Position numbers and translations under genes: made by a program. Source: Hyphomonas sp. TMED17 (GTDB lineage Bacteria; Pseudomonadota; Alphaproteobacteria; Caulobacterales; Hyphomonadaceae). Taken from it: a stretch of 64,000 nt of DNA. This document shows, in pieces, positions 1 to 64,000 of the stretch. The stretch is taken from assembly GCA_002172915.1 (NCBI GenBank), contig NHBW01000006.1:283572-347571 (forward strand). The letters run 5' to 3'. The notes below the pieces were generated by a model. The model searched no databases, was not told the DNA's origin, and saw nothing but the letters and a program-made list of their open reading frames with translations. The first letter of the stretch is position 1. Every line of letters begins with the position of its first letter.

Positions 1-1
1 G

Positions 2-469
2 CCACTTGGTGTCGCAAAAATTCTTGCAAAAATCGTTGCTGAAGAGACCCCCGATCTGGTCATTCTTGGCAAGCAGGCAATTGACGATGACAGCAACCAG
101 ACCGGGCAAATGTTGGGCGCGATCCTGGATTGGCCGCAAGGAACGTTTGCGTCCGAGGTTAAAGTTGACGGCGGACAGTTCCATGTCACACGCGAAGTCG
201 ATGGCGGTCTGCAAACCGTGGCCCTTGACGGTCCTGCGATCGTGACAGTCGACCTGCGCTTGAATGAACCACGCTATGCTTCGCTGCCGAACATCATGAA
301 AGCGAAGAAGAAGCCGGTCGATACGAAAGCACCGGAAGATTACGGTGTCGATATCGCGCCACGTCTGTCCGTGCTCGAAGTGAGCGAACCGGCAGTTCGT
401 GAAGCGGGTGAAAAAGTCGAAGATGTCGCCACATTGGTATCGAAACTTAAAACTGCAGGAGCGATATAA
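2..469 (+). CDS. etfB: electron transfer flavoprotein beta subunit (5' partial)
   Basis: This is the C-terminal 155 residues of the beta subunit of electron transfer flavoprotein, the soluble heterodimer that passes electrons from acyl-CoA and other flavin dehydrogenases to ETF-ubiquinone oxidoreductase. The reading frame is open from the window edge. It contains the AMP-binding segment typical of the family, with the [15 protein letters not shown] stretch and the following LDWPQGTFA. The C-terminus, with KAKKKPVD and the DYGVD region, also fits EtfB. The start codon lies outside the window. The stop overlaps the etfA start by one base (TAATG), so the pair is translationally coupled. Confidence 0.95.
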
Positions 470-1398
470 TGGCTGTTCTTATCATTGCTGATCATGACAA
501 TGCAGCATTGTCGGATGCGACCGCGAAAACCGTTACAGCGGCTCAGGCCTTTGGCGGCGAGATTGACGTTCTTGTTGCCGGTGAATGCGCCGCGGATGTT
601 GCCGCCGAAGCGGCCAAGCTGACCGGTGTTCGCAAAGTCCTGCATGCCGATGGTGTGGTTTACAAAAAGCAGCTCGCAGAGGCGATGGAAGCTCTGATTG
701 TCCCACTCATGGACGGTTATGATGCCTTGTTCGCCCCGGCGACGACAATGGGCAAAAATGTCACCCCGCGGATTGCCGCCAAGCTCGATGTCATGCAGAT
801 TTCCGACATTATCGAGATTAAAGACAGCGCGACATTCGTCAGACCGATTTATGCCGGTAATGCGATCATGACCGTATCGTCTTCCGACGCGAAAAAAGTT
901 GTAACCGTTCGTGGAACGGCTTTTGCAGCAGCCGGCTCGGACGGTTCAGCGGCAATCGAAACGGTTTCAGCGTCCGACGCGCCTCTGAAATCTAGCTTCG
1001 TATCTGAAGAAGTTGTCAAATCCGACCGCCCTGAACTGACCGCCGCAAAGAGTGTTGTTTCGGGTGGACGGGCGCTCGGGTCGGAAGATGAATTCCAGCG
1101 CCTGATCGTGCCATTGGCCGACAAGCTTGGCGCTGCGGTTGGCGCGTCGCGTGCCGCGGTTGACGCAGGTTATGCGCCAAATGATTACCAGGTCGGCCAG
1201 ACCGGTAAAATTGTTGCGCCAGAGCTATATGTTGCCGTTGGCATATCCGGGGCAATCCAGCACCTTGCCGGGATGAAAGATTCGAAAATCATCGTCGCCA
1301 TAAACAAGGATGACGAGGCACCGATCTTTCAAGTCGCGGATTACGGTCTGGTTGCCGACCTATTTTCGGCAGTGCCAGAACTCACAGAAGCTCTGTAA
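469..1398 (+). CDS. etfA: electron transfer flavoprotein alpha subunit
   Basis: This is the 309-residue alpha subunit of electron transfer flavoprotein, which holds the FAD and docks on partner dehydrogenases. The C-terminal FAD domain is intact: [14 protein letters not shown] near residue 195, [22 protein letters not shown] near 225-245, then [13 protein letters not shown] and the [13 protein letters not shown] segment that contacts FAD. Length is normal for bacterial EtfA. The start overlaps the etfB stop by one base. A strong intrinsic terminator lies about 27 bases after the stop and closes the operon. A probable role is electron collection from fatty-acid beta-oxidation or amino-acid catabolism. 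Confidence 0.97.
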
Positions 1399-1424
1399 GA
1401 AGGGCTCTTTGAGAATAATTGAAG

Positions 1425-1457
1425 AACCCGCGGCCGGAAAAGGCTGCGGGTTTTTTT
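1425..1457 (+). terminator. intrinsic terminator after etfBA
   Basis: A GC-rich hairpin pairs AACCCGCGGCC with GGCTGCGGGTT around a short A-rich loop. A run of seven T residues follows at once. It lies just after the etfA stop and matches a Rho-independent terminator for the rightward etfBA operon. Confidence 0.85.
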
Positions 1458-1481
1458 AGACCTGTTCAACCCTCTGGCAGG

Positions 1482-2456
1482 TCAACCCGCGACCCCTGTC
1501 TGCAGGTCGTTATAAATAGCGCGACCAAGCTGCACCCGGTCATCAACGTTCATATCAGTCGTCTCGGCCTGCAAAACACAATCGATATGAGACCGCATAC
1601 CAAACCGGTTCGCAATCTGGATGGCCAGACCGGAACGGCCATTCAGCTCTAGCAGCAATGGTCCCTTCTGATCGTCAACCACAATGTCGACACCGAGATA
1701 ACCAAGCCCGGTGACATCGAAAGCCCGCGCGGCCATGACAAGCATCTCGTTCCAGAACGGCACCTGAAACCCCGACAGCGCGCTTTAACTATCGGGATGA
1801 CAGTCAATCCGCCTGTCATGTTGCATGGCGAATGTGGAAACACCGGTGTCGAGATTTAGACCGACCCCGACCCCACCCTTGTGCAAATTGGCCTTGCCGT
1901 CTGATTCCGACGTCGGCAATCGCAGCATTGCGAGTATCGGCACACCCTTAAGCACGATGATCCGGATATCCGGAACGCCACGAAAACTGATATCATCGAA
2001 TATCGGTGAAAAACGGACCCGCTCCTCGATCAAGACCGTATCCGGCCGGCCGCTCAACGAGTACATGCCCGACAATATATTAGCGACATGAAACCGGAGA
2101 TCTTCATAATTAATCCGCCGGCCATTCGACAATCGATAGGTTGGCTCGCCCTTCTTCGTAATCACCAGAATCCCGTTTCCCTGAGCGCCATTTGCGGGCT
2201 TGATGGCAACCCCTTGCGGGTGATCTAGCATCTCTTCGAGGTTACGGATCTGTAGTGTGTTATTGATCAGACCGACTAGTTTCGGCGTCGGAATGCCGGC
2301 ATCGCTCGCCAGTTTTTTGGTGATGGATTTATCATTCGCCAGACGTACCAGGCGCCTCGGATTCAATTCCGCCACGAGACGGACATTGCGCTCATTCAGA
2401 CCGATGACGTTGCGGTGATACAGATCAAGACGAGACCGAATACGCTGCCAGATCAC
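1482..2456 (-). pseudogene. RimK-like ATP-grasp alpha-L-glutamate ligase-like protein, interrupted by an in-frame TAA
   Basis: Read from a GTG at 2456 that overlaps the upstream stop (GTGA), this frame encodes about 324 residues, the usual length for the alpha-L-glutamate ligase-like family related to RimK. The ATP-grasp features are visible: NDKSITKKLASDAGIPTP, VAIKPANGAQGNGI (ATP-binding lysine and glycine loop), VPDIRIIVLKG, and at the far end TGLGYLGVDIVVDDQKGPLL with LLELNGRSGL (metal-binding Glu/Asn). A TAA at 1785-1787 splits it after CHPDS, and the same frame then resumes with SALSGFQVPFWNEML, exactly as the family continues. The truncated product would lack the metal-binding residues, so it is most likely inactive. 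There is no frameshift, so the loss may be recent. A sequencing error is the alternative. Confidence 0.8.
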
Positions 2457-3979
2457 TTGATAAGGTCCCGGAAACGCCAGACTTCCGACAGTCTCAGCCC
2501 CATATAGCGGCCAATCAGCAAACAAAAGCCCATGATTACGAGCAAAAGCTCCGGAAAATTGAACATCATATATTCGACCTGATTATTGCTCATCACCAGA
2601 TAGGCCAAGCTGGCAACGACCAGGCTTCCGACGCCCTGTTTGATGGCCTTACCGCTGGAATACTCCTCCCAGACGATCGACATACGCTCAATCGTCATTG
2701 TAATGATGACCATCGGAAACAGTGACAGTGACAGACCGATTTTGACATCTGTATCGGCTGTAATGCCGGTGATAAACGCCATGCACAGCACGATAAAAAC
2801 CAGAACAACCGCGAGGCGTGGTACCAATAGCAGCTTCAATCGTTCGAGATAGAAGCGCAACATCAGTCCCAGCGTGATCAATGAGCTAAACAATAGTAAA
2901 CCGGTCAACAAAGCGGTTTCACGAAAGGCAATACCAATCAGAACAGGCATGAAAGTACCGAGCGTCTGTATCCCGACAAACTGCCGGAGCACGACCAGAA
3001 GAAGAATACCAATCGGGATTGTCAGCAAGACGCGATAAACCAGCTGCGTGGTCAAAGGCAGCCGGTCATAATTAAACGCCTGAACCGTGAAATCGTCCCG
3101 TGCTGCCGGTGTCGATAGAATGGAACTGCCGCTGAAACGGGCCGGTTGAAGACTGATTAGCGTACTCAATTCCGAAATACCGGCAGCCTCCACCAGCTCG
3201 TCTTTGCCATACCAAATCGCAAAAAACTTAGACGGCGTGCCGGAAACAAAATAACGGAAATCCTGACCTTCGATATGATATTCCAGCCAGCTCATGGTTT
3301 CAGCGCGACGGCGTGGATCATCGAGAATGACCCCGTTTGCGATCCGGGCCGAAATGCCCTAGTTTACAAATACTTTCCGAACCAGTTCAAGCCGGCCCAG
3401 AGCCCCGGGCAGGGGTTCAATCAAGGCTTCGATCTCGTTTGACAGTGCTGAAGAGAACACCGATTGAAGCGTAAGCTCGGCGAACGAAACCTTATCAACA
3501 GACTGCCGGCGCAGTTCGGCCAGCCAGACAATGAACGCCTGCTGCTCAAGCTCCGTCGTAAACGCAGACTGACCGCGTTGTGGTGGCTGTCGGACAATGT
3601 CAGGTAAAGGTGTATCTCGTCCTTCTTCGACCAGCTTCGTGCGGTAGCGCAGAACTTTGGCTCCTTCCGGGTACCGGTAGGTCCAGACCGCCGTCCGGTT
3701 ATCGGTTATGTCATTTCGCCTTATGCGCAGACCGAAAGGGCCACTGTAAAACTGTTCATCGGCGATATCACGGCCTTCGACCTGCGCCGGCAGAAAAGCT
3801 TCGATTCTGACCGGCCGGTTATCGGCAACGAATTCAACAAGTACTTCGAAATTCCAGACCGTCCGGCTGTCACCAGGGAACACCGGATATTCGTAATTGA
3901 AGACCTTGTTAAAAAAGACCAGCAGCCCGACCAGAAAAAGGAACACTGCCAGTAATATAGTATGCAGCGCGCTACTCAT
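2453..3979 (-). pseudogene. inactive transglutaminase fused to membrane helices, interrupted by an in-frame TAG
   Basis: From an ATG at 3979, which overlaps the end of the upstream protease remnant, the frame spans about 508 codons, matching the family of inactive transglutaminase domains fused to seven transmembrane helices. The N-terminal half has a membrane anchor (LLAVFLFLVGLLVFF) and an extracytoplasmic domain. The C-terminal half has a series of hydrophobic helices from about 3040 leftward. A TAG at 3359-3361 interrupts the frame between RKVFVN and GISARIANG, the region where intact relatives read through a GIPARVV-like segment. The frame is otherwise unbroken on both sides. Known members of this family sit beside the ligase-like gene and a retropepsin-like zinc protease, as here. 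The internal stop makes it probably non-functional. Confidence 0.8.
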
Positions 3980-4337
3980 TGTCGGCTTGATCACAATTTT
4001 CGGTCGCGGCAAAAGTCGCTGCGGAATCGACAATGATCCGTGAGGCAAGGAATTCCCGCCCGAGCAAAACCTGATAGTCAAAATGGTTGCGGTCTGCGAG
4101 GGTGAATTCGGCCAGTCCCGACACGCCACCAACACAGACTGGCAAGTGAATAACCGGCCGGCGTTGAGTGCCACCGCTTTTCAACTTGATCGCGACGAAG
4201 GACGTAACATTCTGGTCATAGCGGATCGATCGGCCATTTTTTCCGACCAGCCGGAACTCGACCCAATTGTCGGCAAGCCAAACGATTGTTTCAGCACGTA
4301 CACCATTAAGCGCTCTCCACCGGACACACCGCACCAT
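3972..4337 (-). pseudogene. retropepsin-like 'ATP-dependent zinc protease' remnant, N-terminus lost
   Basis: This 121-codon frame keeps the C-terminal part of the PF05618-type aspartic-protease-like family: DNWVEFRLVGKNG, RRPVIHLPVCVGG, FTLADRNHFDYQVLLGREFL and IIVDSAATF. Intact members have an N-terminal segment with a catalytic Asp-Thr-Gly-Ala loop. Here the frame has stop codons just upstream of the ATG at 4337, and no such loop is present in frame. A neighbouring frame (ending at 4306) offers only a poor VNGA match. The gene is therefore 5'-truncated or frameshifted. Its 3' end overlaps the start of the membrane-protein gene, as expected of a coupled operon. The intact cassette is thought to act in an uncharacterised envelope or peptide-modification role. 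That role is inference. Confidence 0.65.
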
Positions 4338-4429
4338 TAACCGGCATGACCTCTATTAACAGAATGGCCCCAATTAACGAGGAATTGTCACAGCCGCAAG
4401 CGCATTGGGACTTCCCCTGAGCAAGCATA

Positions 4430-5206
4430 ATGCCTATTGCAGTGAATATGCTGAAGTCTCGTATCATTCCATGCCTCGATGTCAAAGACGGGCGCACTGT
4501 CAAAGGCGTCAATTTCGTCGATCTAAGAGATGCTGGCGACCCGGTCGCTCTGGCAAAAGCATACGACGCTCAGGGCGCTGACGAACTCTGCTTTCTTGAT
4601 ATCAGCGCCACACATGAAGGCCGCGGGACACTCCTCGATGTTGTCAGCGCAACCGCCGAGCAATGTTTTATGCCGCTCACTGTTGGCGGCGGCGTTCGCT
4701 CGGTTGCGGATATGGTTGGGCTATTGCGTGCCGGAGCCGACAAAGTCGCAATCAATTCCGCCGCTGTACAAACACCGGAAATCATTTCCGAATGTGCCGC
4801 GAAAGCCGGTCGCCAATGCGTCGTGATCGCAATCGATGCGCGGGCCGTCGGATCGAGCTGGAAGATATTCACCCATGGCGGGCGCAAGGCAACCGGCATA
4901 GACGCAATTACATTTGCCCGTGATGCCGAGGCGCGCGGGGCCGGTGAAATCTTGTTAACCAGCATGGACCGCGATGGCACAAAAAAGGGCTATGATCTTG
5001 ACCTGATCAAAGCTGTCACCGAAACCGTTAACATACCGGTTATTGCGTCCGGTGGTGCCGGGGCCGCCAAGGATTTGCCCCCCGCCATTCTTGAAGGGGG
5101 CGCCAGCGCTGTACTGGCAGCGTCAATTTTTCATTTTGGTGAAGTGAGTCTTGAAGAAGCCAGACGCTCGCTCACAGATGCCGGCGCGCCGGTCCGTCCA
5201 TTTTAG
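4430..5206 (+). CDS. hisF: imidazole glycerol phosphate synthase cyclase subunit HisF
   Basis: HisF is the (beta/alpha)8 cyclase subunit of IGP synthase. With HisH it converts PRFAR and glutamine-derived ammonia to imidazole glycerol phosphate and AICAR in histidine synthesis. Diagnostic segments are [18 protein letters not shown] with the catalytic Asp, [30 protein letters not shown] with the second catalytic Asp, [20 protein letters not shown], and VIASGGAGA. The first ATG (4430) has a weak GAG upstream. The ATG at 4448 (MLKSRIIP) matches the usual family N-terminus and may be the true start. hisE follows ten bases later. hisBHA are not in the window, so the his genes are dispersed. Confidence 0.96.
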
Positions 5207-5215
5207 GAGATTGAT

Positions 5216-5563
5216 ATGACAGAGTCCTCACTTGGGAATACCGACCAAATCACCTGGATTCTATCGGCTCTGGCAGCAACTATAGATGACCGTGCCAATG
5301 GCGACCCGGAAATCTCTTACACCGCATCACTATTGCAGGCCGGCCCGCTAAAATGCGCCAAGAAACTCGCCGAAGAAGGCGCGGAACTTGCCCTCGCCAT
5401 TGCAGCGCAGGATGAGCAGGCTGTCGCTGACGAAGCCGGCGATGTTCTTTATCATCTGCTCGTCGCATTAAGGTCCCGCAGCGTCAGCCTGAATGCCGTT
5501 GCCGATGCCCTCGCTAGCCGTCAGGGGCTCTCCGGGCTAGCTGAAAAGGCGGCCCGCAAATAG
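5216..5563 (+). CDS. hisE: phosphoribosyl-ATP pyrophosphatase HisE
   Basis: HisE hydrolyses phosphoribosyl-ATP to phosphoribosyl-AMP in the second step of histidine synthesis. The 115-residue protein has the MazG-like helical fold signature: SYTASLLQAGPLKCAKKLAEEGAEL, in which the paired Glu residues bind Mg2+, then VADEAGDVLYHLLVAL. It starts ten bases after hisF with an AGGAGA Shine-Dalgarno at good spacing, so hisFE form one transcript. The N-terminus carries about ten residues beyond the usual family start. Confidence 0.95.
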   Translation: MTESSLGNTDQITWILSALAATIDDRANGDPEISYTASLLQAGPLKCAKKLAEEGAELALAIAAQDEQAVADEAGDVLYHLLVALRSRSVSLNAVADALASRQGLSGLAEKAARK

Positions 5564-5621
5564 GCTTGGCCATGTCCGTCCGACCGGGTTGTCAGGCGCC
5601 CGACGCGTGCTGACGTGAATT

Positions 5622-5650
5622 TTGACATCAGCGACCTTGGTTAAAACATT
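5622..5650 (+). promoter_or_regulatory. candidate sigma-70-type promoter upstream of the acylase gene
   Basis: A perfect TTGACA (5622-5627) is followed after 17 bases by AACATT (5645-5650). It lies in the 216-base gap between hisE and the acylase gene, about 130 bases before the start codon. The -10 match is weak, so this is tentative. Confidence 0.3.
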
Positions 5651-5779
5651 CCTGGCCAAGATTGGCCGAAATTCGGTTTTGACCTATCCTCAATATCCGC
5701 CGGCACCCGCCAACGATCTGCGGCCCATAAAGCAGACAAGACTGCGGCCCGGCCGGGGAAACGAAGCGCGAGGCTAGAT

Positions 5780-7957
5780 ATGAAACAGGCGGGCCAGAGA
5801 CTGATCCGACGGATCGCCACAGCAATACTCGCCCTAGGCGTCACCGCGCTGCTTGTGACAGCCATCTGGGCTTGGCACCCGCTGCCATCAAATCCAAATA
5901 GCACGAGCTTGCGTACTGGTTCGACATTGTATAGCGCCGAGATCATCCGGGACGAATGGGGCGTGCCGCATATCTTCGGAACCCGTGATGCCGATACCGC
6001 TTTCGGGGTTGGCTATGCACATGCCGAAGATGATTTCGAAACAATTCAGGAAGTTGTCGCAGCGACGCGGGGCGTGCTTGCGCGCTACCGCGGTCTGGAT
6101 GGCGCCGCGACAGACTATGTTGTGAATTTGCTGGGCATCTGGGACACCGTGGAGACCTATTACGACGATCAAGTGGATCCGGAAACAAAAGCAATCGCCG
6201 AGGCTTACGCCGCTGGTCTCAATCTCTATGCCAGCGAAAACCCAGACGCTATTTGGGCCGGCTTAGCGCCTTTTATGGCTGAAGATATAATCGCTGGCTT
6301 TGTTCTAAAGACGCCGTTCTTTTACGGTCTCGACGAAACCCTTTTAGAACTGCTGGCAGAGACACGTGACGCAGCGCTCGCAACGCCGCCACAGCAGCAG
6401 GCCTGGCTGCTAAATCCGACATTAAATCTTGTCAGCGGGTCGAATGCTTTTGCAGTTGCGCCAACCCGTTCGGCCGATGGCGTTACACGGCTACTGATAA
6501 ACTCGCACCAACCGATGACCGGTCCGGTGGCCTGGTGGGAAGCACACCTGGTCTCGCAACAGGGGCTCGACATACAGGGCGGTCTCTTCCCGGGCTCGCC
6601 GGTCATTCTGCACGGGTTCAATCGTCATCTCGGATGGGCGAATACAGTTTCGAAGCCAGACCTGGTTGATGTCTACCGGCTCCGGATAAATCCCGAAAAT
6701 CCAAATCAGTACTGGCTCGACGGCGCGTGGGCAGAACTTGAACGCGATACTGCCGAACTCTCGATCAAGCTTTTCGGGCCATTCGCTGCAAATATTCTAA
6801 GACCGGCTTTCCGCTCCGTGCACGGCCCTGTGATCCGCGCACCCCATGGCACTTATGCGATCCGCTATGCCGGCATTTCGGAAGTCCGACAACTCGATCA
6901 GTATTACGCCCTGAACAAATCGCACACATGGCCGGAATTCTACGCCGCCATGAAAATGAACGCCTTGCCAAGCATCAATTATGTCTATGCCGACCGTACC
7001 GGACACATCGCACTGATACATAATGGCCAATTTCCCGAACGCATCGCTGGCTGGGACTGGACATCGGACTTACCGGGCGATCGCAGCGATCTGGCCTGGC
7101 GCAGCTATCTTCCATTCGACCAGGCACCAAAACTTGTTGCGCCAGAAAGTGGCTTCGTCTTCAACTCGAACAACCAGCCTTATTCGGCGACCGACGGCCC
7201 GGACAATCTCACCCCGGATATGTTCCCCGCCAGCATGGGTTTGCAAACCAATGAAACCAATCGGTCACTGCGGATATTAGAGCTGGTCAACCCGGACCAG
7301 CCAATCTCCCGGGACGACTTGCTCGCGATTAAATTTGATACTGGCATCGCCAAATCTTCGCTGGCCGATCAATTCATCCAAGAGGTTCTTGATCTCGACT
7401 GGACCGAGCAGCCCGAATTACAGCACGCGCAGGCGCATCTTAGAAACTGGAACTATCAAAGCGATCTGACAAACCCGCATGCAGCTCTTGGAAATCTGAC
7501 AACGCTCAGATACGTCACGGCCGAGTTTACCGGTGATCCCGGCCCGCCACCCGCGGCGGCATTTCAGGAGGCTTATGACTGGCTGCTCCGGCACCATGGC
7601 CGGATCGACCCGGAATGGGGCGACGTAAACCGTCTGCTACGGGGTGATCTAAACCTGCCGGTTAGCGGCGGACCCGACTTGCTACGCGCCATATATCCGG
7701 CAGAAATTAGCGATGATGGACAGCTCAAGGCCAATGCCGGCGACACCTGGATCGCGCTTGTGGAATGGCGCCCGGACGGGCAGCAGACGGCCCAGTCAGT
7801 GCATCAATATGGCACTGCCACAATGCATCCAGGATCGCCGCATTATAGTGACCAGGCCCCGCTCTTCGCAACAGAGGCCTGGCGGACCGTCAGTTTCGAC
7901 AGGGCCGATATCGAAGCGCGCAGCCAACGCACCTACCGTATTGGCGCAATCGATTAA
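5780..7957 (+). CDS. penicillin acylase family (Ntn) amidohydrolase, secreted
   Basis: This 725-residue protein belongs to the N-terminal-nucleophile penicillin acylase family (S45). Members are exported as one chain and self-cleave into alpha and beta subunits, with the new N-terminal Ser as nucleophile. A signal-anchor helix (IATAILALGVTALLVTAIWAW) opens it. EIIRDEWGVPHIFG and VGYAHAEDDFETIQE are typical of the alpha chain. Ser221 in SGSNAFAV is the likely cleavage and catalytic residue, followed by INSHQP and the PGSPVILHGFNRHLGWANT segment. Family substrates include beta-lactams, acyl-homoserine lactones and related amides. The sequence does not tell which. The 3' end overlaps the convergent DUF6065 gene by four bases. 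Confidence 0.9.
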   Translation: MKQAGQRLIRRIATAILALGVTALLVTAIWAWHPLPSNPNSTSLRTGSTLYSAEIIRDEWGVPHIFGTRDADTAFGVGYAHAEDDFETIQEVVAATRGVLARYRGLDGAATDYVVNLLGIWDTVETYYDDQVDPETKAIAEAYAAGLNLYASENPDAIWAGLAPFMAEDIIAGFVLKTPFFYGLDETLLELLAETRDAALATPPQQQAWLLNPTLNLVSGSNAFAVAPTRSADGVTRLLINSHQPMTGPVAWWEAHLVSQQGLDIQGGLFPGSPVILHGFNRHLGWANTVSKPDLVDVYRLRINPENPNQYWLDGAWAELERDTAELSIKLFGPFAANILRPAFRSVHGPVIRAPHGTYAIRYAGISEVRQLDQYYALNKSHTWPEFYAAMKMNALPSINYVYADRTGHIALIHNGQFPERIAGWDWTSDLPGDRSDLAWRSYLPFDQAPKLVAPESGFVFNSNNQPYSATDGPDNLTPDMFPASMGLQTNETNRSLRILELVNPDQPISRDDLLAIKFDTGIAKSSLADQFIQEVLDLDWTEQPELQHAQAHLRNWNYQSDLTNPHAALGNLTTLRYVTAEFTGDPGPPPAAAFQEAYDWLLRHHGRIDPEWGDVNRLLRGDLNLPVSGGPDLLRAIYPAEISDDGQLKANAGDTWIALVEWRPDGQQTAQSVHQYGTATMHPGSPHYSDQAPLFATEAWRTVSFDRADIEARSQRTYRIGAID

Positions 7958-8688
7958 ACGTCCCGCGGCGGTTTCAGGCGACGCTTTGTCTGGTGTGCTT
8001 CGGCGGCGTCACCTGTTGTTGTTTCCCCGCGCATATAATGGCGCTGCCAGCCAGCCTTCCGGCTTTCCGGGTCGCCGGCAACGAGCTTGTCATTAAAATT
8101 CTGGCGACTGGTCGCCCAATTCTTGAAGTCCGATTCAAGCTGCGGGTTTGACGAGAGCAGCTTTCGCTCCGGCTCGATATCCTCCAGTAATTTATGCTGC
8201 ATCGGCATAATGAAGCAAAAGGGTTCGCCCTTTTTGAAAACAACACTGCCCGGTCGTGTCATCTGCCAATTCATTGTAAAAGGAAAAGGCAGCCAGTCAG
8301 TTTCAACCAGTCCGCTTAAAGGGGCGATGCCGTCTTTAAAGTGGTTCGGAGCGCCCATGGTCCATAGCCCCCAGCCCGGTTCGGTCTGAAAAAGGTGCCC
8401 GGCATGAAACGTCACAATCCCGCGTTGGAAATGGCTATCTGCAAATGATGCGATCGCGCGGGGATCGGATTTTGTCGTGAACTGGATATCCGATTTACCG
8501 GGGCCGCCATTCCAGCTGATATTTAAATCGATCGGGCAAAGAATTTCCCAGCCTGTCGAATTCGCCATCGACAATGGCAAACAGCGATAAGGCTGCCGGT
8601 CAGGAAACGCGTCCATCCAGTCCCGATTGGACCGGCCGGGCACAATCTCCGGAGCAACATCATAAATCTTATAACAGTCGAGCTTCAT
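7954..8688 (-). CDS. DUF6065 family protein
   Basis: This 244-residue soluble protein has no signal peptide or membrane helix. I recognise it as a member of the DUF6065 family from the opening MKLDCYKI and RDWMDAFP, the central GWEILCP and the FPFTMNWQMTRPG block. The C-terminus is highly charged, with EPERKLL. Function is unknown. Some relatives are noted near secondary-metabolite genes, but nothing here supports such a role. It converges on the acylase gene with a four-base overlap and diverges from the deacylase gene across a 53-base gap, so the two probably have back-to-back promoters. Confidence 0.8.
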   Translation of the reverse strand: MKLDCYKIYDVAPEIVPGRSNRDWMDAFPDRQPYRCLPLSMANSTGWEILCPIDLNISWNGGPGKSDIQFTTKSDPRAIASFADSHFQRGIVTFHAGHLFQTEPGWGLWTMGAPNHFKDGIAPLSGLVETDWLPFPFTMNWQMTRPGSVVFKKGEPFCFIMPMQHKLLEDIEPERKLLSSNPQLESDFKNWATSRQNFNDKLVAGDPESRKAGWQRHYMRGETTTGDAAEAHQTKRRLKPPRDV

Positions 8689-8741
8689 GAATTTTATCTG
8701 TCCTAACTTGACGCCGGCCAGATAATTGCCTCAAGGGCAGT

Positions 8742-9245
8742 ATGGCCGCAAGTCCGTCAGATCTTTTTGCCTTCCTGTCGGCGCATAATATCGCGCACGA
8801 AACCATTGAGCATGAGCCGACCTTCAGCGTTGAGGACGGCCGCCATCTGAAATCCAGCTTGCCCGGCGGACACAGCAAGAATTTGTTTATGAAGGACAAG
8901 GCGGGTCACTTTGTACTGATTTCAGCGTGGGCTGATAGCCAGTTGCGTCTCAACCGGCTGCACCGCCAGATCGGCACAAGGAGATTGTCCTTCACCGATG
9001 CTGACGCGCTGTTCAGCCTGCTCGGCGTCAAACCTGGGTCCGTGACAGCGTTCGCTTTGATAAATGACCAAGCTAAGCGAACAGTGCGGTTTATCGCTGA
9101 TGCCCGTCTCATGACGTTCGACACCATCTATTTTCATCCGCTGATCAACACCGCAACGACCGCCATTGCCAGTCGTGATCTTCTCACATTCACCGCCGCA
9201 ACTGGGCATGGATGTGAAATTATAGATTTCGAACAGCTGATCTAG
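8742..9245 (+). CDS. prolyl-tRNA editing protein, YbaK/ProX (PrdX) type
   Basis: This is a 167-residue stand-alone aminoacyl-tRNA deacylase of the YbaK/ProRS-associated INS superfamily. By homology it clears mischarged Ala-tRNA(Pro). Family features are the HNIAHETIEHEPTFSVEDG segment, the GGHSKNLFMKDKAG motif with the conserved substrate-binding Lys, LGVKPGSVTAFALIND, and the C-terminal FHPLINTATTAI. The PrdX subfamily is common in alphaproteobacteria. The ATG at 8742 has only a weak Shine-Dalgarno (CAAGGGCAGT). The gene converges on the ZIP transporter across a 59-base gap. Confidence 0.88.
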   Translation: MAASPSDLFAFLSAHNIAHETIEHEPTFSVEDGRHLKSSLPGGHSKNLFMKDKAGHFVLISAWADSQLRLNRLHRQIGTRRLSFTDADALFSLLGVKPGSVTAFALINDQAKRTVRFIADARLMTFDTIYFHPLINTATTAIASRDLLTFTAATGHGCEIIDFEQLI

Positions 9246-9304
9246 CTCGCATATACGCCACGCCGGCCCGGTTACTAGACACCTGGCCAGACCATCAGAA
9301 ATGG

Positions 9305-10024
9305 CTAGGCCAGCGGTACCGACGACAACAAGACAGCGGCAAAAATCCCCAACATAAAAGCGAAAACATGACGACCCGAACTGGTTTCGCGCAATGGCGC
9401 CGTAAGCGGGCCCGTGGCAATATAGATCAACAAGCCGACGCTCAGTGCAAACATATTTGAAAGACTGTCGCTACCACCGAATGACACAATCGGATCGGCC
9501 AGTAACACGCCTAGCGGCGTCGTGATGCCGGCCACCAGAAAAGCCGTCACACAGGAACGCAAATTGCCAAACCCGGACCGCCGCAGAATAGCATAGGTCA
9601 CAATCGCCTCGGGAAACTCGTGCAGGATCAGACCGGAGGCGGCATAAACACCCGCACTGTGTTCCGTCGCAAATGTGACACTGTAAATCATCCCGTCAAT
9701 CAGCGAATGAATACCGATTGCCGTCAGGACCGAAACCACTTCAAAGCCCGAACTATCTGCCTTGTCAGACCATAGCTTTTGCAGAGCATAGGTCAGCAAT
9801 GCGCCCCCGACAAAGCCGACCAGCACCAAGACCGACGACTCGATCTCGGCTTCAAAAGCTTCCGGTAAAAGGTGCAAGAAGCAGACAACAATCAGCATTC
9901 CAGCCGCAGCGCTACCAAGCAAGCTTGCATGCCGGCCGGAAAAACCGGGACGCAGCGCAGCAACGCCAAGCGCCAAAGCCGTAGCCGACATCGCAAGTAA
10001 GGAAAAAAGAAAAGCAGAGTTCAT
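9305..10024 (-). CDS. ZIP family divalent metal transporter
   Basis: This 239-residue inner-membrane protein has about eight hydrophobic helices and the paired metal-site motifs of the ZIP family: IGIHSLIDGMIYS in helix IV and LILHEFPEAIVTY in helix V, with His and Glu as ligands. ZIP proteins import zinc or related divalent metals into the cytoplasm. The usual His-rich loop between helices III and IV is short (KLWSDKADSSGF). It is divergent from an ABC-ATPase/permease/DUF3299 set that in pseudomonads and vibrios is zinc-responsive, which supports zinc as substrate. A degenerate Zur-like palindrome lies 50-72 bases upstream of its start. Confidence 0.9.
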   Translation of the reverse strand: MNSAFLFSLLAMSATALALGVAALRPGFSGRHASLLGSAAAGMLIVVCFLHLLPEAFEAEIESSVLVLVGFVGGALLTYALQKLWSDKADSSGFEVVSVLTAIGIHSLIDGMIYSVTFATEHSAGVYAASGLILHEFPEAIVTYAILRRSGFGNLRSCVTAFLVAGITTPLGVLLADPIVSFGGSDSLSNMFALSVGLLIYIATGPLTAPLRETSSGRHVFAFMLGIFAAVLLSSVPLA

Positions 10025-10073
10025 AAATTTAACCGAAAATTTCCGAGATCAGACGCCCTAGAGCTTGATGAAA

Positions 10074-10096
10074 TAATTGTTATAGAGTTTCATTTA
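10074..10096. promoter_or_regulatory. degenerate Zur-like operator
   Basis: The 23-base site has a left half containing TTGTTATA and a right half ending in CATTT. By hand it agrees with about 15 of 22 positions of the enterobacterial/pseudomonad Zur palindrome (GAAATGTTATA and its inverse). It sits between the ZIP gene and the ABC zinc-type operon, where such a site is expected. The match is imperfect and could be chance in an AT-rich gap. Confidence 0.35.
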
Positions 10097-10189
10097 GCGT
10101 TGGCGATCCTTCTCTTCCAGCAATGGGAAAATTCGCATAACACCCCTCGCCAGACCGGACAATTTCATTTCGTACAGGGAATAGGAAAG

Positions 10190-10348
10190 ATGCCGAAAGC
10201 AAAGCTTGATTGGAGCGCACAAAACAATCACTCTTTTAATCCTGACGGCAGCGCAGCTTTGCAGCACGCCGTTAAATCGACTCAGAAGCTGGCGCCCGGT
10301 CAGGCCAATACGCAAAGCGTGCCTGATATTTTTCAGGCGCTATCATAA
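10190..10348 (+). CDS. small hypothetical protein (52 aa)
   Basis: A short frame starts at an ATG preceded by a purine-rich GGGAATAGGAAAG and would encode a 52-residue soluble, polar peptide, MPKAKLDW...DIFQALS. I recognise no domain. It lies in the 453-base gap between the ZIP gene and the ABC-ATPase gene, on the same strand and in the same frame as the latter. After its TAA the frame stays open to the ATPase start and passes a His-rich stretch (HTTHSPH), but no ATG lies there. It may be a leader peptide, a real small protein, or chance. Confidence 0.35.
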   Translation: MPKAKLDWSAQNNHSFNPDGSAALQHAVKSTQKLAPGQANTQSVPDIFQALS

Positions 10349-10477
10349 AAATGTTTTGGCCAAGAAACCGGTCGAAAGGGGCTCAAGACATGCTGTAAAG
10401 TCGCCGATCTTCCCGCAGCCGCGGCCCATACCACGCACAGCCCGCACGCAGCACGTGACGCTTATAAATTCTGGAAA

Positions 10478-11200
10478 TTGGACATGAATTCTACCGCCAT
10501 AACGATCGAAATATCAGATCTCGAATATGCCTGGCCCAATCAAGGCCCGCTATTACAGCTGAAATCCTTTACCGTTGCCGCCGGCGAAAGCCTTTGTCTA
10601 CTTGGTCCGTCAGGGACCGGAAAATCAACCTTGCTCAGCCTGATTGCCGGCGTGCTTGAGCCACAAAAGGGCCGCTTACAGGTTTGCGGCAGCGCACTCG
10701 AGGCACTGTCCAGCCACCAACGCGACCAGCTACGCGCCGATCATATCGGCATTATTTTTCAGATGTTTAACCTGGTTCCATATCTTTCGGTTTTACAGAA
10801 TGTCTTACTGCCATGTCGCTTCTCACCGCGACGCCGCAATCGGTTCGAAAGACCGGAAAGTATGGTCGAAGATGCCAAGCGTCTCTTATGCCAGCTTGGC
10901 CTTGACGCCCCCGATTTATTGTCACGCCCAGTGCGGGATCTGTCAGTGGGTCAGCAACAACGGGTTGCGGCCGCCCGCGCGATGATCGGGGCACCGGAGC
11001 TAATTATCGCAGACGAACCCACCTCAGCCCTCGATCGCGATAATCGCAACCGGTTCGTCCGTTTGTTGCAAGACGAAGCCAAAGCATCCGGTGCGACCCT
11101 GCTCTTCGTTACACATGATCAGGGTCTCGCCAGCCAGTTTGATCGTACGGTCACGCTTGACGACATCAATCACATTACTACCCCGACAGGAACCGCATGA
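10478..11200 (+). CDS. ABC transporter ATP-binding protein (MacB/LolD type, zinc-cluster associated)
   Basis: This 240-residue ATPase has a Walker A GPSGTGKST near residue 45, a Q-loop in IIFQMFNLVPYLSVLQN, the signature LSVGQQQRVAAARA, Walker B LIIADEPTSALD and an H-loop THD. Sequence type is that of ATPases paired with FtsX-fold permeases. It overlaps the permease gene by four bases (ATGA), and a DUF3299 lipoprotein follows. The same three-gene order occurs in the Zur-controlled zinc-starvation clusters of Pseudomonas (PA4064-PA4066) and Vibrio, so a role in periplasmic zinc handling is likely by analogy. Confidence 0.92.
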   Translation: MDMNSTAITIEISDLEYAWPNQGPLLQLKSFTVAAGESLCLLGPSGTGKSTLLSLIAGVLEPQKGRLQVCGSALEALSSHQRDQLRADHIGIIFQMFNLVPYLSVLQNVLLPCRFSPRRRNRFERPESMVEDAKRLLCQLGLDAPDLLSRPVRDLSVGQQQRVAAARAMIGAPELIIADEPTSALDRDNRNRFVRLLQDEAKASGATLLFVTHDQGLASQFDRTVTLDDINHITTPTGTA

Positions 11201-12468
11201 TGGAGACCTCAATTCTTAGTCTAGCTGCCGCCAGCCTCCGTAATCGCCTCGGCTCTGCCACGCTCACCATCCTGGCCGTGGCCTTGTCGGTGACGCTCTT
11301 TCTCGGTGTTGAAAAATCGAGAACTGCGATGCGCACTAGTTTCGACAATACAATTTCCGGCACCGAACTGATCGTTGGAGCGCCAACCGGGGCAACAAAC
11401 CTGCTGCTGCATGCCGTATTCCATATTGGCACCCCGCAAGCCGAACTTTCATGGTCACGCTATCAGGAAATTGCAGCCCGGCCGGATATTGCCTGGGCAG
11501 CGCCTGTCATTCTCGGTGACAGCCATCGTGGCTTTGATGTTTTGGCGACCAATCAGACTTATTTTGACCATTATAAATTCGGCCGCGACCGGTCGCTGGA
11601 ACTTGCCTCCGGCGAAATCATGACGGATATTTTCGACGCTGTTGTCGGCGCCAGTGTTGCCGCCGAGCTGGGATACGACATCGGTACACCGCTGATTCTA
11701 TCGCACGGCATCGAAAGCACCGGACATGCGCATCACGATGATCGTCCCTTTAGAATTGTCGGCATCCTGAAACCGACGGGCACGCCGGTTGATCGAACAG
11801 TTCATATTGGCCTTGAAGGGCTGACTGCGATGCATGTTGGCTGGGAAACAGGCAGTCGGCATCATCTGGCTGATAGCATCACGACCGAAATGATCCGCTC
11901 GTTCGATCTCACGCCGGATTCGGTAAGCGCTGTATTTATCGGCCTCAAGGATAAAACAACGATTCTGCAGACACGCCGGGCCTTGAACAGTCAGCGGGAG
12001 GAGCCCGTAACTGCCATTATTCCGGGACAGACCCTGACACAATTATGGCGTCTTGTCGGGACGTTCGAACGACTTTTGATCGGGGTTTCTATTTTTGTGA
12101 TTGCGGTCGGGATGACATCCATTCTGACCAGCATGCTGAGCAGTCTGAATGAAAGGCGTCGCGAAATGTCGGTCCTGCGCGCCGTCGGTGCCGGACCAAG
12201 GCATATTCTGATGTTGCTCGTCTCAGAGTGCGGCCTGCTCGGCTTGATTGGCGCCAGTGCCGGGGTTTGTTTCACCCAGATATTAATTCTGGTCATCAAT
12301 CCAGTTCTGGTCTCGACTGTCGGAATGGAGCTGGCGGGGACCGCGCCGGGACTTACAGATTTTCTAACCGTTGTCTCAGTCTCCGTTTTGGCGTTAATCA
12401 TAGGTTTCTGGCCAGCCTGGACTGCCACACGCAATTCGATTGGCGACGGTCTGGCCATAAAACTCTAA
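11197..12468 (+). CDS. ABC transporter permease, FtsX/MacB fold
   Basis: This 423-residue permease has an N-terminal helix (ATLTILAVALSVTLFLGV), a large periplasmic MacB-type domain to about residue 285, and three C-terminal helices: LLIGVSIFVIAVGMTSIL, ILMLLVSECGLLGLIGA and FLTVVSVSVLALIIGF. SLNERRREMSVLRAVGAGPRHI is the cytoplasmic coupling motif of FtsX-like permeases. The periplasmic part carries an HGIES...GHAHHDDRPF stretch with several His residues, which could bind metal. Permeases of this fold act as mechanotransmitters rather than classical importers. It is coupled to the ATPase gene and followed by the DUF3299 lipoprotein. Confidence 0.9.
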   Translation: MMETSILSLAAASLRNRLGSATLTILAVALSVTLFLGVEKSRTAMRTSFDNTISGTELIVGAPTGATNLLLHAVFHIGTPQAELSWSRYQEIAARPDIAWAAPVILGDSHRGFDVLATNQTYFDHYKFGRDRSLELASGEIMTDIFDAVVGASVAAELGYDIGTPLILSHGIESTGHAHHDDRPFRIVGILKPTGTPVDRTVHIGLEGLTAMHVGWETGSRHHLADSITTEMIRSFDLTPDSVSAVFIGLKDKTTILQTRRALNSQREEPVTAIIPGQTLTQLWRLVGTFERLLIGVSIFVIAVGMTSILTSMLSSLNERRREMSVLRAVGAGPRHILMLLVSECGLLGLIGASAGVCFTQILILVINPVLVSTVGMELAGTAPGLTDFLTVVSVSVLALIIGFWPAWTATRNSIGDGLAIKL

Positions 12469-12477
12469 TGAGGGACG

Positions 12478-13248
12478 GTGAAAACCCATCGCCGACTAAA
12501 CATGCCACCACGACAAAAACTCCTTGCGATCGCCTTTGTCGCCATCGGCTATCTGGCCGCCTGCGGCGGGCCGACAAGCACGCCTTCGGAAACTGGCACA
12601 GCCACTGAGATCGAGACCTCCGACACATCGCAATCATCACAGGCCAATCGCCCGCAACCGTCGCAGCCGGACCAGAGCGCCGGAGCAACACAGTCTGAAG
12701 GCGCCACACCTTCGGACAATAGCCAACAGCCCGTGACCACTACCAGTCGTTTTGTAGCAGCCGGTGTCGAAGCCCTCGACGCGATCGATCGCGGCGTGCA
12801 GGAAATCAGTTGGGATGATTTGCTACCGGCTGGCGAGGAAGAAAGACTGACCGCTTTATATCAAGCGCAGATGGCCCAATTATATGCTGCACCAGTCGCT
12901 GAAGGCGCCGCAAATGACATCGCCGTCCAGATCGGAACTTTCAATACGGTTGCGGCGCTTGACCAGACACTCATCCGGATCCCGGGCTATACGGTCCCCT
13001 TCGATTTTGGTCCCGATGCCGATATCACTGAATTTCTTCTTGTTCCTTACTTTGGCGCCTGTCTACACGCCCCGCCGCCACCTCCGAATCAGACCATTTT
13101 TGTCCAGACGGCAACACCGATAAAGCTGGCCGATCTCGCGCAGGCCGTTTGGGTCGAGGGGATCGTTTCGACCCAGCGACAAGATACATCCCTTGCCGGT
13201 GCAGCCTACACTATTCAAATGGATACCATTGAGGAATTCGAATACTAG
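12478..13248 (+). CDS. DUF3299 lipoprotein of the zinc-associated ABC cluster
   Basis: This is a 256-residue lipoprotein. The N-terminus is basic, then hydrophobic, with a lipobox YLAAC giving a lipidated Cys. A low-complexity Ser/Thr/Gln/Pro linker follows to about residue 85. The globular part is DUF3299: SWDDLLPAGE near residue 105, then IRIPGYTVPFDF, ITEFLLVPYFGACLHAPPPPPNQTI and AVWVEGIVS. The FGAC-H-PPPPPNQ segment is the family hallmark. The GTG start has a GAGGG Shine-Dalgarno. An ATG at 12502 is an alternative with a shorter signal peptide. It is the last gene of the ABC set and resembles the PA4066-type protein. Exact function is unknown. Confidence 0.88.
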   Translation: MKTHRRLNMPPRQKLLAIAFVAIGYLAACGGPTSTPSETGTATEIETSDTSQSSQANRPQPSQPDQSAGATQSEGATPSDNSQQPVTTTSRFVAAGVEALDAIDRGVQEISWDDLLPAGEEERLTALYQAQMAQLYAAPVAEGAANDIAVQIGTFNTVAALDQTLIRIPGYTVPFDFGPDADITEFLLVPYFGACLHAPPPPPNQTIFVQTATPIKLADLAQAVWVEGIVSTQRQDTSLAGAAYTIQMDTIEEFEY

Positions 13249-13334
13249 TTTTCGCTGCAATCCTGCTCGCCATAGCAATGTTTCGCCCCACATCTCTATG
13301 GCAACCGTTACGGTAACAGAGAAAGTCCCAGATC

Positions 13335-13544
13335 ATGCCTCTTAGCATTCTCCAGATCAGCTTCATTATTGCACTCGCTGCGCTCGTAATTGTTTTGGCT
13401 CTTGGTCTGGCAAATATTGTCCGGACCGACGCCGGACAGGCTAGTCGCTCAAACAAACTGATGCGGCTTAGAGTTCTCGCCCAGGCCGTCGTCATTGGCG
13501 TTCTGGTTCTTATCGGCCTCGCCGTTGGCGCCATTGGAAGCTGA
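13335..13544 (+). CDS. HIG1-like twin transmembrane protein
   Basis: This 69-residue protein has two hydrophobic helices (about 8-28 and 47-66) joined by a basic loop with SNKLMRLRV. It matches the HIG1-domain twin-transmembrane family that in many alphaproteobacteria lies directly upstream of the ATP:cobalamin adenosyltransferase gene. That is so here, with a four-base gap. Eukaryotic HIG1 proteins stabilise cytochrome oxidase supercomplexes. The bacterial role is not established. Confidence 0.85.
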   Translation: MPLSILQISFIIALAALVIVLALGLANIVRTDAGQASRSNKLMRLRVLAQAVVIGVLVLIGLAVGAIGS

Positions 13545-13548
13545 AGAC

Positions 13549-14121
13549 ATGGTCAAGCTGGACAAAATTTACACGCGGGCCGGCGACCAAGGAAAAACAC
13601 GGCTTTCGACCGGCGCACCGGTTGAGAAATGGAATTTACGGGTCACCGCATATGGCACGGTCGACGAAGTCAATTCGGTGCTCGGACTGGCAGCCCTGCA
13701 TGCTGAGGGCGATATGCTGGCGGCGATCCGGCGGATCCAGAATGATCTGTTCGATCTCGGCGCCGATCTGGCAACGCCCGACCTTGGCCAGACGCTTGAA
13801 TGGGAGCCGTTACGGATCGTCGATAAGCAAGTCGTCCGGCTCGAACAGGAAATCGACAAAATGAATGCCAGTCTCCCAGCTCTGGATAGTTTCGTTTTGC
13901 CCGGCGGCACGACGCTTGCAGCCTATTTGCACCTTGGTCGCACAACATCGCGGCGAGCCGAGCGGCTGATTGCCGAACTGGCGGCAAAACCGGACGAAAT
14001 TGTCAGTAGTGCCGCATTGTCATATGCTAACCGGCTCTCTGACTGGCTCTTTGTCGCCAGCCGGCATGTTAATGATAATGGCGCCGGCGATATCAAATGG
14101 GTGCCGGGTCATAATCGTTAG
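13549..14121 (+). CDS. cob(I)yrinic acid a,c-diamide adenosyltransferase, PduO type
   Basis: This 190-residue enzyme transfers the adenosyl group of ATP to cob(I)alamin to make coenzyme B12. The N-terminus MVKLDKIYTRAGDQGKT with STGAPVEKW forms the PduO-type ATP site. YGTVDEVNSVLGLA follows, and the C-terminal helices have PGGTTLAAYLHLGRTTSRRAERL, with the ATP-binding Arg residues, and NRLSDWLFVASRHVN. The start at 13549 was preferred because it follows the upstream stop by four bases and matches the family N-terminus. It converges on uvrC. No cobalamin riboswitch is visible upstream. Confidence 0.94.
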   Translation: MVKLDKIYTRAGDQGKTRLSTGAPVEKWNLRVTAYGTVDEVNSVLGLAALHAEGDMLAAIRRIQNDLFDLGADLATPDLGQTLEWEPLRIVDKQVVRLEQEIDKMNASLPALDSFVLPGGTTLAAYLHLGRTTSRRAERLIAELAAKPDEIVSSAALSYANRLSDWLFVASRHVNDNGAGDIKWVPGHNR

Positions 14122-14128
14122 CCGGTTT

Positions 14129-16006
14129 CTAACCTTGCTGGAAATAAGCGAATATTCGTTTAGCCACAGCTTCGGACACGCCGTCCACGGCGCGAAGGTC
14201 GGCGAGCTTAGCGCGCGACACGCCACGGGCCGATCCAAAATATTGCAGCAGAGCTTTTTTCCGGGCCGGTCCAATCCCCTCAATCTCATCCAGCGGATTT
14301 TTCCGCAAATCCGAGGATCGCTTCGCTCGGTGCGCGCCAATAGCCCAGCGGTGTGCTTCATCCCGCAACCGCTGCAGATAATACAGAACCGGCGCATTCT
14401 CCGGCAACCGGAATGGAGCTTTTCCCGGCTGGAAGAACTGTTCCCGCCCGGCATTGCGTTCAACGCCTTTAGCGATCGACACCAATGGCACATCCGCCGT
14501 GGTCAGGCCAAGCTCATTGAGAATATTCACAACAATATTCAATTGACCAAGCCCGCCATCAATCAAAACCAGATCGGGAAAAACCATCGATTTTCCGTCC
14601 TTTTGGTCTTTCAGTGCCCGCTTGAATCGACGGCGCATAACTTCTGCCATCATCGCATAATCGTCCCCCGGCGTTATGTCGGGATCTTTGATGTTGAATT
14701 TTCGATATTGGGATTTTTCAAACCCGTCCGGGCCAGCGACAACCATCCCGCCAACCATATTGGTGCCTTGAATATGGGAGTTGTCATAGACTTCAATCCG
14801 GGTCGGGGGAGCAGACAAATCAAATGTCTTTGCGACCTCCGCTAGCAGGCGGGTCTGACTGACCCGCTCAGACAGTTTACGCGACAATGCCTCGTTCGCG
14901 CTGCGTTCGGCTTGCTCAACAAGAGACTTCTTGTCGCCCCGCTTCGGGCTTCTCAGCTCGACCTTGCTGCCAACCCGAAAAGCGAAAGCCTCGCTAATCA
15001 GGTCAGCCTGCTCGGGCAGCTGGTTCGTCAAAATCGTTCGCGGTGGCAGTCGCTTATCATAAAACTGCACGAGGAATGCGGCCAGAATTGCTTCGGCAGT
15101 TTCGTCCTTCTCGTGACGCGGAAAATGAATACTGGCACCCCAGTTCTGGCCGGCGCGGATAAAGAACACTTGCACCGCGGATACGCCGCCTTCCATGCAA
15201 ATGGCAAAGATGTCGGCTTCTTCAATGCCAACCGGATTGATGTCCTGCTGGGCCCGGACAACTGCGAGCGCACGAATACGGTCGCGTAATGATGCGGCCT
15301 GCTCGAAATCCATATCGGCCGCGGCAGTCTCCATTTGCTCGACCAGAGTGGAATGCAGATCATTTGCTTTGCCGCGTAAAAAGTCCGCCGCCTGATCGGC
15401 CAGCTGGCTATATGTCTGCTTGTCGATCAGGCCGACACAAGGTGCCGAACAGCGTTTAATTTGATGCAGCATGCATGGCCGGTCGCGTGTCGCATAAACA
15501 CTGTCCTCGCACGTCCGCAATAGAAACGCCTTTTGCAATGTATCAAGCGTCCGGGTTACCGCATTTGCACTTGCAAACGGCCCAAAATAGTCGCCATCAA
15601 CCCGTTTGGAGCCGCGATATTTAAGAATCTGCGGTACCGCATGGTCGCGCCGGATCAGAATGTAGGGAAAAGATTTATCGTCCCGCAGCAGAATATTAAA
15701 GCGAGGCTTCAATGCTTTAATCAAGCTTGCTTCTAATAATAAGGCTTCGGTTTCAGTCTCGGTGACAACGAACTCCATCCGCGCAGTCGACGCGATCATT
15801 GCCGCAATCCGCTGGGTATGTCCGCCAAGGCGCGCATAATTCGATACCCGGGCCTTGAGGCTTTTGGCCTTGCCAACATAAAGCACATCCTCATTTGCCC
15901 CGAACATGCGGTAGACGCCCGGCTTTGCCGGCAGCCTCGACAAATTATCCTTAATGACATCGATACCGCGCAGCGGTTCGTCAGGAAGAGAATTGGCATC
16001 GCTCAT
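14129..16006 (-). CDS. uvrC: excinuclease ABC subunit UvrC
   Basis: UvrC makes the dual incisions of nucleotide excision repair after UvrA/UvrB loading. The 625-residue protein has a GIY-YIG nuclease near residues 25-105 (KPGVYRMFGANEDVLYVGKAKSL and onward), a Cys-rich segment (CEDSVYATRDRPCMLHQIKRC), a UVR motif around 210 (DFEQAASLRDRI), an RNase H-like 5' nuclease (IEVYDNSHIQGTNMVGGMVV) and tandem helix-hairpin-helix motifs (EIEGIGPARKKALL and VDGVSEAVAKRI). All parts are present. It ends seven bases from the adenosyltransferase stop, so the two transcripts converge without an obvious terminator. Confidence 0.97.
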   Translation of the reverse strand: MSDANSLPDEPLRGIDVIKDNLSRLPAKPGVYRMFGANEDVLYVGKAKSLKARVSNYARLGGHTQRIAAMIASTARMEFVVTETETEALLLEASLIKALKPRFNILLRDDKSFPYILIRRDHAVPQILKYRGSKRVDGDYFGPFASANAVTRTLDTLQKAFLLRTCEDSVYATRDRPCMLHQIKRCSAPCVGLIDKQTYSQLADQAADFLRGKANDLHSTLVEQMETAAADMDFEQAASLRDRIRALAVVRAQQDINPVGIEEADIFAICMEGGVSAVQVFFIRAGQNWGASIHFPRHEKDETAEAILAAFLVQFYDKRLPPRTILTNQLPEQADLISEAFAFRVGSKVELRSPKRGDKKSLVEQAERSANEALSRKLSERVSQTRLLAEVAKTFDLSAPPTRIEVYDNSHIQGTNMVGGMVVAGPDGFEKSQYRKFNIKDPDITPGDDYAMMAEVMRRRFKRALKDQKDGKSMVFPDLVLIDGGLGQLNIVVNILNELGLTTADVPLVSIAKGVERNAGREQFFQPGKAPFRLPENAPVLYYLQRLRDEAHRWAIGAHRAKRSSDLRKNPLDEIEGIGPARKKALLQYFGSARGVSRAKLADLRAVDGVSEAVAKRIFAYFQQG

Positions 16007-16131
16007 ATATGCCTATCTAGGGCGGCTTGCTCGAATTGCCTAGAAGCCGGCAGCCAAAGTCAGCGCTGTTTAAGTGCGATACCAGCCGACCGAAACCGCT
16101 ATTACTCGCCATGCCGGACTGTCGAACATTT

Positions 16132-16214
16132 TTAGGCTGCCTTTTTGCCGGAATACATATCATTACAAAGGCACAATATTGCCTCCTAGGCGATGTCGCA
16201 GTAAGGCAGCCTTA
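16132..16214 (+). promoter_or_regulatory. foldable leader upstream of the aspartate aminotransferase
   Basis: A 12-base arm TTAGGCTGCCTT (16132-16143) pairs with AAGGCAGCCTTA (16203-16214), differing only at the outer end. The 59 bases between can form smaller hairpins (GGCA with TGCC, GCGA with TCGC). The closing arm is followed by TTAGTTATTTTT and, ten bases on, by the GGAGA Shine-Dalgarno. It could be an attenuator or a regulatory RNA element. I do not recognise it as a known riboswitch. Confidence 0.45.
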
Positions 16215-16215
16215 G

Positions 16216-17445
<1,230 letters not shown>

Positions 17446-17523
17446 GACTTGTATGCCGGCATGATTATGCTGCTGATAAAATCAGCTGGAGACCGCGCAA
17501 TAATGTGATCTCCGGCTGGACCT

Positions 17524-19392
17524 CTAGCGACGGCCAAATAGCCGCTCGATATCGGCCAGTTTCAGCTCAACATAAGTTGGCCGGCCATGATTGCACTGAC
17601 CGGAATGCGGTGTTGCTTCCATCTGTCGAAGCAATGCATTCATTTCCTCGGCATTCAGACGGCGGCCGGCCCGTACCGACCCCCGGCATGCCATATTACC
17701 CATAATCTCTTCGAACCGTTCCTTGAGCGCGAGCCCGGCCTCATACTCGGCAAAATCATCGGCAAGATCACGGATCAGACCGCCCACATCCATTTCGCCG
17801 AACAGAGCCGGCGTGGCGCGAACGCAAACCGCATCCGTGCCAAAAGGCTCGATTTCCAGCCCCATCTCAAGCAACTCTCCCGCTCGCACCAGAACACGAT
17901 TAGCCTCATCTTCGCTCAACTCGACAATGTCCGGTATCAATAAGGTCTGCCGCTTAACGCCAGACTGCCCGGCCTGCCGCTTCATGTCTTCATAAACCAG
18001 CCGCTCATGCGCGGCATGCTGATCAACAATGACAATGCCATCGGAGGTCTGGGCGACAATATAGGTTTCATGCAGCTGTGCCCGTGCGACCCCGAGTGGA
18101 AACGCCGATTGCTCCGGCGGCTCCGATCCGCCGACATGCTCGACTTTAGCAGTCGGTGCGGCATCCGAACGCCAGGCCACGGCTGACCCGAGATAAGACT
18201 CGCCCTGTTCTGAAAATTTCACGGCCGGCTGGCTTGGCCCGGGATCTGCCCACAAGCTCGAACGGTTAAAAACAGAGGCTTGATGCGGTTGCGTCTGGAC
18301 TCTGCCAAGTGCTTGCTGCGACACCGTCGTGCTCGCCCTGTGCCCCGCTGCGGCCAGACTGTGCCGGAGCGCTCCGATTAACAAGCCACGAACATTGCCA
18401 CCGTCCCGAAAACGCACTTCGGTTTTGGCCGGATGCACATTGACGTCGACAAATTCCGGATCGAGATCAACAAAAAGTGCCGCCATAGGGTGGCGGTCAC
18501 GAGCCAGGAAATCCTGATATGCCGCCCGGATAACACCAGTCAGCATGCGGTCCTTAACCGGTCGGCCATTGACGAAAAGATATTGCAACTGGGCATTGCC
18601 CCGGTTGAGCGTTGGCAGACCGGCGAACCCGGACAGGGTCACGCCGTCGCGCTCGCCGGCTATGGCAATTGCATTCTCGCTGAACGGTCTTCCCATAATA
18701 GCAGCGAGCCGCTTCAGCTGATGATCGGCACTGTTCCCGAGCGCCGGCAATTTCAGCAATGAACGGTCATTACTTTCAAGGAAAAAACCGACATCCGGAC
18801 GCGCCATTGCCAGGCGTTTCATAACATCGCTGACCGCCATGGTCTCAGCCCGCTCCGACTTCATGAATTTAAGCCTCGCCGGCGTGGCATAGAACAGGTC
18901 GCGGACGTCGATACGGGTGCCGCCAAGGCCACGCCCGGTAAAGGCGGCCGGTCGTGGATCGGATATCTCGCCCGCCGCAATCGAGATTTCGGCCGCGGGG
19001 AGATCATCGGTTTTGGAGGAGATTACCATCCGGCTGACACTGGCGATTGACGGCAGCGCCTCGCCACGGAAACCCATCGTGTGAATATTCAGCAGGTCAA
19101 AACGACCGTCCGGGTCGGCGGAAAGCTTGGATGTTGCATGGCGTTGCAATGCGAGCTGCATCTCTTCGGGTCGAAGGCCACACCCGTCATCTTCAACCGT
19201 GATACGGCCCAGTCCACCCGCTTCGATTCGGACCCGGACCTCTTGCGCCCCGGCATCTAGTGAATTTTCAACCAGCTCTTTTACTGCGGCGGCCGGGCGC
19301 TCGACGACTTCACCAGCCGCAATCCGGTTAACGGCATCAGCCGGCAATTGTCTGATGGTCGGGCGTTGCTTAAGATCAGAGCTATCGGACAT
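17524..19392 (-). CDS. mutL: DNA mismatch repair protein MutL (endonuclease-type)
   Basis: This is the 622-residue MutL homodimer that links MutS mismatch recognition to downstream repair. The N-terminal GHKL ATPase has [41 protein letters not shown] and [13 protein letters not shown]. The C-terminal domain has the metal-binding endonuclease motif [12 protein letters not shown], an ACR motif and QCNHGRPT. This indicates the nicking-competent form found in bacteria without MutH. A proline/glutamine-rich linker of about 100 residues joins the halves. It lies antisense to and downstream of the aminotransferase gene. Confidence 0.97.
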
Positions 19393-19503
19393 CCGGCAAT
19401 AATATACGCTTCAATCGATTCGCGGTAGAGGCCAGACAGATAAGTTGACCCCACGTGCAGACTGCTGATCTCGACAGATAAACACTTAGTGAAGGGCCAT
19501 TCC

Positions 19504-20484
19504 ATGACATCACGCCATCTCGTTGCGCCGGAACTACGTCCCTTGTTGGAGATATGGCCAACCGCGAAAGTGAATGCTGAAACGCTGCCGAACCTGCGTC
19601 AAATACGTAACCAGGCATCCCGCAACCTGCCACCGCCACCAGATACAGTCTCGGTCAAGAATCACAACGCACCAAGCCAGAATGGCGATGCGACAGTCAG
19701 AGTGCAGCTGACACAGCGCAAAAACCGCCAGAATACGGCACCGGTGATCTTGCACCTGCATGGCGGCGGATACGTTCTTGGAAGTCCGGAAATGACGGCC
19801 CCACAATCGACAAACTGGGCAGAAAAACTAAATGTAGTAGTCGCGTCGGTCGATTACCGTCTGGCGCCGGAAACCATCGCGCCGGGAAATGTCGAAGACG
19901 CCTATGCGGCGCTGCGCTGGCTCTATATGCAAGCCGAAGCACTCAATATTGATACATCCCGGATTGCAGTTGCCGGCGAAAGCGCAGGAGGCGGACTGGC
20001 TGCCGCACTCGCCCTTCTGGTCAGGGACCGGGGCGAGTTCCAGATCTGTCATCAGCAGCTGATCTTTCCGATGCTCGACGACCGCACAGCGACACGTACC
20101 GATATGCCAGACCATTATGGTGAATTCATATGGACCCCGGCTTCCAATTATTTTGGATGGCGTTCATTACTCGGTCATGCACCCGGCGTCGATAACGTCT
20201 CACCCTATGCTGCGCCAGCACGCGCTGATGATATGTCAAACCTCCCCCCGACCTTCCTTGCGACCGGCGCTCTGGATCTTTTCGCCGAGGAAAACCTAGA
20301 CTATTCCAAACGCCTGATGCGGGCCGGAAATCATATCGAATTCCATATCTATCCCGGCGCGCCGCACGCTTTCATGGCCTGGGCAGATGCCGAGATTAGC
20401 CGCCAGTATCAGCGTGATGCTCTGGCGGCTTTGAAACGAGGACTGGCGATTACCGACGAAGGGCTAAAAATTGACCCGGTTTGA
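19504..20484 (+). CDS. alpha/beta hydrolase, HSL (GDXG) family esterase
   Basis: This 326-residue cytoplasmic esterase or lipase of the hormone-sensitive-lipase family has the oxyanion HLHGGGYVLGS block, the nucleophile elbow GESAGGG, the acid residue in ATGALDLFAEEN and the His in YPGAPHAFMAW. VDYRLAPE is another family hallmark. Such enzymes hydrolyse short-chain esters. The substrate cannot be told. The ATG at 19504 has GAAGGG eight bases upstream and was preferred over the GTG at 19489. The last 21 bases overlap the convergent SDR gene. Confidence 0.9.
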   Translation: MTSRHLVAPELRPLLEIWPTAKVNAETLPNLRQIRNQASRNLPPPPDTVSVKNHNAPSQNGDATVRVQLTQRKNRQNTAPVILHLHGGGYVLGSPEMTAPQSTNWAEKLNVVVASVDYRLAPETIAPGNVEDAYAALRWLYMQAEALNIDTSRIAVAGESAGGGLAAALALLVRDRGEFQICHQQLIFPMLDDRTATRTDMPDHYGEFIWTPASNYFGWRSLLGHAPGVDNVSPYAAPARADDMSNLPPTFLATGALDLFAEENLDYSKRLMRAGNHIEFHIYPGAPHAFMAWADAEISRQYQRDALAALKRGLAITDEGLKIDPV

Positions 20485-21234
20485 GGACGCGCCGTCAATG
20501 ATCAAATTAACCCCGTTCGTGTAGGCTGATAAAGGACTGGCCAGAAAGACCGCTGCGTTTGCAATTTCCTGCGGTGTTGCGCATCGGCCTGTCGGGTTCC
20601 GGGATAGGGCCTGCTTGTAGAATTCCGGCATATTATTTTCGACCATATGCCAGACCCCGCCCTCGAAATAGACCATGCCCGGCGAGACCGTATTCACACG
20701 TATGCCGCGGCTGGCATGCTGTCTGGCAAGGCCTTTCGCCATATGGATAAGGCTTGCCTTAATTGGCCCATATGAACTCGCGCGGTCGGCATATGCGGCT
20801 GAAATTGACGTGATAATGATAAAGGCTGCATCACCTATGCTGTCAGCCGCCGCTGCGAGCAGCGGTTCCGACGCCTCCCAGGCATTTACCGCGGCAAGCA
20901 CATCCAGCTCGAAATTCTGTTTCCATGAATCCGGATTATGCCCTTGCGCCATGGCACCGGCATTGGAAACCACGATATCGACCCCGCCTAGCTGGGTACC
21001 GGCTTCGCCGATCCATGCTTTCAGACGGTCGCCATCCGTCACATCGACAACGCCACCAAAGGCTTGCACTCCAAGGCCTTTTAGGTGGGCAACAGCCTCG
21101 TCAACTTGGTCCGGCTTGCGCGCACAAATCGCTACACTAACCCCTTCTCCCGCCAGCGTCTCCGCTATCGAACGCCCAATACCGCGTGTTCCTCCCAGAA
21201 CAATTGCCTTTTTTCCTTGCAGCTTCATATCCAT
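20464..21234 (-). CDS. short-chain dehydrogenase/reductase
   Basis: This 256-residue classical SDR has the cofactor loop GGTRGIGRSIA (with Arg after Thr), NAGAMAQG, a catalytic Ser in ITSISAAYADR, and YGPIKASL giving Tyr and Lys. The C-terminal ASPLSAYTNGVNLIIDGASS resembles 3-oxoacyl reductase-like SDRs. CARKPDQVD after beta-2 suggests NADP preference. The 3' end overlaps the esterase gene on the other strand by 21 bases. The substrate is unknown. Confidence 0.9.
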   Translation of the reverse strand: MDMKLQGKKAIVLGGTRGIGRSIAETLAGEGVSVAICARKPDQVDEAVAHLKGLGVQAFGGVVDVTDGDRLKAWIGEAGTQLGGVDIVVSNAGAMAQGHNPDSWKQNFELDVLAAVNAWEASEPLLAAAADSIGDAAFIIITSISAAYADRASSYGPIKASLIHMAKGLARQHASRGIRVNTVSPGMVYFEGGVWHMVENNMPEFYKQALSRNPTGRCATPQEIANAAVFLASPLSAYTNGVNLIIDGASSNRVNF

Positions 21235-21326
21235 TGCCGATAACCTCCCTTGCGATTTCGTCTTTGAACCGGCTCTTACATCCGTATCGAGGACCTTGCC
21301 GGATCACTGACAGATCGCTGGATAGA

Positions 21327-22673
21327 TTAATTCAGGCCAACCGCCATCAAAGCATCTTTCTGGGATTGCGCTAGGCGTTCCGCTGAGAAACCCTCAAGAC
21401 TTTCTTCAAAAAGAGCGTGGAAATTCAGCTCGGCCCCAAGCCGGAGATAAGCCGCACCAAGCCCGATAGCCGCCCGGTCCATGAAAACAAACTCCCGCGG
21501 GATCGTAACTGGCCCCTTCTGCTTTAGCAGGCGACGCACTTCAAACGCTTCCTTGCGGCCATAATCGCCCGCGCTAACCCCGTCGGCCACAGTTCTCACA
21601 CGGTCCTCCAGTAGCGGACCATAAATGAAACGGGCCCAGATATTTAGAATTTCGACAAGTTCGCGGTTAAGCCCCTTGAAGCCCCACTTTTTGTAAGCCT
21701 CGTAAGAGGCATCAAAATCATCATGCAGCATAGCGCGATACAAATCGACGACGCCGACGACAAATGCCGGCGGGAATATCCGAACACAACCGAAATCAAG
21801 CAAATTCAAGCCGGCCCCGGCATCCGTCAGCTGATAATTCCCCAAATGCGGATCACCATGAATGACAGCATAACGATTCATCGGCAGCCACCATGTCCAA
21901 AAGAGGTTTCTTGCAATTTTATTTCTAGTCTCTTGCGGCGCCTGTTCGAAGGCCGACAGCGACTGCCCATCGTGCCAGCTCATCGTCAGCAATCGGTCCG
22001 TACATAAATCGGCCTGGGGTTGAGGCACTGTGACAAAATCATAGGGTTCAAGAATATGGGCATAAAGCGCCATATGCTTGGCCTCGCGCGCATAATCCAA
22101 TTCTTCCCGTAAACGTTCGGTTATCTCGTCAATCATCTCGCCCGGATCGACGGATCCATCGATCCTACGGAACAGGCCCAACAGCACGCGCAGCTGACTA
22201 ACGTCACTTTCAACCGCGCTCGCCATATCAGGATATTGCAGCTTACAAGCCACCTGACGCCCGTCATGTAATGTCGCCTTATGGACTTGTCCAAGAGACG
22301 CCGCATGGGCCGCCTCTTTCTCGAACATTGAAAACCGGCCGAGCCAGTCGCTTCCCAATTCAGCCCGCATCCGGCGCCGCACAAATGGCCAGCCCATAGC
22401 TGGCGCATGCGATTGCAGCTGCGATAATTGTTCGGCATATTCCTTCGGCAGAAAGTCAGGAATGGTCGAGACCATTTGCGCGATTTTCATCAAAGGTCCC
22501 TTTGACTTCCCGAGCGCCGCTGTCAGTGCCTGTGCGATCCGCTCATCGCCCTTGTCTCCCCCCCACAAGGCGTTTGCAGCGAAACTTAGGCCTGCACCCG
22601 ACAGATTGGCCCCGACTTTGGCTGTCCGGCCAAGCCGAGCTGCAAGGCGATTACGTTCGGGATCATCCACCAT
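21327..22673 (-). CDS. ABC1/AarF (UbiB-like) family atypical kinase
   Basis: This 448-residue protein of the ABC1/ADCK family has ASLGQVHKATLHDGRQVACKLQYP (VAIK-like lysine), an EELDYAREAKHM segment, the catalytic loop VIHGDPHLGNYQ and the metal-binding LLDFGCVR. The N-terminal motif that is KxGQ in most members reads KIAQ here. Unlike UbiB it lacks a C-terminal pair of membrane helices, so it is probably a soluble paralogue of the coenzyme-Q-linked kinase. Its role may relate to ubiquinone or lipid metabolism. It diverges from the helicase gene across 191 bases. Confidence 0.88.
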   Translation of the reverse strand: MVDDPERNRLAARLGRTAKVGANLSGAGLSFAANALWGGDKGDERIAQALTAALGKSKGPLMKIAQMVSTIPDFLPKEYAEQLSQLQSHAPAMGWPFVRRRMRAELGSDWLGRFSMFEKEAAHAASLGQVHKATLHDGRQVACKLQYPDMASAVESDVSQLRVLLGLFRRIDGSVDPGEMIDEITERLREELDYAREAKHMALYAHILEPYDFVTVPQPQADLCTDRLLTMSWHDGQSLSAFEQAPQETRNKIARNLFWTWWLPMNRYAVIHGDPHLGNYQLTDAGAGLNLLDFGCVRIFPPAFVVGVVDLYRAMLHDDFDASYEAYKKWGFKGLNRELVEILNIWARFIYGPLLEDRVRTVADGVSAGDYGRKEAFEVRRLLKQKGPVTIPREFVFMDRAAIGLGAAYLRLGAELNFHALFEESLEGFSAERLAQSQKDALMAVGLN

Positions 22674-22829
22674 TATTATCTCCGGCCTGTCTTGACTGCT
22701 CTTGAGATATAGGTTGGCTGGAACGAAAAGCGATAATCAGCAGCTCATCTGCGACAGCTCATCGCGATACATCACACACTTTGATTTTTGCAGAATTCAA
22801 GCAGCGGCGATTAGGCCTGTCCGAACCCC

Positions 22830-22858
22830 TGCACAATCGTGATTAGGTCAATTATACT
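22830..22858 (+). promoter_or_regulatory. candidate promoter giving a leaderless helicase mRNA
   Basis: TGCACA (22830-22835) and TATACT (22853-22858) are 17 bases apart. A transcript would start about seven bases after the -10 element, at or next to the helicase ATG at 22865. No Shine-Dalgarno is visible in that gap, which fits leaderless translation. Confidence 0.4.
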
Positions 22859-22864
22859 GAGCCG

Positions 22865-25195
22865 ATGTCAGATCCGAATCAATCACGCCGTATCAGCGAA
22901 ATGGCTGCGCCACGGGCGCCACGGGCCGCCGGCCAAACCGCCGTTCCAATGACTGGTCTTAATCCGGAACAATGCGAGGCAATCGAAACCACAGAAGGGC
23001 CCTTGCTTGTGCTAGCTGGCGCCGGGACCGGAAAAACCCAGGTGCTGACCACCCGGCTGGCAAATATTATTGCATCCGGTCGGGCTTATCCAAGCCAGAC
23101 CCTGACAGTAACATTCACCAATAAGGCCGCGCGTGAAATGCGCGAGCGGGCGCTTGAACTAATTGGTCCTGACGGCGAAGGCCTGCGTTGGCTCGGCACA
23201 TTCCATTCTATTTCTGCGCAAATACTGCGCCGCCATGCTGAACTAGTCGGATTGAAACCGTCATTCACTATTCTCGATACAGATGACCAGATCCGGCTCT
23301 GCAAACAAATCATTGAAGCCGAAAACATCGATCCCAAACGCTGGACCCCACGCCATCTCGCCGCACTTATCGATGGCTGGAAAAACCGGGCGCTAAGCCC
23401 TGACAAAGTCCCGACGGAAGACGCCCACAATTTCGCCGATGGTAAGGCGATCAGCTGTTACACACTCTATCAGGCACGCCTGAAAATATTAAATGCCTGC
23501 GATTTTGGTGATCTGTTGCTGCATACAATCACCATCTTTCAGAATAATACCGATGTTCTCGCCGATTTTCATCGCAAGTTCCGATACATACTGGTTGACG
23601 AGTATCAAGATACCAATGTCGCACAGTATTTATGGCTCCGCCTGCTTGCCAAAGGCACAGGAAACATTTGTTGTGTCGGGGATGATGATCAGTCGATCTA
23701 TGGTTGGCGGGGCGCGGAAGTTGATAATATTCTGCGCTTCGAAAGTGATTTTCCGGGCGCGAAAGTCATCCGGCTGGAACGGAATTATCGTTCGACAGAA
23801 CCAATCCTCGCGGCGGCCTCCTCGGTTATATCCTATAATCGAAGCCGGCTTGGCAAAACCCTGTTCGTCGGCGGCGACTGGGCCGGAGATCCGGATGCCG
23901 AAAAAGTAAAGGTACGAGGCCTGTGGGATGGCGACGCCGAAGCCCGCATGGTTTGCGATGATATTGAGGCCTGGGCGGCAAAGGGGCGGTCCTATGCTGA
24001 ATGCGCCATACTCGTCAGAGCGTCCTGGCAAATGCGCCAATTCGAAGAACGGCTGATCATGCTGGGCATCCCCTATCAGGTCATCGGTGGTCCAAGGTTT
24101 TTCGAACGTGCCGAAATTCGCGATGCGATGGCTTATTTGAGGCTTATCCGCTCGACTGATGATGATCTCGCCTTTGAGCGCGTTGTGAACCAGCCAAAGC
24201 GGGGCGTCGGCGCGACAACGCTCCAGAAACTCCAGCAATATGCACGTGACGATGGCCGGTCGCTGTTCACGCTGGTGCCGATGATACTGCAAACAGATGA
24301 AGTCAAAGGACCCGCCAAACGCGGCCTGACACGCTTTATCGACCAGATCAATCACTGGCGCAGCCAATACGCCAACGGGCTAGGGCACGTCGAACTGGTC
24401 CAGACAATTCTTGATGAGTCCGGCTATACTGATCTTCTGCAGAAGGATCGCAGCCCACAAGCCCAGACCCGGCTCGATAATCTCAAGGAACTCGTCAATG
24501 CAATCGACGAATTCGACAGTCTGGAAGGCTTCCTGAGCCATGTCGAACTGGTCATGGATGTCTCGACACAATCTGTCGGCGAGGAAGTTCAAATCCTGAC
24601 GCTGCATGGCGCCAAAGGGCTCGAATGGCCACTGGTCTTTCTGCCGGGCTGGGAAGAGGAAGTCTTCCCCTCCCGCCGCTCGCTTGATGAAAGCGGGAAA
24701 AAAGGTCTCGAGGAAGAAAGGCGGCTGGCCTATGTCGGCTTGACCCGGGCCCGCGAGGCGGCCCGGATTTCATTCGTTGCCAATCGCCAGATTTTTGGCC
24801 GCTGGCAATCGGTTTTACCAAGCCGTTTCATTGATGAGCTGCCGCCCGAACATGTCGATGCCCAGTCTGACACCGGTTATAATTCGGTCATCGATCAAGA
24901 TAATGGCTTTCAAGGTGATATCGAAGACCTCGGCGCTCGCTCGGACTATTCATCGCCCGGATGGCGACGGCTCAAAGAAAATGCCAGCCAGCCGGTTTCA
25001 AGCCCGATTCTGGAAGGCAAGGCCGTTCTACTGGCTGCAGAAACCGGGCATTCCGGTTTCAAGCTTGGCCAGCGGGTTTTCCATCAGAAATTCGGCTATG
25101 GCAAAGTTGTGGATGCAAACGGCACCAAACTCTCGGTGGCGTTTGAAAAAGCCGGTATCAAGAAAGTCATCTCGACTTTCATCAAACCCGTCTAG
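22865..25195 (+). CDS. UvrD/PcrA-type superfamily 1 DNA helicase
   Basis: This 776-residue 3'-5' helicase acts in excision and mismatch repair and in clearing recombinase filaments. All SF1A motifs are visible: Q-motif LNPEQCEAIE, Walker A LAGAGTGKTQ, TFTNKAAREMRER, GTFHSISAQILR, Walker B ILVDEYQDTN, VGDDDQSIYGWRGAE, LERNYRST, LTLHGAKGLEWP and RRLAYVGLTRA. The C-terminal domain (FHQKFGYGKVVDANG) is the PcrA/UvrD Tudor-like RNA-polymerase-binding tail. The N-terminus is about 25 residues longer than usual, and internal Met codons exist. It converges on dnaJ with a three-base gap. Confidence 0.94.
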   Translation: MSDPNQSRRISEMAAPRAPRAAGQTAVPMTGLNPEQCEAIETTEGPLLVLAGAGTGKTQVLTTRLANIIASGRAYPSQTLTVTFTNKAAREMRERALELIGPDGEGLRWLGTFHSISAQILRRHAELVGLKPSFTILDTDDQIRLCKQIIEAENIDPKRWTPRHLAALIDGWKNRALSPDKVPTEDAHNFADGKAISCYTLYQARLKILNACDFGDLLLHTITIFQNNTDVLADFHRKFRYILVDEYQDTNVAQYLWLRLLAKGTGNICCVGDDDQSIYGWRGAEVDNILRFESDFPGAKVIRLERNYRSTEPILAAASSVISYNRSRLGKTLFVGGDWAGDPDAEKVKVRGLWDGDAEARMVCDDIEAWAAKGRSYAECAILVRASWQMRQFEERLIMLGIPYQVIGGPRFFERAEIRDAMAYLRLIRSTDDDLAFERVVNQPKRGVGATTLQKLQQYARDDGRSLFTLVPMILQTDEVKGPAKRGLTRFIDQINHWRSQYANGLGHVELVQTILDESGYTDLLQKDRSPQAQTRLDNLKELVNAIDEFDSLEGFLSHVELVMDVSTQSVGEEVQILTLHGAKGLEWPLVFLPGWEEEVFPSRRSLDESGKKGLEEERRLAYVGLTRAREAARISFVANRQIFGRWQSVLPSRFIDELPPEHVDAQSDTGYNSVIDQDNGFQGDIEDLGARSDYSSPGWRRLKENASQPVSSPILEGKAVLLAAETGHSGFKLGQRVFHQKFGYGKVVDANGTKLSVAFEKAGIKKVISTFIKPV

Positions 25196-25198
25196 CGA

Positions 25199-26356
25199 TC
25201 AGGAGCTGGTGGTCTCGTCACCGCCATTAATACCGTCCCAGAATTTCTTGACACGCCCCATAAAACCGGCGCTTTCAGGATTGCAATCAGCGGCCGAGCA
25301 CGCGCCGAATTCTTCCAGTAACTGTTTCTGATGGGCCGACAGGTTGCGCGGCGTCTCAACGAAAATTTCGATGTACAGATCGCCGTATTGCGGCGCCCCG
25401 CGAAGCGACGGCATCCCTTTACCGCGCAAACGCAGCTTCCGGCCGGTCTGAGCTCCCTCGGGGATCGCAACCCGCGCCCGGCTGCCGTTAATAGTCGGAA
25501 CCTCGACATCCCCGCCCAGCGCCGCCGTGACCATTGAGACGGGCGTGCGACAATACAAGTTCGGACGATCGCGTTCAAACAAATCGTGTTCGAGAACTTC
25601 AACGAAAATATACAAATCACCGCGCGGCCCGCCGCGTGCACCCGCTTCGCCTTCGCCAGACAGGCGAATGCGCATGCCGGACTCGACACCAGCTGGTATT
25701 TTTACCGACAATGCCCGGTCCTGCTGAACTTGTCCCGCACCGCGGCAAACCTTGCACGGCTTGGCAATCACAGTGCCGCGCCCTGAACATCGCGCACAGG
25801 TCCGCTCCATCGTAAAGAAACCTTGGCGGGCATGGACCCGACCAGACCCCTGACAGGTCGGACAGGTTTCGGGTGTCGTGCCCGGTTCGGCGCCGGACCC
25901 GTCGCAGGCATCACAGTCGACCACGGTGGGGACATTGATTTTCGCGTCTTTGCCGGCAAACGCTTCCTCAAGCGACACGTCCATATCATAACGTAAATCG
26001 GCGCCACGCTGAGGTCCATTCGACTGGCGGCCACCAAACGGGCTTGATCCGCCGAAGACCTGACTAAAAATATCCTGAAAGATATCGCCGGGATCACCGT
26101 TAAACGGGCTACCGCCCCCCCCGCCACCGCCTTCGAAGGCGGCATGACCGAACCGGTCATAGGCCGCCTTCTTCTCTGGATCAGACAGGACCGCGTAAGC
26201 TTCGCCGACTTCCTTGAACTTGGCTTCCGCCTCGGTATTTCCGGCATTCTGGTCCGGATGGTACTTCATCGCCAGTTTCCGGTAAGCGCTTTTCAAAGCC
26301 TTACCGTCGCAATCCTTGGCGACCCCAAGAACATCGTAATAGTCGCGTTTACTCAT
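25199..26356 (-). CDS. dnaJ: molecular chaperone DnaJ (Hsp40)
   Basis: DnaJ delivers unfolded substrates to DnaK and stimulates its ATPase. The 385-residue type I protein has a J domain with YHPDQN (the HPD triad), a Gly/Phe-rich linker near 75-115, and four CXXCXGXG zinc modules: [24 protein letters not shown] and CKVCRGAG. A substrate-binding C-terminal domain follows. dnaK is not adjacent, which is unusual since the two are often paired. The gene lies 80 bases downstream of gltB on the same strand and may be partly co-transcribed or have its own promoter in that gap. Confidence 0.97.
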
Positions 26357-26436
26357 ACTTTACCTTGCCGGTAGATTTTTCGGGCTTCGATAGCAAGTGG
26401 GGCGTTCTAGCCAACGTTGCAAGGGTCAACGACTGA

Positions 26437-29400
26437 CTAGACTGCCTTTTTACCTTCGGCATCACTGAACACGCGCGCTGCAATCTCCTTCGGCACAACC
26501 ATTAGCGTCTGCGCTAGCGTCTCCTGCCAGCTATCAAGCAAGGCTTCGGCTCGTGCACTCGACGTTCGGACCTGATGCTCGATGAGCAATTCACGGAAAG
26601 GTTCGGCATGACGCACATCCAGGTCAATCAGGCGGTACCAGTCGATAGCATCAGGATTGGCAACACCATCAAACCTTTGCTCGGGATCCCAAATGAAAGT
26701 TGTTCCCCCGGTCATTCCAGCACCGAAATTATCACCTATCGGACCGAGAATAGCGATCCTGCCGCCGGTCATATACTCGCAGCCATTCGCGCCGCAGCCC
26801 TCAATGACCGCATTCGCACCCGAGTTACGAACACCGAAGCGAACCCCGGCTCGACCGGCAGCGAATAGCTTACCGGAGGTTGCGCCATAAAGACAGGTAT
26901 TCCCGATAATCGTATTGTCACCGGCATTGTAGGAAGCGTGGCTCGGTGGCTTCAACTGGATCGTCGCGCCTGACAATCCTTTTCCGACATAGTCATTGGC
27001 GTCGCCAACCACATCCAGCAAGAGACCCTGCACACTGAAAGCACCGAGTGATTGTCCGGCACTGCCATTCAGGCGAACGTGCAAGCGGCCTTCCGGAAGT
27101 TCCGACTGACCGAATTTCCGGACAATACTAGAGCTTGAGCGCGCACCAATCGAACGCAATACATTATGCACTTCATATTGAAGTTGCATTTTTTCGCCCC
27201 GTTCGAAGAACGGCTCGCCGTCACGCAATATCTGCGCATCAAGCGTATCAGGCACCTCCTCGCGGTGGTTCGGGCGATATACATTCATTTTCTCGGTATC
27301 GACCTGAACAAGTAGCGGATTGAGATCAAGATCGTCGAGATGCGATGCCCCTCGCGAAACCTGCGCCAGCAAATCTGTCCGGCCGATTGCTTCGTCCAGA
27401 GATGTCAGTCCGATGCTCGCCAGAACACGCCGGATATCCTCGGCAATAAAGCTCATCAGATTGACCACTTTATCGGCATTGCCGGTAAATTTCTGACGCA
27501 GCGACTCATCCTGAGTACAAACCCCGACAGGGCATGTATTCGAATGACACTGACGGACCATGATACAGCCCATCGCGATCAATGAGGCGGTTCCAATACC
27601 ATATTCTTCGGCTCCGAGCATTGCAGCGATCACGATGTCGCGACCGGTGCGCAGACCACCATCGGTTCGCAATGTCACTTTATCGCGAAGATTGTTCAAA
27701 CTCAGAACCTGATGGGCCTCGGCCAGTCCTATTTCCCATGGGAGACCGGCATATTTAATGCTGGTTTGCGGACTCGCGCCGGTCCCGCCAACACCACCGG
27801 CGATTAGAATGATATCCGCCTTTGCCTTGGCCACCCCGGCCGCCACTGTTCCAACACCAGACTGGGCCACCAGTTTCACACAGACCCGGACATCCGGATT
27901 GATCTGTTTGAGATCATAGATCAGCTGCGCCAGATCCTCGATCGAATAAATATCGTGATGAGGCGGTGGACTGATCAAGGTAACACCCGGCGTCGAATGC
28001 CGGTTCTTGGCAATGAACTCGGTGACTTTGAATCCGGGTAGCTGCCCGCCTTCACCGGGTTTCGCACCCTGCGCAATCTTGATTTCCACTTCGCGGCAAT
28101 GATTGAGGTATTCAGCCGTGACACCGAACCGGCCGGACGCAACCTGCTTCACCGCCGAATTCATATTATCGCCATTCGGTAGTGGCTTATAGCGCTCACG
28201 GACCTCGCCACCCTCGCCGGAAACCGACTTCGCGCCGATCCGGTTCATCGCAACATTCAACGTACCATGGGCTTCGGGACTGAGCGCACCAAGCGACATG
28301 CCCGGCGTCACAAAGCGTTTCCGGATTTCGTTTACTGACTGGACACGCTCGATCGGCTCGGCCGGACCAGCGGCCTTAAAATCCATAAGATCCCGCAATT
28401 GTATCGGCTGATCACGGTCGTCAACGGTTTTCCGGTAACGGTCGTACAGTTCATAATCACCGCGATCGCAGGCCGCCTGCAGCGTATGAATGACGTTGCC
28501 ATCGAGCGCATGCGGCTCCGAACGCGCCCGCAACCGATAGAAACCGCCGATTGGAAGCGACACGACAGCCTCGTCAAACGCCTGCTCGTGCCGTTTCATG
28601 GCGTTTTCTTCGAGGCCGGCAAGGCCGATCCCCGAAATCCGGCTGGTCATACCGGGGAAGTAATCCGCGATCAGGGCCCGCGACAGTCCCAGGGCTTCAA
28701 AGTTGTAACCTCCACGATATGACGAGATTACCGAGATGCCCATTTTGGACAGAATTTTAAGCAAGCCGGCCTCGATGGCCTTTTTATAGTTCTGAACGGC
28801 CTGGGTCAGTGATATGTCGCCCAGTAATCCGCGCGCATACCGGTCGGCCAGCGCGTCTTGCGACAGATAGGCGTTGACGCAAGTCGCCCCAACCCCGACC
28901 AAAACGGCAAAATAATGGGTATCAACACACTCGCCGGACCGGGTCGTCAGAGAACAGAACGACCGTAATCCTTCGCCAACCAGATGACTGTGAACGGCGC
29001 CGGTCGCAAGAATCATCGGTATTGCGACATGGTCTAGACCCTGATTTTCATCAGTAAGAACAATATGTTCACGACCGGCCCGGACGGCTTCTTCGGCTTC
29101 ACGACGAATACGTGCCAGAGCCTGCTTCAACGCCGTGCCACTGCCATTGCCATCCTCGGCCGGGAATGTGCAGTCGATTATTTCAACCCCGTCGCCCAGC
29201 AAATCGCGCAGACGATTATACATGCCAGTCGTCAGCACCGGGCTTTCAAGCACATAAACATCCTGCTGGGTTTTGTCAGTTGCCAGGACATTACCAAGAT
29301 TTTTAAACCGGGTTTTGAGACTCATCACCCGGTCTTCACGCAGCGGGTCGACCGGCGGATTTGTAACCTGACTGAAATTCTGCCGGAAGAAATGACTCAA

Positions 29401-30963
29401 TGGCCGGTAATTCTCAGACAGAACCGCGACCGGGCTATCATCGCCCATTGAACCAATGGCTTCTTTGCCATCTTCCGCCATCGGCGCCAGAATCAGCTCC
29501 AGTGTCTCCATCGTAAATCCGGAAACCGTCTGGCGTCGCAGCAGGTCTTCGGTATTAATCTGCTGCGGCTCCGGACCGGACGCCAGCTCAGCATCGAGAT
29601 CACGGACATTTTCAAGCCATTTGTCATAGGGATGCTCGGCTGCGAGTTGATCAATGATCTCCTGCTGCTCGTAGAATTTACCTGTTTCAAGATCGGCCGC
29701 GACCATACCACCGGCTTCGACATGACCGCGCCGGACCACTTCACGCCCGATCAACGGACACATGCCGGTCTCCGACCCGACCGCCAATATGCCGTCAGCG
29801 GTCAGAGCATAACGCAATGGACGTAATCCATTCCGGTCAAGCCCGGCAACGGCCCAGCGGCCATCATATCCGCAGACCGCGGCCGGCCCGTCCCAAGGTT
29901 CCATAACCGAATTGCAGTAGGCGTATAAGGCGCGGTGCTTCTCCGGAATAATCGAAGCCCGTTTCGACCAGGCCTCGGGAATCAATAAAGCCTTTGTCAT
30001 TGGCGCCGTCCGGCCGGCTTTACAGAGTATTTCAAACACCGCATCGAGCGCCCCGGAATCGGACAGGCCCTGCGGAACAACGGGTTTTACATCTTCGACA
30101 TGGTCGCCGAACGAGCCTGAAACCATTTTGATTTCGTGGCTTTTCATCCAGTTCAGATTACCGCGAACCGTGTTTATTTCGCCATTATGGGCCAGCATCC
30201 GGAACGGTTGTGCCAGCGCCCATTGCGGGAAGGTGTTCGTGGAGTAACGCTGATGATAGATCGCAATATTCGAAACGAAACGCTCATCCTTCAGGTCGAG
30301 ATAGAAATTATCAATATCTTCGGCAAGGAACATGCCCTTATAAATCAGGGACTTGTTGCTTAGCGAGCAGACATAGAAGCCGGGGATTCCGGCTTCGCGC
30401 GCCCGTCGCTCAATCCGGCGGCGACAGACATACAAGTCGCGATCGAGCGCGACACTGTCACGACCCAGACCGTCACGAAACATAATCTGTTCTATTTCAG
30501 GTCGCGTATCCTGAGCCTTTTGTCCGATCACCGAAATATCGACAGGCGGCTGCCGCCAACCATATATATAGAAGCCGAAATGCAGGATTTCGGTTTCCAC
30601 AATCGCGCGCGCTGCTTCCTGCTGTCCGAGATCGGTTCGCGGCAAAAAGATCTGGCCGACGCAGATCGGATCATCTGTCGGCGAATGACCGGTACGCGAG
30701 ACCTGCTCGCGGAAAAATTCCTGTGGCACTTCAATACTAATACCGGCGCCGTCACCCGTTTTTCCGTCGGCATCAACCGCACCGCGGTGCCAGACGTTTT
30801 TCAGCGCCTTGATGCCCATTTCGACGATTTCCCGTCGTGGGCCGCCATCAAGCGCGACCACCATACCGACCCCGCAAGCATCGTGTTCGTGAGCGGGATC
30901 ATAAGCGTTGTTGTCGATTAGACGCTGGCGCTGCTCAAGATATTTATCAATTGTGTTCGTCAT
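26437..30963 (-). CDS. gltB: glutamate synthase (NADPH) large subunit
   Basis: This 1508-residue subunit makes two glutamates from glutamine and 2-oxoglutarate. The N-terminal Ntn amidotransferase starts at Cys30 (HDACGVGMV) after a 29-residue propeptide that is normally cleaved. The FMN-binding synthase domain includes GGVGGTGASPQTS and GLRTGRDIVIAAMLGAEE. The [3Fe-4S] cysteines lie in CIMVRQCHSNTCPVGVC. The C-terminal GXGXG beta-helix domain ends near AGVRFGVRNSGANAVIEG. It starts four bases after gltD, so the order is gltD-gltB in a single operon. The tail ends in EGKKAV. Confidence 0.97.
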   Translation of the reverse strand: MTNTIDKYLEQRQRLIDNNAYDPAHEHDACGVGMVVALDGGPRREIVEMGIKALKNVWHRGAVDADGKTGDGAGISIEVPQEFFREQVSRTGHSPTDDPICVGQIFLPRTDLGQQEAARAIVETEILHFGFYIYGWRQPPVDISVIGQKAQDTRPEIEQIMFRDGLGRDSVALDRDLYVCRRRIERRAREAGIPGFYVCSLSNKSLIYKGMFLAEDIDNFYLDLKDERFVSNIAIYHQRYSTNTFPQWALAQPFRMLAHNGEINTVRGNLNWMKSHEIKMVSGSFGDHVEDVKPVVPQGLSDSGALDAVFEILCKAGRTAPMTKALLIPEAWSKRASIIPEKHRALYAYCNSVMEPWDGPAAVCGYDGRWAVAGLDRNGLRPLRYALTADGILAVGSETGMCPLIGREVVRRGHVEAGGMVAADLETGKFYEQQEIIDQLAAEHPYDKWLENVRDLDAELASGPEPQQINTEDLLRRQTVSGFTMETLELILAPMAEDGKEAIGSMGDDSPVAVLSENYRPLSHFFRQNFSQVTNPPVDPLREDRVMSLKTRFKNLGNVLATDKTQQDVYVLESPVLTTGMYNRLRDLLGDGVEIIDCTFPAEDGNGSGTALKQALARIRREAEEAVRAGREHIVLTDENQGLDHVAIPMILATGAVHSHLVGEGLRSFCSLTTRSGECVDTHYFAVLVGVGATCVNAYLSQDALADRYARGLLGDISLTQAVQNYKKAIEAGLLKILSKMGISVISSYRGGYNFEALGLSRALIADYFPGMTSRISGIGLAGLEENAMKRHEQAFDEAVVSLPIGGFYRLRARSEPHALDGNVIHTLQAACDRGDYELYDRYRKTVDDRDQPIQLRDLMDFKAAGPAEPIERVQSVNEIRKRFVTPGMSLGALSPEAHGTLNVAMNRIGAKSVSGEGGEVRERYKPLPNGDNMNSAVKQVASGRFGVTAEYLNHCREVEIKIAQGAKPGEGGQLPGFKVTEFIAKNRHSTPGVTLISPPPHHDIYSIEDLAQLIYDLKQINPDVRVCVKLVAQSGVGTVAAGVAKAKADIILIAGGVGGTGASPQTSIKYAGLPWEIGLAEAHQVLSLNNLRDKVTLRTDGGLRTGRDIVIAAMLGAEEYGIGTASLIAMGCIMVRQCHSNTCPVGVCTQDESLRQKFTGNADKVVNLMSFIAEDIRRVLASIGLTSLDEAIGRTDLLAQVSRGASHLDDLDLNPLLVQVDTEKMNVYRPNHREEVPDTLDAQILRDGEPFFERGEKMQLQYEVHNVLRSIGARSSSSIVRKFGQSELPEGRLHVRLNGSAGQSLGAFSVQGLLLDVVGDANDYVGKGLSGATIQLKPPSHASYNAGDNTIIGNTCLYGATSGKLFAAGRAGVRFGVRNSGANAVIEGCGANGCEYMTGGRIAILGPIGDNFGAGMTGGTTFIWDPEQRFDGVANPDAIDWYRLIDLDVRHAEPFRELLIEHQVRTSSARAEALLDSWQETLAQTLMVVPKEIAARVFSDAEGKKAV

Positions 30964-30967
30964 GACT

Positions 30968-32413
30968 TTACTCCGCCGCCACCTTGCCGGCTCCGGCCAT
31001 CATTTTCATGGCCTTGTGCATTTCTTCAGCCGCATCGCGGCCGTCTCGAATTGCCCAGACAACCAGCGATGCGCCGCGAACGATGTCACCTGCGGCATAG
31101 ACGCCGGGCAAACTGGTTTCCATTGTTTTGAAGTCGACCCGAATGGCACCCCAGCGATTAACCGTCAGGGCCGGCTCTTCGAACAGGGCGGGAAGGTCTT
31201 CAGGATCAAATCCCAGCGCCTTGATTACCAGGTCGGCCGGCGCGTCAAAAGTTTGATCGGTCTTTTCCGGCGCTTGCCGGCCTGACGCGTCGGGTGCACC
31301 GAGCCGCATCCGCCGGGCGCGAACACCGCGAACACTATTCTCCGCCGTCTCGAGAATGGCTTCCGGGGCAGACAGCCATTCGAACACTACGCCCTCTTCT
31401 TCGGCATTCTTAACCTCGCGCTGGGAACCCGGCATATTGGTCCGGTCACGGCGATAGAGACATGTAACAGTCTCAGCGCCTTGGCGAATTGCAGTACGAA
31501 CGCAATCCATTGCTGTATCACCGCCGCCTATCACGACCACCCGCTTGCCTGCTGCATTCATGCCGCCAGCATTAAATTCTTCAAGCGTATCGCCAAACCC
31601 GACCCGGTTCGACGCGGTGAGATAAGGCAACGCGTCCAATATTCTGTCACTTCCAATGCCGGGCACTTTAATATCACGCGGCTTGTAGACGCCCGTTGCG
31701 ATCAGCACAGTGTCATGCGCCTTGCGAATGGCCGCGAGTGTCATGTCCTTGCCGACATTACAGTTGAAGTGGAAACTGATCCCACTGTCCTCAAGTCGCT
31801 TTATACGGCGCTCGACAACGTCCTTTTCGAGTTTGAAACCGGGAATCCCATAGACCAGCAAACCGCCGCCGCGATCATAGCGGTCATACACCGTCACCTG
31901 ATAACCCTTGCGACGCAATTGTTCGGCCGCCGCTAGCCCGCCGGGGCCGGCCCCGATAATCCCAGCCGACTGCTGGCGCTCGCGAACCGGTTTGACGGGC
32001 TTGACCCAGCCATTTTCCCACGCCGTATCAGTGATGTATTTTTCGATAGATCCGATCGTCACGGTCCCATGCCCGGACTGCTCGATTGTGCAGACGCCTT
32101 CGCAAAGCCGATCCTGAGGGCAAATCCGGCCGCATATTTCGGGCATGTTATTCGTTGCCGCCGAAACGGCATAAGCTTCCTCGAGACGGTCTTCGGCGGC
32201 GAGCTTTAGCCAGTCAGGAATATTGTTTTCTAGCGGGCAGCCCTGCTGGCAGAATGGCACCCCACACTGAGAGCAGCGCGAGGCCTGATCCTGAGCTGCC
32301 TCAACTGAAAACTGGTCGTAAATTTCGTCAAAGTCAGCTTTCCGCTTTTTTGCATCCCGCTTATCAGGCATTGCAGGATCGACATTGATAAATTTCAACA
32401 TTTTAGTAGTCAT
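30968..32413 (-). CDS. gltD: glutamate synthase (NADPH) small subunit
   Basis: This 481-residue FAD subunit passes electrons from NADPH through two [4Fe-4S] clusters to the large subunit. The N-terminal cluster cysteines are in CSQCGVPFCQQGCPLENNIP and CGRICPQDRLCEGVC. The FAD Rossmann motif is GAGPGGLAAAEQL and the NADPH motif is VVIGGGDTAMDCVRTA. The C-terminal GVYAAGDIVRGASLVVWAI contacts FAD. The ATG at 32413 with GAGGGCG upstream was chosen over a start 27 codons further out. It is the first gene of gltDB and diverges from uppP. Confidence 0.96.
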   Translation of the reverse strand: MTTKMLKFINVDPAMPDKRDAKKRKADFDEIYDQFSVEAAQDQASRCSQCGVPFCQQGCPLENNIPDWLKLAAEDRLEEAYAVSAATNNMPEICGRICPQDRLCEGVCTIEQSGHGTVTIGSIEKYITDTAWENGWVKPVKPVRERQQSAGIIGAGPGGLAAAEQLRRKGYQVTVYDRYDRGGGLLVYGIPGFKLEKDVVERRIKRLEDSGISFHFNCNVGKDMTLAAIRKAHDTVLIATGVYKPRDIKVPGIGSDRILDALPYLTASNRVGFGDTLEEFNAGGMNAAGKRVVVIGGGDTAMDCVRTAIRQGAETVTCLYRRDRTNMPGSQREVKNAEEEGVVFEWLSAPEAILETAENSVRGVRARRMRLGAPDASGRQAPEKTDQTFDAPADLVIKALGFDPEDLPALFEEPALTVNRWGAIRVDFKTMETSLPGVYAAGDIVRGASLVVWAIRDGRDAAEEMHKAMKMMAGAGKVAAE

Positions 32414-32540
32414 GGCGCCCTCATCATCTTCAACCTTTTGTTTACATTGTCCGCGAGATGCGAAGCAAGAGGGCGAAGCGCTTATAGGTATCATTTTGAG
32501 ATATATAATAGAAAGTTATCGGCACTTTTCTCATGCCAGG

Positions 32541-32571
32541 CGAAATGATTTTATATTTATGCATCATTTCG
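32541..32571. promoter_or_regulatory. perfect 9-bp inverted repeat between gltD and uppP
   Basis: CGAAATGAT (32541-32549) and ATCATTTCG (32563-32571) are exact reverse complements around a 13-base AT-rich spacer. The site lies in the 231-base AT-rich divergent region between gltD and uppP, 74 bases ahead of the uppP ATG. It looks like an operator for a dimeric regulator that I cannot name. Confidence 0.5.
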
Positions 32572-32644
32572 ATATATAAATATTTGATAGCACTATTCGG
32601 CAACTCAGCCCAAACTTGAAACTCAAATTTAAGAAGATATCGAT

Positions 32645-33496
32645 ATGTCCATTCTGCAACTGGCTATCATCGCCCTTATCCAAGGCATCACCGAGTGGCT
32701 GCCGATCTCGTCGTCGGGACACGTTCTGCTGGCTTCGAATTATTTCGGGTTTGAAGGTCGCGACGAATATCTCATTAATGCCATGGCACATTCGGGGACA
32801 CTGCTCGCAGTCCTGATCTATTTTGGACAGGACATCCAGCGCGCCGTGCTGGGGGGGTTTGAATTGCTATACCAGCCATTCCGGTCGCGAGAGCTCAGTC
32901 CTTCGGGTTACCTTGCAGGCCATATTCTGGCCTCGACACCAATCGCTCTCGGCATGATTCTCATTTATGAATTCTTCGTCCCGGAAGATTTGAAAATCGC
33001 CTTACGCAGTGTTGAAACCGTCGCGACGACAACGATCGTTTTCGGGGTTTTACTATGGTGGGCCGATGCCCGGCATTCGACGGAACGCGATATTGCAACA
33101 ATGCGGTGGCGAGATTCCATTCTGATTGGCGCCAGTCAGGCCATTGCAGCCTTATTGCCGGGAACCAGTCGCTCAGGAATCACAATGACGGTAGCCCGGG
33201 CTTGCGGCTATAATCGCTCAGACGCTGCAAAATTCTCGATACTAATCGGCGCACCGCTACTGGCAGCTGCTGGCCTTTATGCCTTTGTTCAGCTCCAGTC
33301 CGCACCTGTTGCCACAAGCATTGTCGGACTATCCGACGGCATCATCATCGCGGTCCTGTCATTCCTGTCAGGGCTCGCATCAATCCACTTTCTGATGGTC
33401 TTGCTCCGACGCACCAGCTTTCTACCATTTGTAATCTACAGGCTCATACTCGGCATATTGCTGATCATCAGCAGCCCGACCCTCGGACTGCTATAG
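32645..33496 (+). CDS. uppP: undecaprenyl-diphosphate phosphatase
   Basis: UppP (BacA family) dephosphorylates undecaprenyl pyrophosphate to recycle the lipid carrier of peptidoglycan synthesis, and its overproduction gives bacitracin resistance. The 283-residue membrane protein has the first active-site motif EWLPISSSGH near residue 17, with catalytic Glu and His, and the second motif LLPGTSRSGITM near 175. About eight hydrophobic helices are visible. The ATG at 32645 has no strong Shine-Dalgarno, only AAGAAG further up. It diverges from gltDB. Confidence 0.95.
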   Translation: MSILQLAIIALIQGITEWLPISSSGHVLLASNYFGFEGRDEYLINAMAHSGTLLAVLIYFGQDIQRAVLGGFELLYQPFRSRELSPSGYLAGHILASTPIALGMILIYEFFVPEDLKIALRSVETVATTTIVFGVLLWWADARHSTERDIATMRWRDSILIGASQAIAALLPGTSRSGITMTVARACGYNRSDAAKFSILIGAPLLAAAGLYAFVQLQSAPVATSIVGLSDGIIIAVLSFLSGLASIHFLMVLLRRTSFLPFVIYRLILGILLIISSPTLGLL

Positions 33497-33530
33497 CTTC
33501 GCCGACCGGCATTGGAACACAGATCCGGCG

Positions 33531-34535
33531 TTACTGATCGCCCTTCTGGTGATACTGGCCATAGGCTCTGAACGGCCACAAATAGGATGGCACAATCGCC
33601 TCTATGCTTTCGAGCTCGGTGATTCCGAGATCCGCGATCGTTTTGGCCTCCGGCCCGACCGTGTTATCGCGCTTCAGCATTTCGACCTGATCCCCGGTTA
33701 TCGGCGGCGCGCCGAATATGCCGGTTGATAACGGCCAGACATATCGAAACAGTGTTCCAAACGTCAAACCGATCATCTTGGCGATAAAGAATGGCAGCGG
33801 CAGGGCGTACCGCTTGCGGTCAATCACTTCACCGATAAAGTCATAGATTTCCTGGAAGCTGTAAGTGCTCGGCCCACCAAGTTCGAAAATGCTACCCGCA
33901 ATATCGGGTTTGGATACGGCGATCGCAATGGCATCGGCCACATCACCGGCATAAACCGGCTGTACTCTGGTTGCTCCACCGCCAATAGCCGGCAAAAACG
34001 GCAATAATGAAGAGACTGGATGTGATGCCATGCCAGCAAACCGGTTAAAGAAATCATCTTCCGGCCCAAAAACGATAGACGGCCGCAAAATCACGGAGCT
34101 TGGCAGGACCGACAAAATTGAGTCTTCAGACTGACCCTTTGTCCGCGCATAAGATGATAGCGAACCGGCATCTGCGCCAATCGCGGAAACGTGAACCAGA
34201 CGATCAATGCCAGCCTCATAGCAGGCCTGCGCGATGTTCGCCGCACCCTCAAGCTGCGTACTGGCAAAGTTCTGACGGCCACGCTCAAATAAGATGCCGA
34301 CCAGATTTACAACCGCGTCCGCGCCCTCGACTGCTGCAACGACCGATGCCTTGTCCCGAATATTTGCCTGCACCAGGTCCACCCAGCCCGGCGCACCTGC
34401 AAGTCTGACATCCCCTGCAAGGTTGGGCCGTCGGACCGCAACACGCACCCGCCAGCCGGCGGCAACAAGTTGACGGGCAGCGTACCGGCCGATGAAGCCC
34501 GAACCGCCGAACAAAGTGACTAGACCTTTTGACAT
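33531..34535 (-). CDS. NDUFA9-like NAD(P)-binding protein (complex I-associated, atypical SDR)
   Basis: This 334-residue atypical SDR has GGSGFIGRYAARQL for dinucleotide binding, VVNLVGILFERG, VHVSAIGAD and YARTKGQSED with the Tyr/Lys pair. It matches the alphaproteobacterial relatives of mitochondrial complex I subunit NDUFA9, which bind NADPH and stabilise NADH:ubiquinone oxidoreductase. A single hydrophobic patch near 230-260 (FFIAKMIGLTFGTLFRYVW) could attach to the membrane. It is monocistronic and convergent with uppP. The start ATG at 34535 has weak upstream purines. Confidence 0.9.
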   Translation of the reverse strand: MSKGLVTLFGGSGFIGRYAARQLVAAGWRVRVAVRRPNLAGDVRLAGAPGWVDLVQANIRDKASVVAAVEGADAVVNLVGILFERGRQNFASTQLEGAANIAQACYEAGIDRLVHVSAIGADAGSLSSYARTKGQSEDSILSVLPSSVILRPSIVFGPEDDFFNRFAGMASHPVSSLLPFLPAIGGGATRVQPVYAGDVADAIAIAVSKPDIAGSIFELGGPSTYSFQEIYDFIGEVIDRKRYALPLPFFIAKMIGLTFGTLFRYVWPLSTGIFGAPPITGDQVEMLKRDNTVGPEAKTIADLGITELESIEAIVPSYLWPFRAYGQYHQKGDQ

Positions 34536-34610
34536 TAGTTTATTCCGGATCGAATTGTTGAAACTGACCGGCTTTCACCACGGTTGCAGCGAATTGTCCA
34601 TTAGCCCTGC

Positions 34611-34638
34611 AAAAAAGCCGCCTTAAAGCTGGTTTTTT
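34611..34638 (-). terminator. probable intrinsic terminator, A/T-flanked hairpin
   Basis: Read leftward, AAAAAACC pairs with GG-C-TTTTTT around a GCTTTAAGGC inner loop. It has T-runs in both directions, so it could serve either strand. It lies about 95 bases after the stop of the PD40/CehA gene and upstream of the NDUFA9-like gene. Confidence 0.55.
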
Positions 34639-34656
34639 CTGCCCGTTTGAGCAAAC
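34634..34656. repeat. 23-base repeated motif, copy 1
   Basis: This copy, TTTTTCTGCCC followed by GTTT-GAGC-AAAC, matches a second site at 39501-39523 in 20 of 23 positions. The differences keep a small 4-bp hairpin (GTTT/AAAC here, GCTT/AAGC there). Both copies are intergenic. Confidence 0.4.
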
Positions 34657-34731
34657 AAGGCCTGCCATTGCGGGGATGGCGCTGACCGCGCTCGCATTCA
34701 ATGCCGGCGGCCGCCAGACCCGCCAAGCTCA

Positions 34732-37173
34732 TCAGAATGCCGTCGCCGCTTCGCCGGTACCGAGCGCTGCACGCGCCGCATCAAGGCGGCCCATCAGCTT
34801 CGTCACCTCAGCTCCTTCATAGGACTCCGACGCACGCGTCTCCGCAAAATCCAGCGCACGGATCAAATCGGCGCTCGCGGCTGCCAGAGCGCCAGGCTCG
34901 GTACTACCGACATGGTCGATCCAAACTGGTGACGAATGCGCAAAGGGGTAGCTTTCCATAACGGGCCAGCGGACATCACCGCCATAGGCGCGGGCTGCGA
35001 CCCAGCCACCTTCCGGCAGTGATACAGTCCCGCTATAGCGCTTCGACTGGCCGGCCGATACGCCGGTATCGGACCAGACGACCTTCCCGTTGACCAATAG
35101 CTCGACACGCTCGACCGCTAAAGCTGCCGCCAGTTCGACCGACCAGTCCTGCTCGCCGCTTGCGATCACGTCCCCGGGGCGACTGCCATTTCCGATCTCG
35201 AATTGCAATGCCGGTCCGTTGGAAACAAAGCTCTTCCCGCTTTTCAGCGCGCTAACATAAGCTGCCCAGTCAATCTCGCCATCGGGATGCTCGGCATAGA
35301 TACGCGCCGCCCCGACAGCCGGGGTGCGATGAAAATCAACGAACATATCGGTGCCAGCCATTGCAATAACGGGCTTTCCGATATTCAAAAGGCGGTACCA
35401 GAGCTCGGCCGTTCCCAATTCATCACTCCAGGCGCAGATCAGTTCCAGTCCAAGCTCGTCCGACAGGACACTATCGGAAACAAATTCGAGCGGAATACTG
35501 CCAAGATTGTCCGGCAGGAACGGGTCGATATTACTGTCAATCGTATGCACATAAGTCCCGATGGCCGCTTCCTGGGCTTCGGCAAAGGCAATTACGTCAG
35601 CATTGCTCAAATCAGGATGACTTAAATCAGGGTAGCCCGGCCCCCAGAACCACGGATAATAAAAATCCGGCGCACCAACGATACCAATATGACCGTGGAA
35701 ATGAGACCGAACCTCTTGTGCGAACTTGATCAAATTCCCGCGTTCGGTTGTGACATTCTCTGCAAGAAACGCCCGATCCATCAGACGATTGTGCAGATTT
35801 GCCGATTGCGGAGTCGAAACGTCGACATTTTCGCCATCGACCAATGGGCCAATGTCACCGGTAACATGCCGAAACGGACCATCATAATTCATATGGAAAT
35901 GGAAATCCGCCGACCTGTAGCCTGCAGCTTTCGCATCCCATATCTCGGTCAGCGTAATATCGACATCATTATCCTGGTCTGCAGCGGCCTGCACCGAAAC
36001 CGTTTCAGGCCGCCCCATAATCCCGTAAACGGCCTGTATCGTTACCTCGCCGGCTGCCACCTCTAAATCGGTTGATCCGTCAGTATAGAAATAATGGATA
36101 CCATTCTGGGAATCAAAATAGGTCGGGCCCGACGGATTAGCGACCGGATGGCCCGTCCTATCGGTTACTGACAGACGGGCTGGCGTTTCAGCTCCATCCA
36201 ACAGCGTCTTGATCTGCAATGTTGTGCTCGGCTGCCCCCAATCCCAGTTTTCGATCATCACAGGTTCGGCAGAACCGCCGTGTACTGAAACCCTCATCAA
36301 TTTGAACTGCTGCTTTGCGTCCTGCTCGACGAAATAAACTAAACCACCATCATGATTCCAGTCGGGCTGATAGGCGTAGGACGGACCTTCGGTCAGCTCC
36401 CCGGTCGGTGCAGGATCATTCAGATCGGAGGTCAGAATCAGGTAATCATCCGCATCCGGCCAAGCAAAAGCAATGATATCCTCTTGCGGATGCACATCGA
36501 AACTGGCCTGACCGGCAATCGAAGTTGACTGAATAACGTCATCATCCCCGGTCGCCAGATCCATGCGACGAATTTGCCGGGCTGGCCAGTCAAGATGCAA
36601 ATAAATCAGGGCATCATCATTTTGCGTCAATCGCGGGTTGCGCTGATGTCCTTCAAGAGCGGTAATTTGTGTCATCTCGCCGGTCGTCAAATCGGAACGC
36701 CAAATATTGAGCTGCCCATCCATCGAGGACGAAAAGTAGAGTGACGCACCATCAGCTGAAAATTCAGGATCTAGATCAATCTTCGGCGTATTGATCTCCT
36801 GCGTCTGACCACTCGCAAGATCAATAAGGGCGACCGCCATATCGGTTCCGGTGTCTCTCGTGAAAGCCAGGTGCTGGCCGTCCGGCGACCAGCGGGGACG
36901 ATCATCAAGATCCGGGCCACTCGTTATGCGGGTCGCGGTGTGGCTAGCCAGATCAAGGACCCAGATCCAGCCATAAGCCGCAAATGCAACCTGCCCGCCA
37001 TCCGGCGAAACGGCCGGATTGTTCGGCCCAGAAGACAAAATTGGTAACTCATACCCCTCAAGGTAGATATGGTGTCGCTGATCATCGACCTTCGGATATC
37101 GATTGGTCCACTGTGCTTGAGAAGTTGCCATCGTGCAGACAAGGGACACGGTAAGAGCTAGTAAAAATCGCAT
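34732..37173 (-). CDS. secreted PD40/TolB-like propeller fused to a CehA/McbA-type metallohydrolase
   Basis: This 813-residue protein starts with a signal peptide (MRFLLALTVSLVCTMATSQA), so the ATG at 37173 was preferred over one 19 codons earlier. Residues about 35-310 form a TolB-like beta-propeller with repeated PD40/WD40-like units (SPDGGQVAFAA, SPDGQHLAFTRD, DLASGQTQEI). Residues about 430-780 form a CehA/McbA-type PHP metallohydrolase with metal ligands in DFHFHMNYDG, RSHFHGHIG and a late FVDFHRTP. CehA-type enzymes split carbamates and related esters. The actual substrate is unknown. An upstream M28 peptidase is on the same strand, 286 bases away. Confidence 0.85.
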   Translation of the reverse strand: MRFLLALTVSLVCTMATSQAQWTNRYPKVDDQRHHIYLEGYELPILSSGPNNPAVSPDGGQVAFAAYGWIWVLDLASHTATRITSGPDLDDRPRWSPDGQHLAFTRDTGTDMAVALIDLASGQTQEINTPKIDLDPEFSADGASLYFSSSMDGQLNIWRSDLTTGEMTQITALEGHQRNPRLTQNDDALIYLHLDWPARQIRRMDLATGDDDVIQSTSIAGQASFDVHPQEDIIAFAWPDADDYLILTSDLNDPAPTGELTEGPSYAYQPDWNHDGGLVYFVEQDAKQQFKLMRVSVHGGSAEPVMIENWDWGQPSTTLQIKTLLDGAETPARLSVTDRTGHPVANPSGPTYFDSQNGIHYFYTDGSTDLEVAAGEVTIQAVYGIMGRPETVSVQAAADQDNDVDITLTEIWDAKAAGYRSADFHFHMNYDGPFRHVTGDIGPLVDGENVDVSTPQSANLHNRLMDRAFLAENVTTERGNLIKFAQEVRSHFHGHIGIVGAPDFYYPWFWGPGYPDLSHPDLSNADVIAFAEAQEAAIGTYVHTIDSNIDPFLPDNLGSIPLEFVSDSVLSDELGLELICAWSDELGTAELWYRLLNIGKPVIAMAGTDMFVDFHRTPAVGAARIYAEHPDGEIDWAAYVSALKSGKSFVSNGPALQFEIGNGSRPGDVIASGEQDWSVELAAALAVERVELLVNGKVVWSDTGVSAGQSKRYSGTVSLPEGGWVAARAYGGDVRWPVMESYPFAHSSPVWIDHVGSTEPGALAAASADLIRALDFAETRASESYEGAEVTKLMGRLDAARAALGTGEAATAF

Positions 37174-37459
37174 GACACAGACAGCCTTCTTTATGATTTC
37201 GAAATAACCGAACAGGCCTGACCCCCTCACCCAGATTAGTCACGCTGCCCCGCAAAACGTCTACAAACAATAATTCCACCTGGCAGGGTTGCCCAATTTA
37301 TCCGGGCGCTCAAGACATAAAATCAGACACTGGGCCAGGAAACACCGGGCCGACCGCCGCATCACCGGCTGCCCCTGCACAACAGGTGACCGCCGGGCTG
37401 ACAGAGCGAAAACGTCGCGCCACGTCGCGATCCGACCTGCTTCTGGCGGCATATGCCGC

Positions 37460-38869
37460 CTATTCATACCCGCCAAAATCGCCCATCGCGCCGGGAAAAA
37501 CTACCGGGCTCTCCACTCCATTTTTCGCAACGCTGGCGACCCCGAAAAAGTAATTATCAATCACGATATTTTCGAGCGTGAACGCTTCGACGTCTCCGAC
37601 ATACCGGCTCCATTGCCATTGCGGCTGGTCCGTCAACCGCCAATAGACGCGATAGCCAGCCAGATTTGGTGCCTGTTCGGAGGCCGGACGCCGCCAGCTA
37701 ATATTTGTATCCGGCGACACGGCACCGGCGATTTCAACATCGGCCGGAAACGGCGGGGCGCTGGCAAGACCTGCCAGTGACACAGCATTGAGCGCCGTAA
37801 GTTTAGCCACATAATCAAAATCAACGCCGTCAATTGTATCGCCAAACGAGCGGCCATTTTCCTGTCTTATGTCCTGATGCTGGCGATCATAATGTTCATT
37901 CGTTTCCATGATACGGACGCCCGGCAGGCCTCGGTCATTAAACGGAATGTGATGGCCGCCGCGGCGAAAGCGGTCGAGCCGGTAGACCATCATCACATCC
38001 AGATTCGGGATATAGTGATCCGCAATCCGGTCAATGTAGCGCGCAAGATTACGCGACGGGCTATCGACTTCGCCGCCACTGAACCTGCGTTCGCGGGCCT
38101 CATCGGGTGTTTCAGTCACCCGGGTTCCCTCTGAAAACACCCGGGCCGTCGTATTGTTCTTAACGCCGTTAATCCCGACGCTATTGCCAATCATGTCATT
38201 ATTTAAGACGGCCTTGACGTTCCATCCTTCAGCCAACGCCCAATCGGCGACGATCGCGCCGCCATACAGTCCCTGTTCTTCTCCGGACAGAGCCGCGTAA
38301 ACAATGGTGCCATCGAATTCATAGGCCGACAGGATCCGGGCCGCCTCCAGCGTCCCGGCCAGACCAGTTGCATTATCATTAGCGCCCGGACTATCAGATA
38401 CAGAATTCAAAACATCGCTCACACGACTATCAATATCACCGGACATCATGACGACACGGTTGGGATCGGACACCCCTCTTTGAATAGCCAGCACGTTCAC
38501 AATCTCTGTCGGTTCCGGCACCCGATTATTATCAACGACCGTATCGGCCACATAAATCACTTCGAGACACCCGCCACAAGCGGCGGAAATGCCTGTAAAT
38601 TCGTCGAAAATCCAGCGCCGCGCGGCACCGATACCACGGGTTTCGCTTTCGGTTTCAGATAGGGTATGACGGGTTCCGAAGCCGGCCAATGTCCGGATAT
38701 CAGCCGCAAGGCGGTCCGCGCTTGGCGCAACAGCAATCGCATGCAAATCAGCATTGTCGACTATATCCGGGGCAGATCCTGCGGGCTCGGCCATGGCTAA
38801 TAAACTGCCGCTCAGACTCATGGCCGCCACCAGCCCAGTTCTGAAGCTATCTCGCAAGTCGTGCATCAT
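37460..38869 (-). CDS. secreted M28 family metallopeptidase with C-terminal fibronectin-like domain
   Basis: This 469-residue protein has a signal peptide (TGLVAAMSLSGSLLAMAEPA). The M28 zinc-aminopeptidase core has MMSGDIDSRVSD (the first ligand is Asp in place of the usual His), SPGANDNATG, ALSGEEQGLYGG with catalytic Glu, VLNNDMIGN and, at the end, a His in HHIPFNDRGLPGVRI. Asp in the first position is seen in a subgroup of secreted members. The last 90 residues (ISWRRPAS...GYRVYWR) look like a fibronectin type III fold. It probably degrades peptides outside the cytoplasm. Confidence 0.88.
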   Translation of the reverse strand: MMHDLRDSFRTGLVAAMSLSGSLLAMAEPAGSAPDIVDNADLHAIAVAPSADRLAADIRTLAGFGTRHTLSETESETRGIGAARRWIFDEFTGISAACGGCLEVIYVADTVVDNNRVPEPTEIVNVLAIQRGVSDPNRVVMMSGDIDSRVSDVLNSVSDSPGANDNATGLAGTLEAARILSAYEFDGTIVYAALSGEEQGLYGGAIVADWALAEGWNVKAVLNNDMIGNSVGINGVKNNTTARVFSEGTRVTETPDEARERRFSGGEVDSPSRNLARYIDRIADHYIPNLDVMMVYRLDRFRRGGHHIPFNDRGLPGVRIMETNEHYDRQHQDIRQENGRSFGDTIDGVDFDYVAKLTALNAVSLAGLASAPPFPADVEIAGAVSPDTNISWRRPASEQAPNLAGYRVYWRLTDQPQWQWSRYVGDVEAFTLENIVIDNYFFGVASVAKNGVESPVVFPGAMGDFGGYE

Positions 38870-39158
38870 TCTGCCCCCACCGAATAGATATGTATCGCCA
38901 AAAGATTACGCCAACTAAAAATAAGAATTATCCGTGCAGGAGACTGCTCGGTCAATTCGCATCTTGTCGATAGCCTCCTCGAACCAGGGAACGGAGGCGT
39001 CCGGCGATCGGCGTAGCGCAACTAAAAATATCAGGGGACAGCACCACTTGCCAATCGGCTTGCTGCTAAAGACCCAGCGAATGTCGTGATACCGTGGCCC
39101 ACACACACCCATTGCGGCCGCGTCGCGCAGCTTTCATCCAAATTACGCTAATTCTGCG
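38870..39158. other. intergenic, no gene seen
   Basis: This stretch between the M28 peptidase start and the tRNA-Leu promoter has no frame with coding character. Short frames on both strands have no recognisable sequence. A GGGGACAGCACC string near 39037 is common near mobile elements, but no element is visible around it. Confidence 0.5.
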
Positions 39159-39187
39159 TTGACGAAGCCAAAGACAGCCCGTACATC
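39159..39187 (+). promoter_or_regulatory. promoter of the tRNA-Leu gene
   Basis: TTGACG (39159-39164) and TACATC (39182-39187) are 17 bases apart and 16 bases upstream of the mature tRNA 5' end. Both hexamers match the sigma-70 consensus well. Confidence 0.7.
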
Positions 39188-39203
39188 CGCGGTTCTGTTT
39201 CGT

Positions 39204-39290
39204 GCCCAGATGGCGGAATTGGTAGACGCGCTACGTTCAGGTCGTAGTGTCCTTTTGGACGTGGAGGTTCGAGTCCTCTTCTGGGCACCA
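39204..39290 (+). tRNA. tRNA-Leu (anticodon CAG)
   Basis: The cloverleaf folds cleanly. The acceptor stem pairs GCCCAGA with TCTGGGC. The D arm contains GGAATTGGTAGAC. The anticodon stem CTACG/CGTAG encloses TTCAGGT, giving anticodon CAG for CUG codons. The long variable arm GTCC-TTTT-GGAC marks a class II leucine tRNA. The T arm has the loop TTCGAGT. The CCA end is encoded. It stands alone with its own promoter, and no integration scar is visible next to it. Confidence 0.97.
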
Positions 39291-39405
39291 TCTCCCCCCA
39301 TTGCAATAAAGCAAGCATTTGAGGCAGATGCGTCAGTAAGCGGCAAATTTCCAGCGCGACGAATATCTTAAATAACCACATATGTGCTCTCCGGTTTTTG
39401 TTCCG

Positions 39406-39430
39406 ATTGGTCGGGACCGATCCAATTTTC
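39406..39430 (+). terminator. possible terminator downstream of tRNA-Leu
   Basis: ATTGG-TCGG pairs with CCGA-T-CCAAT (one bulged base) and is followed by TTTTC. The hairpin lies about 115 bases past the tRNA 3' end. The T-tract is short, so strength is uncertain. Confidence 0.4.
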
Positions 39431-39500
39431 TCAGCTCTTCTAGGACTAACATGCTCATACGTCAGGCCTTCTTTGGCCTCATAAGATGCATACGGCTGTG

Positions 39501-39532
39501 TTTTTCTGCCCGCTTAAGCAAGCTTACGCGGG
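39501..39532. repeat. 23-base repeated motif, copy 2, within a larger inverted repeat
   Basis: TTTTTCTGCCC with the GCTT-AAGC-AAGC hairpin repeats the site at 34634-34656. Here the motif also forms a longer inverted repeat at 39509-39532 (CCCGC-T-TAAGC and GCTTA-C-GCGGG). The T-run precedes the stem, so it is not a rightward terminator. The rest of the 448-base gap between the tRNA and the protease gene holds nothing recognisable. Confidence 0.4.
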
Positions 39533-39738
39533 CCGGTGATTGACAGCCCGATACTCCTTATACCCCAGAAAGCGCAGCAGCGACTTTCTACAGGCGTCAT
39601 TTTTAAAAGGATGACTTTATATGTCCGGTAAATATGCGTAGCCTCGAAACCGGTAGCGGACAGCATCACATCCGGCCATAAAGATCAGCTGATAAGGGCG
39701 CTGCGCAAAGAGACAGACAGGATAGCGAGGACAGGCTT

Positions 39739-41436
39739 ATGACAGACATTAATTCGACCCGCTATGAGCACAGACGGTCATCCGAGATGGCCGGACTGAT
39801 CCGGTCTTTTTGTAGTTTATTATTCGGGTTTGCGCTGCTTTCAACCGCTGCATTAGGAGAGAGCATCTCTCATCTGACGACGGCCGCTGAGTCCGGCGAC
39901 GCGCAGGCTCAATTCGAGCTTGGCCTCGCCTATGATGGTGGCAATGGTGTGGTGGCCGACATTCAGACGGCGCTCAGCTGGTATCGGCGTGCCGCGGAAC
40001 AATCGCATGCCGAAGCGATGTACTATATTGCTCTGACCTTCGACTATGCCGACCGGGTCGACGAGGATAATTTGGAAGCCGCCGATTGGTACAGACGCGC
40101 TGGGGAGCTCGATCATGCCGAAAGCCAGGCCGCGCTTGGTCTAATGTACGAAATCGGCGAAGGGGTGGAAACCGATCTAAAGGCGGCCCGGAACTGGTAT
40201 GAGCGCGCAGCGAACAATGGCAATGCCGATGGCATGGGTTATCTCGGTGATCTTTATATGCGCGGTGCCGGTGTTGATGAAGATCGCGCCCGCGGACGGT
40301 CGCTACTAGAAGGCTCCGCCTCTGGAGGATCATTCTATGGGCAAATCGAATTGGCCAAAGTGCTGCTGGAGACCGGCGACACCGAGGATGACAGGATCAA
40401 CGGTCTCGCATGGTTGCTGATTGCCGGGGAGACTGCATCAAACGGCAGTGAACAATCGGCTCGAACCGCTCTGATACAATCTGCCGATGCGTCGCAATCG
40501 GAGATGTCGTCCGCGCGCAGATATGCGCTCACTTTGACCCAAAGCCTGCTGCAAGAGGACGAAGACGATGCAGCAACAGGATACTGGCTGGAGACATCAG
40601 AAGAAGCCCTGATCGAGGCCGCGCAAAAGGGGCTCAGAGCGCTGGGCTATTATGCCGGAGATATCACCGGAACGACTGATGAAGCGCTTGATGAAGCGCT
40701 TGCGGATTTTGCTGCCGAATGGCGCTATGCCGAGCCCCCCGCCGTAACCCCGAACCTGCTTATGTTTATTGGCGGCGCATTAGCCTATGAAGTCTATGAC
40801 ACGAATGAAACAGACACTGATATGGTCGATAATGCCGGGTCAGGCTTCTATGTCAGCGCGAGTGGACAGATCGTGACGAATGAGCATGTCATCGCGGCAT
40901 GCGACCAGCTTTCTCTACCCAATGGGGATGTGCTGGAAGTCATTGCGAGCGAAACGAGTTCGGACCTCGCACTGCTGCAAGCGCCGCCGCCGCACGGCAA
41001 TACTATTCTTTCGTTGCGGGCAGGACGAGGGGTACGATCAGCCGATCCGATCTGGGTCGCCGGATATCCTTTGGGCGGATACATCACCTCTGACCTGTCA
41101 GTTGCCTCGGGGAATGTTATGGCCCTCGCCGGCATGGGTCAGGACAGACGGGAATTCCAGATATCGGCCCCTGTTCAGCCCGGCAATAGCGGCGGACCGG
41201 TTCTGGACGAAGCCGGGCGCCTTGTCGGTGTTGTCGTCTCCGGCCTTGATAAGCTAGGCCTCGCCGCCGAGCTCGGAGACTTGCCGGAGAATATCAATTT
41301 CGCAATCTCTCTTGGAACCCTCCAGTCTTTTCTGGATACGCATCACGTCGATTACCTCACTGCCGCTGATCCGGCAGAAAGACCGCGGACACCAATTATC
41401 GAGCCGTCTGCCATTGTTGCCATCATGTGTGAATAA
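39739..41436 (+). CDS. secreted Sel1-repeat protein fused to a trypsin-like serine protease
   Basis: This 565-residue protein has a signal segment (SFCSLLFGFALLSTAALG) after a polar N-terminus. Five or so Sel1/TPR-like repeats fill about 45-250 (AQAQFELGLAYDGGNGV, SQAALGLMYEIGEGV, ADGMGYLGDLYMRGAGV). A short peptidoglycan-binding-like segment follows (AQKGLRALGYYAGDITG, near 295). The C-terminal third is an S1/HtrA-like protease with a complete triad: His in IVTNEHVI, Asp in SSDLALL and Ser in QPGNSGGPVLD. It has no PDZ domain. A role in envelope protein quality control is plausible. The ATG at 39739 has GAGGAC upstream, and a Met at 39787 is an alternative. Confidence 0.88.
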   Translation: MTDINSTRYEHRRSSEMAGLIRSFCSLLFGFALLSTAALGESISHLTTAAESGDAQAQFELGLAYDGGNGVVADIQTALSWYRRAAEQSHAEAMYYIALTFDYADRVDEDNLEAADWYRRAGELDHAESQAALGLMYEIGEGVETDLKAARNWYERAANNGNADGMGYLGDLYMRGAGVDEDRARGRSLLEGSASGGSFYGQIELAKVLLETGDTEDDRINGLAWLLIAGETASNGSEQSARTALIQSADASQSEMSSARRYALTLTQSLLQEDEDDAATGYWLETSEEALIEAAQKGLRALGYYAGDITGTTDEALDEALADFAAEWRYAEPPAVTPNLLMFIGGALAYEVYDTNETDTDMVDNAGSGFYVSASGQIVTNEHVIAACDQLSLPNGDVLEVIASETSSDLALLQAPPPHGNTILSLRAGRGVRSADPIWVAGYPLGGYITSDLSVASGNVMALAGMGQDRREFQISAPVQPGNSGGPVLDEAGRLVGVVVSGLDKLGLAAELGDLPENINFAISLGTLQSFLDTHHVDYLTAADPAERPRTPIIEPSAIVAIMCE

Positions 41437-41774
41437 GGCCGCCTACCGGCACCCAACACCCCCGCAACAGGAAATGGCGCAGACTGGCTCATTATCCCAA
41501 AAAAAAGCAGGCCGCGACGAGTTTATCAAATCGCCTGAGGAATTGTTGACCGCGGAACGATGAACAGCCTTCCGCACCCAATTTTCACGTGGTGGCTAAT
41601 AATCAGTAATACAGCCCACCGACCACGGACTTTCGCCGGATTCAAAACGGGTCTGACAGCTATTACAGGCGTAAATATCGACCCCGAGCAAACGCTGCCG
41701 CCGCCAGAGCCTGCCGCGGCAATGCCCGGTTCGATAGCCAGGGCGCCACCAGCACGATGAGCGGAGCAGCTACA
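41437..41774. other. intergenic, no gene seen
   Basis: This gap between two convergent genes has no frame with convincing coding character. A 66-codon frame at 41560 is proline-rich without family features. No terminator hairpin with a T-tract is clear, although an A8 run lies at 41500-41507. Confidence 0.45.
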
Positions 41775-43094
41775 TCATGCAGCTGCGCCGGATGCCGGTC
41801 TGTACTCGGCTGAATTACTCTCGAACTTGGCCTGCCCATAACCGGTCAACAACCGGTTCAGCTTTTTGATCAAATGTCTATCGGCCATCTGCGAAAGCCC
41901 CGGTGTCCGCATCGCAAAACGATAAGCATACAGGCGGGCAAACATGAGTAGCGCGGTCACCGAACCGATAAATCGGTCGCTGGCGGTAATGTCGATACCC
42001 ATATCTTTGGCAATCGAATAATCGCCGGCACAATGGTTTTTTACCAGCAACAGCTTCGACAAGCTAAGTTCCATCCGCTTCCGGAGCGGGCCGCGCAACA
42101 AATGATCATTCGCAATGTCGGCTGTCACCGTCGAACGCACCAGTTCGCCACAGGTTTCATTATCCCATGCCTTCCGCAGTGTCGCCTGCCGGGTGAGCAT
42201 CAGATCGACAATTTCCTGTGGCTCATCAGCCAATAGATCAAGCGGCAGTCCAAGCAGGAAACATCTGAACCGGGCCAGTTCGACTTTAGCCCGCTCATCC
42301 GCATTGAAGGCTGTGCGACCTTCTTTGAGTAATTTGGTCGACACAAGAAACATGCCCACCATGCCAGCCGGCATCTGGTCGACTTGCGGTATCGGCGTGC
42401 CATAGACACCGACATCCCATTTATTCGTCCGCATAATATTAAACCGTACCATAGAATGCATGAGCCGCACTTTCGCCGCGGCTTTAAAGCCGGCACCAAA
42501 GCGTTGCAGAGCGCCAGGCATCACCGTTGTCGTAAAGAAATTAGCGGTTTCTTTTACGCGGCCGGCCGAGGAAGAATTGGATAAGGTGCCCGTCATCGCC
42601 ATGGGCAAGGCGGCATAGGCATTCATAAATGTCGCCAGAAAAGTCCCGCGAATGGCATACGGAACAAAATTTGCAAACTCGTTGCGTTCGACACGGGCAC
42701 CTCTCTCGACGAGATCCATGTCGAGCCAGTCGGGCGTCTTTTCCATCGACTTGATCATGTCCACTAATTCTTGCGGGGCGTCGGGCACAGCCGCGAGGCC
42801 CTTATCGCAAGCTGTCTCCAACATGTTGACGAGTTTGCGGAAGCCGTAAGCCGGAATCAGGGCAGCATAAGCGTCGGCGACAATGTCACCCATCATTGTA
42901 TACTTCCGGATTTTCGCCATACGGGGTTCATTATCGAGTAAATCAGCCCGCACATGGGCGCCAAACCCGTCAAGCTCGGAGACGTCCTCCGTAGTGCCCG
43001 CATAGCGCTCGGGCGTAACTTCGAAGTCGACAGATCCATAAATTGACGGCACTGCAATCTTCTGGTGTGAGAGTTGTTCCGGCGGTTTATACAT
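41775..43094 (-). CDS. DUF2236 family protein (MpaB/latex-clearing-protein-like oxygenase)
   Basis: This 439-residue, mostly helical protein belongs to the DUF2236 or MpaB/Lcp-like family, whose studied members are haem b oxygenases that cleave rubber or terpenoid side chains. A family block reads KVRLMHSMVRFNIM, with His as a likely haem ligand, then WDVGVYGTPIPQVDQM. YGFRKLVNMLE and a late LLLVKNHCAGDY segment also fit. No signal peptide is seen, so it is probably cytoplasmic. It lies near two SDRs and a flavin monooxygenase, consistent with oxidative catabolism of a lipid or isoprenoid. The substrate is inference. Confidence 0.78.
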   Translation of the reverse strand: MYKPPEQLSHQKIAVPSIYGSVDFEVTPERYAGTTEDVSELDGFGAHVRADLLDNEPRMAKIRKYTMMGDIVADAYAALIPAYGFRKLVNMLETACDKGLAAVPDAPQELVDMIKSMEKTPDWLDMDLVERGARVERNEFANFVPYAIRGTFLATFMNAYAALPMAMTGTLSNSSSAGRVKETANFFTTTVMPGALQRFGAGFKAAAKVRLMHSMVRFNIMRTNKWDVGVYGTPIPQVDQMPAGMVGMFLVSTKLLKEGRTAFNADERAKVELARFRCFLLGLPLDLLADEPQEIVDLMLTRQATLRKAWDNETCGELVRSTVTADIANDHLLRGPLRKRMELSLSKLLLVKNHCAGDYSIAKDMGIDITASDRFIGSVTALLMFARLYAYRFAMRTPGLSQMADRHLIKKLNRLLTGYGQAKFESNSAEYRPASGAAA

Positions 43095-43307
43095 CTGTCA
43101 TCCCTACCAATTTTTGTTTCACGATTAACAATTTTGGGTTCCCGCGTCGAGAAGACCAGTAAAATTTGCCCGATAACCGACAGTAGCGATTGCGATTATA
43201 CTCAAAGCCTGGCGTGACAGAGACCTGCTCGCCAACCATGACATTGCCGGAAACCCTGACTGAAAGAGGGCGCGAGGGGCAATAGAAGAATAACGTCAAT
43301 ATCTCCC

Positions 43308-43868
43308 ATGCTTCTGGCGCTAGAGTTTAAAATTGCCCTGCATAATCGCGGAGAAGGCATCCAATTGATTAAAGACACACCGGGCCTGACAATTCTCGGA
43401 CAGGTTAACGACCTCAACGGGCAAATAGCAAAATGCGATCTGGTTATACTGCCATATGACCGCGAGGATCGTCGCAAGCGACCCTCTGGCATATTATGAG
43501 ATACACTTAGTTATGGCGGCCCGGCAGTTGTGCCGGCCGGTACCACGTCCGGCGGCCGCGTCGAACGCGCCGGCGCAGGGACTTTATTTTCCGATAATAG
43601 CACGCATGACATGATGACAGCCATTAAGCAGACGGGGCGCAATTTCTCGACGGTCGCCAAGGCGGCCTATGCAATTGCCGCTAATTGGCGCACGCATGCC
43701 GGGATCGACAAGTTTGCTGTGGCCGTGCTGGCGGCTAATTACATCATTAGCGCCCGCGACGGGCTTGCCATGATAACACTTACCATCAGTCATTATTGTT
43801 TCGCGCTGAGACGCTTTATCAATACCTGCGTATCATACTCATCATCACCATCATATCTCGGCGCATAA
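43308..43868 (+). pseudogene. glycosyltransferase C-terminal remnant with an in-frame TGA
   Basis: The frame reads like the donor-binding half of a GT-B glycosyltransferase: LTILGQVNDLNGQIAKCDLVILPYD, then RRKRPSGIL, then DTLSYGGPAVVPAGTTSGG and GAGTLFSDNSTHDM. A TGA at 43497-43499 separates GIL from DTLSYGG without a frame change. In intact enzymes this is the S/G-x-L-x-E-A/L-x-x-G-x-P-V-V-x-P block. The N-terminal half is absent, and the frame is closed by a stop at 43257. It overlaps the end of the SDR on the other strand. It is therefore a 5'-truncated, nonsense-broken remnant. Confidence 0.65.
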
Positions 43869-44608
43869 GTTTCAAATGCCTTCGAGACCGCTTCGAACCG
43901 GTCACGGATGTGATGCATATTATAGGCGTGCGACACGACATAATACGCTCCGCCCCGAATCTGTTCGAGCACAATGTCTGCAAACCTATCGGTATCCATG
44001 CCCAGTTTTGACACCTCGGGGTCATGCATTTCCGAGCTCACAAAGCCCGGTATGATAATCCCGACATCAATATAATCAGGCATCTCGTCCCGAAGCGATT
44101 CGGTTAGCCCTAGAACCGCATGCTTGGAAGCCACATAAGCGGCAGCTTGCGGCACGGCCCGGAAAAAGGAATTCTCCGATCCAACATTATATATCGCGGC
44201 CGGGCCTGTCTGCCCGCGCATACGTTTTCCAAATATGGCGCAGCCATGCCAGACTCCGAAAAAATTGACATTAAAAACGTCATGCAGCGCATCAAGCGGT
44301 AAATCCTTGATCGCCTTTCTTGGCGCTTTAACCCCAGCATTATTGATCAGAACGTCAACCCGACCAGCCTGCCCCCAGGCGAAATCAGCTAGCCCCTCGA
44401 CCTGATCAGGCTGGGTGACATCGCAGACATAATATGATGCAGAGACCCCTAAGCCGGCCAGCTTATCAACCGCTTCTTGCAGCCGGTGTTCGCGGGGCTC
44501 GGCCAGAATAATTCTAGCCCCATCCTTGCCAAAGGCCTTTGCGAGGCCGAAGCCGATTCCGGTTGCGCCGCCCGTAATGACAACGACGCTGTCCTGATAT
44601 GTTCTCAT
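43793..44608 (-). CDS. short-chain dehydrogenase/reductase
   Basis: This 271-residue classical SDR has VITGGATGIGFGLAKAFG, NNAGVKAPRK, a catalytic Ser in YNVGSENSFF and Tyr/Lys in YVASKHAVLGL. The Asn-Ala-Gly and IIPGFVSSEM segments are standard. ILAEPREHR after beta-2 has Glu, so NAD may be preferred. It is the second gene of a leftward pair with the next SDR, 65 bases apart. The context of a monooxygenase and an MpaB protein suggests alcohol or steroid/terpenoid oxidation, which is inference. Confidence 0.9.
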   Translation of the reverse strand: MRTYQDSVVVITGGATGIGFGLAKAFGKDGARIILAEPREHRLQEAVDKLAGLGVSASYYVCDVTQPDQVEGLADFAWGQAGRVDVLINNAGVKAPRKAIKDLPLDALHDVFNVNFFGVWHGCAIFGKRMRGQTGPAAIYNVGSENSFFRAVPQAAAYVASKHAVLGLTESLRDEMPDYIDVGIIIPGFVSSEMHDPEVSKLGMDTDRFADIVLEQIRGGAYYVVSHAYNMHHIRDRFEAVSKAFETYAPRYDGDDEYDTQVLIKRLSAKQ

Positions 44609-44673
44609 ATCACTCGATCCCTCCTGTCTGGGCGCTGCCCGACGGTCGGCGCACCGTTCCGCAAATTCATTGC

Positions 44674-45624
44674 CTAGCCGGCAAGATCAAACTTTGCGCC
44701 TGTCAGTTCTTCACTCAACGCCCATAGACGCTTCGCAGAATCAGGGCTCTCCGAATGCGGCGCCCGATATTGTTCAGCGCGGCTAGGGTGACCATATCCA
44801 CGGTTAGCCGGGCCATAATATGCACCGGGCTCAACATCACCGGTTGCGGCATAGACTTGCGGCAAGGCGCCCATGGCAGGGGTCTGAATCTTCGGATACG
44901 GACCAATTCCGAGCCGGCTCATGCCGCGGATAAGCCAGGCAAATTTCTTAAGGTCACTCGCTTCAACCAGATTAGTATCTGAAATACCGGGATGCGCGGC
45001 CAATGCCATAATTTGACTGCCGCACTCGGTCAGGCGCTCATTCAGCATTTTCGTAAATAACAGATTAGCCGTCTTGGACTGTCCATATGCCGTTGACGGA
45101 CTGTATTTAACCTCCCACTGCAAATCATCCCAATTCACGTCGGAATAGCGGTCGGCCAGCGATGAAACATTCACGATCCGGGCGGTCGGCGCCAATAATG
45201 GCATCAAAGTTCTGGTCAATGCAAAATGGCCGAGATGATTCGTCCCAAATTGCGATTCAAAGCCCTGTTTAGTGAGATTGCGGCGTGGCGGTCGCATAAT
45301 GCCGGCATTATTAATCAAGACATCGATCTGGCTAACGCCAAGTTCGGCGAGCTGCGCTGGCACTTGCGCGACACTCTCCAGATCGGCAAGGTCGAGATCG
45401 ACGATATCGACCCGCGCAAAAGGACTTATCTCCTTTATTTTACTGCGGGCGGCCTCTGCCCGTCCGCGACTGCGGCATGCCATTAGAACATGTGCGCTTT
45501 TAGCCGCGAGCATCCGGCTGGCCTCGTATCCCAGACCAATATTGGCCCCCGTGACAAGTATGACTTTGCCCGACTGGCTTGGTATATCCGCTTCGCCCCA
45601 ATCTTTCTTGCTGACATCTTTCAT
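44674..45624 (-). CDS. short-chain dehydrogenase, retinol-dehydrogenase-like
   Basis: This 316-residue SDR of the retinol-dehydrogenase/oxidoreductase type has VTGANIGLGYEASRMLA, ACRSRGRAEAA (Arg favouring NADPH), VLINNAGIM, FGTNHLGHFALT, VNVSSLA and YGQSKTANLLF with Tyr and Lys. HPGISDTNL and a C-terminal PGAYYGPANRGYG stretch are typical of this subgroup. The ATG at 45624 has an ideal GGGAGGA Shine-Dalgarno and was chosen over a start 87 codons upstream. It diverges from the flavin monooxygenase gene. Confidence 0.92.
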   Translation of the reverse strand: MKDVSKKDWGEADIPSQSGKVILVTGANIGLGYEASRMLAAKSAHVLMACRSRGRAEAARSKIKEISPFARVDIVDLDLADLESVAQVPAQLAELGVSQIDVLINNAGIMRPPRRNLTKQGFESQFGTNHLGHFALTRTLMPLLAPTARIVNVSSLADRYSDVNWDDLQWEVKYSPSTAYGQSKTANLLFTKMLNERLTECGSQIMALAAHPGISDTNLVEASDLKKFAWLIRGMSRLGIGPYPKIQTPAMGALPQVYAATGDVEPGAYYGPANRGYGHPSRAEQYRAPHSESPDSAKRLWALSEELTGAKFDLAG

Positions 45625-45929
45625 GCCGTATCCTCCCGGAATTGATTTAAGTCGAGACTTGCACGCTTCCTGTCCATTGAATAGTCCGCACAGCATCACG
45701 CCAATCCCCACCATCCCGCTTATCCTGCAAGCCCGGCGTCCACTGACGCGTTTGTAAAAACACGCGCGGAGCGCAAACAGCCGCAGCCAATCACTGCAAT
45801 AAAGTCCTGCACGGCTCACCTCGATGTTGCTCCAGATTGAAACGCCTGCGCCGATTGACGAATGTCTGAATGACGATAGCATCATGGCCGATACTGCTGA
45901 TCAAAATCACCGAATTCAAGGACCTGATA
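45625..45929. other. divergent promoter region, no gene seen
   Basis: This 305-base gap separates the leftward SDR pair from the rightward monooxygenase gene and must hold both promoters. I see no strong -35/-10 pair or palindrome. The open frame across it is an N-terminal extension without family similarity. Confidence 0.45.
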
Positions 45930-47312
45930 ATGGCTGTTTCTGAGGTAAAAAACGGGCGCGCCTGCATTATCGGCGCGGGCTGCTCCGGTTTCACGATGGC
46001 GAAGCGGTTAAAGGATTACGGCATTCCTTATGACTGTTTCGAAATGTCAGACGATATTGGTGGAAACTGGTACTTCCATAACCCCAATGGCCGCTCATCC
46101 TGTTATTCCAGCCTACATATCGACACCTCTAAATGGCGTCTGGCATTTGAGGACTTTCCCGTTCCCGACAAATGGCCGGACTTTCCACATCACAGCCAGC
46201 TGTTGGCCTATTTCAAAGCCTATGTCGAGCATTTCGATCTGCGTCGCACGATCACTTTCAATACGCGCGTCGTTTCGGTCGAACGCCGGGCCGACAAGGA
46301 TTGGGACGTGACCTTATCCAACGGAGACATCAGAACCTATCAATGGGTCTGCGTTGCCAATGGTCACCACTGGGATGCGCACACGCCCGATTATCCTGGC
46401 CTGGCGGCATTTTCCGGCCATCAGACGCACTCGCATCACTATCGCGACCCGTTCGATCCATTTGATTTCAGGGGTAAAAAAGTACTGGTCGTCGGAGCCG
46501 GAAATTCTGCGATGGATATCGCTTCGGAGCTGGCACAGCGACCGATTGCCGAGCGTCTGTTCATCTCGATGCGCCGCGGCGTGTGGGTATTACCGAAATA
46601 CGTAAATGGTGTCCCGGCCGACAAGGCCGTGTTACCGTCCTGGATGCCAACGAAACTCGGGCGAGCACTGGCCCGGCGAATGATTAAGAAGCAGTTGGGT
46701 CGTCCGGAAGATTACGGCCTGCCCAAGCCTGATCACGAACCGCTTGATGCTCATCCGTCGGTTTCCGGCGAATTTCTCACCCGCGTCGGATGCGGCGATA
46801 TTCTGCCGCGCAGCGGACTGTCAAAATTCGACGAGAACGGCATACATTTCGATGACGGGCAGTATGAAGAAATCGACGCGATCGTCTGGGCCACAGGCTA
46901 CAAAGTCTCATTTCCGTTCCTCAGTGAACCGGACCTGACACCTGTCGCCAATAAGCTATCCTTGTTCAAACGGATTATCAGGCCGGGTTTCGACAATCTG
47001 TTTTTCCTCGGCCTCGCCCAGCCATTGCCGACATTGGTCAATTTCGCCGAACAACAATCAAAATTGTGCGCAGAAGCGATCACCGGCGCCTATGCGTTGC
47101 CAGACAAAACCGAGATGGAACGGATTATTGCATCCGATGAAATTCTGCATATGGGCCATTTCTATCAGGCCCAGCGACACACAATGCAGGTCGATTTCAA
47201 CACATATGTCAAAGACCTCATGGCAGAAATCGTACGCGGCCGGAAACGCCATAAAGCTGGCCCGTCGACGAGATCATCTAAAGAGATTGCCGCTCCGGCA
47301 AACCCGTCCTAG
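45930..47312 (+). CDS. flavin-containing monooxygenase family protein
   Basis: This 460-residue FAD/NADPH enzyme has IIGAGCSGFTMAKRL (FAD), the FMO/BVMO-type fingerprint FSGHQTHSHHYRDP (F-x-G-x3-H-x3-Y), VVGAGNSAMDIASELA (NADPH) and a late IVWATGYKVSFPFL. It is closest to group B flavin monooxygenases, which hydroxylate N or S atoms or insert oxygen into ketones. The ATG at 45930 has AAGGA eight bases upstream, so an in-frame ATG 20 codons earlier was rejected. Neighbouring SDRs and the MpaB protein suggest an oxidative catabolic route. The substrate is unknown. Confidence 0.9.
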   Translation: MAVSEVKNGRACIIGAGCSGFTMAKRLKDYGIPYDCFEMSDDIGGNWYFHNPNGRSSCYSSLHIDTSKWRLAFEDFPVPDKWPDFPHHSQLLAYFKAYVEHFDLRRTITFNTRVVSVERRADKDWDVTLSNGDIRTYQWVCVANGHHWDAHTPDYPGLAAFSGHQTHSHHYRDPFDPFDFRGKKVLVVGAGNSAMDIASELAQRPIAERLFISMRRGVWVLPKYVNGVPADKAVLPSWMPTKLGRALARRMIKKQLGRPEDYGLPKPDHEPLDAHPSVSGEFLTRVGCGDILPRSGLSKFDENGIHFDDGQYEEIDAIVWATGYKVSFPFLSEPDLTPVANKLSLFKRIIRPGFDNLFFLGLAQPLPTLVNFAEQQSKLCAEAITGAYALPDKTEMERIIASDEILHMGHFYQAQRHTMQVDFNTYVKDLMAEIVRGRKRHKAGPSTRSSKEIAAPANPS

Positions 47313-47441
47313 GGTTTGAGCGGGCTAGGGCAATTTGGCCTCTTTCGATGCCGGCATTCAGTATGCTAGCTAAATAGAGGGCGCTTCCGCCTTGGTCTAA
47401 AGCTGTGCGTTCAGCGCATCATTTGTCGTATGGAGTAAAGA

Positions 47442-49397
47442 ATGCTGGCAGAACTCGGGCAGCTTGCGCTTGTCATGACATTATTGTTAAGCGCAATTCA
47501 GGCGTGGTCCGGTCTTACCGGCGGCCATCTCAATGATAGCCGGCTGATGCGACTGTCAGAGCGTTCCGCTATTGCCGAAGCGCTTCTGTGCTGTCTGGCA
47601 TTTGGTCTACTGGCAGTTCTGTTTGCTCAGTCCGATTTCTCGGTCAAGCTGGTAGCGACACACTCCCACACGACGAAACCGCTGATCTACAAGCTCAGCG
47701 GGACCTGGGGCAATCATGAAGGCTCAATGCTGTTATGGCTGATGACGCTCGCGGTTTTCGGGGCTGGCATCAGCCTCTTCGGCAAAAGCCTGCCGAGCGG
47801 CTTGCGCGCCCGCGCGATCGGTGTCCACGGACTGTTGGGACTTGGTTTTGCCGGCTTTCTACTATTCACCTCAAATCCGTTTGAGCGCCTGTCGCCGATA
47901 CCTGTTGACGGCGCCGGCTTGAACCCGCTTCTGCAAGACCCCGGCCTCGCTTTCCACCCACCCTTTCTCTACATTGGCTATGTCGGCTTTTCAGTCGCCT
48001 TTTCGCTTGCTGTCGCCGCCCTTATCGAAGGGCAAATCGATGCGATATGGGCGCGCTGGGTGCGGCCATGGGTTCTGCTGGCATGGGCCTTCCTGACGAT
48101 TGGCATCACAATGGGCAGTATCTGGGCCTATTATGAACTCGGCTGGGGTGGCTGGTGGTTCTGGGATCCGGTTGAAAACGTTTCATTCATGCCTTGGCTG
48201 GCGGGCACGGCTTTGTTGCACTCGACGCTGGTTGCGCAGGCGCGCGGCGGCTTTCTGCGCTGGACACTTCTATTGTCGATCGCAACCTTCTCGCTCAGTC
48301 TGATCGGCACTTTCATCGTCCGTTCGGGTGTCCTCACCAGCGTGCATGCCTTTGCAGTTGATCCGGCGCGCGGGGTCTACATTCTGATCCTGCTGGCCCT
48401 GGCAACCGGCGGCGCCCTGACATTATATGCCCTCAGAGCAAATAAGATTGATCACGGGACGCCGTTTGCAGTTGAGAGCCGGGAAGCCGGTTTGGTCATA
48501 AACAATATCCTTCTGGTCTGCGCCACCGCCACGGTTTTTCTGGGAACATTCTATCCTCTGGTTATCGATGCGATAACCGGCGAGAAAATCACTGTCGGAC
48601 CACCCTATTTCGATATGACGTTTGCTCCGATCATGTCCGCCTTGATATTGGTCATGGCGTTCGGGCCGCTGGTTAAATGGCGCAAAGACGAGTTTGCGCG
48701 ATTGCGGCCCGCTTTACTGCGCATGGCGATCGCCGTTCTTGTTTCGCTTATCCTGTTCGCTCTGATCGGAAAAAGTGTCTGGGGCGCGCTTGGTCTTGGC
48801 CTGGCCGTCTGGCTCGCCAGCGGCAGCCTGATCAATTACGCCCGTAAATTGCGACTGGGTGTTAAAAACAGCCGGATTGGCAATCTCGGCTTGCGGGTGC
48901 GCGCACTTCCAGCCGCCGCCCATGGGTTTTTCCTGGCGCATGTCGGGCTAGCTGTCACCGTGGCTGGGATCACCGGCATGTCTGTCTGGGCGGCCGAATC
49001 AACCGCCAGACTAAATGTCGGCGAGCAAGTCTCGGTCGCCGGCTATGATTTCACCCTGACCCGGATGTCAGACGGTGTTGGTGACAATTACCAGGCGCTC
49101 ATTGGGACACTGGCGATTAGTCAGAACGGCGACCCGATCGCTACGCTTGAAGCAGAGCGTCGTTTCTATCCTGTCGAACAAAGCGTTACGACAGAAGGCG
49201 CAATGGATGTGGCTGTGCATCGCACGCTATACGCAGCCATAGGCGAAGGTAATGATATGTCCGGTTGGATTGTCAGGGTCTATATGCACCCATTAGTCAG
49301 CTGGATCTGGGCCGGTGCGCTGATTATGGCACTCGGAGGCTTCGTATCGCTGATCGGGTCGGCACCAAAATCAAAACCAGCTGAGGAGCCTGCCTGA
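47442..49397 (+). CDS. ccmF: cytochrome c haem lyase subunit CcmF
   Basis: CcmF is the large inner-membrane protein of System I cytochrome c maturation that, with CcmH, ligates haem from holo-CcmE to CXXCH apocytochromes. The 651-residue protein has a WNHEGSMLLW-like block (GTWGNHEGSMLLWL), the FHPPFLYIGYVGF segment, and the periplasmic WWD domain GWGGWWFWDPVENVSFMPW. Conserved His residues flank it. About 14 helices are visible. GGAG precedes the ATG. It is the first gene here of the ccmFGHI operon. ccmABCDE are not in the window. Confidence 0.97.
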   Translation: MLAELGQLALVMTLLLSAIQAWSGLTGGHLNDSRLMRLSERSAIAEALLCCLAFGLLAVLFAQSDFSVKLVATHSHTTKPLIYKLSGTWGNHEGSMLLWLMTLAVFGAGISLFGKSLPSGLRARAIGVHGLLGLGFAGFLLFTSNPFERLSPIPVDGAGLNPLLQDPGLAFHPPFLYIGYVGFSVAFSLAVAALIEGQIDAIWARWVRPWVLLAWAFLTIGITMGSIWAYYELGWGGWWFWDPVENVSFMPWLAGTALLHSTLVAQARGGFLRWTLLLSIATFSLSLIGTFIVRSGVLTSVHAFAVDPARGVYILILLALATGGALTLYALRANKIDHGTPFAVESREAGLVINNILLVCATATVFLGTFYPLVIDAITGEKITVGPPYFDMTFAPIMSALILVMAFGPLVKWRKDEFARLRPALLRMAIAVLVSLILFALIGKSVWGALGLGLAVWLASGSLINYARKLRLGVKNSRIGNLGLRVRALPAAAHGFFLAHVGLAVTVAGITGMSVWAAESTARLNVGEQVSVAGYDFTLTRMSDGVGDNYQALIGTLAISQNGDPIATLEAERRFYPVEQSVTTEGAMDVAVHRTLYAAIGEGNDMSGWIVRVYMHPLVSWIWAGALIMALGGFVSLIGSAPKSKPAEEPA

Positions 49398-49954
49398 TGG
49401 CGACGCCAGAAAAAAAACGCGACTGGTCTGCTCTGGCACCGATTATGGCCTTTGCCGGGCTCGCTTTCTTGCTGGCAGTCGGGCTGACACGCGACCCACG
49501 GCTATTACCATCGGAAATGATTGACCGAGAAATGCCGAGCTTCGATCTTCCGGCCTTGCGGGCCGGCGACGCCCGTGTATCGAATGCGGACCTCGAAGGT
49601 CAGATCAGTCTCGTCAATGTCTTCGGATCGTGGTGCGCGGCATGTATCGTCGAGCATTCGAAACTGGTCGAACTGTCATTCCGCAATGATATTCAAATGG
49701 TCGGTCTGAACTGGCGCGACAATAATAGCGCGGCCCTTCGCTGGCTTGCCCAGTATGGCGACCCGTATGATCTCATTGCCATTGACACAAATAGTGATCT
49801 GGCAATTGAATTAGGCGTAACAGGAGCACCGGAAACATTTCTCATCGGCCCGAATGGCCAGATCCGGTATAAACAGATCGGCCCGCTTACGGATCAGGCC
49901 TGGTCGGAAAATATCGAACCGATTGTCAACGCGATCAAAGCGGAGGCAAATTAG
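49397..49954 (+). CDS. ccmG: thiol:disulfide interchange protein CcmG/DsbE
   Basis: CcmG is a membrane-anchored thioredoxin that keeps apocytochrome c haem-binding cysteines reduced. The 185-residue protein has an N-terminal anchor (APIMAFAGLAFLLAVGL) and a thioredoxin fold with the active site WCAAC preceded by VNVFGS. The conserved acidic and Pro segment VTGAPETFLIGPNG is present. Its start overlaps the ccmF stop by one base (TGATG). ccmH begins directly after its stop. Confidence 0.95.
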   Translation: MATPEKKRDWSALAPIMAFAGLAFLLAVGLTRDPRLLPSEMIDREMPSFDLPALRAGDARVSNADLEGQISLVNVFGSWCAACIVEHSKLVELSFRNDIQMVGLNWRDNNSAALRWLAQYGDPYDLIAIDTNSDLAIELGVTGAPETFLIGPNGQIRYKQIGPLTDQAWSENIEPIVNAIKAEAN

Positions 49955-50446
49955 ATGAAATATCTTTTTCTGAGTTTGCTAAGCAGCCTCGTGATCAGCA
50001 TTTCGGTGGCGCAGACGGCAACAGCGCCGGATGCCAATGCGGTCGAAGAACGCACGGCCACAATTTCGAAAACACTGCGCTGCGTCGTGTGTCAGAATCA
50101 GTCCATTCATGATTCGAACGCCCCGCTTGCCTCGGACATGCGAACGCTGGTTGAAAAACGTGTGATAGCTGGCGACAGTGATGACGAAGTTCGGGCGTAT
50201 CTGCGCGAACGCTATGGCGACTTTGTACTGATGAGCCCGCCATTTCAGATAAATACTTTATTGTTATGGCTCGGACCGGCTCTGTTTGTCGCCGCATTCG
50301 CAATATGGTTCGCCCGTCGGGTGAGAACCAATCACAAAATCGCGGCTGAAAATGAAGCCAGCCGCGGCCTTAGCGAGGACGAACGCAGCCGTCTGACTGC
50401 GGCCCTCGCAGACCTGACCGATATAAATAAAGGAAACGACACATGA
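49955..50446 (+). CDS. ccmH: cytochrome c maturation protein CcmH
   Basis: CcmH (CcmL-type) holds the thiol-disulfide CXXC that handles apocytochrome c. The 163-residue protein has a signal peptide, the motif LRCVVCQNQSIHDSNA, and a C-terminal membrane helix (LLLWLGPALFVAAFAIWF) followed by a cytoplasmic tail. It starts one base after the ccmG stop and overlaps ccmI by four bases (ATGA). Confidence 0.95.
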   Translation: MKYLFLSLLSSLVISISVAQTATAPDANAVEERTATISKTLRCVVCQNQSIHDSNAPLASDMRTLVEKRVIAGDSDDEVRAYLRERYGDFVLMSPPFQINTLLLWLGPALFVAAFAIWFARRVRTNHKIAAENEASRGLSEDERSRLTAALADLTDINKGNDT

Positions 50447-51408
50447 TCTGGTTTGTATTTGGATCTCTTCTACTGTTGATCCTGATTTATATTCTACCAC
50501 CAATCCTGACCAGCGCAGCGCCGAAAGAGAGCGACGGACAAGAAACGCTCGCAGAGCTGAAGCAGCAGCTGCTTAAGCTACAAGCCGATGTCGATCAGGG
50601 TGTTATCGATGCCGATACGGCCAGCGAAAGCCGGCAGGCGCTTGAGAGACGCCTTTTGACATTGGTCGATGCGGACGACACGACGCCCCAGTCGACCAGA
50701 TCCGAGGCAATTGTCCAACTGGCGCGGACTGCGATCCCGCTAGCGCTGGCCTTTGGCGGGGCTGGCATCTATCTCGGTGTCGGGTCGCCGGATTTTGAGG
50801 ATAGAGCAACCTTCACAACCGCACAGGATACGAGCGGACATAATTCAGCCGATTCACTTGAGAACATGGTGGCGAGCCTGGAACAAAGGCTCGCAAATGA
50901 CCCCGCCCCGACGCCGGAATCAGTTATTCTTCTCGCGCGGTCCTTAATGGCACTTGGCCGGTATGATGACGCATTTGTCGCTTATGACTGGACGCTGGAA
51001 CTGACCAATAATCACCCGCAGGTTCTGGCCGAAATGGAACGCTCGCGTGAATTTATCGCCCAAGCCGGTGACAATATGGTGCCTGCATCACCGGCCGCGA
51101 CCGCCGAACGGGTGCCGGCCGGCATGCCATCAATGCCTGCGCTCGACCAGCAGACAGTTGATAATGCCAATCAAATGAGCGCTGGCGATCGCGCCGCTAT
51201 GATCGATTCAATGGTGTCAGGATTGGCGATGCGGCTTGCAGAACAGCCCGATGACCCGGAGGGTTGGGCACGCCTCATCCGAGCCAGAATGGTTCTCGGC
51301 CAGACCGGGCAGGCAAGACAGGATTTTGAGACGGCTCGGCAAACCTTTGCTGACGCGCCGGAAAAACGTCGCTACATTGAGAGCTTTGCGGCCGAACTCG
51401 GACTCTAG
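50443..51408 (+). CDS. ccmI: cytochrome c maturation protein CcmI
   Basis: CcmI is the apocytochrome c chaperone of System I. The 321-residue protein has two N-terminal helices (FVFGSLLLLILIYILPPIL and ARTAIPLALAFGGAGIYLG) around a cytoplasmic coiled loop with a leucine-rich stretch, then periplasmic TPR-like repeats (LLARSLMALGRYDDAFVAYDWTL and WARLIRARMVLGQTGQARQDF) that bind the apocytochrome C-terminus. Length is shorter than some relatives. It ends the ccmFGHI operon, next to the multihaem locus that needs this machinery. Confidence 0.92.
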   Translation: MIWFVFGSLLLLILIYILPPILTSAAPKESDGQETLAELKQQLLKLQADVDQGVIDADTASESRQALERRLLTLVDADDTTPQSTRSEAIVQLARTAIPLALAFGGAGIYLGVGSPDFEDRATFTTAQDTSGHNSADSLENMVASLEQRLANDPAPTPESVILLARSLMALGRYDDAFVAYDWTLELTNNHPQVLAEMERSREFIAQAGDNMVPASPAATAERVPAGMPSMPALDQQTVDNANQMSAGDRAAMIDSMVSGLAMRLAEQPDDPEGWARLIRARMVLGQTGQARQDFETARQTFADAPEKRRYIESFAAELGL

Positions 51409-51648
51409 GCGACACCGGCCTGTCCGGCGCGAAGACACGGCGCGCAATACCACCAATAGGCAAATATCCGCCCACCGCCATGCTTCACAGCATAGTGGCG
51501 GGACGCGGCCTTTTGATCGACTCGCCGCTAGATAATCATCCGCCCGAACCATGCCCGCCTTCAATCGCGAAAGCCGGGCTGGCCTTCATTTCTGGAAAGT
51601 CCGCTGTTCCGGCATGCCGTTGAATCGCAGCAATTGTGACAGCGAGCA
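51409..51648. other. gap after ccmI, nothing seen
   Basis: Between ccmI and the small leftward frame there is no recognisable gene. Frames are short, with no family similarity. Two leftward transcripts and the ccm operon must terminate in this part, but no hairpin with a T-tract is evident. Confidence 0.4.
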
Positions 51649-51999
51649 TTATATTGCCTGGCGGTCAGACGCCGGTCTGCTGCCATGATAAAGCGGCGTG
51701 CCCGAATGGTGCAGCGATATCGTAGTGACCCGCACGGGTTCGCCATCGCCTGTAATGGCCATAAAATAGCGCGGCACTGCCGATCTACCCGTTCCGCTTT
51801 CCACCTGTCGTCGCCATGTGCCGAATTTTATCAGAAGCCATAAGTAACCGGACGCCTGCGCCAGAACGGGCGTCAGCAACCGCCCGGCCATTGGCGATAA
51901 AACAACGCCCGGGAAATCAAGCCGGATGGCAGATGGCAAATGCCAGCCCGCAACCGAATTAATTTTCGAACAAAAAGATATCCCGCCGCACAATATCAT
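51649..51999 (-). CDS. hypothetical protein downstream of the FHA/decahaem gene
   Basis: This 116-residue leftward frame starts at an ATG inside the 3' end of the FHA/decahaem gene (41-base overlap) and continues past its stop. The translation looks protein-like (AGWHLPSAIRLDFPG, SAVPRYFMAITGDGEP, VRVTTISLHHSGTPLYHG), but I recognise no family, and the Shine-Dalgarno is weak. It could be a last small gene of the electron-transfer operon, a remnant, or chance. Confidence 0.35.
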   Translation of the reverse strand: MILCGGISFCSKINSVAGWHLPSAIRLDFPGVVLSPMAGRLLTPVLAQASGYLWLLIKFGTWRRQVESGTGRSAVPRYFMAITGDGEPVRVTTISLHHSGTPLYHGSRPASDRQAI

Positions 52000-53770
52000 C
52001 CGCCGACATCATAAGCTCGCTATGCGGCCCGTCATGATAGTCGTGGCACGTATTACAAGTTGATGGCAGCAGGTCTTCGCTATGCTGTCCGCCATGACAG
52101 GTCTGGCAACTTTCGATGGTTGGCAACAAGACATCACTGGCCTCATTCGAGATATCAGCCCGGTGACAGCTAATGCAATCGAGATTACCAATCTCGTGGC
52201 TGGCATGATCAAATTGACCTTTCGGCAGGAAGCGATCTGTGACCATTACGGGTTCGACCTGATATGCCAGAGGATCGTCGCCTTCAGCAGGCGGCGTGAT
52301 GACGTGACAATCATAGCAGGCCCCGCCTTCGCTAAAGATTGCCGCAACTTTGTCAGCCGTTCTTAGTCCGGCTGTCCGGAAAGCCATTTCCCGCTGGTTT
52401 ATAGCCCGGTTCATTGCAGCACGCCCGGGACGCCGGCGATCGGTGTTCAGTGATGCGGCCTCTCTGACATTGGCGAGTGCTTTTGCCAGATAGAAATCTT
52501 CCATTGAAGCAATGACCTCTTCAGGCTCGCCATGCCGTAATGTCCGGCGATAACCATCATCCTCGATTTCGAATGTCAGATCATGACACATTGCGCAATT
52601 TTCCGTCATCGACACCGGCTCGAACAGTACATTCGCGGCATCCGGGGTGTGACAGTCAGCACAAACCAGTTCGTCGCCCCAGCCATATTCATCGCCAAGA
52701 TCCGCGACCTGTTTCAGGACGGCCGGGCCATCAATATGCAATTTATGCGGGTACTTCAGACCGGAGTTTTCCTGCGGATTATCATCCAGGGAAACCCGGA
52801 ATGTTTCAGGTCCGTTGACGCCGGCCACTTGCATCAGCGTTGGCCGGAATTGCGGATGATCAAGAGCAAAGTCACTCACATTCAACAAATCGGTTTCCGG
52901 CAGCCGCGCGGTAAGATCGACGTGACAGTCGCTACAGATCGCACCGTCCTGCAAAACCACCAAATGGCGGGGATTATGCTCGGTGTGACAATCGGCACAG
53001 CGTCCCGCCGGCCGACCAGCCGCATCAGCTATGTTCTGAAGCTGGGCATCCCAGCCACTAAGATCGGGCTGCGACTGCGCCATATCAGCGGCAGGCGCGT
53101 GATTTCTCAAATCAAAATGGCACGAGACACAAGTCTCGTCGCGAACTGATTGAAACCCTTCTTCATGACAGCTACCGCAATCATTCTCCAGATTTGCATG
53201 CATGTGCGACAAATCCCCAGAGGACCAGATTGTATCAGCATTTTCAACCGAAATACCGAACAGCTCGTCGGCATCATGGGCGGCGACATACCACGGTATG
53301 AATAGACAGAATATTGTCACGACAATCGCGCCCGCCCAGGCCATTAAGCGGCTCGAGGGCAATGCTCTCGATGTATTGAAAGCGGCCTGCCGGTCAGCAA
53401 GAATAGACGGATCCTTTACTTGCTCTGCCCGCTCGACCTGCAACACTTTCTGGCCCGCATCGGGATCGTCGGCAATCGTTATTGTCCAGTCATTGAAACC
53501 CAGAACATCGCCGACTTGCAGCGGCACGCGTTCACCATCAACCAAGCGCCCATTCAGGCTAACACTTCGCCCGTCGAGAAGCTCGACGAACAGATTGCCA
53601 TCGTCGCGATAGTATATTTTTAGATGCTGCAGACCGATTTCGAGATCGGCAAGCTCGACATCACACTCTGGCGAGCGCCCGAAAATGGCCGAACCGGAAT
53701 TCTCGAGCAATATACGGGAACTCTTTCGACCACCGGGCCTGAGCCTAAGCTGTGTAACGGAGAACAACAT
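51959..53770 (-). CDS. FHA domain - membrane helix - decahaem cytochrome c fusion
   Basis: This 603-residue protein opens with a cytoplasmic FHA domain (about 5-100: FGRSPECDVELADLEIG, Arg32, His49, LNGRLVDGERV with Asn73). The usual Ser of the SxxH motif is Gly46, so classical phosphothreonine binding is doubtful. One membrane helix (about 142-164) follows, and the rest is periplasmic with ten CXXCH haem motifs at about 198, 214, 258, 279, 370, 392, 485, 532, 555 and 572. Extra His residues could be distal ligands, and a cytochrome c3/NapC-like pattern repeats. The ATG at 53770 or 53773 has GGAG upstream. It is the third gene of a leftward operon with the oxidoreductase and the b-type protein. 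Likely role: electron transfer between the membrane and periplasmic carriers. Confidence 0.85.
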   Translation of the reverse strand: MLFSVTQLRLRPGGRKSSRILLENSGSAIFGRSPECDVELADLEIGLQHLKIYYRDDGNLFVELLDGRSVSLNGRLVDGERVPLQVGDVLGFNDWTITIADDPDAGQKVLQVERAEQVKDPSILADRQAAFNTSRALPSSRLMAWAGAIVVTIFCLFIPWYVAAHDADELFGISVENADTIWSSGDLSHMHANLENDCGSCHEEGFQSVRDETCVSCHFDLRNHAPAADMAQSQPDLSGWDAQLQNIADAAGRPAGRCADCHTEHNPRHLVVLQDGAICSDCHVDLTARLPETDLLNVSDFALDHPQFRPTLMQVAGVNGPETFRVSLDDNPQENSGLKYPHKLHIDGPAVLKQVADLGDEYGWGDELVCADCHTPDAANVLFEPVSMTENCAMCHDLTFEIEDDGYRRTLRHGEPEEVIASMEDFYLAKALANVREAASLNTDRRRPGRAAMNRAINQREMAFRTAGLRTADKVAAIFSEGGACYDCHVITPPAEGDDPLAYQVEPVMVTDRFLPKGQFDHASHEIGNLDCISCHRADISNEASDVLLPTIESCQTCHGGQHSEDLLPSTCNTCHDYHDGPHSELMMSADDIVRRDIFLFEN

Positions 53771-53783
53771 CATAGGGCTCCAA

Positions 53784-54647
53784 TCACCAATAATAGAAAA
53801 CGCTAAAAACGTGCGCCACAAGAGCGAGAATAAGCGCAAACGTCACGGGAATGTGAATTGAAAGCCAAACCTCCAACAAAGCGCGATACCGGATATGTGA
53901 CCGGATGCGATACAGAATTGCCTTTTTGCGCTCCAGAATGGCAACAACATCAGCGACCAGATCAACATCCTTGTCAGACAGGTTGGTCTGGATCCTCTTG
54001 AAGGCCGCCAATCCTTTGGCCGTGCCACAGCTTGACGGGTTGCGCCGGAAGCGGCTCAGGATCGAGCCGCCAATCTTGCTCTGACGAATCGTCATTTCGA
54101 CAATGTCGACCCATTCTTTGCGAAGCGGCAGCGCCGCCTTGCCGAGATTCTTGTCGAGCGCATCAAGCTCGACCAGCATTTCTTGCTCCGTCATCGAGTC
54201 ACGATTCTGCGCCATTTTTATCGGTAAGCTAAGGTACGCATACAAACCCCAGGCGCCCGATAAAATCACCAGCATCATCAAAACATAGGCGAGTGTGTGA
54301 ATGTTCCACCCAAACTGAAAGCCCGTGTGCAGCGTAGCCAAAATGATCAGGCTGAGACCGAGATAGACATGCGCAGACGTCCAGCCGCGAAGTGACCATT
54401 TACCACTTGTCATCAGCCGTTTCCGGACCCCCAGAAAGCTCAACCAGACAATAATCAAAAGGCTGATTGTACCGAGCGCATAGCCAACCACAGTTCCGCC
54501 ATTTGCGACGGGTGTCGGATCACTGGCAAAATACGCGATTACGGCGAGCAGACACAGGGCGAAGGCGATCTTGAAATAGAGATAACCCCGATGAGACATA
54601 AAGTTTTGTTGCGACCGAGGTCCGGACGCTGTCGATCTGGAAGCCAC
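53784..54647 (-). CDS. histidine-rich five-helix membrane protein, probable b-type cytochrome
   Basis: This 287-residue inner-membrane protein has helices near 22-42, 51-72, 88-110, 117-139 and 262-284. His93, His107 and His117 in helices 3 and 4, and His264 and His279 in helix 5, could ligate one or two b haems, as in cytochrome b561 or ferric-reductase-like membrane subunits. A cytoplasmic loop of about 120 residues (150-260) is rich in Lys, Arg and Asp. It starts with GTG two bases after the oxidoreductase stop and ends 13 bases before the FHA/decahaem start. It would carry electrons between the cytoplasmic Fe-S subunit and the periplasmic cytochrome. The family assignment is by pattern only. 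Confidence 0.7.
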   Translation of the reverse strand: MASRSTASGPRSQQNFMSHRGYLYFKIAFALCLLAVIAYFASDPTPVANGGTVVGYALGTISLLIIVWLSFLGVRKRLMTSGKWSLRGWTSAHVYLGLSLIILATLHTGFQFGWNIHTLAYVLMMLVILSGAWGLYAYLSLPIKMAQNRDSMTEQEMLVELDALDKNLGKAALPLRKEWVDIVEMTIRQSKIGGSILSRFRRNPSSCGTAKGLAAFKRIQTNLSDKDVDLVADVVAILERKKAILYRIRSHIRYRALLEVWLSIHIPVTFALILALVAHVFSVFYYW

Positions 54648-54649
54648 GT

Positions 54650-57103
54650 CTAATCCTTTGCCTTAGCCGCTGTGAGATATTGTTCCGGAGAAACACGAAC
54701 GGCGGCGCCTGTCGGGCAGGCTCGAACACATGCCGGCCCGCCATCAATCCCCATGCACATGTCGCATTTGACGGCCTTCTTCGGCGCGGCCGCCTTATCA
54801 CTGCTGGCTTTGCCTTTGATCCATTCTGCATCGGGCTGGCCCGGCCCAGGACCCGTTCCGAACAGCAACCAGTTAAGCAAGTTTGGTTTGCGGGGAGGAA
54901 CTTTCTCCATCTGGATTACCCCGTAAGGACAGTTCCGCTGGCAGTTTCCGCATCCAATGCAGCTATCATTAATATAGACTTCGCCATGCGGTGCACGTCG
55001 AATGGCATCCGGCGGACAATCACTCATACAATGAGGGTGCTCGCAATGGCGGCAGGATGTCGGCACGTGAATGTTTGCAAAGCTCACACCCGCTTCGCGA
55101 TCGAGACGAGAAATGCCTTCATGGCTGTCGGCACACGCTCGCTCGCAATTGTCACAACCGACACACATGGTTTCGTCGATCAAAAGCGCGTCAGTTGCTT
55201 CACCAAGACCCTGCTCAACCAGGAAGTTGGCAACCGAGCTGTTCAGGTCAACAACCGAATTAAAAGATGCTTTTTGAGCCTCGATATGCGCGTTCAGGTT
55301 ACGCCGCTCGCGAAACTTGTCTTCCAGTTTAGCCTTAAGCCGCTCATTACGGTTCAGCAAAGCTTCGAATAAATCGCCATTCAATTTGATAATTTCTGAC
55401 TTGATCGCGGCCTTCACAGTCGCTGTTCTCTGCCCGTTATCAAGCAAAGCGATTTCCCCGACATACGACCCGGCCGGCAGGTAATTAAGGAAGACCGGTT
55501 TACCGCCAATCAGCTTTTCCACAACCATGCTGCCATAGCGAATGATGAATATGTCCCGGCTCGTCTCGCCTTCATTAATCAAGACATCGCCCGATTTCAG
55601 GCTCATAATTTCGGCGGTCTGCAGGACATCATTCACATCTGCCGGCGTGAGACCCGATCCGAATATTTGCAACAGGCTGCGTTCGGTCGCGATTTTGTCA
55701 ATTTCGGTTTTAACTGCCGGAACAGTCGACATAAGTTTTCTGGCGGCGCTGCGCGGCACTTCCACCAATATGCAGGATTCCGCCGCCCGGATGGTTGCCC
55801 CGCGGCGCCGGCCGGAAATCAGGCCGATCTCACCGAAAATCGATCCTTGCTCGATCCGAACGGTTTTGGATGGATCATTTGGATCAACTTCAACTTCAAC
55901 GCTACCCTTGGAAATTGTAAACAGCGAGGTCCCGATATCGTTACGCTCGAAAATCTTCTGGCCCGGACGAAACATTTTGACATCAGAATCCAGCATAAAT
56001 TCGCGGATCTGGAGTTCTGACAAAGGATTGAAAATTGAAATAGATTCACGGAACGTATTCAGCCAACCCGACACATCATTCGGATTGGGCAGTTTTTTGA
56101 ACTTCTCAACGAACAGGACCTCGTCAGCTGGTTTGAGTTCGTCATTGCCGTTAATGAACTCGATGACATCATAGCCCTGGTTCATACAATGCTTAATCAG
56201 CGGATACCCGGCGAGTGCGCCGATAACATAGATACCCTCAGTAGTCGCTTCAAATTGCGAACTCAAAACCGGGAAAGCCTCCCGGTCAGGGCTTGAAAAC
56301 TCGATGCCGCAGCCTTCGACAAACCTGCGTGGCGGTGCCGAGCCGATCCGCGCGATAATACGGTCGCAACGCAACCGCTCTTCGCCATCATTGACGCTAA
56401 CCGTAATCCAGCCGGGCTCGACTTTTACTGTCGACGTACTTGTCATGACGTCCATACGCCCTTGGTCGCGCGCCGACAGGAGCGCTTTAACATTGGCATC
56501 CTTGGCGCGTGGAAAATCAGGCGCCCGCTGCAGCAGTGTCACCCGGTTGCCTTGGTCGGCATCTGCGCATAGGCCAAGTGCATTCTCAATACCGGCATCA
56601 CCGCCACCGATCACAATGATATTCTTGTCAAAGTGAGCTTTCGGATCATCAAGCTGGTATTGAATGAATGGCAAATCACCACCAGGCTCACGCATCCTGT
56701 TCGGATTGCCCTGCGTTCCGATCGCCATAATGACGTTCTCGGCTAAAATTTCGGTGCCATCGCCAAGCGTCAGCTTGAAATCACCTTTGGCACCGGTAAT
56801 TGCCGTCACTTCGCTGTTGTATCGGATATTCACGCCTGCCGTATCAACCGCACTCTGCCACATTTCGAGAGTATTTTCGCGTGTCCCGGCATCGAAGCCA
56901 ACATCGCTGCGCAATACGAGCTGTGACGGCGTCGCCATAATATGCTTGCCAAGCTGGTATTTGAAAATTGTATCGGAAAGATGATCGGTCTTTTCAAGAA
57001 GGATATGCGGCATGTTTAGTGCGGCCGCGTGCGCCGCGGCGCTCATTCCAGCTGGTCCAGACCCAACGATTGCTACTACTACTTTATCAGTATCGTCCCG
57101 CAT
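54650..57103 (-). CDS. FAD/NAD oxidoreductase fused to two cNMP-binding domains and four [4Fe-4S] clusters
   Basis: This 817-residue cytoplasmic protein has no signal peptide. Residues 1-330 form a thioredoxin-reductase/YpdA-like domain with GSGPAGMSAAAHA and VIGGGDAGIENA, but no redox-active CXXC. Two CRP-like cyclic-nucleotide-binding domains follow (about 358-470 and 485-600). The second has the canonical phosphate cassette GEIALL...QRTATV, and the first has GEIGLI...RRGATI. The C-terminus (640-800) is a DmsB/HybA/NrfC-like ferredoxin with cysteines at 647-657, 684-696, 715-725 and 780-796, enough for four clusters. It leads the operon with the b-type protein and the FHA/decahaem protein. 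It could be a cAMP- or cGMP-tuned electron input or output module. Confidence 0.88.
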   Translation of the reverse strand: MRDDTDKVVVAIVGSGPAGMSAAAHAAALNMPHILLEKTDHLSDTIFKYQLGKHIMATPSQLVLRSDVGFDAGTRENTLEMWQSAVDTAGVNIRYNSEVTAITGAKGDFKLTLGDGTEILAENVIMAIGTQGNPNRMREPGGDLPFIQYQLDDPKAHFDKNIIVIGGGDAGIENALGLCADADQGNRVTLLQRAPDFPRAKDANVKALLSARDQGRMDVMTSTSTVKVEPGWITVSVNDGEERLRCDRIIARIGSAPPRRFVEGCGIEFSSPDREAFPVLSSQFEATTEGIYVIGALAGYPLIKHCMNQGYDVIEFINGNDELKPADEVLFVEKFKKLPNPNDVSGWLNTFRESISIFNPLSELQIREFMLDSDVKMFRPGQKIFERNDIGTSLFTISKGSVEVEVDPNDPSKTVRIEQGSIFGEIGLISGRRRGATIRAAESCILVEVPRSAARKLMSTVPAVKTEIDKIATERSLLQIFGSGLTPADVNDVLQTAEIMSLKSGDVLINEGETSRDIFIIRYGSMVVEKLIGGKPVFLNYLPAGSYVGEIALLDNGQRTATVKAAIKSEIIKLNGDLFEALLNRNERLKAKLEDKFRERRNLNAHIEAQKASFNSVVDLNSSVANFLVEQGLGEATDALLIDETMCVGCDNCERACADSHEGISRLDREAGVSFANIHVPTSCRHCEHPHCMSDCPPDAIRRAPHGEVYINDSCIGCGNCQRNCPYGVIQMEKVPPRKPNLLNWLLFGTGPGPGQPDAEWIKGKASSDKAAAPKKAVKCDMCMGIDGGPACVRACPTGAAVRVSPEQYLTAAKAKD

Positions 57104-57160
57104 TTATACAATACCATCCGCCGCCCTTTCTTAGTAGTCACGCGAGCTGGAATGAAATGC

Positions 57161-57197
57161 AAGTATAAAATAATGTTTGGCTTGACTTTTATACCTT
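57161..57197. promoter_or_regulatory. inverted repeat in the divergent promoter of the electron-transfer locus
   Basis: AAGTATAAAA (57161-57170) faces TTTTATACCTT (57187-57197), reverse complements apart from one inserted base. A TTGACT -35-like hexamer (57182-57187) sits beside the right arm. The site is central to the 138-base gap between the two divergent operons. No FNR- or CRP-like site is evident. Confidence 0.4.
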
Positions 57198-57241
57198 AAG
57201 CCGATTTCCTCAACCGCGGGTGACGTGTGGGATCAGGGCGC

Positions 57242-58603
57242 ATGAAGATTAATCAACGGCCCTTGTCGGGCGGTATACTTTTACTCTTTCTGATTATGGG
57301 CTTCGCGACTGCCCAGCCCGCAGGCTTTGACGAAAATACAGACGGTATTCATGCCGGTGTAATGAGCTGTTACGGCTCGACTTGCCACGGCCGACAGGAA
57401 TCGACCGGGGTCGTAGTTTTACAAAACGAAATACAAATCTGGCAGGATGAAACGACCGTCGCCGGTGCCCATGTCAGGGCATACAAAATCCTTTTCGACG
57501 ACCGGTCGCAGGCGATCGCAGAAAAGATGAATATTGACGCCGCACATACAGCCCCGGAGTGTCTTTCCTGTCACAGTGACCCGGTTCCTGCATCGCTGCG
57601 CGGGCCACAATTCCAGATTTCTGATGGTATCGGGTGCGAAGCTTGTCACGGCGCGTCCGGCGGCTGGCTGACAAGCCATTATGCCGAGGGCGCAACCCAT
57701 GCGGAAAATATCAGCAATGGATTATACCCAACGGAGGATCCGCTTGCGCGTGCCGACCTCTGTCTAAGTTGTCATTTAGGGTCCTCACGCGAAGATCAAT
57801 TTGTATCGCATCGCCTAATGGCCGCGGGTCACCCTAGAATGTCATTCGAACTTGATCTTTTCACGGCGCTGCAAGCCCATCATCTCGAAGACTATGACTA
57901 TGAAGAGCGCAAGGGCCTGCAAGGTGGCGCCCGGGTCTGGGCCATCGGTCAAGCCAAAGCCTTACAAAATCAGCTCGATCTCTTTGGTAATTCCGACCAT
58001 GCCCGCGATGGTCTGTTCCCTGAACTTATTTTCTACGACTGTTTCGCGTGTCACCGTGAAATTTCCGATGATCCGAACTGGCGACCGGTAGTTCGCGAAA
58101 ATCCGCTGCGGCCTGATATTCGGGGGGTCCCGAAATTCAACGACGCTCATATGATTATGCTCAGCATTGCGGCGTCCAGCCTCTCTGACGAGGCGCGCCA
58201 GAGCGTCGACGCACAGACATTTGCCTTCCACCGCGCCCTTGAAACCGGCATTGGTGTTGATGAAGAGATCACGGCATATATGGCCCTCTCCGCACGGCTG
58301 ATCCGTCAATTCCAGAGAAAGCAGTTCACGCGAAGCGATTATCTGAGCATGATCCGTAACACATTATCGCGCTCGACAGCCGCGGCTTACACCGATTATC
58401 AAACCACCGAGCAAGTCGTCATGGCGGTCGACACGCTGTTGAATGCAATGGTTGTATCGGGCATGACAACGCGGCAGGCTGTTAGCATTATGCGTGAAGA
58501 TCTCGAAATCGCCTATGACGCCGTGCTTGACCCGAATGATTATGATCAGGACCAGCTCATCGCAGCACTGGACAGGATTGCAGCCTCATTGGAGACGATT
58601 TGA
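57242..58603 (+). CDS. pentahaem periplasmic cytochrome c (cytochrome c554-like)
   Basis: This 453-residue protein has a signal peptide (GGILLLFLIMGFATAQ), starting at the ATG at 57242 with AGGG upstream, preferred to a GTG 15 bases earlier. It carries four CXXCH motifs (about residues 107, 132, 174 and 267) and one CX4CH motif, CYGSTCH (43-49). The CX4CH spacing is seen in some multihaem families. The N-terminal third resembles the cytochrome c554/c552 type. The C-terminal 180 residues lack haem motifs and look helical. It begins the rightward operon and is likely the periplasmic shuttle of the pathway. Confidence 0.85.
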   Translation: MKINQRPLSGGILLLFLIMGFATAQPAGFDENTDGIHAGVMSCYGSTCHGRQESTGVVVLQNEIQIWQDETTVAGAHVRAYKILFDDRSQAIAEKMNIDAAHTAPECLSCHSDPVPASLRGPQFQISDGIGCEACHGASGGWLTSHYAEGATHAENISNGLYPTEDPLARADLCLSCHLGSSREDQFVSHRLMAAGHPRMSFELDLFTALQAHHLEDYDYEERKGLQGGARVWAIGQAKALQNQLDLFGNSDHARDGLFPELIFYDCFACHREISDDPNWRPVVRENPLRPDIRGVPKFNDAHMIMLSIAASSLSDEARQSVDAQTFAFHRALETGIGVDEEITAYMALSARLIRQFQRKQFTRSDYLSMIRNTLSRSTAAAYTDYQTTEQVVMAVDTLLNAMVVSGMTTRQAVSIMREDLEIAYDAVLDPNDYDQDQLIAALDRIAASLETI

Positions 58604-60627
58604 GACATCACCTCCCTTTACGATTGGCCGGTCCAATTCTAGCCAGCTTTGCGCTCGGCAGCTGCAGTGGTGGAGGCGGGTCCAATCCGGATAATACATC
58701 AGCGGGCCCCATCGCGTCGCCAACTCCCAGCCCACAGAGTGTCTACGGCATCCCGGCGCTGGAATCACTAAGTATCAGCGACGTTGAAGCCATTGTATCG
58801 CAGGCGGTTCTTGAGGCCGAAGCGCAAGGCCTCAATGCTGTCATCGCAGTGTCGGACCGGGTCGGAAATATTCTCGCTGTTTATGAAATGACCGATGCCT
58901 CGCCAACAATCCGGATTCGCCCGGGTCCAAACGGTGAAGACGCGGGATTTCAGGGCCTCGATGTGCCACGCGCAGCCGCAGCTATTTCCAAGGCGGTGAC
59001 TGGCGCATATTTGTCCTCGTCTGGTAACGCGTTTTCGACGCGGACTGCGAGCATGATTGTGCAGGAACATTTTCCACCCAGCCCGTTCACCGCCGGGCTA
59101 GAAAGCGGGCCGCTTTTCGGCGTCCAGTTCAGCCAGTTACCATGCTCCGATCTGGTGCAGCGCTTCGGGCCGGACGATAGTTTGACGGGCCCGAAACGCA
59201 CGCCGCTCGGCCTGTCGGCCGACCCGGGTGGATTGCCACTCTATAAGAATGGCGTTGTGGTTGGCGGCATCGGGATTTCAGGTGACGATGATTATGGTCT
59301 TGATCTGGACATTAATGACGTCGACAAAGACCCCGAAGAGCTGATCGCGATTGCCGCGGCCTTTGGCTATGCGGCGCCGGCTGAAATTCGGGCCGAACGC
59401 GTCAGTGTTGACGGAACGTTACTGCGTTTCACCGACCAGGAAGAGCGCCATTTACTTACAGATCCTGCCGCTGCCCCTGGCCTCAGCCTGATGCCGGCAT
59501 CGGACGGGAGCCTGATAACCGTCACCGGTTATTTCGATGCCACGACCGGTGTTAAGGCCGGAACCGCCTATGGCTCGGCCGCATCTGGTATCCGCGATGC
59601 GCTCGATAGCGAAAATAGTAATCCGAACCTATACATTCTGGTTGACGCCGATGGCACTAACCGGTTCCCGCCACGGGGCGGGACCGATGGTGGCGCTGGC
59701 GAAGTTGCCGAGCCACTTACTGAAAACGAAGTCCGGGTTCTACTCGACGAAGCAGCCGGCGTGATGGCAAGAGCCCGCGCGCAGATTCGCCGGCCGCTCA
59801 ACAGTCGCGCCCAAGTATCATTTTCAATTGTTGATACCCGCGGACAAATTCTAGCGATCGCAAGATCACCAGATGCACCAATCTTTGGAACCGACGTATC
59901 CTTGCAAAAAGCCCGTACGGCAACATTCTTCTCAGGCCCGAACGCGGCTTCGGACTTGCTCGGAACAACCAGAAGTCCAGTCATCGCCGCAGCCGCTGGC
60001 GTTGCCGATACCGACGTCAATGATACCGTTCAGGCCGTTCGCGACTTCCTTGATGACAGCGCTGCGCTGACTGGCGAATTCGCCTTTGCAGACAGATCCG
60101 GCGGCAATCTTGCCCGACCCTATTTCCCGGACGGTCAACTTGGTACTTTTAACGGACCATTATCGCTGCCAATTGACGAATGGAGCCCCTTTGCGACCGG
60201 TCTTCAGGCCAGTCTGATCAAGGACAATGTCCTTGAACATGCCACTTTTGTTGTTGGCGGCATTAATACTGATACGGCGCGTGGCTGTACATTCCTGCCA
60301 CCGATTAGCAGTACCGATCCTGGCCAAAACCGGCTTCAGAACGGCATTCAGATCTTCCCGGGATCTGTTCCCATTTATCGCGGCAATACTTTGGTTGGCG
60401 GCATCGGTGTCTCCGGCGACGGTATTGATCAGGATGATATGATTTCATTCTTAGGTCTGCATAATGCCGGTCTGCGACTAGGAACGATCAATAATGCCCC
60501 GGCTGCGATCAGGGCTGACCAGATCGAAGTTGCTGTCGGTAGCGACAGTGTCAGACTTCGCTATATCAGCTGTCCGTTCAACCCCTTTCTAGATACTGCA
60601 GAGCAAAACGTATGCGCAGGGAAATAA
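58600..60627 (+). CDS. lipoprotein with two HbpS/GlcG-like domains
   Basis: This 675-residue protein begins with a TTG that overlaps the previous stop (TTGA), five bases after GGAG. The N-terminus is a lipoprotein signal with lipobox LGSC, then a Ser/Pro-rich linker. Two repeats of the HbpS/GlcG (DUF336-like) fold follow, near 55-275 and 375-650. Shared elements include ISDVEAIVSQAV and LTENEVRVLLDEA, AVSDRVGNILAVYEM and SIVDTRGQILAIARSPDA, and GVVVGGIGISGDD and GNTLVGGIGVSGDG. Known HbpS relatives bind haem or iron. The lipid anchor suggests a surface or periplasmic location. The 3' end overlaps the barrel gene by 16 bases. Confidence 0.8.
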   Translation: MRHHLPLRLAGPILASFALGSCSGGGGSNPDNTSAGPIASPTPSPQSVYGIPALESLSISDVEAIVSQAVLEAEAQGLNAVIAVSDRVGNILAVYEMTDASPTIRIRPGPNGEDAGFQGLDVPRAAAAISKAVTGAYLSSSGNAFSTRTASMIVQEHFPPSPFTAGLESGPLFGVQFSQLPCSDLVQRFGPDDSLTGPKRTPLGLSADPGGLPLYKNGVVVGGIGISGDDDYGLDLDINDVDKDPEELIAIAAAFGYAAPAEIRAERVSVDGTLLRFTDQEERHLLTDPAAAPGLSLMPASDGSLITVTGYFDATTGVKAGTAYGSAASGIRDALDSENSNPNLYILVDADGTNRFPPRGGTDGGAGEVAEPLTENEVRVLLDEAAGVMARARAQIRRPLNSRAQVSFSIVDTRGQILAIARSPDAPIFGTDVSLQKARTATFFSGPNAASDLLGTTRSPVIAAAAGVADTDVNDTVQAVRDFLDDSAALTGEFAFADRSGGNLARPYFPDGQLGTFNGPLSLPIDEWSPFATGLQASLIKDNVLEHATFVVGGINTDTARGCTFLPPISSTDPGQNRLQNGIQIFPGSVPIYRGNTLVGGIGVSGDGIDQDDMISFLGLHNAGLRLGTINNAPAAIRADQIEVAVGSDSVRLRYISCPFNPFLDTAEQNVCAGK

Positions 60628-62453
60628 GCCGCCGGACATATACTCTTCAAGCGCTGCTTCTGGCGGCTGGCCTGTGCTGTTTGCCGGCATCGTTTGCTGA
60701 TGATGGCGGGACCGCGCCGGAGCCGGTTACGTCGGAAACGTCTACGCAAACCGAACAGGCCACGGCACCCGAAACCGGGAGACGCCGGCCACGGCCGCGC
60801 GCAGAACTTGAAAATCGCCCGCAAGCATTTGATTCGACAGCAGTCGCGCGCCCTTTGCCATCGACGTATCCGACCGAGGAAATTCCCTTGCCGGACCGCT
60901 GGCGCCTGGTCGAGACCCTTGGCGTCAATGAACGCTGGTATGACCCTTATAATCAGAATACGTTGAAGGGAGACCGTCCAATCGGCGGAACCGATCACTG
61001 GTTCTTCGTCGCCACCGGGATTTCCGACACAGTCGTCGAGCACCGTACCTTTCCGACACCCGTTGGCGTCCAGACCACTGATCAGGCCGGCAATATCGAC
61101 GTATTTGGCAATAGTGAATCACTCGTGCTAAGCCAGACTTTTCTGGCCAGTGCAGCACTTATCGATGGCAATACGACGTTCAAACCACAAGACCTCGAAT
61201 TCCGAGTCGCTCTGGCATTGAATCTGAATGATGTTGATGTCGAGGAGCGCCGGATCCTGTTCGTCGAACCGACCAAAGGTAAACGCCGGACGGATGCCTT
61301 CCTCGGCCTGCAGGAAGCTTTTGTCGACTATCACATCCGGAACGTGTCCGACCGCTATGATTTCGATTCAGTCCGGGTCGGTATTCAGCCCTTTTCCAGT
61401 GATTTCCGCGGATTCCTGTTTCAGGATAACCAGCTTGGCGTCCGCTTTTTCGGCAATCGTGACAATAATCGCTGGCAATACAATCTCGCAGCATTCCTGC
61501 GCCTCGAAAAAGATACGAATTCCGGTTTGAACTCGGTTGTCGATGCACCGCGCGATGACATTATTTTCTTCGCCAACGCTTTCCGGCAGGATTTCCCGGT
61601 GCCGGGCATGACCTCGCTGGCCAGCATAACCTACAATCTCAACCGGGAATCCGGCGATATAACGGTTGACGATAATGGCTTCCCGGTGCGCCCGGCTCTA
61701 CTTGGTGACCTCCGGGGACGGGACTATGATGTCGTCTATCTCGGTTACAGTCTCGACGGCCGCTATGGCCGACTTAATCTTTCGGCGTCCAGCTATGCCG
61801 CGCTGGGACAAGACCGGAACAGCATTTTCACCGGCCGCGAAACAGATATCCGGGCCGGTTTTGTCGCTGCTGAAGCGTCTTACGACTATAATTGGATCCG
61901 GACCCGGGTTTCGGCGCTGTATGCCAGTGGTGACAAGGATCCATATGATGATGTCGAAACCGGCTTTGATGCCATTTTCGAAAATCCGCAATTTGCGGGC
62001 GGTGACACCTCCTACTGGATCCGCCAGACAGTACCGTTTGCCGGCGGCGGGCGAGCTATCGCCTTAAGCGGGCGCAATGGGATTCTCAACAGCCTGCGCT
62101 CGTCAAAAGAGCAGGGGCAGTCGAATTTCAACAATCCGGGGACGATCCTGCTTGGACTTGGGGCCGACTTTGACCTCACACCGGAAACACGCGTCTCATT
62201 CAACGCCAATCATATCCGGTTTGACCAGACCGCAGTCGTTGAAGCCCTTCGCATGCAAGGCGACATCGGCTCCGAAATCGGGAATGATTTGTCGATATCG
62301 GCAACTTACAGACCGGCCTTTACGCAAAATATCGTTTTCCGAGCATCCGCCGCGAGCCTCGAGCTCGGTGACGGATTCAAAGACCTCTTCACTGCCAAGG
62401 ACCAAAGGGACCGACATTATTCGGTGCTTCTGAACCTTGTTCTCACCTATTAG
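60612..62453 (+). CDS. outer-membrane beta-barrel (porin-like) protein of the multihaem locus
   Basis: This 613-residue protein has a signal peptide (ALLLAAGLCCLPASFA), a Pro/Arg-rich linker, and a long series of alternating beta strands typical of outer-membrane barrels (YDVVYLGYSLDGRYGRLNLSASSYAAL, FVAAEASYDYNWIRTRVSALYASG, TRVSFNANHIRF). It ends in an aromatic residue (LNLVLTY), the usual barrel signal for BamA. No cysteine pairs or haem motifs are seen. It lies between a haem-binding-type lipoprotein and a multihaem cytochrome, so by analogy with porin-cytochrome conduits it may sheathe a cytochrome across the outer membrane. That comparison is functional, not by clear homology. Confidence 0.75.
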   Translation: MRREISRRTYTLQALLLAAGLCCLPASFADDGGTAPEPVTSETSTQTEQATAPETGRRRPRPRAELENRPQAFDSTAVARPLPSTYPTEEIPLPDRWRLVETLGVNERWYDPYNQNTLKGDRPIGGTDHWFFVATGISDTVVEHRTFPTPVGVQTTDQAGNIDVFGNSESLVLSQTFLASAALIDGNTTFKPQDLEFRVALALNLNDVDVEERRILFVEPTKGKRRTDAFLGLQEAFVDYHIRNVSDRYDFDSVRVGIQPFSSDFRGFLFQDNQLGVRFFGNRDNNRWQYNLAAFLRLEKDTNSGLNSVVDAPRDDIIFFANAFRQDFPVPGMTSLASITYNLNRESGDITVDDNGFPVRPALLGDLRGRDYDVVYLGYSLDGRYGRLNLSASSYAALGQDRNSIFTGRETDIRAGFVAAEASYDYNWIRTRVSALYASGDKDPYDDVETGFDAIFENPQFAGGDTSYWIRQTVPFAGGGRAIALSGRNGILNSLRSSKEQGQSNFNNPGTILLGLGADFDLTPETRVSFNANHIRFDQTAVVEALRMQGDIGSEIGNDLSISATYRPAFTQNIVFRASAASLELGDGFKDLFTAKDQRDRHYSVLLNLVLTY

Positions 62454-62464
62454 GACCTATCAAG

Positions 62465-64000
62465 ATGCAAGCGCACAAAAAACCCGCCAAGAAAGGCTAT
62501 ATGCGCAGTCTGAATGCGTTGAAGCTCGGTCTTTCGCTTGCGCTGGCGGTATGTCTCAGCCCGGTGAGCTACGGTGCCGGTGAAGAAACGCCGCAGGACA
62601 TCACATATGCGTTCACGCCCGATGCCCCGGCATCACAGTCACAAGCCTCTGCCGACCTCAAATCCGATGGTTGCATTAGCTGCCATACCGTCACGGATTC
62701 GGCGACCATGCACAATGTCCCTGGCGTTGTGCTGGGCTGTACCGATTGCCATGGTGGCGATGCCGGCGTCTTTCTGACCGAAGATTACGACCGCTATAGT
62801 GACGAATACGCAGCCGTACGCGACAGCGCCCACGTTCTGCCGACCTATCCAGTCGCCTGGCACGCACCGCATTCGGCGAACCCGGAACGTTCTTACACAT
62901 TGCTGAACCGCGAAGCGCCCGAATTTATTCGCTTTGTAAACCCGTCTGACTATCGCATTGCAAGAGAGGCCTGCGGATCCTGTCACCTCGACAGCATTGT
63001 CGCCGCGGAGCGCTCTTTGATGGCGACGGGAGCTATGCTCTGGGGCGGGGCGGCCTATAATAATGGCATTCTGCCATTCAAAAAATACATCATTGGCGAG
63101 GCCTATACCCGCGATGGCGAGCCAGCCGTGCTGACATCACCAATGGGCGAATTAGGTGAACTGACCCCCGAACAGCTTGCACGTGGTATCATTCCGAAAC
63201 TACTGCCAATGCCGGCTTGGAACGTCATTCCGCCAGCCGACGTCTTCCGCGTATTCGAACGCGGCGGCCGCAATATCATCACTCAGTTCCCGGAAATCGG
63301 CCTGCCGAATTCGCTCGGCCAGTTGCAGAGAATCGAAGAGCCGGGCCGGCCCGATATCCGTCAGTCCAACCGGGGGCCAGGCACCGGCCTGCGGGTGGCA
63401 ATCCCGGTTCTCAACATTCACAAAACCCGTTTGAATGATCCGTTCACTTGGTTCTTTGGTACAAATGACCAGCCAGGCGATTACCGGACATCCGGTTGCG
63501 GCTCCTGTCACATTGTCTACGCCAATGACCGCGAGCCCCGTCACAGCTCGATCTGGGCCGAATATGGCCGTGATGGCGAGACCGCAACGGTTGACCCGAC
63601 CATCCCGCGCGGCGAGCCCGGACATCCGATCCGGCACGAATTCACCCGCTCGATCCCGACCTCACAATGCATGATCTGCCACATGCACCAGCCGAACATG
63701 TTCCTGAACTCCTATCTCGGCTACACAATGTGGGATTATGAATCCGATGCGCCTTCAATGTGGCCGGAAGAGCAAAGATATCCTTCCATCGAAGAGGCCT
63801 GGAAAATCCTGAAGCGAAATCCTGAAGGTGCGGCGGTTCGCGGGCTTTGGGGTGATCTCGACTTCCTGCGTAATGTTTACGACCTGAATGAAGACCTCAA
63901 CGACACCCAGTTCGCCGATTATCATGGCCATGGCTGGAATTTCAGAGCGATCTTCAAGCGCGATAGAGATGGTAATTTGCTGGATGCCGACGGTGAAATT
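62465..64000 (+). CDS. large multihaem cytochrome c (3' partial)
   Basis: An open frame runs from the ATG at 62465 (AGGA upstream) through 512 codons to the window edge. The N-terminus is a signal peptide (LKLGLSLALAVCLSPVSYG) after a basic lead. Five CXXCH motifs are visible: CISCH, CTDCH, CGSCH, CGSCH and CMICH, near residues 70, 92, 170, 345 and 401, with more likely beyond the window. The residues between the haem motifs do not match a family I can name, though DCHGGDAG and CHMHQPNMFLN resemble octahaem or larger cytochromes. It is the fourth gene of the rightward set, 11 bases after the barrel gene, and may be a surface or barrel-embedded terminal electron carrier. Confidence 0.85.
   Translation, partial: MQAHKKPAKKGYMRSLNALKLGLSLALAVCLSPVSYGAGEETPQDITYAFTPDAPASQSQASADLKSDGCISCHTVTDSATMHNVPGVVLGCTDCHGGDAGVFLTEDYDRYSDEYAAVRDSAHVLPTYPVAWHAPHSANPERSYTLLNREAPEFIRFVNPSDYRIAREACGSCHLDSIVAAERSLMATGAMLWGGAAYNNGILPFKKYIIGEAYTRDGEPAVLTSPMGELGELTPEQLARGIIPKLLPMPAWNVIPPADVFRVFERGGRNIITQFPEIGLPNSLGQLQRIEEPGRPDIRQSNRGPGTGLRVAIPVLNIHKTRLNDPFTWFFGTNDQPGDYRTSGCGSCHIVYANDREPRHSSIWAEYGRDGETATVDPTIPRGEPGHPIRHEFTRSIPTSQCMICHMHQPNMFLNSYLGYTMWDYESDAPSMWPEEQRYPSIEEAWKILKRNPEGAAVRGLWGDLDFLRNVYDLNEDLNDTQFADYHGHGWNFRAIFKRDRDGNLLDADGEI

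Follow-up and report, generated by a model that had tools for sequence, protein, structure and literature searches.

Two divergent operons of Hyphomonas belong to one conserved multihaem electron-transfer gene set with a possible cyclic-nucleotide switch

Two divergent operons near the end of a 64,000-nucleotide stretch of Hyphomonas DNA (the window) are halves of one conserved electron-transfer system, and their gene set stays together in many soil and water bacteria. We propose that the set encodes a chain, driven by NADPH, that leads to multihaem cytochromes of the periplasm and to BIG, a predicted terminal reductase, with cAMP as its probable switch; to this reading we give a probability of roughly 45%. 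It is based on the gene set itself, its co-occurrence and linkage, a fusion of two of its proteins (FAD and BM), and conserved cofactor and cNMP-site residues.

Layout of the gene set

Every part named in a sequence-only reading of the window is present in the sequence. The features are as follows, in window coordinates.

51959-53839, minus strand: FHA, an FHA/decahaem open reading frame (FHA Pfam E=1.8e-8; 10 CXXCH)
53784-54647, minus strand: BM, a membrane protein, predicted di-haem cytochrome b (H-x13-H pairs 93/107 and 265/279)
54650-57103, minus strand: FAD, predicted cytoplasmic, with a flavin/NAD(P) domain, two cNMP-binding domains and four 4Fe-4S motifs
57104-57226, no strand: intergenic region of the divergent operons, 123 bases if C5 starts at the GTG
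57227-58603, plus strand: C5, a pentahaem cytochrome with signal peptide, c554-like (four CXXCH and one CX4CH)
58600-60627, plus strand: D336, an HbpS-like protein with lipobox LGSC, predicted lipoprotein
60612-62453, plus strand: BAR, with signal peptide, a predicted 18-strand outer-membrane barrel
62465-66397, plus strand: BIG, a decahaem cytochrome with C-terminal LVIVD repeats
66575-67414, outside the window and just past BIG: PDE, a phosphodiesterase gene

Only the first 512 residues of BIG lie inside the window; reading the contig past 64000 completed the gene, which ends at 66397; its 1310 residues include ten CXXCH motifs. The listed FHA frame begins 22 residues ahead of a Met-Met that is the likelier start (~53773), and its product has a predicted cytoplasmic FHA domain, one predicted membrane helix (residues 165-183) and a periplasmic decahaem part. 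The promoter region had been given as 138 bases, a length that holds if C5 starts at an ATG five codons on, but not with the GTG start (123 bases). A CRP-type site between the operons was considered and rejected, the best match having four mismatches.

Conservation, linkage and cofactor sites

BIG was found in 22 of 299 genomes of a first sample and 20 of 289 of a second, all of them FAD genomes, and FAD was present in 41/41 BIG genomes across the two samples. In these 41 genomes BIG and FAD lie within 11.1 kb on the same contig in 34, on different contigs in six and far apart in one (G047, 1.7 Mb). Since genomes within a sample are related, the hypergeometric values of 2e-32 and 7e-26 overstate the evidence. 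The sequence-only reading, which treated the two operons as a joint system, would have had to give way had the genes occurred mainly apart or in separate conserved neighbourhoods; instead they keep company, and other orders carry them in one run. Layouts vary (divergent, convergent, one-strand runs) and content stays: all seven genes form a one-strand row in one genome of another order, and in two genomes of one genus from another class FAD is fused to BM (proteins of 1123 and 1118 aa). Caulobacterales and Sphingomonadales conserve the set, and relatives of it occur in beta- and gammaproteobacteria; the culturable laboratory strain Sphingobium herbicidovorans MH also carries the cluster. BIG is matched by at least 7,998 proteins, and those that bear a name are usually called "hypothetical protein". 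We sought a clean empty site for the gene set and obtained none.

Neighbourhoods were taken from the best 80 of at least 569 relatives, with flanks of at most 10 kb or ended by the contig, so that gene counts are lower bounds. Genes of relatives are ORF picks labelled by BLAST; BM and FAD are sometimes masked by an antisense or other-frame ORF (e.g. in loci L045 and L195), and no FHA was labelled in L197. Glutamate dehydrogenase, acetolactate-synthase-like and aldehyde-dehydrogenase genes adjoin the set in at least 26, 20 and 20 of these 80 loci, respectively; they were weighed as substrate clues and set aside.

Residue alignments were limited by length (FAD 780-900, FHA 540-700, C5 420-520, D336 600-850, BIG 1200-1420, BAR 560-760, BM 265-340 and PDE 250-330 aa), leaving out truncated ORFs and the two FAD-BM fusion proteins. 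FHA keeps the Cys-Cys-His of every one of its ten haem motifs in 82/82 rows, C5 that of its five motifs in 82/82, and BIG that of its ten in 17/17; because they are conserved throughout the aligned rows, the haem motifs of the set are more than chance occurrences. BIG is conserved most strongly of all (median identity 67.8%, against 32.1% for FHA), which fits a specific substrate or partner. The D336 lipobox occurs in 70/83 rows under a loose pattern. When the PDB was searched with BIG, C5 and FHA, the matches were weak or due to haem motifs, the best being hydroxylamine oxidoreductase with FHA (8e-6).

In FAD, the 16 FeS Cys are kept in 80/80 rows. An Arg follows the second Rossmann strand in 77/80, a motif that we take to mark a preference for NADPH. 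YpdA/thioredoxin reductase flavoproteins and HycB/DmsB-type ferredoxins are among the top matches to its flavin and FeS parts, respectively, but FAD joins both parts in one chain with two cNMP domains, and the YpdA model scores 124.9 of 339.9 bits. A thioredoxin reductase was rejected, as the flavin domain of the window's protein has no redox-active CXXC (its first five Cys are at 179, 246, 265, 306 and 444, followed by the FeS motifs). The earlier description of BM as a probable b-type membrane protein is supported by two H-x13-H pairs in 68/68 rows and by matches to cytochrome b561 (PF01292), some of them weak, in 14/14 members scanned (best 1.3e-9; BM of the window, 16.1 of 30.1 bits). Ferric_reduct (PF01794) matched 1/14 members (E=0.032), and membership of that family was rejected; a BM profile search returned unrelated weak matches only.

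Signalling domains and the outer membrane

The claim that the locus carries signalling domains stands for FAD and falters for FHA. PF00027 matches FAD in two stretches (114.9 bits), and the cassettes keep their Glu in 80/80 and 79/80 rows and their Arg in 80/80 and 80/80. These residues are presumably the phosphate-binding motif of cyclic-nucleotide-binding domains; both cNMP sites thus look intact, and binding is predicted. The FHA fold is matched and its loops keep Gly-Arg (82/82) and His (73/82), but hold Ser in only 12/82 rows and Asn in 21/82. As we take conserved Ser, His and Asn to make up the phosphothreonine-binding loops, the predicted site is degenerate, and we rejected FHA as a phosphothreonine reader.

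A finding absent from the sequence-only reading is the clustering of CHASE2 proteins and a phosphodiesterase of cyclic-nucleotide type with the gene set. PDE belongs to its neighbourhood in many relatives, adjoining FHA on the same strand in at least 42 of the 80 loci (the best 80 of at least 569 relatives). The CHASE2 search covered 37 genomes, all with a CHASE2 domain; the counts are for the 23 FAD genomes of the order sample, 13 of which have CHASE2 within 10 kb, against 0.65 expected. Of the 14 genomes with a PDE, 12 have it no more than 2.5 kb from a CHASE2 domain. The cAMP link is incomplete, with no PDE match in 9/23 FAD genomes, and 298 kb separate PDE from the CHASE2 gene in the genome of the window. 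PDE passes the Metallophos model, and its best solved relative is Rv0805/Icc. Its scores for CpdA (117.6 of 225 bits) and SpdA (121 of 400) fall under both cut-offs; we therefore rejected either assignment, and 3',5'-cAMP stays a putative substrate.

At the outer membrane, BAR has no Pfam match, and its profile finds no sequence relative in the PDB at E 1. It models with modest confidence (mean pLDDT 64.9) as an 18-strand channel closest, among the matches listed, to AlgE and Occ porins; no MtrB-type entry is among those 50 matches, which is no proof of absence. No lipobox is seen in the window's BIG, whose early Cys is unconserved across 17 rows, so we rejected it as a surface multihaem lipoprotein. 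Its matches to the ExtM, ExtN and ExtO models are sub-threshold (ExtM 71.1 of 800 bits) and were not taken as membership of ExtM. An AlphaFold2 model of BIG residues 40-1235 (mean pLDDT 44) was not relied on. The suggested route through both membranes to the surface of the cell gains no support from the AlgE/Occ-like model of BAR or from BIG, which lacks a lipobox, though a conduit keeps some probability.

The proposed chain, its rivals and known systems

In the chain that we propose, NADPH (rather than NADH) would donate electrons to the flavin of FAD, from where they would pass to the FeS domain (four 4Fe-4S clusters), the two b haems, the FHA decahaem, C5 and BIG, running outward from the inner membrane to the periplasm. 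The cNMP pair, lying between the flavin and FeS domains, may gate transfer between the two, with cAMP supplied by a putative CHASE2 cyclase and removed by PDE. The 18-strand BAR would admit the substrate, and BIG would reduce it with the assistance of D336. The whole would resemble a modular NADPH oxidase/ferric reductase in which the far side is multihaem and quinones play no part. We tentatively suggest, at clearly less than even odds, that cAMP, made by the CHASE2 cyclase and removed by PDE, binds directly to FAD and opens or shuts NADPH electron flow into a multihaem reductase in many Proteobacteria.

The same chain could run with cNMP domains that are structural or bind another ligand, PDE and cyclase regulating something else; the missing PDE matches, a CHASE2 neighbour in only 13/23 FAD genomes and the sub-cut-off PDE scores speak for this, whereas the kept Glu and Arg of both cassettes (79-80/80 rows) and a locus, L046, with cyclase, PDE, FAD, BM and FHA in one same-strand run speak against it, and we consider it unlikely while giving it serious weight. 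If a redox regulator of the inner membrane, FAD-BM-FHA, merely travelled with a separate outer module, C5-D336-BAR-BIG, this would explain why BIG is absent from 7/48 FAD genomes (among them G328, with D336 cut by a contig end, and the fragmentary G250), why L185 and L186 pair the inner module with a different multihaem module, and why G047 holds the two parts apart. Such separate modules are improbable given FAD in all 41 BIG genomes and the six or seven genes that run on one strand in L189, L190, L191 and L196, and the exchanged module also fits exchangeable ends of one chain.

Nor do we favour an outer-membrane conduit, the view of the sequence-only reading, in which BAR with C5 or BIG would be a wire leading out of the cell to quinones, humics or insoluble acceptors. 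In its favour, one operon places a multihaem protein next to a predicted barrel, and in two BIG-negative genomes a different multihaem protein lies beside a barrel-like protein. But BAR models with 18 strands, against the 26 of the MtrB sheath, and among the matches listed is AlgE/Occ-like, and BIG is large, is no lipoprotein and is conserved far more strongly than C5 or the FHA decahaem, which makes the conduit doubtful. Multihaem chains can run both ways and sequence leaves direction unfixed, so BIG might instead oxidise an outside donor and pass electrons inward to NADPH; since forming NADPH needs a very low-potential donor or energy input, and no coupling protein is among the seven genes, we regard electron uptake as the least probable of these readings.

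The Geobacter sulfurreducens extHIJKLMNOPQS cluster, conserved with a Rieske protein, a rhodanese and a four-haem lipoprotein, resembles our gene set in that multihaem cytochromes are accompanied by a porin-like protein of the outer membrane, a b-type cytochrome in the membrane and an Fe-S protein; the Ext passages searched in that source mention no FHA, cyclic nucleotide, NADPH or LVIVD (PMC5877670). None of the seven proteins matched the NapC/CymA family. MtrCAB and other porin-cytochrome conduits encode multihaem cytochromes beside an outer-membrane barrel, as does our set, which differs in its predicted 18-strand barrel, the lack of a multihaem lipoprotein and a flavo-FeS input. In NADPH oxidases and ferric reductases a flavin and nicotinamide domain feeds two b haems through paired His 14 residues apart. 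FAD and the predicted BM share this arrangement, but BM is nearer to cytochrome b561 (14/14) than to Ferric_reduct (1/14), and FeS, cNMP and a multihaem partner are added. We found no description of the gene set among the open-licence PMC papers listed by our searches, in keeping with the earlier remark that the system is apparently undescribed. A possible link to quinone-mediated azo-dye reduction in Sphingomonas was dropped; among the papers listed, none bore on it by title and abstract start.

Multihaem trans-envelope chains have been studied mostly in anaerobic metal reducers. The chain proposed here would draw on a nicotinamide flavoprotein instead of quinol, with cAMP-type sites on the feeding protein. 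If this is true, a messenger would switch electron export directly, and the gene set would be a defined target for testing unexplained redox activities of sphingomonads.

Gene content and layouts of the cluster

All seven genes named in the sequence-only reading were recovered in place from the window's ORFs with a domain and motif scan. They lie in two divergent operons, with gaps of -56, 2, -4, -16 and 11 bases inside the operons (ORFs as listed), and a phosphodiesterase-like gene follows outside the window:

FAD, minus-strand operon: 817 aa, flavin/cNMP/FeS protein with a Pyr_redox domain, two cNMP stretches and four 4Fe-4S motifs
BM, minus-strand operon: 287 aa, membrane protein, predicted b-type
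FHA, minus-strand operon: 626 aa as the ORF is listed, with an FHA domain, one predicted membrane helix and ten CXXCH motifs
C5, plus-strand operon: 458 aa, pentahaem cytochrome with four CXXCH motifs and one CX4CH
D336, plus-strand operon: 675 aa, HbpS-like lipoprotein, lipobox LGSC
BAR, plus-strand operon: 613 aa, predicted barrel
BIG, plus-strand operon, continuing past the window on the same contig: 1310 aa, cytochrome with ten CXXCH motifs and LVIVD repeats
PDE, 66575-67414 in window coordinates (L003:5147-5986), convergent to BIG: 279 aa, class III phosphodiesterase-like

Galactose genes come after PDE. Upstream, at 47442-51408, are what we take, by similarity to relatives, to be cytochrome c maturation (ccm-type) genes; such genes adjoin the cluster in many relatives carrying it too.

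Gene order and orientation vary among relatives while gene content is constant. The halves are divergent, as in the window, in loci such as L027, L028, L030 and L043, and convergent in many sphingomonads. L045 has a single run of FAD-BM-FHA-C5, a glutamate-dehydrogenase-like gene and D336-BAR; L189, L191 and L196 carry FAD-BM-FHA-D336-BAR-BIG on one strand, and in L190 this run is preceded by C5. FAD and BM are fused into a single protein of 1123 or 1118 aa in a pair of genomes that belong to the same genus, from a different class of the phylum (L179:3052-6423, L180:9350-12706). Two genomes with FAD but without BIG have the inner module (FAD-BM-FHA) next to a different multihaem protein and a barrel-like protein (L185:13419-19522, L186:2793-6309), possibly an exchangeable terminus. 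Several genomes have an NADP-type glutamate dehydrogenase gene inside the cluster or adjacent to it (L037:18573-19901, L045:3834-5366); this gene was identified in L037, and the L045 gene was assigned by looking alike.

Co-occurrence and distribution

The sequence-only reading had joined the two operons in one pathway, and their distribution supports a joint system: FAD is present in all 41 distinct genomes with BIG, 34 of which carry both genes on the same contig within 11.1 kb. The two are on different contigs in six others and 1.7 Mb apart in one (G047). In the order sample, FAD occurs in 23 of 299 genomes and BIG in 22, all 22 of them FAD genomes; the sole genome with FAD but no BIG, G250, is an assembly of 460 contigs at 89% completeness, in which FAD lies on a 3.8-kb contig. 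The class sample gave BIG in 20/289 and FAD in 26/289, and every BIG genome (20/20) has FAD. All seven genes lie within the stretch read around at least 31 of 80 loci, the best 80 of 569 relatives.

Within the window's genus, FAD was not found in any of 24 other genomes (E 1e-60). CcmF was used to search eight congeners. The two closest (72% and 67% identity) retain the ccm genes, but the roughly 11 kb beyond these yielded no match to PDE, the galactose genes or any of the seven cluster genes. Gain or loss of the cluster as a block is the simple reading of this patchiness.

BIG matches at least 7,998 proteins at 1e-10. The best 120 include Parvularcula, Hyphococcus, Algimonas, several sphingomonads and one Enterovirga, and the loci of the best 80 of 569 relatives are labelled Alphaproteobacteria or just Proteobacteria. 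Duganella and Sinimarinibacterium came up with a more distant query, and Tahibacter, Rudaea and Dokdonella when FAD was the query. Of 299 genomes drawn across the phylum, nine have FAD at 1e-80, and four of these nine belong to other classes. BIG matches also occur in 13 of 72,556 plasmid records (12 Sphingobium, one Sphingopyxis), and the large S. herbicidovorans plasmid pMSHV, typed conjugative, carries the full set (L171:1-18930). Preceding the pMSHV cluster are genes for a CHASE2 protein, for a secretion protein of the ShlB/FhaC type and for a very large protein without assigned function.

Residue conservation

Cofactor-binding positions are retained almost throughout, in rows drawn from ORFs within set lengths. 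FAD keeps its 16 FeS cysteines in 80/80 rows and, in 77/80, an arginine associated with NADPH use; its flavin domain lacks CXXC in the window protein. Both cNMP cassettes keep their glutamate (80 and 79 of 80 rows) and arginine (80 and 80). BM has two H-x13-H pairs in 68/68 rows and matches cytochrome b561 in all 14 members scanned, the window protein scoring below cut-off. The Cys-Cys-His of the ten FHA haem motifs and of the five C5 motifs is kept in 82/82 rows; the first C5 motif is the CX4CH (57368-57388), its Cys, Cys and His likewise in 82/82. At the FHA-domain site, Gly-Arg is found in 82/82 rows and His in 73, with Ser in only 12 and Asn in only 21. Median identity to the window is 67.8% for BIG, 62.2% for BAR, 61.3% for FAD, 58.4% for D336, 47.3% for BM, 42.4% for C5, 37.2% for PDE and 32.1% for FHA; the strong conservation of BIG suggests that it has a specific substrate or partner.

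Cyclic-nucleotide genes and a proposed pathway

PDE adjoins FHA on the same strand in at least 42 of the best 80 loci of 569 relatives, many from sphingomonads, and L046 has a cyclase, PDE, FAD, BM and FHA on a single strand. A CHASE2 sensor domain, which is joined to a nucleotide cyclase in both cluster neighbours scanned, is found no more than 10 kb from the cluster in 13 of 23 FAD genomes (expected 0.65; maximum 7 in 200,000 simulations). PDE is matched in 14 of these 23, and 12 of the 14 have it 2.5 kb or less from a CHASE2 domain; one of nine congeners without FAD has a weak PDE match. Several observations count against a cyclic-nucleotide circuit, however: nine of the 23 FAD genomes have no PDE match, the only CHASE2 gene of the window genome is 298 kb from PDE, the PDE-CHASE2 pair is on a different contig from FAD and BIG in G098, G138, G198 and G250, and PDE scores under the CpdA and SpdA cut-offs.

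No description of this system was found among the open-licence papers listed, judged by title and abstract start. The nearest described analogue found is the Geobacter ext cluster (PMC5877670).

The sequences show the composition of the gene set, its linkage, the FAD-BM fusion and the residue conservation; electron donor, carrier order, direction, substrate and gating are what we infer here. FAD-BM-FHA would conduct electrons from NADPH across the inner membrane, likely controlled by cAMP at FAD. C5 would serve as an electron shuttle, and BIG as the terminal reductase, acting on something that BAR may admit.
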